From Crambe crambe (Eukaryota > Porifera > Demospongiae > Poecilosclerida > Crambeidae): a DNA stretch of 64,000 nucleotides. Each line of letters begins with the position of its first letter. Position 1 is the stretch's first letter. Shown here one piece after another: positions 1 to 64,000 of the stretch. Where the stretch lies: contig OZ004583.1 of the NCBI GenBank assembly GCA_963924555.1, positions 5,489,501 to 5,553,500 of the forward strand, read 5' to 3'. The position numbers and the translations under genes were made by a program. The notes beneath the pieces are model-generated. The model did not search any database. It was not told where the DNA came from and saw nothing but the letters and a program-made list of their open reading frames with translations.

Positions 1-867
1 CTACAACTTGGAAAAGACGATCAACAAGATGTGTCTGGGGCTAGTTGATCAGCTTCGTTCATGGAAGAACCGTCGGTCCAGTGTTTATTCCGTTACGGGA
101 TTTGTATTTCCTGTCTATAAAAGCGACAAGACCGTCGAGGCGTGTGGACGATGGTCCACAGGGTGGATTTGTGTTGGAACAATCTCCGAATAGATGTGTA
201 TGGATTTAGTGGATTCTGTGATTGGTTCCTAAAAGAATACAATGTGGACACGCCAATGTCCACAGTCCATTCGAACATATCATTGTTGTGTGTTCTGGAG
301 ATCTGGATTGTTTGCCTCCTATAAGGGCAATTGCAGAAACAACTGAAATGGAAGTAGAAGTATGGCCCAGGATACTACATCACACCTCTCCGAATGTCGG
401 GCAGTGCAGTTGAAACGTTATTTTAATACCTCTCTGGAAACAAGTTAGACTCAGTGAATTATCCCACATGTAGAAGTAAATATATATGCATGAAAAAAGT
501 GGAAGCTACACATCATAGTGGAAAATATTGAGATGTGCCTTTACTCCTTCCAGCTGCACCTTTACAGAAAAAGAAATACAACCAAGTAAAAAAAAAAACA
601 CAAACAACCAATTAGGACATAAGAAGCTGAAATTTTATAAGACTAAACGTTTGCACCCAAGTCCGGTCCCACCAACAGGACAACCAAGCAAACAAAAAAA
701 AAGAAACTCATCAATCCATGGCAGTGACAGCACTAATCAACATGTAGCATGCATACACTCACATGAACCTCATTCATATACCCAATAACACAAATTAACA
801 TAGGGAAATATAACATACAGAGTAGAAGAAAAGATAGTACAATCAATGATAAATGATCAACAATAAC
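1..867. other. Unassigned region with short open frames
   Basis: No complete gene is visible. A 61-codon open frame runs from base 2 to 193 on the plus strand. Another frame (222-413) contains IVVCSGDLDCLPP, which resembles the conserved acidic segment of NYN/PIN-type nucleases, but no other supporting motif follows and the frames do not join cleanly. From about 430 to 867 the sequence is A-rich and looks non-coding. This may be the remnant of a gene entering from the left edge. I would not name it. Confidence 0.2.
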
Positions 868-984
868 AATAAACAGGAAGTGAAACAATTGCAATAAACA
901 GAAAGTGAAACAATTGCAATGACAACAATAAACAGGAAGTGAAACAATTGCAATGATAACCATAAACAGGAAGTGAAACAATTG
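868..984. repeat. Short tandem repeat, about 25-34 bases, four copies
   Basis: Four copies of a unit containing ATAAACAGGAAGTGAAACAA are spaced 25-34 bases apart. One copy has AGAAAG instead of AGGAAG. Spacers are GACAACA- and GATAACC-type. It is a local minisatellite with no coding signal. Confidence 0.85.
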
Positions 985-1213
985 ACTAAATAGAAAGATC
1001 ACAAACTACGGATAAAAAATGCAGGAGCTGCTAAGCAGTGCAGTTGAGATTAGAGGGCCATCCTCATCATAATGGCTGCATTAGTAGAGGGCCTTCCCTG
1101 AATCTTAATTGCTATGTATAGAGCCATCCCCGAAAGTGGTCCCAATAATGAGTGGTCACTGGTATCCTTTAACATTTTTTCAAACTTTAATTATGTAATT
1201 TTCACTACTCTTG

Positions 1214-1247
<34 letters not shown>

Positions 1248-3162
1248 AGGAATTGACAGAAGGGCACCACCAAGAATGGAGCCGTCAATAATACAATCAT
1301 CACAAGTATACTTTTTCTGCATGCCTATACTGCTCAGATGCTGGAGGAGGTGAGGTCTGGATACTATCTCCATCTCTTCCTGCCACAGGTCTAGCAAAAT
1401 CCTTGCATTTATAATTGATGTCTTCCAAATGTTCTGACATCTCCAAGGCTTCTTTCACAGTCTGTATAGATAGCTGGACACAAATCTTTTCTTGCAGATC
1501 ACCATTAGCTAAAAATCACAATAATAATGATTAGTCAAGACACTTCTCACTAATCTGCAGTCCCTCTACTCAATGGCAGTCAGGCTCCAGGTGGCCCGTC
1601 CATATTAAGTCAAATTAAGCTGCATGCAGACATAGTCTGTAAATAAAGTTTCCTTGGTCTGTTTCGAGAAGCAGGGTAGGTAAGAGTTTCCTAAATTTTT
1701 GTAGAATGTGTGAACTGCCAAGGGTTATCCAGAAGAATTCCAATGTTCATGAGAAGTATAAATATTGATGGACTATAATATTACACGATGAAACAGTTGC
1801 TTCCTTGAAAGGTGATACAATTCCTTTTGAGAATATAAAATAAAATGGTATAAGAAACTGCAAACGTACTCATGAGAAAATCAAATGATGAACTTTGCAG
1901 ACGTTCTTCCAAGCATATTGCAAATAGCAAAATAATAATAATAAATTCCACAATTTCTTTATTGTAGGAATGAGTGAGTTCAGCACATCAAAGACTACCT
2001 TAAAGTAAAAAAAGATTTAAAAATGTGTAGAAACCAGGGCGGGCCATTGAAAAAGATGGATCCAGAGTAGATTTCATAACGAGTCCTTCCCTTCCTTCTT
2101 AAAAATAAGTTGTTTTACTAAACTATATATAAAAAACCAAATAAACAACAAAAAAAAACAACAAAAAACAAAAATAAAATGGTGTAGAAAGAAAAATCGG
2201 CAATTTAATAAACAAGAGAGATGCCATCAAGTCGTAGAAGCTCAAGCATGTAATAATTGGGCCATTAATCCAGAAAAGTGTAAGTGAGTCACTTCCTTTC
2301 TCAAAGTAGTTGTTTCAACTGCTACTAAACTGGGTTGTCTCAAGGAGCTGCTACAAATATTGAGTTCACATACTAACATTTGAATCTATAAGGAAATATA
2401 TATATAAAAAAAAAATTAATAAAAAAAGTAAAACTTATTCAGATAAATGCTGAGTAGGATACAATACTGTTCATATGCCATAAGAATCCACTCCATAATG
2501 ATTTATCAAGTACAAATTGATAAAAAGACTAATAGCATACAAAATTAATCGGGGAAAAAAACACAAAATATCAACATAATACACAAAAAAAGGAGAAAAC
2601 AAATAAGCATTGTGGTCAATACAACTATACAGGATACATAGTGTGATTAATGGTATACCAAGAGAGGGTTATCAATGAGGTCATATGAGTGTCTGCACCA
2701 CTATATATATACTTAGTCTAGTCAAACTACCGTAACAGAGTCAAGGTAAAGGTTGTGGTTCCCATGGAGCCCATAGATTAAGATTCCTTATTTTTGCTGG
2801 ATACAGAATCCACGCTAAAGACATAAATCTTCAGGAGTTGCAGGCGACCTGCACCATCTGCATCACTCCAAGTTGCCAGCAAGACAAATTTGGCGTTAGA
2901 GGCCAGACACAAAGTTAGTCATGTTTTAGATATGGAATATTAAAGTAGTATGTTAGAAGAAATCATTCTTAGTAGTCTCACTCAGGCCAAAATTGACTTA
3001 TCCCTGATTTCACTTGCCTTGCTATGCTATGTGTGACTAGAATTTTTGTTTCATGATACTCTTAGTCAGAATAATTAGTATAAGCAGACATTTCAATCAC
3101 TTCTCTTTTCCCCGTGATGCACTAGTCCAAATAATTTTTATATTAACAGACGTTTCAATCAC
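985..3162. other. AT-rich non-coding stretch
   Basis: No supported gene was seen over about 2.2 kb; frames are closed frequently and A-runs are common. A short direct duplication sits just before the next element: GCAGACATTTCAATCACTT-like sequence at about 3,083-3,103 recurs at about 3,146-3,164. Confidence 0.6.
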
Positions 3163-3166
3163 TTAA

Positions 3167-3182
3167 GGGTGGATTATACCAT
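3167..3182 (+). repeat. Left inverted terminus of Mutator-like element
   Basis: GGGTGGATTATACCAT, preceded by TTAA. The pairing arm lies at 5,477-5,492 as an exact reverse complement; beyond 16 bases similarity falls to A/T-rich sequence. Confidence 0.85.
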
Positions 3183-3578
3183 ATGTTTTTGAAAAAAATA
3201 ACAAAAAAATAAAAAAAAATTTTTTTATTTGTTTATTCTGTGGGTATATCTATGAAGTAGCTATGTTTCAAGTCTGGAAGGGACACTTCTTCTTTAAGTT
3301 ATGAATTTTTTAGCACACTCACTATTTCAATCACCCGTTTCATCCGCGAGGAAGATATCATCTCAACCTCGCCGTACATTCTGTATCACACCTAACTATT
3401 CACTTTTTTTAAAAGTTTTTATATTCAAAATAAAGCTCGCTTCCTGCATTTTGCAGCTATGGAAGCTGCGCAGAGGTGGCAGGAAGTGGATAGAAAAGGC
3501 AGGAACTGCGCATGCCACGCGTTCTTTTTCAACTTTTGAACTAAAATCAAAGTTGGTGTCTGTGTTGTCAGGTTTATT

Positions 3579-4691
3579 ATGCCTCCCAAACGCAGAGTTA
3601 GTGGGGAAAAGCGTCCAAAAGGCTTCACTGGAACTCCATACCGTCTTGTGAAAGCAAGAGCAGAGAACTCCGGAGGACAGAATCAACAAAGCGAGTCTGA
3701 AGAAGAGCAAGAGTATGTCGTACCCTCTGCCAGTAAGAGAAAGTTGTTGGGGCTAAGTGATGGTGTGGAGAACTCCGAAGAGTTCAATGCCTGGTTTGAG
3801 TGGCATAAAGATGAGTGTACCCTGAATCACAGTGGCTCATCTTCAGCAATGGAGGTGGGTGGGGCTCTAGTTCTGTGGAAGAGATCAATTGAGTATCTGA
3901 ACTTTCGATATGTGAATGTGGTCATTGATGGTGACTCTAAAGCCATCAGCTCTGTCCAGAAAGCTAAACTGTATGGTGACGATTGCCCAGTTATGAAGTA
4001 TGAGTGTGTGGGGCACGTTCAAAAACGTGTCGGCGCAGCCATGATAAAGCTAAAAAGAAACCCTCCTACAGAAATGGTTGAGGTAGTGGTGGAAAAAGCC
4101 GTAAAGGCCCATAAGGCTACCAAAATTGCCCTGCCGTTGCGGCTAAGCCCGCTGTCACAAAGACAGTGGCACGCAAAGTACGGATCGGTGGCATTGGTGG
4201 AATTACGGAAAGAAAATATAAGAAACTGCAGCAATACTATGGCAATGCCATACGTGAGCACGCAGGTGACTTGGAGGGTATGATTGATGGTTGTGTACTA
4301 CCACACTATCTTCACAGATGCTAACCCCCAGCACAATAAGTGTCCCAAAGGTGCTGACTCGTGGTGTAAATACCAACAGTCACTAGCGCTGAAGGTAACC
4401 CCACCAGAGCATCTCAGGGATGATGATCCTAAAAGACTCATTCCTCTGAGATTGACTGAATATGTGAAGCCAATCTTCGAACGACTTTGTAGTCGTGAGT
4501 TGTTGGCTAAGTGTTCTCGGTGCTGCCGTGAATATTTTCATGAGCAAGATGTTTTCCGCATCAAGTGTGCGGAAAAGCTGCAACTGGCTGGTGAGAGGAG
4601 GAGGAGGAAATCGAACAAGAGACGTAAAGCTGCTGCCGATGAAAGGAAGTGTGCTGCAGAGGGGACTACCTACCAGGCAGGGAGTTTCTAA
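3579..4691 (+). pseudogene. Mutator-like transposase, frameshifted and internally deleted
   Basis: The first open segment (3,579-4,283) starts with a basic MPPKRR N-terminus. It then carries NHSGSSSAMEVGGA, LWKRS and VIDGDSKAISSV, then YECVGHVQKRVG, the hallmark blocks of the Mutator-like transposase domain common in cnidarian and sponge repeats; DGDS supplies a catalytic-type acidic residue. The frame is lost between about 4,120 and 4,190. Coding resumes at 4,284 with TDANPQHNKCP and GADSWCKYQ, then a basic tail ending YQAGSF at 4,691. The N-terminal zinc-finger part of the family and the segment after KCS (about 4,515) look deleted, so the gene is shorter than usual. It lies centrally between the element's inverted ends, which fits an inactive resident transposase. 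Confidence 0.8.
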
Positions 4692-5476
4692 ATTGTTCGG
4701 ATTGTTGTGTAAGAGGGCTAGTTGGCTCTGATCCAGAGTTTTTGGATTCCAGTGGAACTTTGGATTGCTTCTCCCATGTTGATCATGGAGCAGTGATGAC
4801 AGAGACCGACTTCTGACTGTCATGCAGATCAGATATAGCCCTCACCAGTCTGAGCTCCCTAATGATCAGGATATCCCTTCATTGACTCTAAGGTATGTTA
4901 ATTTATCATCTTTTTTGTACACTAAATACCCTCCTTTTCTTTCCCTCCCATTTTCTGCTACAGTTTGAATTACAAGTTATACAAGAGTTTCAAACAGCAT
5001 TTCTGGACTTTGATAAATGACCTCAAATTACACTCGAATAAAAAATCATAACTCAGTCATATAATTTTTTTACATCAAAGTTTTGATATCACTAAATAGC
5101 TCTTTTATTCCTCTACAAAATGAACGAGAGAAATATTTTTAGAAATATCCTATCACGAGTTATTCACCGTTCCTTTCAAATGATGTCATTTCTAGACAAA
5201 AGGATTTTTAAAAAATCAATGAAGTGGTTTCAGGGTAAATCCCTCGTTGATATCATGTATCTGTGGTCACTCTACACTTAGCCAAATTAGGAAGTGTTGG
5301 TAGTACAGTATGAATAACTTGTGATTTTTGATACAAGGTGCTAATAGCTTACCGTTTGCACCTGAACTAGGCATAATTAGAATGCTCTATGAATAAGCTA
5401 CAATTTGATACCTAAAAATTAAAAAAAGACTCAAAGTATAAGAAAGTTATGGACAAAAAATCACAAAACCAAAAAA

Positions 5477-5492
5477 ATGGTATAATCCACCC
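5477..5492 (-). repeat. Right inverted terminus of Mutator-like element
   Basis: ATGGTATAATCCACCC, exact reverse complement of 3,167-3,182, followed directly by TTAA at 5,493. Confidence 0.85.
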
Positions 5493-5496
5493 TTAA

Positions 5497-6871
5497 CAGT
5501 GAACAAGCCTTCAGGATATAAGCAGCTTTAACATTATTATGTACACACTATACTTATCACTTCAATGATTTCAGTTTATATCCCCTTCCTGTCATGTAAG
5601 CAGTTTGCTGATAGGACAAACCAATTAAAACTGCCTTATCACAAACGGTGTCCTTAGGAATTCCAGCTGCAATCACCTCATCAGAAATAGTGTCATCTTC
5701 AACTGGCTATCATGAAATAAAATGTGGAAAAAAGTGGCCACTCTTTAGTATTTGCCCTTTTGATTTACTTTACATAGTTACCTATAACAACAACTACTTG
5801 CTAGCCTTCTCGTTGACCAGAAAGAAGATCATCCATTGATGCAAAGTTTTCACGTCTCTCCTGAGCTTTGTCGAAGAAGACCAAAGCAAATCTTGATCAG
5901 ATATTTGACCTTTTGACCCAATAAATGGCCTATGGCAGACTGTTAAAATCCTCACTGGAAAGGTATTCTCATTTTAGGTTTGAAGACAGTGGGAAATTAA
6001 AGTGTTCATGGATTCGAATTTTTCTGACAAAATATAATTATAGTGACAGTACTCTGTGAAAAGATGCGGGACTTTTCCCTTTGGACAGAAAAGGGACGAC
6101 ACCAGCACAAGACAACAGGAAGCGATTAACATTAAACCACGCCCACTAACTAAACATTGCATATTCATTCATTCTCTGTTTGAGTGCTGATGTAAATATT
6201 TTATTCTAATAATATAACTCGCTACTAAACCACTACTTGGGCAGAGGATCCTGTTGCAGTCACCCTGGCTTCGCTCTCCAGCAGACCGGGATACGGCACT
6301 TCCATGATTTATGACAATCATCTCATTTCCTATTGGCACATTCATTAGCATGATTCCCAGTCTCAAGATTTTTTTCTTCAATCAGCCTTTGTAATAGCAA
6401 AAAAAAAAAAGATATTCATCATCTCTGATGTCATCCTCGAGCTCCACCAGCTTATAGCCAAATCACCTGGGTTTGTATGCTAATAGTGCTTTCCATTGCA
6501 TGAACCATGTATCAACTCTTCAGCCATTGTGTATATCCCTGATGGAGTTGAAGGTAAATATATGCAATTTTAAAGCTGGCTCATAAAAGAAATCAGTGAG
6601 CTAAAGAAAAGTTATTCTTACTCATTCAAGCATCCAGTCTCTCTTGATCTGAACCTCTTCTCAGTAATCTGGTAGTAAGGACAACTATGGATAATAATCG
6701 GCTTTTACAGGTATAACCCCAATAATTGCTGCGGAAAAACGAAGGAGAAAAAAAGCAGAAAGTTCGTTTGCTGCACCAAGGTTTATGGGCTGCAAGAGGA
6801 TGCTAATGAATTTTTCATAGGACTAGTCAATAAACTACTGAATATGCTGCCAGACCAGTATATAATTGACC
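5497..6871. other. Non-coding stretch between elements
   Basis: No convincing coding frame or known element was seen. Short frames are interrupted, and an 11-base A-run sits near 6,400. Confidence 0.5.
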
Positions 6872-7230
6872 TCCACAGATTCTTCTAATGCTCTCTCTTG
6901 AAGAGTTAGCTACACCTCACTGCTTTGCTTTATGCAAAAAAATTATCATTACAAAAATGTGTGAAAAACCCGGAGCAGCATTCAGGATTACAAGATTAAG
7001 AACCAACATGAAATAAAAGAGTGATTCACCATGAACTAGTGCGCCACAAGTATCAGGAAATGAGGCTTGTTGAAGAACTGCATAGATGAACTTGAACCAA
7101 TTGGACTGGGGAAGCTGGACAAAATTTCAACCAAAAAAGGCTGCAATACTGTGCCTCAGCACTTCAGTAAAAAGACTTATTTAGGCAATGCATGTCTTTA
7201 ATTGTGAATCCAAACCTTATGTCACCTTAG
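6872..7230 (+). repeat. Dispersed repeat, copy 1 (second copy at 18.2 kb)
   Basis: The phrase TTGACCTCCACAGATTCTTC and the following A-rich and TGAACTTGAACC-type segments recur at 18,207-18,440. In that copy the intervening segments are absent, so the two copies differ by insertions or deletions. In the second copy one frame reads through ELEPLGLGKLDEISREIKI, suggesting an old coding piece of an unidentified element. Confidence 0.6.
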
Positions 7231-7296
7231 CCAAAATTAATCTCTTCTATGCACAAGGAAAACAAGGTGATTAATTGAGAGAGAAGAAACTTTACA

Positions 7297-7541
7297 TACC
7301 GTATATGAGTTAAATTTGGCGGTGTATTAAATTTGACGGTTTGGCGGTTCATCTTTGAACCGCCAATAACAATGTCCGCCAATAGCTATGGGGGCTGGGC
7401 CATAGATACTGTCATGCATACGCGGTAATGTGCATGCGAGCGCGAATGCGCGGTAACACGCTGCCAATAATAATGTCCGCCAAAAGCCTTCCTTGGTACA
7501 AACACCAAATAAACTCCGCCAAAATTAACTTATATACGGTA
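7297..7541. mobile_element. Small non-autonomous inverted-repeat element, about 245 bases
   Basis: The left end reads TACCGTATATGAGTTAAATT then TGGCGG. The right end is its near-complement (CCGCC, AAAATTAACT, TATATACGGTA), about 26 paired bases with two mismatches. TA at both outer edges could be a TA target duplication, as in mariner/Tc1-type elements. The inside is CpG-rich, contains a second GGCGGTT...AACCGCC hairpin, and encodes nothing. Confidence 0.8.
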
Positions 7542-8388
7542 TAGCAAAAATATAGCACCTTATCTAAAGCAATGGGGTTCTTATCGCCCACATTGTAAAG
7601 GATGCCAACACAGCCCTAGGAAGAAAAGTTTGCAAATTTAAAATCTATCCTGTGATGACTGAGGAGGCGGACAGGAGAGAGTCAGATTATTCAATCTACC
7701 GAATCTACAACAAACTCACCTACATTATTGTAGTAAAGCTATCTGTAGGGATACACTTCTGGGGAACCAATTTGCATACATAATCAGTATCTCATGTCAG
7801 TCGCGGGCAGGTACAAGTCTGAGAAAGCAGCAAGAGAAATATCCGCTGACATTTCAAAGATCCGTCCCACAAGATGGTTGAAAGGATCGGGAATGCAACC
7901 AAATGTGCTACTAAGAAAGGTTAAGTAAATATCCAATAGATGATGCTACACCAAAGTTGCCACAGAAATGTGTTTGGAAGATCAATTTTCAGCGTGAAAT
8001 AAATAGATCAAAGGGCATCCAAGAGATCAAGGATCTGCAAAAGGATTGCAGAATTTATGCTGTAGACCCCAATTGCTGATTTGTTACGAAGATACCCTGT
8101 CAGCAATGTTGACGATGACAACAAATCCTTCGAACCACATAATAAGCAATGAACTTGCTATAAGTAAACCACAAGGGATTCTGTTCTAGTGCCTCTACAT
8201 TTCCGCAGCACCGACAATTTACTTTAAATGAAGAGGGCACTTTAGTTCAAGAAATGCTGGACTTGTATCCTACTCTTTCCCGACCAGCTATTGTAATCGG
8301 TCAATTTAAACACTATACTGCTTTGTGAATCTTGATTTATCAAAAATAGTTCAAAATCAAAATCGGAGTAAACTTCAATCAAGTAACC
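7542..8388. other. Unassigned stretch
   Basis: No supported gene. A 48-codon open frame at about 8,190-8,328 (ending near IGQFKHYTAL) could be an isolated exon, but it shows no recognisable motif. Confidence 0.35.
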
Positions 8389-8456
8389 CACCCATCATCA
8401 ATATTCCCAAACTACGAGCTACTTTAGCTTGTAGTTTGGTAATGTTGGTGATGGGT
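8389..8456. repeat. Imperfect hairpin, about 30-base arms
   Basis: CCCATCATCAATATTCCCAA and following bases pair with a downstream TTTGGTAATG..GATGGG arm around an AGCT-rich centre. The arm motif TAGTTTGGTGATGGGTA also occurs near 45,470, so this is probably part of a dispersed small repeat. Confidence 0.65.
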
Positions 8457-9681
8457 AGTCTTGGTCCATTTGGTAACTGCAAACATATTTCAGCTTTGAG
8501 ATGTGCTTTAGAGGAGTACAGTCGCATTAGGACTTTACAAATCCCTACTGCATGTACATCTGAACTCCATCTGAACTCCAAACATGGAATCAGCCAAGGA
8601 AAAGGAAATTGGATTCGTTACCAACAACTTGTTCACAGTCACAAGATCCTCGCCCATCACATTTACAATCAACTTCAATCTTAGCTACAGAGATGCTACC
8701 AAATGGACCAAGACCTGCTGGACACCCACACTCTTGTGTATGTAATATAATATAACACCAGATCTGAACCAAGCACCACACCTAAGGAGAAGCTCATCCT
8801 TGTCTATTAAAAATCCCCCTCTGATTAAACACTGCTGTCGGGGCCGGAGGGGGAGAAGAAAGCTGCCCAAGATAAGAAGAGCCTCTAACGTTGTCTCTAT
8901 GTTTATCATAACAAACACAAGGTGTTTGTCCACCAATGCTCCCAGCGTATCAGCCTCCCGTTAGGTACCTAATAAAATATTTGGCATAAAAATTTCCCTT
9001 GTACAAATGCATTGAAGCTCCAGGCCTCAATGGTATTACTTGCATCATGTGACAGCTACTAGTTATGCTACTCCATGCATGGCTCACTGAATTTAGCAGG
9101 CATTTTTCCAAGGAGGGAGAAGGTGACGAGTTCTTTAGTGAAAGGGAGCTGACACTAATGGCAATGCTGGTTAATAGATTTACTGTGGCTGCCTTCAGCC
9201 CTGGAGTCAAAATTGATGCAGAATGCAAACTAAAGAAAATATGTGTTGATGGAAAGAACTGTGATTTTTACTTCCGGCCCTTCACGCTACCAGCACCAGA
9301 AGTTGCCAAATATCGTCAGAGTGAATGATTTAGGGATTGGCTCAGAGTTTATGTACCTCACATCAGACACATAGGTGTAACGCAGTAATTCCCTTTCAGT
9401 TAAACACATTTCAATAAGCTAATGAAAGGTGTCAGAGAAGCCTGTGACATTAGATTCAAGATGAATTGGTAGCTCGACGTCAATTTTGATGGAGACCTTG
9501 AAGTTTGAGTATGTATTGAGGGTACAGGAAGGATTTTCAAATAAATTCATACATTGCTTTCCACGTGGCTGTCCTTGACTTTGCTGCACTGCCTCCTCAA
9601 CGGCTGATTCAGAATACAAGCCACTAGGCTTAACCACACCCATCAATTCCACTTTAGTCAAACAAACACATTTCAACACCC
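8457..9681. other. Unassigned stretch with one open frame (9,065-9,328)
   Basis: An 87-codon plus-strand frame (9,065-9,328) encodes a soluble, charged peptide with FSPGVKIDAECKLKK and CVDGKNCDFYFRPF. It could be an exon, but no family was recognised and no clean splice context was worked out. The rest shows nothing identifiable. Confidence 0.3.
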
Positions 9682-9789
9682 TATAGCGAAATTTTTTCGT
9701 GGGTCAAATTTTTCATGGTTTTGAATAATAATACATGAGAATAATGGTGCACAACAATATTTGTAAAACCACGAAAATTTTGCGCTATA
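9682..9789. mobile_element. Tiny inverted-repeat element, 108 bases
   Basis: The left end TATAGCGAAATTTTTTCGTGG pairs with the right end CCACGAAAATTTTGCGCTATA. The arms are about 21 bases with few mismatches, and TA sits at both edges. It encodes nothing and resembles a foldback-type MITE. Confidence 0.75.
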
Positions 9790-11107
9790 CAGTACATCAG
9801 CTACCTCATCGATCTTCAAGTTGTTCAACTCCTTCCATTTCTTCAAAAACTCTGCCAGCCAGTCAATAACACTCAACGTGCAAGTCAGGATAAAAGTGAA
9901 GCAAACCAATGCGTCCGAATCTGATTCTATCAGACATCAGATGGTGACAAACTCACTGATAATTAGAACACAAGTTAGCGTCGGAGAGATCCAAAGTAGA
10001 GATCATAGAATCCACCTCTTGTTCTCTTTACACTTCTTACAGACTTTCTCGATAGTTTCCAGACCTTCTCTAAAGCCTTTTTCATTTACGATCTCGTGTA
10101 TGAAGCAGCTTTCATTTCTGTAACGATGGATGGAGACCATTTGAACTATCAGCTCTCAGCTAATTTTTAATAATAACGTAGTAAGAAAGGTAGCAGTTCT
10201 GCACACTCAGCGTACTCAACCTCGGGTTCTGCTTCTTGTTCTATTATTGCCCGTCATCATGGTAGACAGACAAAGTCCAGCTGGAATAGAATCCACTGCT
10301 GTAGCCATCATTATAATAGACGACCTCTGTGATTATACCCCTCACTCATGTTTAAAAAAAAGCTTTTGCTGTCCGAACTGGTTCGTCCTTGGCCTAGGCT
10401 AATGCTCAATCCGACACTCTGTACCGACTCACTATCCGCGATCCAGTAACTTTTATGGAGAGTACGAGTGCACATGTCACTGAGCTCCGTGTATTACCTG
10501 TTACTTCCGGAAATGTATAGCAACATGAAAGCAATCCATAAAATGATGTAATCATCATTAACACGAATTAATGAAAGCATCTCCATCTGATTGGAAAGTG
10601 GATAGAAGTCTCCTGGGTAGAGATGAAGTCTGTTTGGGGGGGGGGGGGGGGGGGGGGGGTTGAGAGAAAGTTACGAGCGACATAATCTCCTGGGATATTT
10701 CATCGCCGTGCATGAATTTAGGAGCCAAGGGATGGAGAGGCCACACATCCATTACAGAAATCACCACATTTGCTTTTCCTAATCTCGATGATAAGGACTG
10801 TCTGACTGAAATTACTGTGAAATGGGAAAGCAGCTAAGGATGACCCACATCTATTTAGCTACCGGATTTTCCCCCCAATATTTTTGAACTCATGACAAGT
10901 ATAGGGGAAGGTGGCAGTGGTCAATGGGAAGGTGCGTATGGGGTTCCTTGTATTAAAAGATATCAAGAGGGGAGACGAGGTCCTCTACCTGCTATTTCCT
11001 ACCTGCCTAAAGCGATGAAATCCAAATTGAAAAACCATGACCAGACACAGAAACAAGGCGTGGGCTCACTCTGCGAACCAAGACCAGCCATAGCCCGAAC
11101 CCAGCAC
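9790..11107. other. Unassigned stretch with G-homopolymer
   Basis: A run of 24 G residues lies at 10,636-10,659. The segment 10,360-10,520 is richer in CpG than its surroundings and could be a promoter, but no adjoining gene was found. Short open frames here show no recognisable domain. Confidence 0.35.
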
Positions 11108-11114
11108 TAGCCCT

Positions 11115-11800
11115 AGCCCTTAGCAACCTATCCTTAGAAAAAAAATTCACATAGTGGGGCTGGCTTCATGGACATATCACCTTGAAAAAGACTAGTACCT
11201 TGACAAAGGACAAACTCAAAGTCCGAAACGTTGGAACTTTTTTTGAATTAAAATTTTTTCTCTATCTATCTACTCAATTCCATTCTCGCCCGTAGATGTC
11301 GAAGACACTACCAAAGAAGAAGAACCAGACACAGATAGGCGTGGGTGTACTCCGAACCACGATCAGGAGCAAAACTCGCTCCAAACAATCCAGCCCAATC
11401 CCTAACCCAGCCTTAGCCACCTATCCTCAGAAAAAAAATTCACATAGTGGGGCTGGCTTCATGGACATATCACCTTGAAAAAGACTAGTACCGCTAGTCG
11501 AAACGTTGGTGTTTTCAAAAAAGAATTTTTTTGACTTTACCTGCTATATCTCTCTACCAATTTATTTACCGGCTATTGAACTGTGGCAGAGACCACTCTG
11601 CATCGTTTTTATCAGATACAGAACTCTTATCTACCAGAATCTTCCTACCTACAAGAATAATGGCAACCAAAGTGACAAAGAAGAACTACCCAAAGAAGAA
11701 TATAGGCGTGAGTTCGCTTAAAACCAAATTGGATGCACTAGCCCTTAGCCACCTATCCTCAGAAAAAAAATTCACATAGTGGGGCTGGCTTCATGGTTAT
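11115..11800. repeat. Three copies of an 85-base repeat with LINE-type linker motif
   Basis: A unit around CACATAGTGGGGCTGGCTTC recurs at about 11,115-11,200, 11,409-11,493 and 11,740-11,797. The first two continue into GAAAAAGACTAGTACC; copy 2 then has GCTAGTCGAAACGTTGG and copy 1 a variant with AAAGTCCGAAACGTTGG. A 'CGAAACGTTGG' phrase after a small hairpin is typical of inter-ORF or 3' regions of some non-LTR elements. Copies are about 300 bases apart, so this is a decayed tandem array. Confidence 0.7.
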
Positions 11801-11868
11801 GCTCCCATGTTTTATAAACTAACTCTGATAGTGTACACGAATTTTTTTGTAAGCATATTCTTATTCTT

Positions 11869-11892
11869 AAAAAAAAAAAAAAAAAAAAAAAA
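11869..11892 (+). repeat. Poly-A tract
   Basis: 24 A residues in a row, just after the third copy of the 85-base repeat. It could mark the 3' end of a retroposed copy. Confidence 0.8.
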
Positions 11893-12444
11893 GGCAAGCA
11901 AGCGTTCAGTCACAGCTGCACCAAGGTCACTCCATTTATCCTCTCTGGTGTTCAGCTTCCTACTTCCTGTTCCAGCCCCACTGGCATTGGTGCAAGGCAT
12001 TGATCTTCCTCGACCAGATGAAGAATGCTACACAAAAAATGACAGTTGCTGCTCCAATCCTGACTACTTTCAGATAGCCACTCCTCTCCCACCTCCCTCT
12101 CTAAATTTGTGCAGCATACCCCAAGACTCAAGGCAGCCTCAGGACATATGGTGTGCGTTATTTAAAATCTAGATTGTGAATACAGTCCATTCAATCTGCA
12201 GGGTGCATCGAGAAGAACTGGTAACTGGGCGATCAAGAAGTGCTAGTTTACTCTCCGAAATTGCAGTAGCAGTTGAAAGATTGGAGTGGCACGGGATAGA
12301 AGAAAATCCAGATGCAATCTTTCTCATCATTTGATTTTATCACTTTTAAATTTTACCATCTGTTTGTCCACCAACGTATAATTTCTGTGTTCAAAACTTG
12401 CCTCAAAGATGTCTCAAGCTTGGGACCTAGCTTAAAAGAGTATC
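11893..12444. other. Unassigned stretch
   Basis: No supported gene. An open frame across the poly-A tract (11,807-12,172) is proline/serine-rich with no motif and starts in the homopolymer; I treat it as chance. Confidence 0.4.
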
Positions 12445-12620
12445 AGGAAGGTTCAGAAGAAACAGAAATCATATTATGATCGAGGGCAACAGAGTGTTTC
12501 TTTCAAAGCCAGCAAAGAAAAGAGGAGAGGCCAGTTTAGATTACTACTTTAACTTAACTTTAAGGCTCAGAAGAAACAGAAATCTGTGATCGAGGGCAAT
12601 AGAGTGTTTCAGTGCTAGAG
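12445..12620 (+). pseudogene. Ty3/Gypsy integrase C-terminal fragment, duplicated
   Basis: Translation gives QKKQKSYYDRGQQSVSFKA at about 12,451-12,515, matching the AQxxQKxxYD linker that precedes the integrase C-terminal domain in Gypsy elements. The same piece returns with an internal deletion at about 12,565-12,620. No catalytic core, LTR or gag is attached, so these are orphan fragments. Confidence 0.65.
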
Positions 12621-12751
12621 TCAATCAAGGCACACATGCCACAGATGCTAACTTAAAGGTATGTAGTAATAGGGAAAAAATTCATAATCCAATCCCCATT
12701 TGTACAGATGCTTTGCTTAAAACGGCAGATACTTGACCATTTGAGGAACTG

Positions 12752-12871
12752 TGATACCATCTACTTCCTATAGACTGGGTCATGTTATCACCCACCTTAG
12801 GAGCCACTTCACTATACCATCACTTCCTATAGGCTGGGTCATGTTATCGCCCACCTTTGGAGCCACTTCAC
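12752..12871. repeat. Tandem duplication, 58-60 base unit
   Basis: CTTCCTATAGACTGGGTCAT...GGAGCCACTTCACTA occurs twice in a row with a few substitutions. Confidence 0.85.
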
Positions 12872-13739
12872 TATCATTTCACTATATTCGTCCTGCCTGC
12901 AGTCCGTCAGTACAGACCTATATCCAGTACTAACATCATGACTCTTGTACTTCATGTCATTTTGTAATGAAAAGTATTACAAAAAACCAACAAAAAAAAA
13001 ACAGAGCTATCTGAAATAGATGGAGATAATGAAGATGAGATAGATGCAATCATTCATGGAGAGCAACATTTCACAACAGTTAAATTTAGGGAATAGTATT
13101 TAAACTTACTATTGTTACTGGAATATGTAGGGAAATTATAGCTTGACTATCTCAAAATTATATGGCAATCACATGTAGCTATCTCAAATGTTCTAGAACA
13201 TCGCTAGTAAAAACTGTATATTAGAAATCATATATAGTAATAAATCACGTGAATCGTATAGTCTGTTCTTAGTCATCTGAATGATCTGATGTCCAGTGTG
13301 GGGGTGTTTCCTCAACAGAATACAAGAAGTTGCTGCAAGCAACCAAGATACCTACAGGGCATGGAAAAGTTATTCATGCTTGAGTGGATCATGTGCCACC
13401 AAGATTGCCGTTATTCACTTCAGAATTGAAAGAAGAGGGTCTAGTGGTTGCTGATAGAGCAATTCATCTGACTCATCGGATGATGAAATAGCTCAGTGCA
13501 TAGATGCTACAAGTATTCAAAATGTACCATCGGCACTGGTTGGTCCACCCACCAGAAGTGCACCGCAAGCAAAGATTGATTTAGTGCAATGGCTTGATGG
13601 GATAGCAAGGCGAGCGTGTCCAATTTGCCTCACACATAGAGAGTCAAGCCTTGCATGTAGAAGGAACAGCAGGCTGAATAGCTTTACTGCTAGCAAAACT
13701 GAAGGTGACCAGGAGTGTAACAAATGCTGAATTCTTTAT
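12872..13739. other. Unassigned stretch
   Basis: Nothing named. A plus-strand frame near 13,525-13,725 carries CPICLTHRESSLACRRNSR, possibly a Cys/His-rich remnant of a mobile-element protein, but it is too short to classify. Confidence 0.3.
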
Positions 13740-14650
13740 TTTGACATGAAATTATGGCAGTGGATATCTAATTATTACAACTACCTTATGAGCCAGCTAG
13801 GAATGGCTGGTGGTCTCTTTTTAGGGATGTCGAATACTAATCATGTATAAACCTGTCATAATTTATTACCCAGTTATTATCCTTTTTCCTTGACAACCTG
13901 CTGGAAAAAGATTGGCGGTATGATCGTTTGACAGGATCGAAACACTTCCGTAAGTATATGTCTGCATAATTACATTATCGTTTCAGTTTATTTGTTGCAA
14001 AGTCGTCTGAACGACATCCCCATCCTCGGACCAGAGTAAATACGTTGTAATCATTTTTTCTCTCAATTAAATGAATTTTGTAATCGTTTGACAGGATCAA
14101 ACCCGTTCCGTAAGTATAGATTACACAAATCATCTAGTGTCAAATCGGATCTTGCCACCACACTACAACCAGTACTACAGTTACTTTTACTTAAAGGAAC
14201 CATCTCAACAATATTGTTGCTTTTATATGAATAGATACAGTCATCTTCTAATGACATCCTTCAGGATGCAGTCGCCTCCTCCGATGCTTCATGCTCTCCC
14301 AGATATCATTCATTCATGCACTAGCTCTGACTACGACTTAGAAGACATTTCGTCTGCCCAAGTGTCTAAATACACCAGCCATATATGCAAAATCCTTTTT
14401 TCTTAGGATATCCTTGAACATCCATGGACATGGTGAAGTGGCCCTAATACAAAACCTTTATGATCTGAGTGGAAGGTTAGCCCTTTTCTCAGATCCCATT
14501 AGCTATAGACCTTGAAACAACTATGATCAATTTGGTAGAGGCTTATAGTTGTGTAATTATGAATCGACATGAAATTATGGCAGTGGATATCTAATGAGCC
14601 AGCTAGGAATGGCTGGTATCGAATACATCGATTGGTGGTTATTGGGACAT
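13740..14650. repeat. Locally duplicated segments
   Basis: GACATGAAATTATGGCAGTG plus GAGCCAGCTAGGAATGGCTG occurs at 13,741-13,810 and again at 14,569-14,612. TCGTTTGACAGGATC plus TTCCGTAAGTAT occurs at about 13,924-13,957 and 14,083-14,117. The phrase ACATGGTGAAGTGGCCCTAA (about 14,430) also returns at about 14,647. Together they suggest old tandem copies of one repeat with deletions. A 90-codon frame at 14,137-14,406 is unassigned. Confidence 0.7.
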
Positions 14651-15469
14651 GGTGGAGTGGCCCTAATAGAAGTGTCTCACTAGAAGGTGTTGATTTTGGC
14701 AGGTTTACTCACTTACCCACACCCAGGGAAAAGAGGTATGAGAAATCCTCCATGATATATTTTTTATTCTATGCAGCAGCACCCACAGTAGGGTAAACCC
14801 CCCCAATTTACGGACAACCTCAGTCTACAGACAGTGTCCGCTAAATGACTGCAGTACACCCAATATTCGGACACAACACGGTCAAGATTTTACTCTGTGA
14901 AACTAGCATCATTTAGCCACGTGCTGCTGCAAAACATAGCCAGGGGAGTCATTTTTGGCCTCTGCTTCTCCTTCGTTAGCTGCTGCGTTTTGGAGGTAAA
15001 TTGTTAAAGTGTTGTGCTTTTGACGTAGTAATTAAGAAGTGGTTGATATTTGGTAGCCGGTGTGTAGCGTCTGAGGGATGTGTGGATCCGGGACTTAGGC
15101 TGGCATCATGTACCACCCAAGCAAGTAGCTTTTAACAGTAATTAGACCTTTAAGTCAGCTAAAGGTTTAATGGTTAAATTGTGGTTTGTTTTGTACATTG
15201 TATGGGCTCAATTACCAGACAGGTTGTAAATTTGTGGCCTGTGTCTAGTGCTTGGTATAATTTCTTAACTAATTGGAGTATCAATACGATTTTTTGCATA
15301 CATGGAACTGTGACTATGTCAGGCACATGGTACACATATAAGTCACAGATAGTTTGGCCATCCTATTTTTTTTTCATCTTTGACCTTTTCACGTAATGGA
15401 CAGGAATTTAAAAGGGAGATGCCCAGATGATATCAAGGGTGCCAGTGTGTGAGTCTCCTAATCTATTAT
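14651..15469. other. Unassigned stretch, possible transposon end
   Basis: 14,797-14,960 contains runs such as ATTTACGGACAACC and GACAGTGTCCGCTAAATG that look like one end of a pogo-like non-autonomous element, but no partner end was found. The remainder holds no supported gene. Confidence 0.3.
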
Positions 15470-15681
15470 CTACAGGCTGCCCCAAGTCAGGAAAGTTGTG
15501 CGTGATCAGGTATAAAAAAAGAAGACTGTAGTGAGCAACATAAATAAGACCAGGCAAAGCCCTAGTGGTGGTCAATGGAAACCTTCTGCTGAGTCTTGTA
15601 TTTGCAATATGCACTACAAAGACTTTAAAGGCCCCACTGGGAGTGTGCTGCCTCACTATTTTAAGCAACCACATGCATTGT
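15470..15681 (+). pseudogene. THAP zinc-finger fragment
   Basis: One frame reads WKPSAESCICNMHYKDF then GPTGSVLPHYFKQPH and stops at about 15,681. This fits the second half of a THAP domain: Cys-x2-His after a W-x-P block, then an LP-x-YF-type end. Upstream frames carry partial PQVRK.. sequence with shifts, so the first half is degraded. THAP domains bind DNA in P-element-like transposases; a related transposase lies at 58.6-63.7 kb. The acidic open frame at 15,707-15,916 may be its continuation. Confidence 0.55.
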
Positions 15682-17746
15682 AGAATCAGACCTCACCATC
15701 AGGCTTTTGGTTCGTGATCAGACCTTTGATTGTGGTGAAACCTGTGTACAAGAAGGTCAAGCTGAATCTTCTAATATCAGTGACACTAATGTATTAACAG
15801 ATGACCATATTTCTATATCAAGGCAAGCATGCCTAGAAGGAGATTTTATAACCAAAGGGTCAAGTGAGGCAGCTCCAAACTACTCTTCAAAGACAGGATC
15901 CATCTCTTTTGTCTAATTCACAACTACATTATGTACACTGGCCTAAATCAAGTAGAGTTTGATCTTTATGGTTAAACTGAAACTATAAATCCCGAGATCA
16001 ATCTACTCTGGCATTTTCTAAAAAATAAAATAAAATAAAAAGGGGGGTTCTTTCTCATAGTTGGTCTGCACTTTGCTTGCAAGTAGAAAATACTTTCATC
16101 CTGACACACTTTAAGGTCATACAAATGTCCACATTGGGCAAAGACGTACTCTAGTTCTGTAATTCTTTGTGTATCCACCAGGTAACTCTTTACAACCTGC
16201 TCCTGAATTATTGGAGAGTTTTCTTTGGCCCATGAGCCCTGTGAAGCCAACATGGGTCCTCCAAAACTAATATGCTCCTTCTTGCACCTTTCCTCATGGT
16301 CCAGTGTTTGTGCTCCTAATCCTGCCACCCCACCTATCTAAAAACCCTGGATCCAGCCCTGTAGAGTAGTTTTGATATGTTGGTGCACTCTCAATTGGAA
16401 TCAATTATATGCCATTAAGTGGGAGATACTAACCGCACACTTATTATACCAACTGGAAGTACACTGCCCAGATGGCAAAGGACCCCTTGGGCTCATTCTG
16501 ATTTCATCATTACATATCTTGGACCAAGCCCCAAACAACCGAATATTGAGGGATTACCCTCTCATGGACCTCCATCTAGGACAGCTGATTGTTCTCTCCA
16601 AGATAACTCATCTTCTTGCGAATAAGGGGTCCAAGGCTCTGTTTCAGGAGTTATAGCAGCTCAATTTGAAGCAACTTGGCAGTCAAGGTGAGCACAACAC
16701 TTAGAGCCACCAAAATTTGACCCTTGACCTCAATTTTGCTGACACCGCAAAAATGTACATCGCAAGTGAATTTCTCTGTTGAGCAATCACAAACCCAGGA
16801 TTTGAAGGTGTGGCTGTTTAAGCTTCAACCCCCTCTACTTAAAACAGGTGCAAGTTATGCAAAACTAGGATATCGATTTTTCACGTTGCAGACCCTACTT
16901 GTGGTCATCGTGGTTACTTTTTATGTGGATACAGCAAAAATTGATGACTTCATGAAACTTTACAACTCTTATAATCTGACGTCTGGTAGTTGGGTTTTTT
17001 GTCTGGATATTGGCTCATTGAACTGAGCTTGTATTCGGCAGCCATATAGTCGTATGACCTAAACGTGAAAGCCTAAATTTTGCATGAAGAAAGGTGAAGA
17101 CCTGATGTATGTAGTGCTACTTTAAATCTGGCCTAGAAGGTATGTGGTGGTAGATAATGAGGGCTTAATCCTAAGTGTCTGGAATCTGGGGGATTTACCC
17201 TAGTCCCACAAACCTTTCCTGTCCCACAAACCTTTTTCTGTCGGGAGATTACCCTTAGTCTCATCAATTTCAGTCTCATCACTTTTAGCTACAATAGCAA
17301 GTTCCACACTAATGTCGTCTAGTGCCTCAGACGACCGAGGGGAGAATAAACCAACAATGGAGAAATATAGAGTAAAGGTGTCCTACGAACATGTTGACAC
17401 TCTATGGGTATCAACTCCAAGTTGCGCATTACCTGTCTAGATTTGCCTCCATGTTGGTGGGCACACTTGAACATTCAATACAATCGTTTGCTGCTAATCG
17501 CAAGACCAACTTGAATGTGTCTTTCCTTGACTGTCTGTGCTGTTTGTGCAAAGGTTTCTATAATCATCCCCAAGAATCTGGCAGAAGAATTATTTAAATG
17601 TGTGAAGCAAGAGCAACAGTAATTAAAATTTTAACTAGGAAACCCTTGCTGACTAAACTGCTAGCTGACTGCTTATTTATGGAACACATCCAATCCCAAG
17701 AATGCCTCTTGTGAGCCGATTATTTTCAATTCACTTTCTTTAACAT
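15682..17746. other. Unassigned stretch
   Basis: Several 60-120 codon frames on both strands (for example minus 15,972-16,328 and plus 16,724-17,026) have no recognisable motif. No gene is supported over this 2 kb. Confidence 0.4.
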
Positions 17747-17935
17747 GCATACTTAGTTATCAATGTAGAGCCTCTAGTCTGACTTATCTCCTTTGTGAGG
17801 TTAATATGTTATATGTTATGATCATTCTTCCTAGAGGTATTATTGCCTTTTTGGTCACTAGTCTCTAATCATGCTTAGTTATCAATGTAGAGCCTCTGTT
17901 CTTACTTATCTCCTTTGTGAGGTGCTAATGTATAT
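17747..17935. repeat. Direct repeat, two 55-base copies
   Basis: CTTAGTTATCAATGTAGAGC followed by TTATCTCCTTTGTGAGGT occurs at about 17,752-17,808 and 17,873-17,925. Confidence 0.8.
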
Positions 17936-18206
17936 ATGCTTGGAGCATTCAGTGGTAGTTAGTTCATCGTGACAAATGGTATATGGAAATTTAATATCAG
18001 TCTTTACTGATCAATAGTTCAATATGTAATTGTTACACGATTCTAGCCTAGTTCCCCTTCCTTTCCAGGCTTCATCAAGGCGCAATTATTTTCTTTGAGG
18101 TGAAATATCACTTTCTCCTGCGGTTTCTATACACTTCTTTCCCTTATCACTCCTGACCTGTGTTGTAATTGTGATACGTTTGCACCAACAACATTAGGGT
18201 AAGAAG

Positions 18207-18440
18207 CATGTGATTGACCTCCACAGATTCTTCTAATGCTCTCTCACTGCTTTGCTTTATGCAAAAAAAAAAAAAAATCATTACAAGAAAAACCCTTCAA
18301 TGAACTTGAACCACTTGGACTGGGGAAGCTGGATGAAATTTCAAGAGAAATTAAAATCACTGCCGAGAGGATTGGGCTATGTATTCAATTCAAAGAACCA
18401 AAATCATCTTTCCACACCAATGCAAGTCTTGTTTAAGCTG
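18207..18440 (+). repeat. Dispersed repeat, copy 2 (first copy at 6.9 kb)
   Basis: Shares TTGACCTCCACAGATTCTTC and the downstream GAACTTGAACCACTTGGACT-type segment with 6,872-7,230. It lacks segments present in copy 1 and carries a 15-base A-run. One frame stays open across the copy (18,236-18,436) with no recognised domain. Confidence 0.6.
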
Positions 18441-18707
18441 TAAGGCAAGGGTCGAGCCATCTACCCCACCACTCGGCAGGTGCTCAAAATGTTCCATGCT
18501 CCAACAATTTGACATGTGTCTCGGCAAATGTCAGCCAAACTGATGTTCAAGCCTCTTGGGAAAGAATTCTCCGAAATAAAGATCCTCCACGGATTTGGAA
18601 ATACTGTACGAGATCTTGCAGAGGTAGACGATGCGACAATGATGCATCCATCACGAGAGAAGCTCTCCCAAGTCACTACCACTAAAATAAGGAGGAAAAT
18701 TTTTTAA

Positions 18708-18884
18708 CTTCGATATTTGGCACATACCCTTTATGAACATGTTCATTTTATTAATCGTCCTCCTCTGGAAACGAGGAGAATGGACCTTAGACTACGTAAC
18801 TTCAGTGAATCCATACCGTTTACCAAAACACTATGGAACCAACTTCCTGTCGAGGTCAGATCATGTTCCAAAAAACATTCTTAG
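18708..18884 (+). pseudogene. Non-LTR retrotransposon C-terminal fragment
   Basis: The frame encodes RMDLRLRNFSESIPFTKTLWNQLPVEVRSC in substance: a string of small polar residues followed by LWNQLP and VR. That is the conserved carboxyl end of many LINE-type reverse transcriptases. The core reverse transcriptase motifs are not present nearby, so this is a truncated 3' piece. Confidence 0.45.
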
Positions 18885-19204
18885 TGTGTAACCTTATCAT
18901 GGCCACTTCCCTCTCTTGTATCTCCACTCTCATAGCCTTTACTGCTTCGTCCTGCTGTTCTTGACTGTTGTTCACCTTTCTCTGTTCTCTGAGGTGGCCT
19001 CTCATTCCTTCCTCCATGTTTTCTGGCATCACCACGTCTTTCTTCCTTGTCATATCTTCCATCTTTGTGCTGTCTTCTTTCTCCTTTCCGACTGTCCAAA
19101 TGTTGTTCACTCTCTTTACTGGTACTTGGTGGAGCACCACCAGACGAGTCTTTTCTCCCCCCTCTACCTTCTCTTGGCTTCTGATCGACATGCCTCTCTT
19201 CCAC
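18881..19204 (-). other. Highly charged low-complexity frame, unassigned
   Basis: A 107-codon minus-strand frame is rich in Arg, Gly, Lys, Glu and Ser (for example KPREGRGGRKDSSGG) and resembles an intrinsically disordered exon of an RNA-associated protein. A second overlapping minus frame is equally open, so the choice of frame is not certain. There is no domain. It could be chance in a purine-rich tract. Confidence 0.25.
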
Positions 19205-19683
19205 CTGCTGCCGGCTTCCACTTCTGAAGGGAAAAGAATTGGAATATTATATTATCAATCGGTTATATGGAAAACCTCGAAAAGACATTCCTTGTTTGAA
19301 TAAAAAAGGTGCAGACTTGCTTTCCTTTTTTTTTTTTTTTTTCAAGTACAGTTCCCACACGTCATGTTAGAGTGTAACCAGCGAAACACACAAGAAATTG
19401 GCGAGTGCAAAAGGATCCAGCATACAGATCCATAATTCCCATGTCAACATTGGCGCTGGCAGTAGTTTCATTAGAGGTAAAGCTACCATTGGTTCAACGT
19501 TGTCTGTCAGCAGTGATTCCACTGAAGCTGGAAAGAGTGACACACATTTCACATTGCCACAGAACTCAAGAAGCTGGGAGAAGACTTTGGAGGAAAAGTT
19601 TTCCATTACCCCAGTGCTGGCACGTAAACAGATCGCCACAGCTATTTCACAGAGGTGGACATGAGGTCAACGGTGATATCACC

Positions 19684-19800
19684 AAGCCAGTTAGTGGTGG
19701 ATGGTGGTCATCTTATATCAAGAGACATCCTGATATAGTGCTTCAAATTCCTGCCTCTGTCAGTAGAGCAAGATACTTGGTAACCAACAAAGAAATTATA
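19684..19800 (+). pseudogene. Pogo/Tigger-type CENP-B helix-turn-helix fragment
   Basis: The frame gives SGGWWSSYIKRHPDI followed by SVSRARYLVTN, matching the GWWxxFxxRHPxI...LSxARA end of the CENP-B-type DNA-binding domain used by pogo-like transposases. Upstream (19,398-19,664), another frame stays open with no clear motif and probably carries the first helix in a shifted frame. No DDE domain follows. Confidence 0.6.
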
Positions 19801-20069
19801 TATGTGTGCATGTGTATATGAAAAAGCATATGTAACTGACCAAAGAAAAGAAAGGAGTAAGTGAACAACATTGAATCAATGTCATCACAGCATAGAGGCT
19901 GTTAAGGCTACATTAAGGGCTAATGCTATGAAATGCCTCCACTGCCAAGGACTGTAGAATTGAATTGACAGCTGATTCTGTCGCCAGATCATCCAGAAGC
20001 ACGCCAAATATATAGCAATAAGCATCTCATTTTAGAATCTGAAAGTATGATACGAAAATTCGTGTACGA
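19801..20069. other. Spacer
   Basis: No feature recognised between the pogo-type fragment and the kinase-like fragment. Confidence 0.4.
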
Positions 20070-20378
20070 AGATGTAAATATAAGACTTTAGTATCCCCTG
20101 TCTCTCATGTGATTAAGCCTATTCCTATTGAGACGCTCTCATTTTATCCTATTGTAGTGTACGATTACAAAAAAGTCAAATATGGTCCATTGACCAGAAA
20201 AGATGCGATTTCCTGCTTGATATCTTTGGTTCAAACAATAAAACAGGCCCTAGACGAGCTACATAGGGCTTCTTTATCACACAACGACCTGAGACTTCCA
20301 AATATATGTTTTAATGAGGACTATGAGGCCGTCCTAATCGACCTGGATTCAGTAGAACCTCTGATAAGGGACACCTAA
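20070..20378 (+). pseudogene. Crinkler-type kinase-like domain fragment
   Basis: The open frame carries FYPIVVYDYKKV, then PLTRKDAISCLISLVQTIKQ, ALDELHRASLSHNDLRLPN and VLIDLDS. HND-x2-x2-N is a kinase catalytic loop (HxD...N) and the final DLD replaces DFG. This pattern matches the atypical kinases linked to PD-(D/E)XK nuclease domains in crinkler-type effector genes, which are expanded in some sponges. Only the catalytic half is open; the ATP-binding lobe upstream is not visible. A stop follows the DLDS block by a few residues, so it is truncated or its next exon is missing. A nuclease fragment of the same kind of gene lies at 22.3 kb, in the order opposite to a normal gene. Confidence 0.6.
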
Positions 20379-21016
20379 CAGTTTACAGTTGTCACTCAAC
20401 CAGTGTTTCAAGATTCCCTAAATCCACAGTACGTACGCCTGGGAATGGATATATAGAACAATTTGTCCTCCCTTATCCTTACACACAATGGTGGCTTTAA
20501 TTCCCGACATATTTATAATCATGTATCATCAATAATGACATCTTATTAGCTAGCTACAACATGGCTGAGAATATATGGCTGCCCTTCATTAAAGATATCA
20601 AAGAGACCTGAATTTTGGAAAGGAACTGTTGATTTTTATCACATTACTGTAACGAGGCGTGTAGTAGAGCAGCGAATCTATCCAAAGAGAAGTGAGCATA
20701 TCCAACGCACAGCCAGTAACACAACTGAAACTCATGAGGACAAATTTCAGTTATACTCTCTATATAACAATAACCACCAAAAGAGGACAAGAAAGCACAT
20801 ACAGTAAAACAATCTCTACAAAGCTGGGTCAAGAAGAGGTTGAGTACAACAAATAAAAACTGATTATGATAAAAACCACTTGCTTTACGTAACGAGGTGC
20901 GTTTTTTTTTGTTTTTTTGTTGTTGTTTTTTGCTGTTTTCAGGGAGTGGGATAGTGCATGCTGATGTCACAAACACTGTAGTAGCTTCTTTTTTTTTTGT
21001 TGTTGTATCACGATTG
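20379..21016. other. Unassigned stretch with T-runs
   Basis: No gene seen. GTAACGAGG followed by C/T-G-T/C-G occurs at 20,650 and 20,890, and T-rich runs lie at 20,901-21,005. Confidence 0.4.
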
Positions 21017-22212
21017 ATTTCACATTGATGTGTTCAGGAAATGTCGTCCAATCTGGAGTCCTATTTTTGCCAACACCCGAATACTTGTTCGTCATTCTCA
21101 ACTTCCCCATTAATGCCTCACAACCTGAACAATCCAATATACTATCACCAACAATGAAGTTATTGGTTCAAGAAAAATTTTTCCTGTTATATCATAGCCT
21201 ATACTCCATATAATGCACACTCAGCTGACCATTACCTAATCGATTTAGGCTGCGTGAGAAAACTGCAAAAATAATCTTCATTTTCACGCGCACAGCGCTA
21301 CTAATTCGGACACGTACATACCGTACATACATGGACAATTTAAAGAGCAGGAGAAGTATTATTCTATTCTACGATGTACAGGGGGCTATGATGGACCAAA
21401 ATGGCAAGTCAGAAAGAGGTCCTTACTAGAAGTCATCCAATCTGGAGTTCTACTATTGCAACCATACCAACTCCGAATACTCGTTTGTCATTGTCAACTT
21501 CCTCATTCTCACAACCTAGTTTCCTCTGAAACAACCCACAAGTCATGCAGAATAGGACGCCTCACTGAAAACTGCAAAAACAATCTTCACTTGCATGGAC
21601 AATTTTAAAGAGCAGGAAAAGTATTATTCTATTCTACAATATATATAGGGGGCTATGATGGACCAGAATGGCAAGTCAGTAAGAATATAAAAATCTGGAG
21701 TTCTCTCTTTGCAACCATACCAACACCCGAATACTTTCACATCCACTCACCTACTCCAAAAGTATCAGTTTCTTGAATTTTTGGAAAGCCTTACAAAGGC
21801 TAGATTTACTTGTTTGTCATTGTAAACATCATCATTAAAATGCCTCACAACCTCATAAGTCATGCAGAATAGAAAGCAAAAACAATCTTCATTTGCATGG
21901 ACAATTTAAAGAGCAGGAGAAGTATTATTCTATTCTACGATGTAAAAACAATCTTCATTTGCATGGACAATTTAAAGAGCAGGAGAAGTATTATTCTATT
22001 CTACGATGTACAGGGGGCTATGATGGACCAGAATGGCAAATCATAAAGAAGTATTGAAAGTATCCTACTAAAAGTTGTCAGATCTGGATTTTTATTTTTG
22101 CAACCATACCAACACCTGAATACTTGTTCGTCATTGTCAATTTCCTCATTCTCACAACCTAGTTTCCTCTGAAACAACCCACAAGTCATGCAGAATAGGA
22201 CGCCTCACTGAA
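21017..22212. repeat. Cluster of about 250-300 base repeat units
   Basis: Four or more partial copies of one unit lie head to tail. Landmarks in order are CATGGACAATTTAAAGAGCA, TATTATTCTATTCTACGATG, GGGGGCTATGATGGACC, TCCAATCTGGAGTTCTA, ACACCCGAATACTTGTTCGT and CCTCACAACCTAGTTTCC. Copies begin near 21,025 (partial), 21,330, 21,594 and 21,893-21,960; the last repeats its first part twice. More copies occur at 22.7 kb and 26.2-27.2 kb. It is non-coding in all frames. Confidence 0.85.
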
Positions 22213-22338
22213 AAGTGCAAAAAATAATATCACCACACTCTCCTGAAAGAGCTCTCCAAGCAATGTTGGAGATGTTGACCTGTGAGGGAGCAATATCATT
22301 AGTACCAGTCTGGGGTTCTACCATCATCTACTCTTTTT

Positions 22339-22734
22339 TTGGAGAATACCAATAGTGTTTCAGGAAAATTTCCTGAAAAGGAATTCACCAACGTTTCATC
22401 TGTGGTCGAAGTTATCAAAAGTATCATCAATGGGTCGCTACTTCAAAACGAATGTTTTCCTCACACGATCTGCAATAACATTATAGCAAAAGCAGTAGAG
22501 GTTTTGAATTCTGTTCATGGACGAGGAATATACCGATTTGAGATGAAGCCAAAGGTGCAAGTGAATGTGGATTCACGGAACAATAAAGAGTCTGATGTAA
22601 GCATAATACGGGTGCGCAACTCTCGTACCTTTGTCCTCATTGAGGTCAAATTAAGCGTTCCTTTAGTCCTCTCGGCAGACAAGAAACTTTTAAACGATTT
22701 CTCTCAATTAATCCTCAGTTTCAATATTTATTAG
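22339..22734 (+). pseudogene. Crinkler-type PD-(D/E)XK nuclease domain fragment
   Basis: A 131-codon open frame contains ESDVSIIRVRNSRTFVLIEV followed by K. This is the D...ExK core of a PD-(D/E)XK nuclease: Asp at residue 86, Glu at 102 and Lys at 104 of the frame as listed. The upstream part is helical and polar. The frame ends soon after the core, and the kinase half expected downstream is absent; instead a copy of the local repeat begins at 22,748. It may be one exon, but loss of the rest looks more likely. Function is inferred from the motif only. Confidence 0.6.
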
Positions 22735-22747
22735 GCTATACCTTCAC

Positions 22748-22960
22748 TTGCATGGACAATTTATTCTATTCTACAATGTATAGGGGCTATGATGGACCAG
22801 AATGGCAAGTCAGTAAGAATATAAAGAGGTCCTACTAGAAGTCGTCCAATCTGGAGTTCTATCTTTGCATCCATACTAATACCTGAATACTTGTTCGTCA
22901 CGGTCAATAATGCCAAACAACCTGAAACAACCCAAAAATTGATCTGGCACCGCACTTCCT
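22748..22960. repeat. Further copy of the 250-base repeat
   Basis: Carries CATGGACAATTTATTCTATT, GGGGCTATGATGGACCAGAA and TCCAATCTGGAGTTCTATC, as in the 21.0-22.2 kb cluster, and ends near CCCAAAAATTGATC. Confidence 0.8.
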
Positions 22961-22982
22961 TTTATTGTCACATACCTTCTTT

Positions 22983-23004
22983 CGATCGATCGATCGATCA
23001 ATCG
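22983..23004. repeat. TCGA tetranucleotide repeat
   Basis: About five TCGA units in tandem, directly following TTTCGATCGATC. Confidence 0.85.
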
Positions 23005-23145
23005 AGTAGGTAGATTTATTGCGCATGCGTACAATCATTGCGCATGTGTTTATTTATCCATTTATTTGGCCCCTAGCGCGCTGGGCTTCATTTCATCAGA
23101 AATTCATCCATCAACTCATAAGTGTGGTTGATTGGGGGGTTTCTA

Positions 23146-23820
23146 CATGATATGCATCGAGAAGGACCATACCCCCAAAGGGCTACAGATCTCTACCAAA
23201 TATGATGCCCTCCTGTCAGACCTTACCACAGTAAAGACAAGATATAAGCACACCAGGCAGAAGAGAACTTTTCCCACGCCCTCCTCGACCACTACCAAGA
23301 AGTATCTTCCAAACTGCATGCTGAAATCAAAGCTGTCAAGGAGGCCAAGACTGGATGCCATCCCCGAGGAAGCCCCAAAAACTCCACCACCTCCTGATGA
23401 TGGAGAAAACCACCAGAAACATCAGGAAGGTGGAAGAGAAATTGGAGGAGAGGAAGAGGAAGAAGTTATCCTCCCTAGAGTCTCCCCAACAGACCACCAA
23501 CTGACAAAAGAGAGGAGGTAAGCAAAAACCCCTAACCAAACACACCTCCTCTCATCTCCCACAGAAACCTCCACAGGGAGGAGACAGAGGTAAGGGGCAG
23601 ACAGACAGACAGACAGACAGAGGAGGCAGAAAGGGTAACCATCCCAAAAGCACACCCCAAGCCCCACCCCCAACAATACTACCAGATGATGGATCGGCGA
23701 GCATTGCCATGCACGACAGGGTGCACCAGCTCCTAGTCAAGTATGCGGGACAAAAGACCGGCCCCGATCTGATCTTCACAACACCATCTGGGGAAAAGGT
23801 GACCCACGTAGGCAATTTGA
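23146..23820 (+). pseudogene. Degenerate gag-like/element protein, copy A
   Basis: Frames encode HTPKGLQISTKYDALLSDL, then a basic stretch (KSKLSRRPRLDAIPEEAPK), an acidic EIGGEEEEE block, and later GRQ/TDRQ repeats with proline-rich segments. The same order recurs in pieces at 27.37 kb and 28.2-28.8 kb. Hydrophilic, coiled-coil-like, proline-rich N-terminal proteins followed by zinc fingers (next entry) are usual for gag-type ORFs of retroelements. The assignment is inference; no capsid motif was seen and frames are broken. Confidence 0.4.
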
Positions 23821-23969
23821 CAGGTTGTGACTAGTTTCGCTAGCAGATTTGGCAGGATGACAGGTCTTGACGACTTATTCGTTTCAAATTTGGAGAGAAA
23901 TTAGAAATTGACTAGTCTCTAAGCAGAACCTGCGCATATAGTTCTCGCATCAGATTCGGTGAAGTGACT

Positions 23970-24714
23970 ATGGCAGAAGCTCTACCTAAAAGAGCCAAGA
24001 GGCTGTGCAGTATCTGCAACAAATGGTACTGCAAACTCACAGACCACCTCAAGAAGGCCCACAAGTTGGAGACCAAAGAGGAGAGGGAGCCTTATGTAAA
24101 GGAGGCTTGAGAAAACTCCAGATCTGAGGATTCAGAGTGAGTGCATGCAACAGAGTAGTCTTGGCTGAAGCATATCTTTCTTATTTACAGAGAGACTGGC
24201 AGAGGGAAAGCCCGTCATCTAACGCAAGAGGGGTAGAGAGTATGAATGCCCCTACCCTCACTGCAAGGGATCCAGCTATGACAGGCTGGCTGACCATCTC
24301 TCTTCTGTGCACAATCTCAAGGGAGCAGAGTGGAAGCCGCTTAGGCACAGACTCCTGAACATGGCACACACCGAAGACTGGAATGACCTATACAAGGAGG
24401 AGGAAGAAATGCTAGACTTGCTTCCAAGAAAAGCTGATGACTTCAAGGGGGACACTATATCTATAGATTACTTAAAGGAAGATACAGACCAGACTGCAGA
24501 ACAACTTGCTCTGCCTCTTCCAAAATGGGCAGATGGAGAAAACTTGGAAGAGTTACTTGACGGACAGATGCCTCAGCCCCTTCAAGTCCCAGACAGCAGA
24601 TCATCACGAGCCTACGGAGTCTCCTGGCCAGATAAAGCAACAACCAGCCACAGCCATAATAATAAACCCCACCCAGCTGCACCCTTGACCCCCAGCAACC
24701 ACCACCATTGTTGA
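23970..24714 (+). pseudogene. Two C2H2-type zinc-finger exons, broken gene
   Basis: An ATG at 23,970 opens a 46-codon frame with basic PKRAKR then CSICNKWYCKLTDHLKKAHK, a C2H2 finger (C-x2-C, H-x4-H). It stops at 24,110. After a spacer with a TTATTTACAG acceptor-like site, another frame gives YECPYPHCKGSSYDRLADHL and SSVH, a second finger, then NLKGAEWKPLRHRLLNMAH and an acidic, proline-rich tail to 24,714. An in-frame stop in front of the second finger (about 24,218) breaks the reading. It resembles zinc-finger proteins carried by sponge mobile elements and continues the preceding gag-like copy. Confidence 0.5.
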
Positions 24715-24992
24715 CTCAAGGGACGTCCCACTACCACCAGTTACCTGGGATAGCAGCCACTACCAAATTTTTTGGTGAAACGGCAAGCATCCAAACACCA
24801 TGCAGCCAATAAACCGACTACTAAGAAACCACCTGGATTTGATGAGTGCAATCTTCGCATATTGTAAGTGCCACTCCCCCGTCATACCACCCACCACTTT
24901 ATACCCCCTCCCTTACCCCCATGTCCCCTCTGTAGCACCATGACCAGAACCCATGGAAGTGAGGATACAGTGGGCTATAATACTAAATTTGG

Positions 24993-25184
24993 TTGGCCAT
25001 TCAGAAAATGACTAGCTTTAAAATGTTTCTTTTCAAGCTGGCAAAGAAAACAGGAAGGGCCAGGAAACTTGCTAGACTTTACCATGGACCGTACAGAATT
25101 TTGGAGATTACAACTAACATGGCTAAAATTCATAGAGTAGACAAGTCAGGTGAGGAGCTGATTTTGATGACCCTACGAAGATGA
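24993..25184 (+). pseudogene. Ty3/Gypsy integrase C-terminal (GPY-type) fragment
   Basis: The frame reads KLARLYHGPYRILEITTNMA then VDKSGEELILMTLRR and ends at 25,184. GPYR followed by a hydrophobic strand and a late LRR matches the GPY/F module at the end of Gypsy integrase. No integrase core lies upstream, so the fragment is an orphan. Confidence 0.65.
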
Positions 25185-25276
25185 CCAAAGTAACTCTCTG
25201 ATAAATTCTGCCAGAGGCCCTCAACCAGTATCTCATAAAGGACATCCATCCACAATCCATGTATAATCCTAGATTA

Positions 25277-25548
25277 CAAAGATACCCAAGGAACTCTCCG
25301 ATGAATTCTGGCCTCCAGATGGAGAGGGGGATGGTCGGTACTGGTAAGTGGTTGGTGGCCATACAAAGATGCCCAAGGAACTCTCTGATGAATTCTGGCC
25401 TCCAGATGGAGAGGGGGGTGATTGGTACTGGCAAGTGGTTGGTGGCCGTACAAAGATGCCCAAGGAACTCTCCGATGAATTCTGGCCTCCAGATGGAGAG
25501 GGGGATGGTCGGTACTGGTAAGAGGTTGGTGGCCATACAAAGATGCCC
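25277..25548. repeat. 86-88 base minisatellite, three full copies
   Basis: Units begin with CAAAGATGCCCAAGGAACTC at about 25,277, 25,363, 25,451 and (partial) 25,538. Three frames stay open across them, partly because the period is close to 29 codons. It starts shortly after the integrase fragment. Confidence 0.9.
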
Positions 25549-25732
25549 AAGTAGCTCTAGTAGCCATCAATATACCATAGGTACATGAGCTTTGACACCT
25601 CCAGTTGAAGCCGTGTATATGTTCATTTGTTGTAGCTTAGCACGAAAAAATCTAATACAGTAGCAGTCGAACTTCTTTTAAAATACTAGTATTGGAGAGC
25701 TGGAATGAGGTGAAAATATTTTTTTGAATCTA

Positions 25733-25903
25733 GGCAATAACTATTGTCAGTTGCTGGATTTTGATAATCCCAGTTGTTATCACCATAGCAACTGATGACA
25801 TCATACACGAAATACTCAGGCAATAACTTGTCAGTTGCTGGATTTTGATAATCCCAGTTGTTATCACCATAGCAACTGATGACATCATACACGAAATACT
25901 CGG
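25733..25903. repeat. Tandem duplication, 85-base unit
   Basis: AGGCAATAACT..GTCAGTTGC through CATACACGAAATACTC is present twice in a row, with only small differences near the start. Confidence 0.9.
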
Positions 25904-25984
25904 ACTACCAGGCGTACCACCTCAATCGAACATTACTTCGCTGCAACAACAGGCCACACCAGCTCAGTCCAAACAGAATTTTAT

Positions 25985-26250
25985 CGAGTGGCTGGATGCC
26001 GGCATCTAAGATACCACCACCTCTGCCGCCATTACTACCAGCACCGGCACCACCTCTGCTGGTGTCACCTCCATCACCTCTGCTGGTTTCACCTCCATCA
26101 CCTCTGCCGCCATCACCACCAGCACCACCTCTGCTGGTGTCACTTCCACAGGCAGCACCACCTGCCACCACCTCCCTACATCCTGAAGAAAACATTCTAT
26201 GAATCACAGAATGCCTCACTGAAACTGCAAGCTTGAATAATTATTTGCAG
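25985..26250 (+). repeat. Proline-coding tandem tract, copy 1
   Basis: ACCTCCATCACCTCTGCTGG-type units of 12-24 bases repeat and in one frame encode runs such as PPLLVSPPSPLLVSPPSP. The tract ends with ACATCCTGAAGAAAACATTC and CACAGAATGCCTCACTGAAA. The whole block returns at 26,725-26,985. Confidence 0.85.
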
Positions 26251-26560
26251 AGCAACAGATTCTAGGAGAAGTCCTATTCTACAATGTACAGGAAAGTATG
26301 ATGGACCAAAATGGTCCATCATACCAAAATGGTATACAATACCATGGTATACCATACCATGGACCATACCAAAATGGTCCATTGCGCATTCATGTCATAT
26401 GTTGACATGCAAGCTTGAATAATTATTTGCAGAGCAACAGATTCTAGGAGAAGTCCTATTCTACAATGTACAGGAAAGTATGATGGACCAAAATGGTCCA
26501 TCATACCAAAATGGTCCATTGTATGCTTATCACGCATTCATGTCATATGTTGACCAATCA
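26225..26560. repeat. Palindrome-rich duplicated segment
   Basis: GCAAGCTTGAATAATTATTT to TGTACAGGAAAGTATGATGG occurs twice (about 26,228-26,302 and 26,411-26,485). Each copy is followed by overlapping palindromes built from ATGGACC, AAAATGG and TCCAT, plus ACCATGGTATACCATACCATGG in the first. CATTCATGTCATATGTTGAC also occurs twice. No coding capacity. Confidence 0.85.
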
Positions 26561-26724
26561 TCTGGCTGCTGGCAGAGCCATCACCTGCAGAGCCGTGGGT
26601 AAAGTACTGCCCCAAAAGACCCCAGCACTCCTCAGAGCAGGGTCAAGGGGTGCACGCAGGGACAGGTCCAAAAGAGCTGCTCCTGCTGCTGCTAAAGGTA
26701 CCTCTAACTCTGGCATTTACAACA

Positions 26725-26985
26725 CCACAGGCATCTAAGACACCGCCACCTCTGCCCCCATCACTACCAGCACCGGCATCACCTCTGCTGGTTTCACCTC
26801 CATCACTTCTGCTGGTGTCACCTCCATCACCTCTGCTGCCATCACCACCAGCACCACCTCTGCTGGTGTCACTTCCACAGGCAGCAACACCTCTAGCTCT
26901 GCCACCACCTCCCTACATCCTGAAGAAAACATTCTATGAATCACAGAATGCCTCACTGAAACTGCAAGCTTGAAGTCTTAATACT
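26725..26985 (+). repeat. Proline-coding tandem tract, copy 2
   Basis: Near-copy of 25,985-26,250, including the shared ACATCCTGAAGAAAACATTC tail, with some internal units gained or lost. Confidence 0.85.
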
Positions 26986-27235
26986 ATCTATTTTTCAATG
27001 TACAGGAAAGTATGATGGACCAGAATGGCTATGTATTTGAAAATATCCTACTATAAGTCATCCAATCTGGAGTTCTATCTTTGCAACCCAACCAACACCC
27101 GAATACTTGTTCGTCATTGTCAACTTCCTCATCAACGCCTCACAACCTAGTTTCTTCTGAAATAATCCATACGTCATGCAGAATAGGACTCTTCAGTTGC
27201 ATGGGTAATTTTAAATAGCAGGAGTCTTTAATTTA
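26986..27235. repeat. Another copy of the 250-base repeat
   Basis: Contains TGTACAGGAAAGTATGATGG, TCCAATCTGGAGTTCTATC, ACACCCGAATACTTGTTCGT and CCTCACAACCTAGTTTC, as in the 21-22 kb cluster. Confidence 0.8.
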
Positions 27236-27367
27236 TGACTATGACCATGATGAAGATGAACAAATGATGGAAGATAAAGACCTCCTACCCTCAGACATAG
27301 GTATAAGAAAGCAGCTTCGAATCTGACAAAGATAAGAGGATAGAGTCCCACCTCAGCTTCATTTTCT

Positions 27368-27620
27368 CCTGCATCGAGAATGGCCATACCCCAAAAGGGC
27401 TACAGATCTCTACCAAATGTAATGCCCCCCCTGTCAGACCTTACCACAGTAAAGACCAGACTTAAGCACACCAGGCAGAAGGCGGAAAGATTTTTCCCAT
27501 GCCCTCCTCGACCACTACCAAGAAGTGTCTGCCAAACTGCATGATGAAATCAAAGCTGTCAAGGAGGCCAAGACTGGATGCCATCCCTGAGGAAGCCCCG
27601 AAAGAACTCAGATCAGTGTT
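27368..27620 (+). pseudogene. Degenerate gag-like protein, copy B (first part)
   Basis: Repeats HTPKGLQISTK and PSSTTTKKCLPNCMMKSKL from copy A (23.15 kb), then diverges after EEAPK at about 27,603. An added piece (KNMAESQKKMAEELK) near 27,826 may be coiled coil from the same protein. The frame is shifted relative to copy A in places. Confidence 0.4.
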
Positions 27621-28179
27621 CCACAGACATTTTATTGAGAATTTTGATCCTTCCAATACTTGCAATTTCATTATCAGTGTCCATGTTCAAGTTGACTTTT
27701 CATTAATTTCCTGGTTTGTTTTTTTTTTTGGTTTTGTTTTTGCTTTTTGTTTTTTTCCCTTCTACCATTAAAACTAGCTAAATCAGTCAGCTGGCGTTGA
27801 CCGACCCTTAGCACTCATTGTCAAAAATATGGCCGAAAGTCAGAAAAAAATGGCTGAGGAGCTCAAAACTGTAGTTGAGGAAGCAAGAAGGTAGCAACTG
27901 GATTGCTAACCCCTAGTGTATCTTTGTTTTTATTTCATCCTCTGATACATCCCAACGTTGTGTGGTTAGAAAACTAATAAAATTATCAACTAAAAACTGA
28001 CCGACTGACATACAATATTATAGTGAATATTCCAATACAAAACAGGCTTGACACCTGCCATGCTCTGCATATAAAATGGACTTTGCTTCATATGCCCACT
28101 GTGTCATAACATTTCTTATCTGATTGGTACCTATATTTGTCACCTTTTTTTCACTTCGTCTCGTGCTATAAAGCAATAA
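27621..28179. other. Spacer between the two halves of the gag-like copies
   Basis: A/T-rich with T-runs at 27,720-27,760; only the short coiled-coil-like frame mentioned for copy B. Confidence 0.35.
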
Positions 28180-29100
28180 TGATAACTCCGCCACCTCTTG
28201 ATGATGGAGAAAACCACCAGGGAGGTAGAAGAGAAATTGGAGGAGAGGAAGAGGCTATCCTCCCTAGAGTCTCCCCAACAGACCACCAACCGACAAAAGA
28301 GAGGAGGTGGTAACGCCCCAACCAAACACCTACAGAAACCTCCACAGGGAGAAGAGATGGAGGCAAGGGACAGACAGACATGGCAGAAAGGGTCCAAAAG
28401 CATACCCCAAGTCACACCCCTAACCCCACCTCCTCAACAATACTACCAGATGCCTCAGCCACACCCACCCCCCTACAATTCCCCCAAATGGACCAGACAG
28501 CGATCATCACAAGCCTATTGAGTCTCCTGGCCAAACAAAGCAACAACCAGAGAGCGAGTTCGAACATGCACAATTTGGCAAGACTGGTCAACAGAAGCTA
28601 TGTGTTCTCCTCCACAGGGAGAAGAGACGGAGGCAAGGGGCAGACAGACAGAGGTGGCAGAAAGGGTAACCGCCCCAAAGCACACCCCAAGTCACACCCC
28701 TAGCCCCACCTCCCCAACAATACTACCAGATGCCTCAGCCACACCCCACCCCCCTACAAGTCCCCCAAATGGACCAGACAGCGATAGTGCAGCACCATGC
28801 TAATCAATTCTAGGCAAAAGTCAGCTTCTCACCAGCATAGATGGTAGGTTCAGGAGCTCCCAGGCAGCAGATGCCATCGTGACAGATGTGTCAAAGTGTG
28901 CACATTTCTTGATCCCTAAGGAATTTTCCTGGGAAAGCATGATCGACGAGGTCTCACTTAGACGTTACATGGAAGTGCTTAAAACCAAAGGGGTTGGCCC
29001 ACAAGGTCAGCTGTTCGTGTTGTGGTGCTCAAACCATCTGACACTTCAATTGAAAACTGCTATACCAACAAAAGATAATTCAGACAATGTCCAGCTCTGA
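28180..29100 (+). pseudogene. Degenerate gag-like protein, copies C and D
   Basis: 28,180-28,520 resumes the acidic block (REIGGEEE), ILPRVSPTDHQ and proline-rich HTPSHTPNPTSS, matching the second half of copy A. 28,600-28,790 repeats the same proline-rich tail once more. A further frame (28,879-29,100) reads SKCAHFLIPKEFSWESMIDE and GQLFVLWCSNHLTLQL and is not recognised. All are interrupted. Confidence 0.4.
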
Positions 29101-30097
29101 CCCTGCCCCCGCTTGGCTTCTCCTGCCTGTTTACCATACAAAAGCTGTGGGGAAGTACCTGGCATTGAATCAGTAATCAGTTACTATAGAGTGGACACAA
29201 TAGTGACCAATTACTGGAGTCTTTCTAGATCAACACGTACACACAAACAGTCCAAACAGTGATGATGCAATAAGTACCTGAACATTAATTAGTACATGAA
29301 AGTGACAATAATCCCACAGGCAAGGTGTGTGAGACGAAAGTCTCCTACTCTCCTTTTTTAGGCCCATTTCTACTATAATATCTAGTTCTGTCACTTAAAA
29401 TAACTTAATAGATGGTACTCCCTCATGTACACAGATGCTAACAATTTCGGGTCATTTTGATCTGCTAAAGAGAGGTGCCTTGGTATTCCTCGACAATACT
29501 TCAACAGCATGTCTTTAGGTAAACCCTATTAAGATATGCGCCAATTATTCTCATTTTCCATTCATAATTTCAAAGGCAAGGTGTGGTCGCAAACATGACT
29601 GCAGGCGAGGCACTATCGGCAGAGAAGTGCCGAAATTACATGATCATAATGGTGTGGGACCATAAAACAGTTTCTACTCGTGGCTCTGCAAGAATCGCTA
29701 TTATATGTAGGGAGTGTTATTTATACAAAACTAAATCAGAAAACCAGGCAAAGCTGCAAGACTGTGCAGGGTCTTTTGGTATATGTTATTAAGTGGATTC
29801 TAGAGCTCCTCAAGAGCAATGCTTGAATTCACCATATCACCTTGTATCATTGACATCAATGACACCATCCCAAACGTAGCTCAATCTTTACGTTTTTTAG
29901 CATGCGCAAATTCCAAAAATATGACAGCAAACAATTAGAATGACAAAAGACTATCACCATATCAACAAGTACTTCAAATACTGTAAATTGCATTGTTTAA
30001 AATTATGGTTCAACAACCTTCAGTACAAAAGCCTATTATAAGACTAACAGAAAAAATTCATGTGAAAATTTCCCAATTAACTTATGCTGAAATACTT
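29101..30097. other. Unassigned stretch
   Basis: No supported gene. One 70-codon frame (29,583-29,792) with several cysteines has no recognised motif. Confidence 0.4.
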
Positions 30098-30957
30098 TAC
30101 CCAGTGTTTGAGTTAGTGAAACTTGCCATGTCCCAATAGCAGCACCACCTGGCCCACAGGTGGTTGAATTATTGCACTGGATACCCAGTGTTTGAGTTAG
30201 TGAAACTTACCATGTCCCAATAGCAGCACCACCTGGCCCACAGGTGGTTGAATTATTGCATTGGATACCCAGTGTTTGAGTTAGTGAAACTTACCATGTC
30301 CCAATAGCAGCACCACCTGGCCCACAGGTAGGGTCTTCCGAATTATGCTCATTTTTTTTCTTATTATGCTATTCCAATGCTACTTTTCTTCTTTTATTAT
30401 GCCACTGTAATGTAAGTATTATGCTCAAAATTATGCTCGGTTTCCATAGAAACAACCATAAACCCACAACACAAACCAAGGCACAGTCATGTCACAGGAG
30501 TGACATGTCACCACATGCTTTTAAGAAATTGCCAAGCTGGGCAGCAGCATACAAGAAGGTAATTCTTTGTCAGCCTTCTTCAGCTGCAGTAGAGAGAGTT
30601 TTTAGTATTCTTAAAAGCTCATTATGATACTGATCAAAAACAAGCATTGGAAGACTATATAGAACTATCTTAATGTCACAATGTAACAATAGAGACTAGT
30701 TTTTTTGAGTCATCAATTTTTTCTTATTATGCTAGCCCAAAATTAATGTCTTATTATGCCAGCATTATGCTCGTATGCTTTTAGCAGCTATTATGCTCAA
30801 AATTATGCCAGCATAATTCGGAAGACCCTACCCACAGGTGGTTGAATTATTGCATTGGATACCCAGTGTTTGAGTTAGTGAAATTTACCATGTCCCAATA
30901 GCAGCAGCACCTGGCCCACAGGTGGTTGAATTATTGCATTAGATACTGAATGTAATG
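30098..30957. repeat. 84-base minisatellite, split by a hAT insertion
   Basis: Units of about 84 bases start with ACCCAGTGTTTGAGTTAGTG and include CAGCACCACCTGGCCCACAG and GTTGAATTATTGCA. Three copies precede 30,328 and about one and a half follow 30,838, with the hAT derivative inserted between. Confidence 0.9.
30329..30830 (+). mobile_element. Non-autonomous hAT derivative, 502 bases
   Basis: Inverted ends are TAGGGTCTTCCGAATTATGC at the left and its complement at the right. The flanking CCCACAGG is duplicated (30,321-30,328 and 30,831-30,838), an 8-base target duplication as expected for hAT. Subterminal TTATGCT motifs repeat many times near both ends, like transposase-binding repeats. 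Inside, 30,505-30,627 encodes LPSWAAAYKKVILCQPSSAA and VERVFSILKSS, the C-terminal dimerisation motif of hAT transposases. The rest of the transposase is gone, so it would depend on a source element. Confidence 0.92.
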
Positions 30958-31120
30958 CAGTGGAACCTTCTGGTAAGGGACACTCTGAAAGAGGACACAC
31001 CTCTCAACAAAGGACGATCTAAAAAAATTAATACACTCTACGTATTAAAATAACCTCCAAAAGAGAACTTTTAGACAAGAGCTGGGTCCCAAGAGTGTCC
31101 ATTGTTCAGAAGTTCCATTG
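30958..31120. mobile_element. Pogo-like MITE, 163 bases
   Basis: Begins CAGTGGAACCTTCTG and ends CAGAAGTTCCATTG. The CAGTGGAACC type of end matches the better preserved MITE at 39,691. Internal AAGGGACACTCTGAAAGAGG resembles the same family. Confidence 0.7.
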
Positions 31121-32542
31121 CATGACTTTCTTATTATCGCTACAAGTACCTATTCTTTAAAACCATACCACAAATCTTTTTTTTTTAAACTTCAATTGGC
31201 ATTAAGATATCAGTGATATGGTGTTATACTACATTCATACATAACAGCAGTAGGAGTTGAATGATGTCCACACCAGATACTTTGGTCACTTCAAAGCTTA
31301 CAAACAGTGGAGTGTAAAACTGCCAGACTGCTCGACCATGGACAGGCCTGACCAGGTGAAGAGGTATGAATCCAGGCCTTGGTGGGACACATGGTGGAAT
31401 TGGGCGAGATGGCAATACAAAAACTGGATAAAGTTAACGAAAAAAAAGTGAAGACATTTAGCTAAGACTCTACAACATGCTGCTAATTGCTTAAAGCTTA
31501 GAAAACAGCCTGTAACATTGCCAAAATTAACCATCTGCTTGTACACTTACACATGTGATAACATAGAAACCTCAGAGAACAGGACTAATAAAGCAGCAAA
31601 ACAGGAGAGCTTGATGAGGCAGCAAACAGGAGAGCTTATAGTGAATAACAAGTAGCAATAAGAAAAGATAGACAAGTTCAAGATAGGCGTGAGGTTGATT
31701 ATTGCAGTAGTTCTATGATGATCAGTGTGCTCTAAATGGAAAACCAAGGACACAACTACTTTACAACTCCCAGTTCAACACAACTAAAATTTCAGCATTG
31801 CTTAACTACATTTCCACCGTGTATTAACCACAGACATGCCAATTAAACCAAGACGGGATCGCTAGACACACACGAAACTCTCAATTCCTTTTCAATCATT
31901 GGCACAAATGAAGTCAGTGTGTCAGTGGTGTGGCATTATACACCTAATTTCGAGTAAAGTGAGTGAAGCAAGCCACTAGAGGGTAAAATCTATATTTCAC
32001 CAGACACATGTTGGTGACAGATTTGCTCACCACAATTCAGAAATCATACAAAGAATGCCCAAAGCGCTTCCTACTATCCAACAGTGAATGCTACTAAAAC
32101 CAAAGCACCTCCTACTATCCCACAAACCATAATAGTATATACAAACCAAGACTACTAACAACAGACGCTCACCAGTATCCACTCTGATAAGTATGAAATC
32201 TGATTATTCGTTCAAAAAGCCATCTGGTTATCCATTTCAAAATCCAAATCCAGCCAACCACCTGTTCAAGAACACAGCTAATATTATGACTACATCACTC
32301 CCTCAGATTTACCTGCATAACTGTCATTGGGAGTTTAAATCCTTGGTTGTCCTTTCCACAGCAAGCCTAATTCCTACTGGATAAAAACAAGAGTCAAATA
32401 CAGCACAGCTATAATAATGTATGAGTACATCACTCACCCGTTAACTGATGTATCCGATACCTAGCAGTCAGGACGAACGACTCCGCTACAAAGAGAGTAT
32501 GAGGTCAAAACTCACTCCTCTATATCTAAGCCAGACCAGCCA
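31121..32542. other. Non-coding stretch
   Basis: No convincing gene. Frames of 60-80 codons at 31,224-31,546 are unrecognised. A tandem echo, CAGGAGAGCTTGATGAGGCA/CAGGAGAGCTTATAGTG, lies at 31,600-31,640. Confidence 0.45.
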
Positions 32543-32568
32543 ACTAGCTAGCTAGCTAGCTAGCTAGC
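32543..32568. repeat. CTAG/GCTA tetranucleotide repeat
   Basis: About six GCTA units in tandem. Confidence 0.9.
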
Positions 32569-32584
32569 ACTATACTATAGCTAC

Positions 32585-32800
32585 ACGTGCTCGGCGCGCG
32601 CATTACGTGGCGGCGCGCATTACGTGGCGGCGCGCGCACCTTTGTCGAACGTTGCGAGTCAATTGACCAAAAACCATTTTCCTATTCCAGTCAAACCGCA
32701 CGCGTAATTTTTCGGGCGATTTTATTTTCCACCCACGTGGGCGGTCGTGTAAAATTTTGCACGTTTTGGGAAGAAGCAGCTGGATGTATGAGAGCAGGTT
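32585..32800. promoter_or_regulatory. CpG-rich candidate promoter
   Basis: The block GGCGGCGCGCATTACGTGG is repeated about two and a half times at 32,590-32,640. CACGCG, CACGTGGGCGG and other CpG-rich motifs follow up to 32,760. CpG density is far above the surrounding sequence. It lies about 400 bases beyond the 3' end of the minus-strand gene at 33.2 kb, so it may drive an unrecognised plus-strand transcript (a short ATG frame begins at 32,876). Inference only. Confidence 0.35.
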
Positions 32801-33193
32801 TTTGAGTGTTACGTTCGAGTCTGCTGTAGTTTTAAATATATTTTACCTGTAACCAAGGCTTACAGCAAGTGAACAATGGAGGATTTGGAGCACTACACAC
32901 AAAAATCGCTTCTGTTTTTGACTTTTGAGGTTTGTATACGGGCAGAAAATGGCTCATGTCTTCAATCATTATCGCTATTTACTCTGCAAGTAAGTCCGGG
33001 ACACAGCTTTTTGAAAGTTTATTATATTCTAGCATGATGTTAGGTTGGGTTACTATAAAGCTTGTGGTTGTAGGCACTTTAAGACAGGAATGGCCCTCGT
33101 TTTAGTAAGCTATAATGTATGATTTTGACTACTATGCATGGCTAGCTAGGTAATTTGGGATTATAATCCAAGTTTTATTATAATAAAGATTGG
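32801..33193. other. Spacer, 3' flank of the large gene
   Basis: Contains GTAAGTCC-type splice-like sites near 32,992 and AATAAA at about 33,182, the latter on the strand opposite to the gene. No TIR partner was found for the 38.4-39.2 kb side. Confidence 0.35.
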
Positions 33194-36100
33194 TCATACA
33201 TAATCAAAGTCAGGAAAGGAGATAACTTCAGTTGTTATCTCTTCTATTTCAGAGTCATCAGACGTTGACTCATCTGAATCTGAACTGTCTTCTGTGGTTA
33301 CTGTTGTATGCACATTAGTGCAACCGTGGCATTGACAACCAGGACCACACTGTTGGTTTTTCTTTCTGCACCCACACCTTTGTGATCTGCAACCTTGTTT
33401 GCAGGCACAGCCCTTTGTTAGGAAGTCTATCGTCTCAGAAATTTCCTGCTGCAGTTTGGGGCATTCCCAATCGAACCCATAACTCCCATCATTGTGGCGT
33501 AGCCAGCCACTGGATTCTGGCGCTGGTAAGTTGTGAAGCTGGTCTTCTTTCGATGAGTTTCCCCATAAATGTGCGACCCAGCAACAACGCATCCAGTGGC
33601 GCCACATCGACGTATGGGATGGCATTCTGTCTTCTTCAGTGGTGATGTGGTCGCTTACTATTCCTCTGATGTCATTATACCAGAGTAAGTGTTGTTCCTT
33701 GGGGTCAGTACTACATGGGTGTGCATTGAAAAGTTGTAAGGGAGTCTCAATGTTTTTGAGGGAAGTCATGGATGCATAATGCTGCTTGAAATAAATTGTC
33801 CCAATCAATCGAAGGAAGGCAAGAAAACCCTTCTCAGGTGCATCTCCGGCACATAGTAGGCCATGTATTTCCCTGCCTGTTATGAAGGTTGCATGTTGGA
33901 AAAAGCAATTGAAAAATCCAGCCTTCCCTTGGTTCTTAAAGTATGAAATGTAATCACACCCAGAGCATATGAATAGCATCTGGAAGATGCGTGGAAGCTG
34001 TGATGGTGGTACTGCAGCTAAATCGGGGTCACTCTTCAGTGCCTTTATCACATTGTTTATGTGCACATAAGAACGTGATTCTGATTGAGGAACATTTACT
34101 TGCACCACTACTTCTTTCAAATCCATTTCTGCCACCATTGGTATTCCAATGTTATATACATCAGTATCTGGTGAATAAACAAGTACTCTGTTACACTTAG
34201 CTTGTGAAACATGCCTCCACATTCTCATGTCTGCCTCGTCTGCATTGCTGCTGTACACAGACTCTGGGAATGGCAAAGAATTTCCTGTAATACGGAAAGT
34301 TGTACTGGATGAAAAGCAGCCACTTAGTATGAGGGTTTGACCATTCTTTAGCTTGTATCGGGCTGATTGCAAATAGGACAACCCGATGGCCTCAATGAGT
34401 GATTTTTTGCACTGCCTACAGTCTAGAATAGACCGCCAAGCTGCAGCTGCAGGCGTTGAGGTTGTGGGTGAGAAATCTGCATGTTGGTGATCATGATTAG
34501 CAGAGCTATTTCCCTGATCTCTTCTTTTTTGTTCAAAAATCTTTGGTTGGAAGTTTTGATTGTTGGGACAATCAAATATCAGGTGCACCTCATTTGCTGT
34601 TTGATAATGTTCTGATAGAAATCGATTGAACAAAAACATTGCATAATCACTAATGATTTTATTGTTCCTCAGTGGCTTGCATTGGATTAGGAACATGCCG
34701 TCCAGGATGCTGACCTGGGGTGTCCATCCAGATGGAAGTGTATGTAAAAGAACTGGAGTGTTCCCACCTGCAAAGATGAATGTAAGTGATTAAATAAAAG
34801 AACCTCTCCTTCATTATTTTATTTTGCCACTCACTTGCATATCGTTTCCCCAATTTGTCCTTCCATACAGACTTCACTGACTTGTAGGGATTTCCATTTT
34901 CATCACATATAGCTCGGGGGTACACTGAGTACTGTTCTTTGAGAGGATCATATGACTGTTTGGTGCGATTGCACCATGCAAGGCGTTGCCGTAAACATTT
35001 TGTCACTTGCTTCATTTCTTTTTCTTTTTGATTCATCAGTCGTTTGCTAACTCGTTTGGGGGTAGCCATGGTCAGCAATTTGTGCATACGCACAGGAGCA
35101 TTTGTGCTTGGAGTTTTCAGGATAGTATATTTTATGTAGTTGGTCAAGCCATCTTTGCCTATCTTCCTGAAGTTCAATAGATCATGGGATTGTTGAGGGT
35201 TAGCCTTAACACCAGAAAACACATTTATGAGGCCACGATTTTTTTCCATGTTGGATGGAAATAGATCCTTCAATTCGATTTCCTTGATCATTGCAATGAT
35301 ATTGTCTTCTCTCGCTTTCATCCCAGGTGTGCAGTCGAATATTTCAAGAGATGTTGAAGAACCATTTTTTGAGCAAGGAAGTAACTGATCAACAAGATTT
35401 CTGTGAGCAATGATTCGATAACGGAGGAAGAGGGATGTTTTTTGGAGGTAAGGTTGTGTGGGGTGTACAATTGCCATTTTCATGTCTTTATTGATCAACA
35501 TCTCATGGGCTTCATCTATAGCAACTGCATGCCCCATCTCCCCTTGTATGGATACAGTGAACCCTTTTTTCAATTGATTCAGTATAAATGGTGGAAATTT
35601 TTCCAATTCAGCCAAATGGTTAGGAATGAGTTTCTGATAGGTAGTTCTGTCATATGCTTTGAATATAGGAGCCATTAGCTTTAGAGCAGAGACACGCAGC
35701 TCCCAATTTCGGCACCTGATGGCTAAAAACAGTTGTATGTAGTATGAACAATCTTTTGTTACAAAGTTGTACCAGAATTTCCAGGTATCATCTGATTTTG
35801 CCATTTTTGATGCATATGCATGAAACTGTTCTATCGTGTCTGAATCAGAATAAATTGCTTGTAGTCTCTTCAGTGTGTTAGATAAGGTATTTTCTTTGAC
35901 AAGTACTGAGGGGCTGGGTAATTCAGGACTATTTTTTTCAAAAGATGCTAGCATACCCCTGTACAAGGACTGCCATACTTGAATCAAAAAGTGGTGCGTT
36001 CTTTTGAAGTTAGAGCATTTTTCGAGAGATTTCAATGTTTCACCTTTGAACCCAGATATCTGAGCAAGCTGTTTCAAGCCTGCATGGTAATAGATCTTCA

Positions 36101-38396
36101 TTATTACAGGTTGGAAATTCTTTAACGTGTGCCAATCTCCTGGAAAAATAAGGAGTTTTTCTAGGGAATTGCTGTACAGCCTCTTTATTTCCATGAGATG
36201 TTCGTAGGTTTTCCCATCTCCCACAAGAACTATGTAACCCTTTTGGTGAATTGAAGAGGTTTGAAGTAGCAACTCGGATACATATTTCATTGTGTCACTG
36301 GAGTCTGGATTTTCGTTCACTAACTCCATGTAGTACACACTTGATGGTTTGGGGGAATTTTCAGTGGACTGTGCATAAAAATCCTTGAAATCGCGAAGCA
36401 AATTCTGAGTGCTGGCAATTTTATGCTTTGTAAACATGTAAGTGAACATTTTTGATTCCAAGCCCTCTCTCTCTAATTTCTCATCAGGCCCTTCAAAAAA
36501 TCCTTGTAAAGTCATGTTGGTGGTATGTGTAACCTCACTGCTTGTTTGTGATGATGATGATGTGTGCTGAAGTTGGTCATTCAGGCTTCTGGGTTCCAAT
36601 GTTCTCGGCCTTTTGGGGCCGACTTTCCCAAGCTTGTGTGGTGAGCTGGAAGGGGAATTGGTGCAGTGTCTTTTGTGTGGTGTTGAAATAACTGCCGCTT
36701 GGGAAGTGGGGGGTACATTTTCTCCATTGGTTGCTAAGGATGGTTCTTCAGCATACACACATTCTGGATTGGTCGTTACAATTTGTATTGTAGTACCATG
36801 AAAACTCCTGCTTTGGTCGCCACAGTATACTGCTGCATTACTCTCTAACATGTCAAAATTATCAGCACTACAGACAGACAATACGTTCTCTGGAAGGGTG
36901 TCCCATACGGTCTTGTCCCGCTGACCACATGCTACCTCAGTAATGAAGCGGTCATGTGTATCAGCAGAGGATGTAACTCCTAGCCGATTAAGGATCTTTA
37001 GCAATTTTCGAGACCCTCCACACATCTCAACTGTGTCAGCTAGGAGTGTATGCATGAGTGTTGGCTTCTGTGTGTTTGTACAAAAAGAAAGTTGTGTGAA
37101 TAAAAAAAATCTTCTCAATTTTTTAACTTCGTTGTTTTCTTCACAGGAAATGCCATGCCTCTCCCTTGTGGACCTGGTCATTAACTCGAGGAAGTGCCAA
37201 AGCTGAGGATTGATTGAACTGATATGTTCATCTATATTCAAACATTCTGGATCAGAGAGCCAATCGTCATCACAAGTCTTGGATATCTCTGCATGTATCA
37301 AATTGTTTACCAAGTCTCCAGCTGCTCTAAGTGTCTTTATAGCAGTGTCGGTGGTATGAATGTATGAGGGTTCTTCAGGGTTATTACATGTACTACTTCT
37401 CCCCAATGCCCATGACAAGCTAATTAGTAGATCCCCCCCTTTCCTATAGAGCAAGGTACCAAATTTTTTATGTATGCACGTATGCTCCATATGTAAGTGT
37501 AGATGCATCTGCAGTTGTATTAGCAGCCATTTAGATGTGAACTTAATCGTACCTTCTTTTCCTTCCAGGATGCATTCACTATCTGGGGTAGATCGGAGAT
37601 ATTCTTTTAGAAAAAAATTGGAAACATCAGGAAGCATCATTGCTCGCTGATTTAGTAGTTCTCTAGCTACATACAGTACAGTGTCTAAGATAGCTTTGGA
37701 CAATCTGTTGGTTAATGTAGTTCCTTCCCATATGGTGATTAGATGTTGGAGATTATTTTTCTCTCTTTCTTCAAGAGACTTGACTATAGCAAGATGATTT
37801 TTGTAGCAGCTTAAACAAATATTATCGTCATCTGAAAGTAACTCAGAATCATTACTTTCAGCATGTGGGTGGAGAACCTGATTCACTAGAAATGGATTTG
37901 GGCTGTGCCTGGTAAAGCAGGTGCCAGTTTTGGCTCGAGCACCACAGCTTGCACATGACCTGGGGATGTTCAACTGATTGTACAGTTGACTGTAATGTTT
38001 TTTGCATAGGAAATTCTGTTGGTGATTGGAAGATACATGCAGTGTGTCTTGGAGTTCACTTAAACTTGTAGAAGGAGTGATCAGTTTCGAGTCTGAAAGA
38101 CAGTATGGAAACATGCAATGAGGTCTATCGGTAAGATGTTTTGTGGGCATCACTAATTTCTTCCATTGTGGGATGAAACCTGGTGGGTGTGTACGTTTGG
38201 CTTCCTTGTAATGTGCTTTGCATATGCAGCTGTCATGATCAGGCTCATTGTCCCAATGTTTTTTCAAATACTCTCGTTCTGCATCTCCCCATGCACCATA
38301 GTGTAAGTATGGAGGGTTATATCTTCCACATAGAGAGCAATTGCTACAGGGTCTTTCAGGATGATATATGGAGCTCATGTACTTTTTACTCATCAT
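33194..38396 (-). CDS. Large DUF6589/PIN-like/CXC-domain protein
   Basis: Two exons, 38,396-34,835 and 34,767-33,194, are separated by a 67-base intron (GTGAGT...TTTGCAG). Joined length is 5,136 bases: 1,711 residues and a stop. The N-terminus has several Cys/His-rich modules (CSNCSLCG near residue 17, CASCGARAKTGTC near 150, CLSCYKNH near 195). SADNFDMLESN (about 510), VGDGKTYEHL (about 724) and FPGDWHTLKNF (about 749) fit DUF6589, which looks like an RNase H-type fold. After the splice, DGMFLIQCKPL leads into a PIN/FEN-like region with acidic residues D1253, E1365/D1367, SPDTD (D1388, D1390) and SGCD (D1459). Residues 1,640-1,672 form a tesmin/TSO1-like CXC motif, then an acidic tail. The role is unknown; nucleic-acid cutting and binding are inferred. 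The frame is fully open, and no inverted ends were found, so host gene or mobile-element gene remains open. Confidence 0.85.
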
Positions 38397-39690
38397 GCAT
38401 GTATCTGTTCAAGAAAAAATCAAAGGTTATTTAATAGGCATGGTCAATTGAATGGCCATGGAAATTTCTGACTTATAGTTAAAGCACACTTGTAGGTAGC
38501 ATTGTTAGAAGCTTTGCAAGCTCAACTGTGATAATATATTATAGTCAACAGCAGCATGCCCTAATACATTTTCCTATGGTATTTTGCCACTCAACAAAAT
38601 AAATATCTGGAGAATTTGGAAATTTCGATGGACGTTCAATTGACCCCACCTATCAAATAAGGCCCAAGTAACTATTAATGTTTACCTTTCCCCCTTCTCC
38701 ACAGATGTTGAAATCCAAGTCAGACTGCTCAGACTGCTAAAACTGGTCAACTGGTGTGGCTACAGACATTAGCCATAGAGTGTGCTTACTTAGTATTAAT
38801 AATTATTTTCCATTCCTTACCTTTCAATAATGATGAATGTATCATTACAATTGAGTCTAATATTTTCATTCCTTGGCTACTGGGACACAAAAAAAGGATG
38901 GATGTTTTACATCAGTAGAGCTTCTGGAAGCCATTCATGATAAGTTTATACTCTACATACCTTTAAGATGCATTTGGCCCTCGTTTGTGTAGGCCTACTA
39001 CAGAAGCATACTTCGGGTTGTAACTACAACCACGAAGTTATTTTAGCCACAAAATTTTACCGAGTTGTAGTCTTGTGCCATGGCAACCGTACAGCCAAAT
39101 TTTAGGTACAGTATAGCTAGTATGCATGCGGTAGAAATTTTTTGCTAATCATGAAAAATGTGCGATTTGATAATGAATTAATTCATCGTGGAAAATAAAT
39201 CTCGTGTTTTAAGGGGATTTGGGCACGCGTGCGTTTTGACTGATTCAGTGTAAAACATGCATTGAATACCCAATGGAACATTTGATTGTTCCTGAGCTTA
39301 GATTCTTTCTATAGACTCAACTATTTGGTGAACAGCTGACAGACGTAGCTATGCACACACAATAATTATATGGCAGCGAATTGTGACAGTGTTTGTTTGA
39401 TCATGCATGCACAGTTTGATTTTTGATATAAGATAAGGAAAATGTCTTCTTGGCCGGGTCTTGCAATGAAAGGACAGTAATTTTGTGTAAAAAAATTTGT
39501 GTGATACACAAGAAAATTCTCAGAACAAAACAAAATTTCCAGGCAGGAAAATGATACATCATGTGCATTGGCGATTCTGAGGGGAGAAATTTTCCTGATT
39601 TTGCCATTTTTGGCATAGTATCGTGACATCAGTATACCAAATATTATGAAATGCACATACGTAGTCTCCGGTACGTTGGCGATTAGCAAA
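38397..39690. other. 5' flank of the large gene, non-coding
   Basis: No gene supported. A short hairpin CTTCGGGTTGTAACTACAACCACGAAG-like stretch lies at about 39,011-39,037. Minus-strand frames at 39,366-39,689 show no motif. Confidence 0.45.
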
Positions 39691-39865
39691 TACAGTGGAA
39701 CCCCTAAATGTGGACTCCCTGAAATGCAAAAACCTCTCTAATCAGGACATTTTTTCTTGTCCCAACACAATACGTATAAATGTGTATAATTTAACCCCTG
39801 AAATAGGATAATCAGGACACTTTTCGCTGGTCCCAAAGGTGTCCGCATTTAGAGGTTCCACTGTA
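39691..39865. mobile_element. Pogo/Tigger-like MITE, 175 bases
   Basis: TACAGTGGAACCCCTAAATG at the left pairs with CATTTAGAGGTTCCACTGTA at the right, about 25 bases with few mismatches. TA at both edges suggests the TA target duplication used by Tc1/mariner/pogo. The inside repeats ATCAGGACA and TGTCC and encodes nothing. Confidence 0.88.
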
Positions 39866-39877
39866 ATTATGCCTTGT

Positions 39878-40953
39878 TAATTGTTGGGCGAGCAAGCGTA
39901 TTCAGCAATTGAATTCCTTTTCTATTTTTTGTCCTTTTTATCCTTCTAATTGTTTTTTTTCCCAGCTCATTTATAATTACTTTTGCAATGTTAATGTCAT
40001 AGTATAAATGTACATAGTGACAGAAAGTTAGCTAACTCTAATATTGGATTTAGCTAGCTCAGTTAAATCTAAATTGAATTGCTTACTTACTATGGTTTCT
40101 CAGCAGTCATTTGTACTTTGACTTATTGAGCTAAGATATTGCAGTGGTTGTGGCAGCTGCATACGCAGGAGGCTGTAGCGCCTCTATGAAAAAATGCTGT
40201 AGAAAGCAATAAGCTCTAGCTGTTTGTTCTAAGTGCTATGGACATGTTTCATTTGTGGGGTCAAAGGTCTTAAAGATTCTGAGCCACTAGTGATTCAGCA
40301 GTGCAAGTTCCTAGAGCAGGTTTATAGCTAAGACCAATCTGACAGAAGTTATTTTGCAGCAAGAAGAGAATTTTGAAAATCATCTCACCCTGAGAGCAGT
40401 CAAAGACAAACTCCAGGCTGCTGATCGTGTTTACGTGAGAACCTTGCTGCTCTCTCCCGTGATATTAGTTGGATGAGACTATGGGATGAGGCCAGGGAGC
40501 AAGGTATTCGAGGCGCCAGGGCAATTGCCACAGTCCTTCGTGTTATCACCATCCCAGTGTTCACAGACAATTTCGCCTGTCCTGTGTGCGGGCACAAGTA
40601 CGGCAGGAGCAACATTCCTGCGGATCATATCACCAAGGTTCACCTCGGCTGCGAACTCAAGCACCTGCTGCACCTTCTCACAACCCCTTGCGAGGAAACT
40701 TTTGAAAAGGCACTATCACTCAGAGCAATATTGCACACAACTCTTTAGCAAGTTATTGTATCATGTCACATCATGAGCCTGGTTATTTCACATTATTTTC
40801 TCTCTGTATGTATCCCTTGCGGGCTTTACAATGAAATTTTGAAATTTTGTATGCCCGCTAGCTATTGACGTACCAAATGTATATATATCGCGAATCTCGA
40901 TTGACATGACTGCACTGGTGTGTGTCTCGCTCGCTTCGCTCGCTCGCCAATTA
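39878..40953. mobile_element. Candidate element with GCGAGC-type ends
   Basis: The left edge TAATTGTTGGGCGAGCAAGC and right edge CGCTCGCTCGCCAATTA are imperfect inverted copies. A second pair of the same kind bounds 52,984-53,684, and the last 28 bases of the two right edges are identical. The inside holds a LINE-type zinc-finger fragment. No target duplication could be defined, so the boundaries are tentative. Confidence 0.45.
40433..40748 (+). pseudogene. LINE-type C-terminal zinc-knuckle fragment
   Basis: The frame gives WMRLWDEAREQGIRGARAIA, then FACPVCGHKYGRSNIPADHI and TKVHLG, then CELKHLLHLL. A W-x-LWD helix, a Cx2C...Hx4H knuckle and a leucine-rich end are typical of the carboxyl end of sponge and cnidarian non-LTR reverse transcriptases. 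No RT core is present. Confidence 0.55.
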
Positions 40954-43727
40954 TGTCGACTACGTACAAAGCTGAAGTGATCGTAAGCCTGAAAGGCAAA
41001 CCAGATGAAGAGCTCCAGTTACAAACTCGTAGCCTGCAAGATGCAATAGATGGACTGCCTCCGGAGGGTGTCCTGGTAAGAGTCCAGGCTGCAGGGGTCT
41101 GTCACTCTGATCTTCACATTTGGCATGGGCACTACAAGGTAAGGTTTAGCTAGGTGTATGGAGGGAAATGTACATTTCAAGGTGGAATTTGTAGATGCTA
41201 GAAATCAGTATGATCCAGTGCAGTGAATACTAAGTAGAAGGAAGAAGTTAATTGCAGTGTAACATTGTTTAGTAGGGTGATATTAGTAGTACAATATGGT
41301 GAGGTAGTGCCTCAGCCCATGTTTGAATGCCAAGTCTGAATATTAACTAGCTCACCTGGGACCAAATTTCACAATCTGATCTTGTAGCTTCAACGCAGAA
41401 AGAAATAGTTAGCTTGCACTTGGGTGTTCTCAGTAGCCTCGCGCCAGGCTCTCAAGAAGGGGGAGGGGGGAGGAAAAGAGAGCCTGGTTGCCACTGTCTA
41501 CGCATGCGCTGATTTTTCCGCGATTATGCGGAATCTGGATACTTGCCTGTATATGTCAGTTGTCCTTTTTACCCTTGAAAAGTTGAATCTTACAGGAGTG
41601 TGTCTCAAATGGATACTGTTAGGGCAATTTTCAACATTCGTGTGCCTTCCCACGGGCTATGGCAAGAGTCTATGTTATCAGACTATTCCTTTCTTCAAGG
41701 ACTTCAGCTTGGTTGTGCAGGCTATTGTTTTGACAATACTATATGACTCTCTTCATTATAAAAATATGTTGTGACTATCCGTTTCATGCAAATTACACAC
41801 ATGTAAGGAAAGATGCCAGGGTCAACAGATATGATTTCAGCAGCTGCTCAAGGATTGTCACCCACTGCTTCTTCATTGCAGTAGTGTTACTCAAGATGAG
41901 GACACTTCTATTACTGTTCACTACAAACGACAAACCCTCGTGGTAGAAACAATGTTTATTTGTATTAACTGTTTTAATTATGCCATGACGTTTTATGACT
42001 AACATAGCACGCGCGTGGTGATTCGCGGCTAAAAAATCAGCACATGCACAGACAGTGGCAACCAGGCTCTCTTTTCCTTCCCCCTCCCCCTTCCTGAGAG
42101 CCTGGTGCGAGGCTAGTGTTCTCAGCTGCACCGTATATCTTGAGTTATATACAAAAGTTCATGTTTCTTGTGAACATGAGTGAGTGATGGTTAACTGGTG
42201 GCTTTCGCTTCCTGCTGATCAATATATACGCTTAATATAAATGAAAAGGAAGAGTTGTCACTCACTTTTCATAGCTTCTATAATAGCCTATTTGTTCAAA
42301 GGGGAGTCCTTTGTTTGAAGTTTACCTGTGGCAGGTTATTGGTCTGGTAACCAGATCTTTTTAAAATTCTGGTAACTGGATTAAATATTAGCCTGCATAA
42401 GTTAATTTTCCAGAATCATGATGTACAGCTTATAGGCCACTATTTGTTGATCATATGTTTCTCATCAGATGGTTTTGCTCAGACTGATGCGGGCGGGTGG
42501 CATAGTATAAGCCATTATGTCATTATTTCGATAGTTCTATTCAGTCATTTCCCACAGGAGTTGATACAGTCAGGGTATAGGAATTCAATTATAATGGCCA
42601 AATCCTGTAAGTAGAGTAATGCGGGCGGGGGATGAGAAATTTATAATCAACCAATAGTGGCCTTAATAAGGTGAAAAGTTTACCTGCTGAGACAATCAGA
42701 CATTTTCTTCTTTGTATTGACACAGATTGGTAAAAATGACAGTGACATTTATAAGTTCATTGACCATCCGGACATGGGCACACCTCCCATCATCCCAGGA
42801 CACGAGATAGCAGGATTGGTTCACACCATGGGAGAAAAGGCTTCCGAAACATGCTGTTTATCAGTTGGGGACAGAGTGATTGTGTACCCATGGATTGGTT
42901 GCAATGATTGCCCAGTTTGTTTGGAGGGGAATGCAAACTTTTGTCCTGTGCTGACTCAGGAGGTTGGTTTCTGTTCGGATGGTGGTTATGCTGAGTTTGT
43001 GCAAGTTTTGCACTGGCGTTATGTTTTGAAGTTTCCTGAGAACATTTCTTTCTCGTTGGCTGCCCTCTTGCCCTGTAGTGCCCTCACTTCATTTTCTGCC
43101 CTCAGGAAGTGTGTGCAGGTTGCCAACAGAGTGCGCAAGTGGAAGAGGGATGTTATTGTGGTTGTGTGTGGATTGGGAGGGCTGGGTCAGTGGGCTCTGA
43201 ATCTCCTCCCCTTTTGTCTGGGGCGTGACAGGATCAAAGTGGTGGGCATGGACAGAAGAGAGATGATACTGTCAAAGGTTTCTGAGTTTATTCATTGCAG
43301 TTTTCACATATGTCCAGCAGACTCAGTGGAACAGCAAGTGCAGAAATTTGAGCAGAAATTCCAATTCCACCCTGATATTGTTCTAGACTTTGTGAATTCC
43401 ACAGAAACTTTTGCTTTGAATGTTAAATTGCTGGCTAAGAGTGGCATTCATGTTATGATTGGTCTTTGTGGAGGATTAGGTGAACTTCAACTTCCTCTAG
43501 CTGCCCTTAGTGGGTCTATTCACACAGGACACTTTACTGGTTCACTCTATGAGCTTGAAGAACTGGTGAAAGTGGTGGCAGAGAATGACATAAGTCCTCC
43601 ACTCATGAAAGAGTATAGGTTGAATGAAGCAACACAGGCACTCAATGATTTGGATAAAGGCTTACTAAATGGAAGAGCTGTGCTTATCATGGAAGAACAT
43701 TCATCTGAACAAAAACAATCTGCTTAG
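40953..43727 (+). CDS. Zinc-dependent alcohol dehydrogenase (MDR family), two exons
   Basis: Exon 1 is 40,953-41,138 and exon 2 is 42,726-43,727; the intron (GTAAGG...ACACAG) is phase 0 and 1,587 bases long. The product is 395 residues, slightly long for the family. Exon 1 carries GVCHSDLH with the catalytic-zinc Cys50. Exon 2 carries GHE (87-89) and the structural-zinc cluster C121, C124, C127, C135. LPCSALT supplies C179 as the third catalytic ligand, and GLGGLG (211-216) is the nucleotide-binding turn. It should oxidise or reduce an alcohol/aldehyde with NAD(P); the substrate cannot be told. The start ATG is the first in frame and abuts a repeated GCGAGC-rich segment. The intron holds a young inverted-repeat insertion. 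Confidence 0.9.
41434..42115 (+). mobile_element. Inverted-repeat element with RecQ-like helicase fragment
   Basis: Both ends carry about 85-base inverted arms (41,434-41,518 and 42,031-42,115), roughly 93% matched, starting TAGCCTCG(C/T)(G/A)CCAGGCTCTC. GTGTTCTCAG flanks both sides (41,424-41,433 and 42,116-42,125), a 10-base target duplication. The inside encodes a fragment with STFVCLPTGYGKSLCYQTIP, the Walker A region of RecQ-type helicases. It sits inside the dehydrogenase intron. The 9-10 base duplication suggests a Mutator-like mobiliser, which is inference. Confidence 0.9.
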
Positions 43728-45284
43728 CTAAGTACATAGAAGGGGATCTGTGCTATGTATTCAACATTCTGTTAGCCAAATTATTTTTATTATTCAAGTC
43801 ACACAAAAAATCATTGACAACTGAAAAAGGTTGCAATAATAAATTATTACTACCTGCAGAGAGACAAAAATAATATAATGCAGAGCAAAACTGATTGTGG
43901 TGTGTATTTACACAAAAAAAGTCCCTTCCAACACAGTAGCTAGAGAAATGAGAACGTATGTAGTACCATTAACAAGTAAAATGGCAACAGCAATTCTGTA
44001 AGTCCTTTTTTGATTAAATGGTGTCGAGGGCATGCAAATCCAGGCATGCCCTAGTCTAATAGACTATACACCTGCATGTCATTGAATTGGCTGGCACGGC
44101 AGTTGTATCTCATGTGGTCATCTATTATTATTGTAACTGTCTACATACTAATACTGAAGCTGTCACCAGGAATTCAATCCATGTCAGGTACTAGCTATTA
44201 ATAATACGTCACTTACATAATAAGTGAGGTATCTTTAACTGTAGCTAAAGAATAGACTACCTCACAACCTCTACTTGCTATCCAGTTTTATGCATGATAA
44301 TGCTTTACTCTAACCTATAGCATAGCTAGATTGTATAGACTAGGATTGGAAACGCAATATAAACTGCCCAGCCACTCCTTATTGTGCATGCCTGCATTAA
44401 TTAATACAATAAGAAAAAAGAAATTTGGGTATTGAGTGTGCAGCCATTGATTCTGGTGATTTCTTTCAGGTTCTTCTTTACCTCTGCACCTTCTTGTTCT
44501 CTGCCCGAACTATGAGTGAAGATATTGAAGCCTCCCTATCAGTCGATCATCCCTGAGGAATATAATATTAGTACTCTAATCTTTGAGCTATTTCTTGGCA
44601 AGGGAATGCATACATTTGGAAGCATAGGTGCAGGGCATGAAGGAATGTGTCTAAAATACATGCAAAGTAGTTCACAGTTTACACTAAGATGTGCTAGTTA
44701 TGTGATCACTTCCTGCATGTCTGGTGGCTTGTACTAGAATTTGACATTTAATATTACTGTATTTTACCTGTGATATCTCAGAAATGCTTTCAGCTAGTGC
44801 TTTCATTTTTTGATCCTTACTAAATGAAAGGTTAGTGATCATTCTCTTTACCTTTAATTCAGCAAAAACTCAGTACCCTCTTATCAACAAGGAAACAGGA
44901 TATGGGTTGCTTTAATTTCCTCTAGAATGTAGCCATAAAAACTACACACACTCACATAGCTACACTCTACAACAACAGAAACTGAAATGGGGGGAATCAT
45001 AAATACGAACAGTCGGTGAAATACACAAAACAAGGTCAGGTAGCTATTTCATAAACTGGCAGTTACACTGTGGTGTGGAAACGCAGCCCTGTGGCTGCAT
45101 CGTCAACCAATGCTCCACCCTACAGTGAATGGCATCATCTGACTAAGTTCTTTTTGTCAATATTTATTGTGACGAACACATCATCAACTTTGAACTTTGA
45201 AAAAAAATTAAATGTGACGTACGTATCAAAGTTGCATATTTGTATATTCATTCCATTAGAGCCCCCACCCCCTTCCTCCAGTTG
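43728..45284. other. Intergenic, no gene seen
   Basis: 3' flank of the dehydrogenase followed by about 1.5 kb with no supported gene; a 74-codon frame at 44,516-44,737 is unrecognised. Confidence 0.5.
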
Positions 45285-45415
45285 GTTTAGTATGGTGGGT
45301 ATTGATCATCTGCCCCTGTACTTATCATGATGGTTTAGTATAGTGGGTATTAATCATTTGCCCCTGCATGTACGTATTGTGATGGTTTAGTACTATTGAT
45401 CATCTGCCCCTGTAA
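45285..45415. repeat. Degenerate tandem repeat, three copies
   Basis: GGTTTAGTAT(G/A)(G/T)TGGGTATT then GATCATCTGCCCCTGTA recurs at about 45,286, 45,329 and 45,382, with unit length of 43-57 bases. Confidence 0.8.
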
Positions 45416-45596
45416 GTGGAATTTAGGGTTTACTGCCTGTAGTCCCTGAAGTAGGAATAGTTAGCTCGTAGTTTGGTGATGGGTAATGGTTATGACTCGT
45501 TTTATTTGTTCATCACCTTACGTATTCGTACCACCCGCCCACGCGCACCGTCAAATATAAATTATTCGCGAAATTACATAATTTTGACTCAACTGG

Positions 45597-45637
45597 TTTC
45601 AGCCGGTTTCAGCCAGTTTCAGCAGGTTCAGCTGGTT
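45597..45637. repeat. GGTTTCAGC(C/A) short tandem repeat in front of oxygenase gene
   Basis: Four to five 10-11 base units (TTTCAGCCGG, TTTCAGCCAG, TTTCAGCAGG, TTCAGCTGG) end nine bases before the ATG, so they lie in the probable 5' leader. Confidence 0.8.
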
Positions 45638-45645
45638 CCTATATC

Positions 45646-46854
45646 ATGATGACATTGAGTTTGGCAGAAATCAGCCTTTCTTCTATTGTAAAATCTTTAG
45701 GTGATATGGCTGCAAGTAGATTTACCTGTGGAGGCAATACTAGCAGAGAGGATATTAGAGTGAACTGTATCAATAAAACTGGAATATGGAGTGAAGTGAA
45801 TCTTTCTTCTGAAGCTAACCTTCAAGAAATGATCGAGTCAGCTGATATTGCTAGTTTCGGAAGAGGCAATGAATACTCACTGGATCCCAATAAATTTTTC
45901 ACTTCATTTCAGCTCTCTAATACTAGCATTCTAGAAAATACTCAGCAGTTACTTGTTCCAGACATCCTCGACATTCGTGCTGAGCTGTACAAGATGAATA
46001 TCTACACGGGTCCTGCCGGTTGTTTTAAGGCTCATGTCGATACTCCACGTGGAGGAAACATGTTTGGTAGCCTTGTGGTGTGTTTACCAACTCAGTTTAC
46101 TGGAGGGGCTTTGGTTGCTAGGCACAATGGTCAACAGGTCATATACAACTGGGATAAGAAAAGTGGTAACTATATTATTCAATGGGCTGCTTTCTTCAGT
46201 GACGTAGAACATGAAGTACTACCAGTAACTAAAGGATATCGCATAACTCTGACTTACAACCTCTATCATTCTGATCAGTTTAGTCACACATCCATAGTAG
46301 ATGCTGCTTCCTCTCCATTCTACACCAATCTGAAAGCAGCACTTGATCATCCACATTTTCTACCTGATGGAGGAGTCCTAGGCTTTGCCTGTCAGCATGC
46401 TTACATCTTTGAAGAGTTTGATAAGTCAAAAAGTCTCTCCTTGTTGTTGAAAGGATCAGATCGCACCATTCTAGCAGCTGCAAAATCGCTTGGTCTCAAA
46501 TTAGAAGTAAAGCCAATAATTGTTGAAGCTAAATATGATGGTTTGTGGCGTGGCTGTCCATTAACTCAGTGTCACATACGGAAAAATTTTGGATTTTCAA
46601 CAGAAAAGTTTCATGAAGAGGGGTATGACATCATCAATTTCCCGAACAATCTTGAACTGACTGACTCTCATATCACATGGTGTCAGAGACTCGGAGAAAT
46701 CAAGCAACTTGCTGTTGCAGCTTTAGCATACGACAGTGAGCCCTATGTAGATAGATTCTACCAGGCAGCAGCCATTTTGATAGCTATTCCACAGTGGAAT
46801 GAGAGATCAGTGGAAGAACCTTCACCAAAAAGGCCTCACATGAGTGAGAATTGA
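45646..46854 (+). CDS. 2-oxoglutarate/Fe(II)-dependent oxygenase, prolyl-hydroxylase-like
   Basis: A single uninterrupted frame of 402 residues. The core carries YTGPAGCFKAHVDTPRGG with the iron ligands H130 and D132. GSLVVCLPTQFTGGALVARH forms the strand-turn-strand, then FFSDVEHEV gives the third ligand H189 and GYRITLTY the 2-oxoglutarate-binding R199. This is the complete HxD...H...R set of the prolyl 4-hydroxylase-like superfamily, so the enzyme should be active. The substrate (protein or nucleic acid) is unknown. No signal peptide is apparent, so a soluble enzyme is likely. The gene ends about 300 bases before the left end of the KDZ transposon and lies outside it. The second Met (residue 2) is an equally possible start. 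Confidence 0.85.
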   Translation: MMTLSLAEISLSSIVKSLGDMAASRFTCGGNTSREDIRVNCINKTGIWSEVNLSSEANLQEMIESADIASFGRGNEYSLDPNKFFTSFQLSNTSILENTQQLLVPDILDIRAELYKMNIYTGPAGCFKAHVDTPRGGNMFGSLVVCLPTQFTGGALVARHNGQQVIYNWDKKSGNYIIQWAAFFSDVEHEVLPVTKGYRITLTYNLYHSDQFSHTSIVDAASSPFYTNLKAALDHPHFLPDGGVLGFACQHAYIFEEFDKSKSLSLLLKGSDRTILAAAKSLGLKLEVKPIIVEAKYDGLWRGCPLTQCHIRKNFGFSTEKFHEEGYDIINFPNNLELTDSHITWCQRLGEIKQLAVAALAYDSEPYVDRFYQAAAILIAIPQWNERSVEEPSPKRPHMSEN

Positions 46855-47151
46855 AACAGTGTGGCATGGATACATATGTAGCTATTAATTCTATGATTTA
46901 TGCATTGCTATGATGCATTACCACAATTCAATAAGTCAGAACTTGACATGGTGTCACCCCTCATCCTATTGGGTTCATACCAATCCAAGGCAGTACAGGT
47001 GCCTACCTTCAGGAAAAGGATTCAACCATCAAGTAGCTATTGTAGTTACTTGATGCTACATTGCCCATATCCTATGTCAGCCATTTTGTATAGTAGCTAA
47101 TTAGCTATGAAGGAAGATTTATAATAGCAAATTAAGTTCAGTAATACATTG
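46855..47151. other. 3' flank of oxygenase gene, ends with KDZ target duplication
   Basis: No coding signal. The last seven bases, TACATTG (47,145-47,151), are the left target-site duplication of the adjacent transposon. Confidence 0.6.
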
Positions 47152-47235
47152 CACCCGGTTCTCACAGAAATTACCAGGTAATCACCTGGAGGTTCATAGG
47201 TCAAATTATCAGGTAGTACCTCAGTCACATGTGAG
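47152..47235 (+). repeat. Left terminal inverted repeat of KDZ element
   Basis: Begins CACCCGGTTCTCACAGAAAT and ends CACATGTGAG; 83 of 84 bases match the right arm. It contains an internal palindrome, TTACCAGGTAATCACCTGG. The homeodomain gene's ATG lies 55 bases further in, so the arm probably includes its promoter. Confidence 0.93.
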
Positions 47236-47289
47236 TTCACGGTAAGGATCGTCCAATAAACCTAAATTAGCAAAAATAATTTCAAAATC

Positions 47290-50200
47290 ATGAAGAGGAG
47301 GCCCAGGACCATATTCACTCCTGAGCAAAAGGCTGCTCTGGAGGCAGCCTACTCAGGTGGAGGAATTAAATCTAGTGAAGAGATAGATAAACTTTCCCTG
47401 GAACTAAAATTGAGTCCATCTGTGATCAAAGTGAGTTGGATAGGAAAGCTACTCAGGTCTGATAGCTTGCTAGGTCCTTAGCTATCATCTGTAGAGCGTT
47501 TGCATATGATGTCATAGCATATAGCAACAGCTTTGCAACCTAGTATTATGTCTGTGAGAAGCTGTGTGCACCAATGGCCACTGTTGCTAGCTAAATTGAT
47601 GCTGTGCAAATGCTCTATTCTTGGGATCAGTACCTCCACCAATATGCAGCCTTGGTTTTACCATACAGTCTCTTGTTCTCAAAGATTGTACTGGGATACA
47701 CGTTGGTGGATAATTAAGTAAACAGTACTCACAGCACCTGTCCTCTCCTCTTACACCATACACGCACACACACACACACACAGAATGAAAATGGGACATC
47801 AGACTCGCCAGAGGGTCTGGAAAGCGAGACAATCTTACTATTGAAATGAAATCTCCCCTAAAACACAGAGGATATAAATTCGTCCTCCAGACCATCTTCA
47901 TCACTAATCCTAATAGCTTGGGACTAGTTCCCACTCAGATTAGTGCATACATTTGGGACGTTGTCAAGTTCCTAGAATGCCCCTCAAAATAGCCATGAAT
48001 ATAGGTGTTCAGATTAGCGAGGGTTCGGATTAACAGAATTAGGATTAGTGAGGGTCCACTGTACAATACACAATGCTGAAGGCCCTAGCATTGGAGATTT
48101 TAATCAAGCTTCTACGAAGTAGAGGCCAATAATGGGGTAGCTCCTTTGTATGGACTCAAACTGTACCAAGCATAAAGAGCCTCATGGCTACTCTTAATCG
48201 TATGTAACTCTGGTACAGGAAAATTTTTCCCCTTAGCTTAAAATGCTTAGATCTTCACTGGTTTGCACTACTTTGGCATGTTGGTATCTATGCTTGTGTA
48301 AACTGATACCCTTTATCAAAGTAATATCATGATTATTGCATGCAATCGCTAGGCCATAGTGACCTTATGGCATTAATACCTTGTGTGGAGATTACCGTTG
48401 ACATTATTTGCTGCATGTGGTTGGTCACACAAAGTACGTAGGATAAGTGTTGCAAGGTTGTAGAATGCATGCAATAGTGAAGCTAGTGCAATGTGCATGC
48501 ATTTTTCTGTGTGATTTGACATTTGACATGATACAATAACCTTTATCCCAATTATTGTTATATGTGTCCCCCATCCGGCATGGTGGGCATGTACCAAACC
48601 AATATGCCTTTTTCACATAAGCCTGAGGCTACCTTTTGGCTGCTCAAAGGACACTTTAAAAGGTTACCACTGCTTACTACAGAGAGTCTCAGGCATATAG
48701 TTTTTAACCTGAAATAGCTCTACTCACTGCCTATTTTGTGCCTATGTGTAAAAACGGAGATTGACTGCCATCATTACAATTTTGGCAGCCATGGTAGCCA
48801 TGGTAATCTAGTGAAAAAAAAAGCCTATTATGTACATACATAGATTGCTTGGTTTACATGTACATCCACTTTGTTTAGAACTGGATAGGGAACAAGCGAC
48901 AGAGCAAGACAGGAAGGCCTCCAAGAAAACTCACCAAACCAAATGCATACAATGTTTTTACTGGCGATTTTTATAAATCTGAAGGTAATTTTTTTGGTTT
49001 ATCTTCTTACAATTATTATGAAAAAAGTTTGTTCTTAGAGGGAAAATCTATAGAATCACATGCCACAAAGAATAAGATTGTGGCCGAGAGGTGGCGAGAG
49101 CTGTTGGTATCCGAAAAAGAGCAATACTTTGAACGCAGTAGAGCTTCTTCCTCAGATAATCCAGTTCCAGAGTGTTCCTGGAAGGAAGCATGTAGAATAT
49201 TGAGAAATTTTGAATCTAGTGTGAGTATGGATATTCAATCCAATTTCAGTGGGTACTGTGTGTGCACTGACCAGTAATATCCACTAAAAGGGATGGATCG
49301 GCAGGGTTCTACAAATTTTTACTCTATTATGGAACTACATACAAACTCTATCTCATGGGCATCTAACTCTAGTATGTATACAGGGGGGCAATAATTGATC
49401 ACAAGTGTAGTTATACACTTTCTGTGAGCTTGCGTTGAAGTCAGAGAAATTTCCTTCTCCTTCAGCCAAATATTTTGAGGAAGAAACTAACCAAGTAAAT
49501 GGAGGCTTAAGCTTGATTAGTGAAGATCCACTATGCCATCATGGAGGCAATAATTGCAGCGAGCGAAGCGAGTGAGCTGACTCTCAGGTCATGACTCATT
49601 GAAATTTTAAATATATATATCTATGTCTACACTCCAAAATGCCCCAGGCGTACGTACGTACGTACGTACGTGTCGTGCAATAGTAGCGCCCCTGCGCGTG
49701 CATTTATGCGCATGCTCCAGTTGTAATTGCTTGATTGATTTCTACATCACTTTGTTTATAGCATGGTGGATAGTAGGGCTAGGCTTATCTAAGTGGATTG
49801 TAGGCACTAGACATATCTAAGTGCTTTGTGGTAAGTACTTAGCTTTCTATGCATGCAACTGCCTGCCACTTAGCTAGCTACATAACACAACAGCAAAGCA
49901 CAAATGAACTATCAGCTCAACATTTCTACAGCCTTTTGGGCAGCAGGCACAAGAGGCTTATCTAAGCGGCTTGTAGGCACTAGGCTTATCTAAGTGCTTT
50001 GAGGTAAGCATGTATGCAGCTGCCTGCCACCACTTACATGACTCTAGCAATATCAAGCACTGAAGCCTATCAGCTACTTTAATTGCTCACTATCAAATGC
50101 TGCACATTGCTACAGATACTCAACAGCAATCGTTGAAGAATGTACTTGCTTGCTCGCTCGCTGTCAACTGAATGTTGAACATTGCCCTAGTAATAGTATG

Positions 50201-51106
50201 GTGCATTTACGTACTCGGGTTTCTTGGGCCGAACAGTGTGACATACAAACCATGTATGTGGTGTGCCATGGGCAGAACCATTACTGTGGTGGCACTTCTC
50301 TGGGAAAGAAGTACTGGACGCAGCACCCTCATGTGCCTGAAGAGTTCCTACTAGCAGTGAATGCAGGTACAGTACAGTCTAATACACACGTCCTGTTCAA
50401 GTAGCTGCTCCCCATCCCCCCCCCCCCCCATCCCCCCCCCCCCCCCCCCCCCCCCCACCTCCCACCTTTATCAAGGTTTAGAAAAAACACCCAGAGAGGA
50501 ATATTTTGTTGAAATTGCACTGTGTAATCAGGCCACCTCTGTATCGAGGACAACTTTTCTTGTCCCAAGGGATGAATATATAGCATAATGTGTGCTGGAA
50601 GAATGCGTACATTGTTTACGTATGTAATGATATCATGTAATTTTTGGTCAATGAATAGACTTGTAGGGTTACCATAGTGTCGTACCTCAATCTAACCCTA
50701 TTACCTTAGTAGTGTGAAATTTATCTGACTCCATTTAGTGCACCTAGCGAAATTGCTATGCAGTAGACCCTTGGTTATCTGGACCTCAATTATCAATATT
50801 TGGATTGGTAAGTGATTCATGGTGTTTTCTTTGCAGTGCATTAAATGGAATTCGATAAAGTTTACTCACTATTTCACTCATCCAGACACCTAGTAGATTA
50901 GTAGTCTATGCTCACTTTGACTATTCTGTCAAAGACTGTAAATTTAAATGATGAGCAACTGTACAGTGCAACACCTGTTTTCTTAGAGTAGCTCCTATGG
51001 GGTTTCTATGGGGTAGGCCCTTGGATATGTGTTTGCACCTCCCCTTGGAGAGAACTTGAACATGCTGGCATATTGGATCCTGCCCCCTTAGACCCTGATT
51101 TGCCCT

Positions 51107-51138
<32 letters not shown>

Positions 51139-52508
51139 TGTGTATAGTCCTAAAAGAAACCCTGCTCCTACATTAAACTTGTATTTGCTGCTAGTACGTA
51201 TGTACCTACTTGTGTATGTATAATAAGAAGGTGGTTTCATTAGGAATCATGATTCTCGTAAATGGGTTTAACCACATGGTCTTACCTTTCACAAAGTACA
51301 TTGGTATAGAATACAGACAATTTGTGTTATACTTCATTTTAGAAAGGTCCAGTATTTCTGAAGAGACCAACAGGGGGCGTGAACATTGGGAAATGCTTCG
51401 TAAATCTGTTCAAAATATTCTTAATTTGAAATATGGTAAGTTGTATTAAGTTTCTCTTAGTAAATTTCACAAGTACTTCCATTTTACATTATAGCGATGG
51501 CAGTTGGAAAACCCAAAGCTAGGGTTCCATACTCCTCCATTTCAGCATTGAACGTGAGGGGTTTTCCGGCTGATCTAAGATTTGGACCTCCCTCGTCCTT
51601 TAGGAGCAAAGCTTGAAGTGTATACTCAACAATGCAGATGACATTGAGTTCATTGGTATGTTTGGTAATAAATGCAGTGACCATCTATGTAAACATGTGC
51701 CCTTTTTAAGAGATGTGTAATCAATAGAAAGGCAATCATTTTTAGGGGAGGCATGTCTCTTGTTAAGGGTAAGACCTAAGGATGATGTTATGAATGTGAT
51801 GCATTTCGTGTTATTGGGGCACACTAACTTGTCTGTTGTAGAAGGTTGTGGTTTGGTGCATTGAGGTTGTATCCAGAGGTTGTCTTTATTTAGAAAGTCC
51901 TTATTGGAGGTTGTACTGTACATGTGGATAACCTACATAAATCCCTAAATCTTTTTGTCTGTAGATGTGGACAGTACAGATTCCATTTCAATGCACGCTG
52001 ATCACTCTTATGCTAAACAACTTAAGGACCCCATCAAGCTACCATCAGTAAAACGAAGGAGGATTAGTGCAGCATCTGTTTTAGCAATGTTCAGTTCGAA
52101 GAGGTTCTTAAAACTCTGGTGTCGAACAGTTCTGAAGCAAGAGACAGGGGAAAGGCGAAATTGAGAACACTAAAACCAGGATCTAATACTGTTGTGTCGC
52201 ACAGTTCTGATAAGTCTAGTTCTGAAGCAAGAGACAGGGGAAAGGCGAAATCGAGAACACTGAAACCAGGATCAAGTGTCCAGGTTCTATTTAATAGCCA
52301 TTCAGTGGCTCAAGCAACAGTAATGGAGGGTACCTTGCTGCACGGTAAAGACATACCTAGTGGTTATGTGAAGATCACTATAAACAGTTGCAAGAAGGAT
52401 ATTCAAGTTCCTCTACAAATAGTGGGAACTTTTGATGAAGAGGATGATGTACTGAGTTCAGGTCTGATTACAGCCTGGAAGCTAGCTAACCTTATCTCTG
52501 ATCAATGA
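47290..52508 (+). CDS. Homeodomain plus HMG-like protein, six exons
   Basis: Proposed exons: 47,290-47,430; 48,879-48,984; 49,039-49,218; 51,343-51,435; 51,965-52,047; 52,095-52,508. All junctions are GT-AG and phases agree, giving 338 residues. Residues 1-57 form a homeodomain: RPRTIFTPEQKAALEAAY, SSEEIDKLSLELKLSPSVIK and, after the first splice, NWIGNKRQSK, with the W and N of recognition helix 3. Residues 66-115 (KPNAYNVFTGDF, KNKIVAERWRELL, SEKEQYF) resemble an HMG box. The C-terminus has two copies of SEARDRGKAK and a globular stretch (VQVLFNSHSVAQ..) that was not identified. It starts just inside the KDZ left end, so it is probably the element's accessory DNA-binding protein. The 47-base last intron and exon 4 are the least certain parts. 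Confidence 0.75.
48985..49038 (+). other. 54-base in-frame intron of homeodomain gene
   Basis: GTAATT...TCTTAG; length is a multiple of three and it contains no stop in frame. Retention would insert 18 residues into the HMG-like region, so two proteins are possible. Confidence 0.5.
49782..50032. repeat. Direct duplication within intron, about 90-base unit
   Basis: GGCTTATCTAAG(T/C)GG(A/C)TTGTAGG to CTGCCTGCCAC occurs at about 49,781-49,869 and 49,958-50,030. Also nearby: CGTA tandem repeat at 49,648-49,672. Confidence 0.8.
50411..51136. repeat. Two long C-runs in intron
   Basis: C-runs occupy most of 50,418-50,457 (interrupted by short breaks) and about 51,107-51,135. They are on the sense strand of the homeodomain gene's long intron. 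Confidence 0.85.
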
Positions 52509-52983
52509 AAGGTCATTATTTGTGTGTCGTTATTGTGACATCATCATTCATCTTTCTGATCAAAAGGTCATTACATACTGTCATTCTTTCTGGTCAATGA
52601 AAGGTCATATTCATCTGTATACATTTTAATAATGGAGTTAATGTTTTTTGAAGAAATATGGACCATTAAATCTTGAACGCCTAAGGTGTTCTCTACTTGA
52701 TTTAAGTATTCTGTCCAGATCTTCCTTACTGCGATGTAGAAATAGGGTCTTTTGGGGGCGCCGATATATGCCATCAGCTTCAGGAACTGAATGGACAACA
52801 ATACCATAGAATATCACTGGTGCAAGTATATTAATGTTGTACTATGTACCAGAACTGCTTGATGGTGGGCCTGTCTTAATCAGACTCAATATTGCTTCGT
52901 CTTCGCTGCTTAGGATGTTGCTGAACTCCCTACTTCTAATTTCCTGTGATAATGATGTATTACACTAGAGATGCTCGTATAGC
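52509..52983. other. Space between convergent KDZ genes, left part
   Basis: 3' flank of the homeodomain gene. AAAGGTCATTA-type phrases repeat at 52,508, 52,565 and 52,599. No other gene is seen. Confidence 0.5.
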
Positions 52984-53684
52984 ATTAGTTGGGCGAGCAA
53001 GCAGCCAGTGGTCATTTCAATGTGCTCCTCCCTCACTTATGATTATATAGCCCCAACAGTGACTTTCGATATCTAGCTATTCAGGTTGTTAACTGACTTG
53101 GTGCATTCCCAGTTAGCATTAGAGTGTCTTCTCTGAACCCAGGCTACCACTCCTGTTCAGACTCAGTAGCCAGTCTCTCAAATAATGAGCCCTCATATGC
53201 TGTAATCTGGCAGCTCTGTGTTCTGCTGACTCTGTTCTCCTTCTAGCTCTCATTTGCTCTGCTCTTTCAGCATTATCTTCTGCTGACTCTGTACATTCCC
53301 TCCTCCTGGCTCTATCTGTCGCATTTCTTTGCTAGTCTTGTTTTTCTCTGTTCCTTTGACTCTGTTCTCCTTCTAGCTCTGTCTCTTTCATTTCTTTCAT
53401 GAGGTCTCGCTCTTCTTTGCTGGTCAGTTTCTAGAGGGTGTTCTGGGGCCCTCCTTCGCTTGTTTTCTGGTTCTCTGGGTTCCATAATACTCGCTACAAT
53501 AGTGTTTCAACTTCAAGCTTAACGAAAATGATTGCTTATTATGACGTTGCTTAGTAGCTATTTCATGCGCATGCGTAAGCGCATGCGCATTTTGAGTGAC
53601 GTACGTGTAACATATAAATATCGCAATTTTCCATTTTGACCAATTAGTGTGGGGCTTCGCTCGCTTCGCTCGCTCGCCAATTAT
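52984..53684. mobile_element. Candidate inserted element with GCGAGC-type ends
   Basis: Left edge ATTAGTTGGGCGAGCAAGC and right edge CGCTCGCTCGCCAATTAT resemble those of 39,878-40,953. On the minus strand, 53,484 downwards encodes an Arg-rich stretch (RDRARRRTESKEQRKTRLA, then RARRRTESAEHRAARL) like the N-terminal repeats of Helitron/PIF1-type proteins in animals, broken by stops. No target duplication was defined. Confidence 0.45.
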
Positions 53685-53717
53685 AAATTACTTAATACCC
53701 ATTGCAAGCATACATAC

Positions 53718-53822
53718 CTTTAGAAATTCTTCACGTTCAAACCGTTCTTTTGCCTGCTTGCTAGCTTTTTCCAAAGCTTGAGCAAATTCTTCATCTTCGC
53801 TGCCTTCACTTGACTCATCTGG
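53718..53822 (-). other. Possible acidic exon, minus strand
   Basis: Between an acceptor (TATGCCAG) at about 53,823 and a donor (GTATGT) at 53,717, one frame reads SSEGSEDEEFAQALEKASKQ then AKERFEREEFLK. It looks like a genuine charged, helical exon. No partner exon was found, so it may be a remnant of a third gene in the element or the end of the transposase gene. Confidence 0.3.
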
Positions 53823-53984
53823 CATAAACATTCACAACGATGTGAAAGACTGGTGTCATTGTTACCGTCTGAAGCCTGTGGGAGACTTTTTGGAGCCTGT
53901 AGTGAGGGATCCATATCAGTCCCATGCTCCTCTTCCACAGCCTGTGGGGGATCCATTTTCCTACGACCCCTTTCCATGAGCCTT

Positions 53985-54137
53985 GGGAGTCCAGTGTTAC
54001 GCCTCTTCGCAGTCAGTGGGGGGTCCACATCATCCAAGGTCCTCGGGAGTCCAGTGTTGTGCCTCTCTGCAGGCAGTGGGGGGTCCACATCATCCAAGGT
54101 CCTCGGGAGTCCAGTGTTGCACCTCTCCGCAGTCAGT

Positions 54138-54173
<36 letters not shown>
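53985..54173. repeat. 60-base minisatellite ending in a long G-run
   Basis: Units of 60 bases (GGGAGTCCAGTGTT...GTCAGTGGGGGGTCCACATC) repeat about two and a half times, then a run of about 34 G residues follows (about 54,139-54,172). On the minus strand the unit encodes RTLDDVDPPLPAERHNTGLP in tandem and the run encodes proline. Confidence 0.9.
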
Positions 54174-54174
<1 letters not shown>

Positions 54175-54515
54175 ATATCACTTCTTAGCTCCCTCTCTGT
54201 AATCTGAGGGAAATTATTGTTATTGTATACCCCTTTTCCAAAAAGTCTACTTACAGCACTACTTGGCCTCACAAACACACTTTCCATAGCCTGTGAGAGG
54301 TTCCAAGTTGAATCTATTATAAAATTGAAAGTGAAGATACCAGAAAGTAGGCTCTCTATGATCCTTCAAGACCATCTTCTACAATATCAAAATAACTCTT
54401 ACTGTAATTAGTACTAAGACTGTGTGGAATACCAGTAAACTTGACACCAGACACTTGTTCTGTTAGTACACAGGTGGTCTGCAGAGGAAAAGGGACTTCA
54501 GGAAGTTCGATTGAT

Positions 54516-57500
54516 TTAGAAAAAAAACTTGATACAAGCCCTGATCTCCTGCTCATAATAACGCTGCTTAATTTTTAAAAGGCATAGAGCTCCACAATTG
54601 AAGTTGGAAGATAAAGTTTGCCGTTGTAAGATAGCATCCGCTAATAAAGCATGCTGTTGAAGGAAAAACTGAACTACACAGTTTTAATAAGGTCAATTTC
54701 TTCAATGGCTCTGTTCTTCCTTGCTAATGCATTGATTGCATTTATTCTAACAGACCTTGGTACCTCCAGGTATGACTCATCATCAGGAAGAGGAGAAAGC
54801 CAAACTGAAGATGATAAATTTGTTACATCTTCCCACGACAATTGTTCTTCCGGTGTAACAATGCTATTGTACTCAATAAGAAGAGATCTCAGTTTCTTGG
54901 AGTCAGTTGTAATCAATCGACACAACCTTGTTGCCATACTATGACCCTCTGCAACAACAACCGGGTTAAAAGTTATCATTGGTTAATGAACTTATTCTTA
55001 CCAGCAAACTTAGCCTTAATAGACAACATGAACCACCGTTCTCGAGCTATTACACCAAGCTTCTCTAGTAGTTTCCCGCCTTCACTATTAGGCTCTGCAT
55101 AACATAAATTATTATAATACCTTATCATCATAAACACTCATTAAATACCTTGTCTATTCACACATGATTGTTCAGAACTCAACCAATTCTTAATTGTTTC
55201 TTCTTCAAAAGATACTATAACAGAAATGACAACAGGTACTTTGATGGTATTAATTTTAGCTTGTATGTACCTTGAAATCCAGAGGTCAATTCTAAGAGTT
55301 TCTCTTCAGATTCCAGTCTGACCTTTTCAGCTCTGTTAAGTCGCATACAAAGCAAAGTCTCTAAGAAACAAAATTATTAAAAATTCAGCAATCAATTATC
55401 ATGACAATCATATTAACTTAAATTCATTGCAGTAAGCCTAGCAAAGTGAAGGAGAGCATCGGTCAACACATCAATACGGTGTGAGGGCCTCATTTCCTTC
55501 GTCATGCGAGAAAACCTTCTCATGAACGACCACAATCTCTCACAAACCTCACCATCAGACAAAGCAAATCCTTCTTTATAGCGAGGACTCATTGAGAGCT
55601 ACATCAATTAGTTCAAACATGACATACGTACACCATAAAATCCACACACCTGACAGTCCATTCTGTGACCATAGGAGTGGAAAACTGGTATAGCAAATTC
55701 AAAGAAAGTCAACAAGTCACTTCTGCTCTTTCCCTGAATAATCAGTTAAGTGATGAGACAACATAGAGGTACATACATTCAAATACTTTGTACCTTCAAA
55801 TGCTTACTCAGAATGCAAGCTACATCATAGAGAAATAGCACTTTGGAGTGTTTTTCAGAGCGCTTCTTAATCATTTCAAGAGCATAAACAATATAAGAGA
55901 TTCTATGATAGTTATAAATAATTACATTATTAACCAAGTCAGTAATGATAATATCAATCTGACCTTTTCACCATGCCTAAGATTGAATAAACGATAAGGA
56001 AACTCATGTCTACAAGAAATTCCAATCACATCAGTCTCATCCAGGGCTTTATATCTTGATTTTGACCTCAAAAGATTCCCGGCTAGAAATTCGCTACACT
56101 CCTGAGGACGCTACAGTAGATAGTACATCATTACGTATCTATATCATTAACCTTAGTAGTAGCAGCTTGTCCAGCATTATAACCTTCTACAAATGCATCC
56201 ACTTCAGCCTGGTCCTCAAAGTAAACACCATTATGAAGAGGAGGCCTGACACTCTTTCCAGCACTTTTCTTCCTACACAGTCCGAAGTGGCCATCAATGG
56301 CCAAAACAAGTGGACCATTGTTATCACTCTAAGAAAGCTTAGAAAGATGACATTATTCAATTGCATGCAGCAGTTACCTTTTGGCATGCAGGACATTCAG
56401 TTCCATTACTGAGGTCTTTGCACACCACACGAAGATGTCGAAGCTGATTCTTCAGATACCTACGTATGTAGAGCAAGAGGGTACAGTTTTATGCTACCAC
56501 CATAGGTATCAAATAACCTGTATTCCTCAAAAGCATTTAGTAATAGTCTGTAAAAATCTATGCGTGTCTTCTCAATTATCTATCAAAATTATCTCATAGT
56601 ATCCGTATACCTGCATAGGGCACCTTACTAAGCAACAAAGTGCATTAGTGAAATCTTTAACAGCAACCTGACATTCCAAAAGTAATGATTCTAGTAGATC
56701 CAACAGTTGAAACTGAAATGCAAGCTGTGGACACTGTGGTGTAGCAGCAAAATAGCCAAGTTTAATTAAGATATCCGGTTCACTAAAGCAGCGGCAAAAT
56801 TTAAACCTAATTTTGCGTTGTGCACCTATTGTGTTGTCAAAAGGAGGTTAAATTCTATATCACTGACATTAATACATACCAAAGCCACCAACACAGGTTA
56901 AGTCACGAAAATAAGCTGTGTCACATTGGTGATCCCTAATAAACAGTGTGCTGATAGGCAAATACAATGGAACATACACGTCCTCCTGTAAAATTATGTG
57001 CACATCATCATGAACTTACACTTTGAAAATCACACTAACCTTCCACAATAAAAGATCATGGAATAAATTAATACTACTATGCAATTTCTGCGTGCATTCC
57101 ATGCATAAATGTGCACCACAGTCTTGACATAGCACAGTAGCTATCTGTAAAGAGCAAATTGAGCACCCTTGAGTCAAGGAAGGACTGCAAGATTCAATCA
57201 ATGAATTTAACAATTGTGATCGTATTTTCTCCCATGCTTCAGCAGATTTTGTTTCCCGACACTCGTGGGTTCTCTTACATGGAAAGGTGGTATCCTACAC
57301 AAAAACAACCAGGGAGGTCATCATAAATAATCACTTCTTCAATATCAAATGCCACAGGTGATAAGAAAAAAAATAATATTGGCGTTAAAACACCAGTACC
57401 AACTACAGCAAAATTTATCCAGAAACAGATTATAACAATAGCTCATCATCAAGGACTTCCATAGCCTGGCTGTTCACGGTGTTTGCGTGCATGCGCCAGT

Positions 57501-57865
57501 TTGCTTTGAAGTTTACTTCTGCTAGCCCAAAGCAAATTGGTGTATGCATGAACACTGTATACCAGGCTCTTCTGAAGAGCCTGTGAGAACTTTCAGATAT
57601 CTAGTGTCACACTAGAAACTGTTCAAAAATATTTAACACTTACCATAGCAAAGTCGTCTCCACAGTCGTCTCCAGCTGAAAAATCTTCATTGCTGTTATC
57701 ATCCCTGCTATTATTAATAGGAGTTAACACATTCTGTTACCTGCTGGGTCCCCTTGAACCCACAAGAGGAACTGAAAATCTTGTTATTTTAAGTTTAGAA
57801 GTTTTAGAAGATATCAAGTTTAGTTTAACAGTAGCAGGTCTTCTCTTCTTTCTAATAGCTGACAT
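54516..57865 (-). pseudogene. KDZ transposase, about 16 exons, with frame lesions
   Basis: Exons read on the minus strand: 57,865-57,741; 57,707-57,644; 57,294-57,040; 56,985-56,880; 56,825-56,629; 56,570-56,518; 56,459-56,378; 56,328-56,152; 56,110-55,964; 55,902-55,794; 55,733-55,650; 55,598-55,418; 55,360-55,271; 55,214-55,149; 55,094-55,002; 54,948-54,674, then 54,660-54,516 in another frame. Features in order: basic N-terminus, CSICSLQIATVLCQDCGAHL and CMEC cysteine cluster, ECPACQK, AIDGHFGLCRK, LDETDVIGISCRHEFP (catalytic-type Asp), SYIVYALEMI, LFLYDVACILSKHL, VFHSYGHRMDCQ, ALSDGEVCERLWSF (catalytic-type Glu) and an EEIDLI-type C-terminus. These are signature blocks of the KDZ transposase family. 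The exon 9/10 junction is out of frame by one base and the end near 54,670 also shifts, so the copy may be dead. Sizes suit a protein of about 750 residues. Confidence 0.85.
57462..57573. mobile_element. Hairpin MITE in transposase intron 2
   Basis: TAGCCTGGCTGTTCACGGTG and following bases pair with ATGAACACTGTATACCAGGC across a short loop; inner arms GCCAGTTTGCTTTG and CAAAGCAAATTGGTG also pair. About 110 bases long with no coding content. Confidence 0.65.
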
Positions 57866-57979
57866 CACAAAGCCAAGAAACAATAGACAGTACAGCTAGC
57901 CACCAGCTAGCTAGCTAGAATTATATTTTTAATATTACTTTCGCTCAATTGGGGCATAAGGACGACCCAATGCTAATGC

Positions 57980-58063
57980 CTCACATGTGACTGAGGTACT
58001 ACCTGACAATTTGACCTATGAACCTCCAGGTGATTACCTGGTAATTTCTGTGAGAACCGGGTG
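57980..58063 (-). repeat. Right terminal inverted repeat of KDZ element
   Basis: Reverse complement of 47,152-47,235 with one mismatch. The transposase ATG is at 57,865, 115 bases inside. A GTGTACATTG junction carries the target duplication at 58,064-58,070. Confidence 0.93.
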
Positions 58064-58070
58064 TACATTG

Positions 58071-58240
58071 AGCCATAGATAAACGAGGGGAAAGGGATCG
58101 GCAACAGCATCACGTGCGCCCATAGGCGCCTATACAAAAATGAGCCCAGGCCTTTGATCTCACGCGCTTTTCCACCACACACTTAGCGCGTTTTTGGCGC
58201 CAAATACAAAATCCACTCTACAGAGCAGAGGAAATCATTC
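58071..58240. promoter_or_regulatory. CpG-rich candidate promoter of the THAP9-like gene
   Basis: CACGTGCGCCCATAGGCGCC, TCACGCGCTTT and AGCGCGTTTTTGGCGCC fall within 110 bases, between the KDZ end and the first likely exons on the plus strand. Inferred from composition and position only. Confidence 0.3.
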
Positions 58241-58637
58241 TAATTTTTCATGCGAGTGCAGCTGGCCTTGTTGCCTCATCAGCACAACCTGGCCTGCTTA
58301 GAAAACTGAATATTTTTTTTAATCAATGATCCTGCTTGGATACGATCAAAAATATCACTACTGTCCCTCCTGATCCCTTGCTGCCTGGGCTAAAGCTGAA
58401 GTAAGTATACTAAAGTATGTTTAGTAGGTTACTGAAGGTAACTGGGTAGAAATTCAGGCTGAATTAATTTTTTTATACTGATGGGTTCTTACATGAAACT
58501 GGGAGTGTTTCAGTCCCTCTCACTGAGTTCTGCAATGACCTGAGGACAATTTTAGGACCAAAATTTAAGCTGATGCCAGTGGTGGAGGGCACCATCATGA
58601 GCAATCAAAATTACATAGCCATATAATATATTCACAG

Positions 58638-59235
58638 AGATGCCAAGAAAGTTCCAGTTGACTAGAAAGAAAAAGTGGCTGTTGAAGAGACAGACAAGAC
58701 GAATGAAGGTATAATAAAATTGCCTATATACATTATAGCAAAACTGATAATACTGTAGGGAGTACCTGCTGAGCAAGTACTTAGTGAACCTGCAGCTGAT
58801 GAACCTGTTGCTGATGAACTATGTGATATTCCTCACCACCTTAATCACTCATCTTTCTTGAAACTTTATTCCATCCTTGATTCAGCGACTGTGTGTCCCG
58901 GTAGCCCACAACCTCACTATTTGGACATGGCACGCTCTAGAAAGGGTAACTTTTTGTCAGCAAGGAAGCAACCAATGGCTGTTCTTGAAACTAGTCCTCT
59001 GACCACTATTCAAACCGTTGATTGCCACCTACTCACTCATGGTTTGAAATGTGACAAATGTAAAAATTATGAACCTACACTTCGTGCTCTCCACAGTCGC
59101 TGGGTTCACAAGAAGAACAGCTCCCCTAAGAGTGTGAGCAAGTTCACTAATAATCGATACTTGGACACACCCCAAAAAATTTTTAAGCTACAGTCACTTA
59201 AAAGGAAGGCTATTGGTGCCGATAGGCTAGCTAAG
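58638..59235 (+). pseudogene. P-element/THAP9-like transposase, 5' part
   Basis: A basic first exon (MPRKFQLTRKKKWLLKRQTR, to a GTATAA donor near 58,710) is followed by a second exon starting at about 58,760. The second runs through CDIPHHLNHSSFLKLYSILD, LTHGLKCDKCKNYEPTLRAL and FTNNRYLDTPQKIFKLQSLK to RLAK, where a Ty3/Gypsy element interrupts it (59,236). Upstream open pieces (58,340-58,410; 58,495-58,600) may be further 5' exons. The block order agrees with the region before the catalytic core of THAP9/P-element transposases. A recognisable THAP finger was not seen here. Confidence 0.65.
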
Positions 59236-59386
59236 TGTAGTGAACTCGCCTAGCACAGTTCTGCACGCTTTACAAACACAATAATAATGATTATTTAAAA
59301 TGCAATTTATATACCGGTAACAAATAATGACGTAATGACATGATTATGTAATGTTAATTAGTATTCATAGTACATAGTCTACCACA
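59236..59386 (-). repeat. 3' LTR of the Gypsy element
   Basis: 151 bases, identical by eye to 62,576-62,726. TG...CA ends on both strands. It contains TTATATACCGGTAAC on the plus strand, a possible TATA region read in the other direction. Confidence 0.95.
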
Positions 59387-59400
59387 CTTCCCCCCTCTTA
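59387..59400 (-). promoter_or_regulatory. Polypurine tract
   Basis: On the minus strand TAAGAGGGGGGAAG ends exactly at the 3' LTR, as expected of the plus-strand DNA primer site of an LTR retrotransposon. Confidence 0.85.
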
Positions 59401-59409
59401 AAGTACAGG

Positions 59410-60110
59410 TCAGAGACCTTGAGAAAAATAATCTGGAGGATGCCTTTGTCGTACAGAACGACGTGGAGGAGGTGGTGGTGTGTTCAATTCCCTCGGGGGA
59501 GTAACGATCAGTTCTGGTGGTGGGAGAGGAAGCGGCTCCTCTGTGATTGTTGGTGTTACCGGGTAAACATCCGGACCCAGTGTAGGGTCTAGCATGGGAG
59601 AAACTGAACGTTCGACTACTGGTGGATTTAAACTTTCAACTCCTTGACGTAAACTGTCCACATGTCTACGTACAGTATATCCATCCTGTAGCTCGATACA
59701 ATAGGATAATGGGCCAGTGACATCCACTACAGTGCCAGACAACCATTTTGATCCAGTATTTGAAAAGTTTTTAGCATAAACATGATCTCCAATAGTAAAA
59801 GTTCGTGTAGGCTTTCCAGAATCATGAGAATGCTTTTGTCGCATCTGTTCCTTTTCTACTTTGTCAGACAACTCGGGGTATAGCAGATCCAGCTTTGACC
59901 TTAATCTTCTTCCCATTAGTAACTCTGCGGGAGGTACACCTGTTGTTGAGTGGGGGGTAATTCGGTATTTAAATAAGAACTTCGATAAACTGTCTTGAAT
60001 ATTCTTTCCTGGTGTCTTCTTGATGCCTTGCTTAAAAGACTGCACTGCCCTTTCAGCGAAACCATTACTGGATTCTTGAGGATGCTTGCTCCGGAATTTT
60101 CCTAGACTCA
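59410..60110 (-). pseudogene. Integrase C-terminal remnant and tail
   Basis: The frame starts at the HPQESSNGFAERAVQSFKQG motif (end of the integrase core). It continues with RITPHSTTGVPPAELLMGRR and a small C-terminal domain (WLSGTVVDVTGPLSYCIELQ, RRHVDSLR), then a proline-rich tail to 59,410. The zinc-binding H2C2 module and the first two catalytic acidic residues are absent, so no integration activity is possible from this copy. The open frame extends upstream to 60,249, but that part lies in the antisense of RNase H coding and is not meaningful. Confidence 0.85.
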
Positions 60111-61620
60111 CTGAACAAGTAAGAGAGAGGTTTGTGATCTGATTCGATAAAAAATGGTCTGCCATATAAGTAGTTGTGAAATTTGGTAACCCCAAAAATG
60201 ATGGCCAGGCCCTCTTTCTCAATTTGTGCGTACTTTTTTTCAGCAACATTTAAAGTCCTTGATACAAATGCAATAGGTCGTTCTTTCCCGTCCTCCATGA
60301 TGTGTGAAAGCACTGTTCCTAAACCATACTTCGAAGCATCGCATGCTAGTATGAGTGGCTTGGAGCTGTCAAAATGCACTAATAGAGTATCGGCCTGTAG
60401 GGCGTCCTTAGCTGTCTGGAATGCTTCACCCTGCTTAGGACCCCAAGACCATTTGACTTGCTTGGAAAGTAAACTGTACAGTGGGTTTAGCTTGGCTGAT
60501 AAATTCGGCAAGAATTTACCATAATAATTTATCATTCCCAGAAATGCATGTAACTCAGACACTGATTTGGGCTGGGGGGCATTCTTGATTGCCAGTATCT
60601 TGTCTGCTGATGGGTGCAACCCATTAGCATCTATTATGTGGCCCAGATATTGAATTTGAGGTTGTAGAAAAGCACACTTGGCTTTATTCAATCGTAACCC
60701 AGCAGATGCAAGTTTACTTAGGACCATGTCCAGATTAGATGAATGCTCTTCAGTTGAGGACCCTGTTACCAGGATATCATCAATGAACACAGCTACTCCT
60801 GGTAATCCCGCTAACAATGTTTCCATGGTCCTTTGCAATATGGATGGAGCCGAGGAGACCCCAAAGGGTAACCGATTATAAACAAATAAATCTTTGTGGG
60901 TATTAATAGTAACAAACTTCTTTGAATCCTCAGCAAGAGGTAATTGAAAATAAGCCTGAGATAAATCCAATTTAGAAAAAGATTTCCCACCCGAAAGATT
61001 TGCGAATAAATCATCCACACGAGGAAGTGGGTGGGTTTCAATCAATAAACCCTTATTCACTGTGGTTTTGTAATCCCCACAAATCCTAAGAGAACCATTT
61101 CGCTTTAAAACTGGAACTATAGGAGCTGCCCAATCTGAATGTTGAATAGGGGATATGACACCCATTTCCTGTAACTTCCTTAATTCTTCTTCAACTTTTT
61201 GTTTCAGGGCATAGGGTACCTTTCTAGGTCTATGAAATGTAGGCCTAGCTTGAGGATTCACTTGTAACTTGACCTGAACACCTTGCATGCACCCAAGCTC
61301 CTCTGTGAACACTGCAGAGTGCTTTTGTAAAGCTTCTTTCAATGGGTTGGAATGTGTCAGGTTGTGAACTTTTTCAACTGTAAAACCAAACTGGCTTATC
61401 CAATTTCTACCCATCAGGTTGGGTCCCTCCCCTTCTACCACTAGTATAGATAACTCAGCCACCTGTTTTTCATACCTTACTTTGATGGTGGCAGTTCCAA
61501 GAACAGGGATAGACTGTCCGGTGTAGGTTCTCAGGTTTGCTTCTGTCCTCTCGAGTGGGGATATGGTGGAATTCTTCTGAATGGCTTTGGTACGTTCCAA
61601 TGCTGATGAGGGAAACTGCT
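60065..61620 (-). pseudogene. Protease end, reverse transcriptase and RNase H
   Basis: One open frame covers the protease C-terminus (NLMGRNWI), then reverse transcriptase: KLDLSQAYFQLPL, NRLPFGVSSAPSILQ, and VAVFIDDILV with the paired Asp of the active site. RNase H follows with LACDASKYGLGTVLSH, KEGLAII and SDHKPL. It stops at SSRIQ (60,065), where the sequence has been joined to integrase. The 5' end is entered by a frame change just after the protease active site at about 61,610. This is a typical Ty3/Gypsy pol order. Confidence 0.9.
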
Positions 61621-62180
61621 GCCCCTGTGTCCAGTTCCATTTCCACGGGGAATTCATTGATCTGGACTTGCACCCGAATGGGATCTTTCGATTCCTGTAG
61701 AACAGTGAATGTGGAATAAGTTCCTTCATAATTGTCATCTGGCGATTGTGTTTCTGCAATGTGAACACTGTCGTTTGATTGGCTCTTCCTGTCTTTTTGG
61801 CGTGATTTCAACTTGCATACTCGAGCCAGGTGGCCTTTTTTCTTGCAATAGTTACATAAAGAGTCTTTAAATTTACAAACTGGTGCTAGGTGGTCTCCAC
61901 CACACCTGTAGCATGTGATTACCCTTGTACCTTTTGGTTTAGGGGCATCGGTACCAGGAACTGTGGCAGCAGGTTTCTGAAACGACTGATTGTACAACAC
62001 TGGCTTCCCGTTCGTGGTGGACGTTGAATGCTTGATATCTTTCATATCTTTTTCTGCCAGTTCAATGGATTGTGCCAATTCCACTGCTTTCTGGTAGGTT
62101 AGATCCTTCTCATAGAGCAGTCGCTTTTGTGTGCCCTCATGTAGCACTCCACAAACAAGTCTGTCACGAAGCATGTCCTT
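61600..62180 (-). pseudogene. Gag C-terminus with two zinc knuckles, and protease start
   Basis: From about 62,174 the frame reads through DRLVCGVLHEGTQKRLL, then two knuckles, CYRCGGDHLAPVC and CNYCKKKGHLARVC. It ends in the protease active-site motif ELDTGAAVSLIS near 61,620. Beyond it the frame is no longer the pol frame. The gag N-terminal part (62,551-62,180) lies one base out of frame, at EYGAP. Confidence 0.88.
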
Positions 62181-62551
62181 CAGGGAGCCCCGTATTCACA
62201 GTGCTCTGCCAGAGTTCGAAGTGCGGCAAGGTAAGTTGCAATGGACTCTCCTTCTGCTTGGTTCCTTGTATTGAATTTGAATCTCTGTACTATTTTTGAC
62301 GGCTTTGGCTGGTAATAATTCTTCACTAGCGATACGATATCCTGAAAAGATGTCGTGTTGACCTGGTCTGCCGACAGGAGACTTCGAATCAGCTGGTAAG
62401 TAGTTGCTCCGCAGTTAGAGAGTAAGATGGAGCGTTGTTTTGTGGCGTCATCCACCCCGTTAGCAATAAAATAGTGAGTCAGGCGTTCTGCATAGCTACT
62501 CCACTCTTCCTTACCCGGTACATACGGAGGAACGGTTCCATGCATAGCCAT
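62180..62551 (-). pseudogene. Gag N-terminal part (capsid-like)
   Basis: The likely start is the ATG at 62,551, about 25 bases after the 5' LTR. EEWSSYAERLTHYFIANGVD, the LLSNCG block and QAEGESIATYLAALRTLAEH belong to the Ty3/Gypsy capsid-like gag family. The frame ends at 62,180; a one-base shift joins it to the zinc-knuckle part. Confidence 0.85.
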
Positions 62552-62557
62552 ACTCGC

Positions 62558-62575
62558 TTTCTCCTCGTCGCCAAA
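62558..62575 (-). promoter_or_regulatory. Primer-binding region
   Basis: On the minus strand TTTGGCGACGAGGAG directly follows the 5' LTR, where the tRNA primer pairs. The tRNA was not identified. Confidence 0.6.
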
Positions 62576-62726
62576 TGTAGTGAACTCGCCTAGCACAGTT
62601 CTGCACGCTTTACAAACACAATAATAATGATTATTTAAAATGCAATTTATATACCGGTAACAAATAATGACGTAATGACATGATTATGTAATGTTAATTA
62701 GTATTCATAGTACATAGTCTACCACA
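62576..62726 (-). repeat. 5' LTR of the Gypsy element
   Basis: Identical by eye to the 3' LTR at 59,236-59,386; followed outward by the CTAAG target duplication at 62,727. Confidence 0.95.
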
Positions 62727-62731
62727 CTAAG

Positions 62732-63735
62732 AAATTGGCGGAGAAAATTGAGCGCGTCACTGAAAGAAATGGCATTGAAGTTGATGCAAACCTACATGGT
62801 GATCTTTTATGTATAATGCAAAATAATGATGCAAATATAGCTAAGTGATAAATTTCCACCTGGAACCTTCAGGCATCTGTTCTGGAAGGAACAGCTGAAG
62901 TGTGCCACAGTGAGGAATGCACGCCAAATGCGATGGCACCCCACCATGATTAAATGGTGTTTGAATTTAAAATTACTTTCATCAGCTGCCTATCACATAG
63001 TAAGTATATGACAAGAACACTTCTCATGTCATTGGGTTTGTCGAGCTGAATGATGTGTATGACCAGTTACTACAGCTTGAATCAAGCCAGGATTCTCATG
63101 GTCCGATTGCAACTCACATCCTGGGTCTGATGGTTAGGGGGGTATTCAATGATTTGCAATTCCCTATTGCCCATTTTCCAACTAAAGATGTTGCTGGAGA
63201 ACATCTTTTTTCTATCATGTGGGAGGCAGTTGAGAGACTAGAAAGACTAGGATTTAAAGTTGTTGCTCTAACTGCTGATGGAGGCTCTCCTAATAGAAAG
63301 TTTTTCCGCATGCATTCTGCTTCAAGAGGTCTCTCCTATCGGACTCGAAATATTTATGCCACTGAAGAGAGATTCATCTACTTCTTTGCTGATGTACCAC
63401 ATTTGATGAAGACAACCCGAAATTGTTGGTCACATTCGAGTGACAAGGGAACAAGGAATTTATGGGTAAGATTACGTAGCTATATAGGCATTCACTACAT
63501 TTTTACTTGCCTTGTAAAACATATACAGATTAATGGGAAGCCTATAGCATGGAAACACTTGTGGGACTTGTATGATGCCAAGTGTGGTGTTTCAAAGCGC
63601 TCGCAAGGTTTATTTTTTCTGAAGAAGCTCTGCAGAGAGCATGTTCAGTTGACCTCATACAGTCGGATGATGGTGGATCTTGCTGCAGAGGTATGTGTGG
63701 AATACAAGCTCGTTAGCATCATTGTTCCTGCATAA
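62732..63735 (+). pseudogene. P-element/THAP9-like transposase, 3' part
   Basis: Coding resumes after the Gypsy insertion with KLAEKIERVTERNGIEVDA, then a stop and shift at about 62,847. FRHLFWKEQLKCATVRNARQ and MRWHPTMIKWCLNLKLLSS follow, then from 63,040 GFVELNDVYDQLLQLESSQ, LMVRGVFNDLQFPIAHFPT, FKVVALTADGGSPNRKFF and YFFADVPHLMKTTRNC. These are the conserved catalytic-domain blocks of P-element/THAP9 transposases: DGGSPNRKFF and DVPHLMKTTRN carry acidic residues of the RNase H-like fold. The frame ends at 63,735 shortly after a GAG|GTATGTG donor-like site (63,690), so further exons may lie beyond the window. Besides the retrotransposon insertion there is at least one frameshift. Confidence 0.8.
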
Positions 63736-64000
63736 GCAGGCATGGCCACAAACACACATCAAATGGAGCAGGCACAAGCAAGAATAAAGCATCCATGCAC
63801 GTACACTGTGTACTACGTATAATGGTGACCATACATGCATGCACTTCATTTTTACCATCGTCAGTGTATCCACTAAAGTAGAAACAAAGCCTAGAAAGAG
63901 GTGTTTGTTAAGTTGAATGTCTTATTAGGTTTTAAGCAGCAGTGTGGCAAAGGGTTTTGAATTTTGTGGTGATTCACAAACTGCTGAAACCCAGAGGTTC
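63736..64000. other. Right edge, probable intron or next exon
   Basis: No independent gene. After 63,928 TTAG and AGTGTGGCAAAGGGTTTTGA suggest the next exon of the transposase (open to the window end), but it is cut by the edge. Confidence 0.35.

What the first reader, a model, noticed from the sequence alone, without database searches (positions are those of the whole stretch)
47145..58070. A two-gene KDZ transposon with near-perfect ends
Seen: 84-base inverted ends with one mismatch, a 7-base TACATTG duplication, and two inward-facing genes starting 55 and 115 bases inside. Known: KDZ transposases are a recognised class, first described in work on fungi linking them to TET/JBP genes. Inference: this is a well-preserved metazoan member with a defined accessory gene, and the ends act as promoters for both genes.
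Basis: partly seen in the sequence, partly recalled or inferred. Interest (0 to 1): 0.9.

Follow-up and report, generated by a model that had tools for sequence, protein, structure and literature searches.

The report
Jumping gene carrying a homeobox gene
This is a real two-gene DNA transposon in an animal genome, probably a sponge; one gene makes the cut-and-paste enzyme, and the other makes a protein built from parts normally found in gene regulators, which probably helps the enzyme find the transposon's ends.

Summary
In detail: 84-base inverted ends (83 of 84), a 7-base TACATTG duplication, two inward-facing genes. The arm matches 7 places, making 4 copies; all 4 carry the KDZ transposase. 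Three copies have perfect, different 7-base duplications. As genes the window copy is not well preserved: both are frameshifted relative to a sister copy that is open throughout. The new part is the second gene. It encodes a homeodomain, an HMG-box-like domain and a GTF2I repeat, and matched only inside these copies. Three other, diverged KDZ families here have a second gene at the same place, with a homeodomain-like plus HMG-like front and the same two intron positions; rear halves differ (GTF2I-like in one, Ulp1-like plus PHD in two). So a homeodomain-HMG partner looks like an old, recurrent part of animal KDZ transposons rather than one-off cargo. Most likely it works like Harbinger's Myb-like partner, binding the ends and the transposase (inferred). 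Promoters in the ends are untested. No report was seen in partial listings of the held library.

The parts
47145..47151 (.). target-site duplication TACATTG, left
47152..47235 (+). terminal inverted repeat, left arm (84 nt, starts CACCCGGTTC)
   Evidence: arm matches 7 places in the genome
47290..47430 (+). accessory gene exon 1: ATG and homeodomain helices 1-2; exon ends two residues before the helix-3 Trp
   Evidence: PF00046 34.2 bits from 47290-47433; splice sites by eye, present in window, C1 and C3
48879..48984 (+). accessory exon 2: homeodomain helix 3 (NWIGNKR) and start of HMG-like box
49039..49218 (+). accessory exon 3: rest of HMG-like box; exact 3' splice choice uncertain (49218 or 49220)
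   Evidence: HMG_box 17.5 bits, under cut-off
49554..50190 (.). nested 637-bp insert in an intron, only in this copy
   Evidence: absent in C1, C3, C20
51343..51435 (+). accessory exon 4: start of GTF2I-like repeat
   Evidence: matching intron place in relative P0001
51495..51655 (+). accessory exon 5: GTF2I-like repeat; frameshifted in this copy
51965..52508 (+). accessory exon 6: C-terminal part, conserved in relatives P0001/P0002; frameshifted in this copy
52964..53679 (.). nested 716-bp insert between the genes, only in this copy
54674..54948 (-). transposase exon 16 (last)
55002..55094 (-). transposase exon 15
55149..55214 (-). transposase exon 14
55271..55360 (-). transposase exon 13
55418..55598 (-). 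transposase exon 12 (DGE...ERLWS, presumed catalytic Glu)
   Evidence: PF18758 44.3 bits; columns invariant in 7 animal relatives; catalytic role recalled
55650..55733 (-). transposase exon 11
55794..55902 (-). transposase exon 10 (YDVAC, presumed second catalytic Asp)
55964..56101 (-). transposase exon 9; one-base frameshift at its end in this copy
   Evidence: PF18758 23.5 bits as a fragment
56152..56328 (-). transposase exon 8 (DGHFG, presumed first catalytic Asp)
56378..56459 (-). transposase exon 7
56518..56547 (-). transposase exon 6
56624..56825 (-). transposase exon 5 (CxC1/CxC2 cysteine cluster)
   Evidence: PF18802 49 bits, PF18803 32.5 bits from 56575-56847
56880..56985 (-). transposase exon 4
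57040..57294 (-). transposase exon 3 (B-box-like zinc cluster, under cut-off)
57644..57707 (-). transposase exon 2
57741..57865 (-). transposase exon 1, ATG at 57865
57980..58063 (-). terminal inverted repeat, right arm (84 nt)
58064..58070 (.). target-site duplication TACATTG, right

Best explanation
A cut-and-paste DNA transposon of the KDZ superfamily with two genes that start just inside opposite ends and converge. Shown: ends, duplications, copies, KDZ transposase, and an accessory gene with homeodomain, HMG-like box and GTF2I repeat whose front end recurs, with the same two introns, in three other KDZ families of this genome. Inferred: the accessory protein is the element's own DNA-binding partner. 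The homeodomain and HMG box bind and bend the terminal repeats, and the rear module (GTF2I-like or Ulp1-PHD) contacts transposase or chromatin, so that the DDE transposase assembles on both ends, cuts, and reinserts with a 7-base stagger. The terminal repeats probably also hold the promoters, so the same protein may tune transcription. This copy probably moves, if at all, only with proteins from a sister copy.
For: Ends and duplications; 4 of 4 copies with the arm have KDZ. Perfect 7-base duplications in 6 of 8 elements with both ends held (window, C1, C3, L045, L057, C10:2906k); imperfect in C10:204k and L055. Five end types start CACCCGGTTC. Pfam over cut-off: KDZ 144.8, CxC1 43.7, CxC2 28.6, homeodomain 39.7, GTF2I 41.3 bits. 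Of 11 KDZ loci whose accessory side I held, 8 have the homeodomain exon. Introns at the same homeodomain and HMG places in 4 of 4 families. A profile of the three other families without the window's has 11 homeodomain chains as its first 11 of 16 PDB matches, E 1.1e-6 to 0.53, four of them under 0.01 (that the top chain 2da4 is a homeodomain is recalled); shuffles reaching the real score: 0 (window), 0, 1 and 5 of 5000 each. A relative from an unnamed source holds the rear half with matching intron places. Harbinger's Myb-like partner binds transposase and terminal repeats (PMC9179366, passages).
Against: No expression, binding or transposition data. The HMG box is under Pfam's cut-off in the window family (16.4 and 15.9 bits) and over it only in the C10 family (23.7 against 22.4); HMG matches of the joint profile are weak (best E 0.0035). 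In L045, L057 and C10 Pfam does not find the homeodomain, and in L045 and L057 the usual DNA-contact Asn is replaced. Within families there are too few changes to show selection (dN/dS 0.27-0.43 on 9-16 changes for the window family; exon and intron rates not significantly different, lowest p 0.099). Three of 11 loci lack the exon: C20 (that end lost), L053 (fragment), C18 (no opposite arm found). Gene models are by eye, without RNA.
Confidence: 0.6

Rival explanations
1. The accessory gene is a regulator for the element's expression, not a transposition cofactor: the homeodomain-HMG protein acts as a transcription factor on promoters in the arms, perhaps in germ line or embryo, and may also touch host genes.
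For: Domains are those of transcription factors. Both genes start 55-115 nt inside the arms. The rear half varies between GTF2I-like and Ulp1-PHD, which fits a fixed DNA-binding front with exchangeable effectors.
Against: No expression data. In two families the homeodomain has lost its usual DNA-contact Asn. It overlaps the favoured model rather than excluding it.
Confidence: 0.25
2. A host homeobox gene was captured once as passenger cargo and has no role for the element.
For: The intron lies where 5 of the 20 host homeodomains fetched also stop at a GT. The accessory gene is frameshifted in the window and C3 copies and partly lost in C20.
Against: Four families with diverged transposases share the front end and both introns, and cargo would not be expected to last that long. 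The best-scoring host homeodomain is only 35% identical.
Confidence: 0.1
3. Two unrelated host genes that happen to lie between inverted repeats.
For: Both genes have many introns, like host genes.
Against: Copies at different sites with the same two genes and three different perfect 7-base duplications; 25 of 25 matches of the accessory protein lie inside the copies (lower bound).
Confidence: 0.01

Closest known systems
Kyakuja transposons of fungi (KDZ superfamily)
   Same: KDZ transposase, 7-bp duplication, 5'-CA..TG-3' ends and an accessory gene (PMC12730594, passages)
   Different: The two fungal families described there have no terminal inverted repeats, and the accessory gene is TET/JBP; here 84-nt repeats and a homeodomain-HMG-GTF2I gene
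Zisupton / Dileera (KDZ superfamily)
   Same: KDZ transposase, multi-exon; Zisupton has terminal inverted repeats and is known in fishes and nematodes (PMC12730594, PMC9297572, passages)
   Different: 8-bp duplications, here 7-bp; 'homeo' occurs 0 times in the main texts of PMC12730594 and PMC12062965
Harbinger / PIF with Myb-like second protein
   Same: Two-gene DNA transposon with a conserved transposase and a fast-evolving three-helix DNA-binding partner (PMC9179366, passages)
   Different: Different transposase superfamily; partner is homeodomain-HMG, not Myb/SANT; canonical duplication 3 bp (PMC12730594)
Animal KDZ proteins of sponges and corals (Dysidea, Geodia, Halichondria, Amphimedon, Dendronephthya)
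   Same: Closest transposases (27 hits); window family groups with Dysidea and Geodia, 99/98 support (14 of the 27 used)
   Different: Whether their elements carry the partner gene could not be tested here

Membership tests
KDZ superfamily | KDZ transposase domain PF18758 | tested here: met
   144.8 bits, cut-off 26.6, in the C1 copy's joined exons
KDZ superfamily | CxC cysteine cluster beside the transposase domain | tested here: met
   PF18802 43.7 bits, PF18803 28.6 bits, both over cut-off
KDZ superfamily | mobile: copies at different sites with target duplications | tested here: met
   three of four copies have perfect, different 7-mers; the fourth has lost an end
KDZ superfamily | catalytic Asp/Asp/Glu present | tested here: met
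   present in the C1 copy; the columns are invariant in 7 relatives; catalytic role recalled. In the window copy the last two lie beyond the frameshift
Kyakuja subgroup | 7-bp duplication and CA..TG ends | tested here: met
   definition from PMC12730594 passages
Kyakuja subgroup | no terminal inverted repeats (as in the fungal families described) | tested here: not met
   84-nt repeats; so not filed as Kyakuja
Kyakuja subgroup | transposase groups with Kyakuja references | not tested
   no labelled Kyakuja/Zisupton/Dileera references at hand; tree holds animals, unnamed rows and one fungus
Zisupton subgroup | 8-bp duplication | tested here: not met
   7 bp in the 6 elements with a perfect duplication; 2 of 8 imperfect
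Homeodomain proteins | PF00046 over cut-off | tested here: met
   39.7 bits, cut-off 22.9. Model of exon 1 plus intron read-through, pLDDT 70: the 50 Foldseek rows listed (of 617) appear to be homeodomain chains, best E only 0.015
HMG-box proteins | HMG-box profile over cut-off | tested here: inconclusive
   window family under cut-off; C10 family over it; L057 piece no match
GTF2I repeat proteins | PF02946 over cut-off | tested here: met
   41.3 bits, cut-off 27; C10 family 26.5, just under
Harbinger | Myb/SANT second protein | tested here: not met
   no Myb match among Pfam hits; resemblance is of layout and presumed role

The most novel reading that the evidence does not exclude
Animal KDZ transposons as a group carry their own homeodomain-HMG partner, fixed at the front and exchanged at the rear (GTF2I-like or Ulp1-PHD). 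They have been a long-lived second home, and possible source, of divergent homeobox genes.
Probability: 0.45. Interest if true: 0.75.

Novelty: new variant of a known kind. Interest (0 to 1): 0.62.

Why it matters
Homeodomains and HMG boxes are known as tools of animal gene control. Finding them together as the standing partner of a DDE transposase, in four diverged families of one genome, suggests that a transposon superfamily runs on its own homeobox protein. It makes a concrete test possible (does it bind the 84-nt ends, and is it needed for transposition), gives the little-studied animal branch of KDZ a defined anatomy (CACCCGGTTC ends, 7-bp duplication, two convergent genes), and warns that some divergent homeobox or GTF2I genes annotated in sponges may belong to transposons.

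Tried and rejected
Tried without result: scans of viral contigs with the transposase alignment and with P0001 (no relatives). Protein search with the L057-family accessory protein (none of the 7991 candidates scored reached E 0.001). Selection tests within families (too few changes; the C20 accessory ratio of 0.74 is spoiled by a misaligned missing exon 1 and was set aside; L045 pair 0.13 on 3 changes, L057 pair 1 change). Palindromes inside the arms as binding sites (sum over 5 end types reached by 42 of 3000 shuffles, found after looking, 4 of 5 not significant alone; not used). Fold of the HMG part (pLDDT 35.6, not used). Empty site in this assembly: none (the flanks match only separately). 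Rfam at gathering scores over 46500-58700: 0 matches. Rejected: chance repeat; host genes between repeats; one-off cargo (disfavoured).
Full report
Observation. The arms (47152-47235, 57980-58063; 83 of 84 identical) and the flanking TACATTG are exactly where stated. The element is 10,912 bp. It lies in a 143-Mb genome of 119 contigs.

Copies. The arm matches 7 places, at four loci: C5 (window), C1, C3 and C20. All four have the KDZ domain. Window, C1 and C3 are about 99% identical over aligned bases, and each has its own perfect 7-bp duplication. C20 keeps one end only. A fifth locus, L053, is a 95% identical transposase fragment in which no arm was seen. Among the 7 arm matches there is no copy without genes.

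Transposase. Sixteen GT-AG exons on the minus strand give 695 aa in the C1 copy without a stop, with KDZ, CxC1 and CxC2 over Pfam's cut-offs. In the window copy a one-base frameshift at the end of exon 9 cuts off the last two presumed catalytic residues. C3 and C20 are broken too. Of 27 database relatives, 10 are from named sponges, 8 from other named animals, 1 from a fungus, and 8 have no readable name.

Second gene. Six exons on the plus strand give 441 aa in the C1 copy: homeodomain (39.7 bits), HMG-box-like (16.4 bits, under cut-off) and GTF2I repeat (41.3 bits). The window copy reads into exon 5 and then stops. Searched against its own genome, 25 of 25 matches fall in the four copies (the tool warns that counts are lower bounds). 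Two database proteins match its rear half. One, P0001, reads through two stretches that sit where the C1 gene has introns, so the gene apparently exists in another organism, whose name the source does not give.

Recurrence. L045 (element starting 2.2 kb beyond the window) and L057 are other KDZ elements with their own arms and perfect 7-bp duplications. A fourth family lies at C10. Of 13 loci checked for CACCCGG-type ends, 11 have one and L053 and L054 have none; counting the window there are five end types, all starting CACCCGGTTC (single arms vary: one C3 arm and one L055 end are changed). In each of the three further families the gene at the end opposite the transposase starts with a homeodomain-like exon that stops, in phase 0, just before the residue preceding the helix-3 Trp. 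The next exon runs from there into an HMG-like box split by a phase-1 intron. The rear differs: GTF2I-like in C10 (26.5 bits, cut-off 27); Ulp1-like (20.6 bits, cut-off 20.7) and PHD finger (30.2 bits, cut-off 24) in L057. L045 has a stretch 46% identical to L057's Ulp1-PHD part, with two stops (frames). The Ulp1-PHD part matches many other places in the genome, so it looks like an exchangeable module.

Is it really a homeodomain in those families? Pfam does not see it in L045, L057 or C10. A joint profile of these three alone has homeodomain chains as its first 11 of 16 PDB matches; the best is E 1.1e-6 and four are under 0.01 (the top chain, 2da4, is listed only as a hypothetical protein and its being a homeodomain is recalled). 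Against a profile of the host's own homeodomains, shuffles reach the real score 0 (window), 0 (C10), 1 (L045) and 5 (L057) times in 5000. With all four families the profile matches homeodomains over positions 1-60 and, more weakly, HMG boxes over 70-131 (best HMG E 0.0035; 69 matches, a few unrelated). I take homology as likely, with function least sure in L045 and L057, where the usual Asn51 (numbering recalled) is replaced.

Spread. Eleven KDZ loci had their accessory side in hand, some only in part: window, C1, C3, C20, L053, L045, L055, L057, C10:2906k, C10:204k, C18. Eight have the homeodomain exon; C20, L053 and C18 do not. Other KDZ loci (further C10 copies, which share one flank and so look like local duplications, C9 and others) were not examined on that side. 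The transposase tree, with 14 of the 27 relatives, puts the window family with Dysidea and Geodia (99/98), and L045, L057 and C18 with Amphimedon, Halichondria and P0007 (98/99); C10 is unresolved, and all six rows from this genome are under half filled. So the shared front end spans transposase groups that also hold other sponge lineages, which argues for an old association.

Origin. The intron next to the helix-3 Trp is where 5 of 20 host homeodomains also stop at a GT (20 fetched of the 27 matches outside the element; splicing itself not shown). This fits capture from an animal homeobox gene, but the source class is not resolved: the best-scoring host match is 35% identical, and no match of full length exceeds 37%.

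Mechanism. Shown: two genes, ends, copies, domains, recurrence. Inferred: the partner binds the ends and helps the transposase, as Harbinger's Myb-like protein does (PMC9179366, passages). Promoters in the arms are plausible from the 55- and 115-nt distances but untested.

Literature. Seen as search listings only: 40 of 68 papers listed; 30 of 160; 7 of 7; 20 of 9,844; 6 of 6; 1 of 1; 12 of 77. Passages read: PMC12730594, PMC9297572, PMC12062965, PMC9179366, PMC12477816, PMC8226300. The founding KDZ paper is not held, and most subscription journals are not in the library. So 'not reported' means not seen in these listings: six phrases joining homeobox or homeodomain and transposon gave 0 papers, and no listed title or abstract start joins a homeodomain to KDZ.

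Noticed in passing
45496-46851 +: 2OG-Fe(II) oxygenase ORF (PF13640, 35.4 bits) ending about 290 bp outside the element's left end; no TET/JBP match at E 0.01, probably a neighbour by chance.
   Followed up: partly
58073 onward: The right flank is itself repeated (C8:8705556, 99%; C5:7125069, 87%), with the similarity starting 2 bases outside the duplication: the element sits at the edge of another repeat.
   Followed up: no
C5:5555708-5562971 (L045:2208-9471): A second, different KDZ element with its own arms and CATGTTT duplication starts 2.2 kb beyond the window's end.
   Followed up: yes
49554-50190 and 52964-53679: Two nested inserts unique to this copy; each has a GCGAGCG/CGCTCGC-rich stretch at an end.
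   Followed up: partly
C20:490916-491056: A GTF2I repeat (32 bits) away from the KDZ matches listed; could be a host gene or another partner gene.
   Followed up: no
59413-62683 -, 63004-63732 +, 3540-4280 +: Gypsy-like ORFs (by eye), a P-element-like transposase piece (PF21787, 54.8 bits; P-element likeness recalled) and a Mutator-like piece (PF20700, 61.3 bits) in the same window.
   Followed up: no
33197-38408 -: Two long ORFs (531 and 1249 aa), the first with a cysteine-rich CXC-like tail (by eye); the 531-aa one has no Pfam match at 0.01, the other was not scanned.
   Followed up: no
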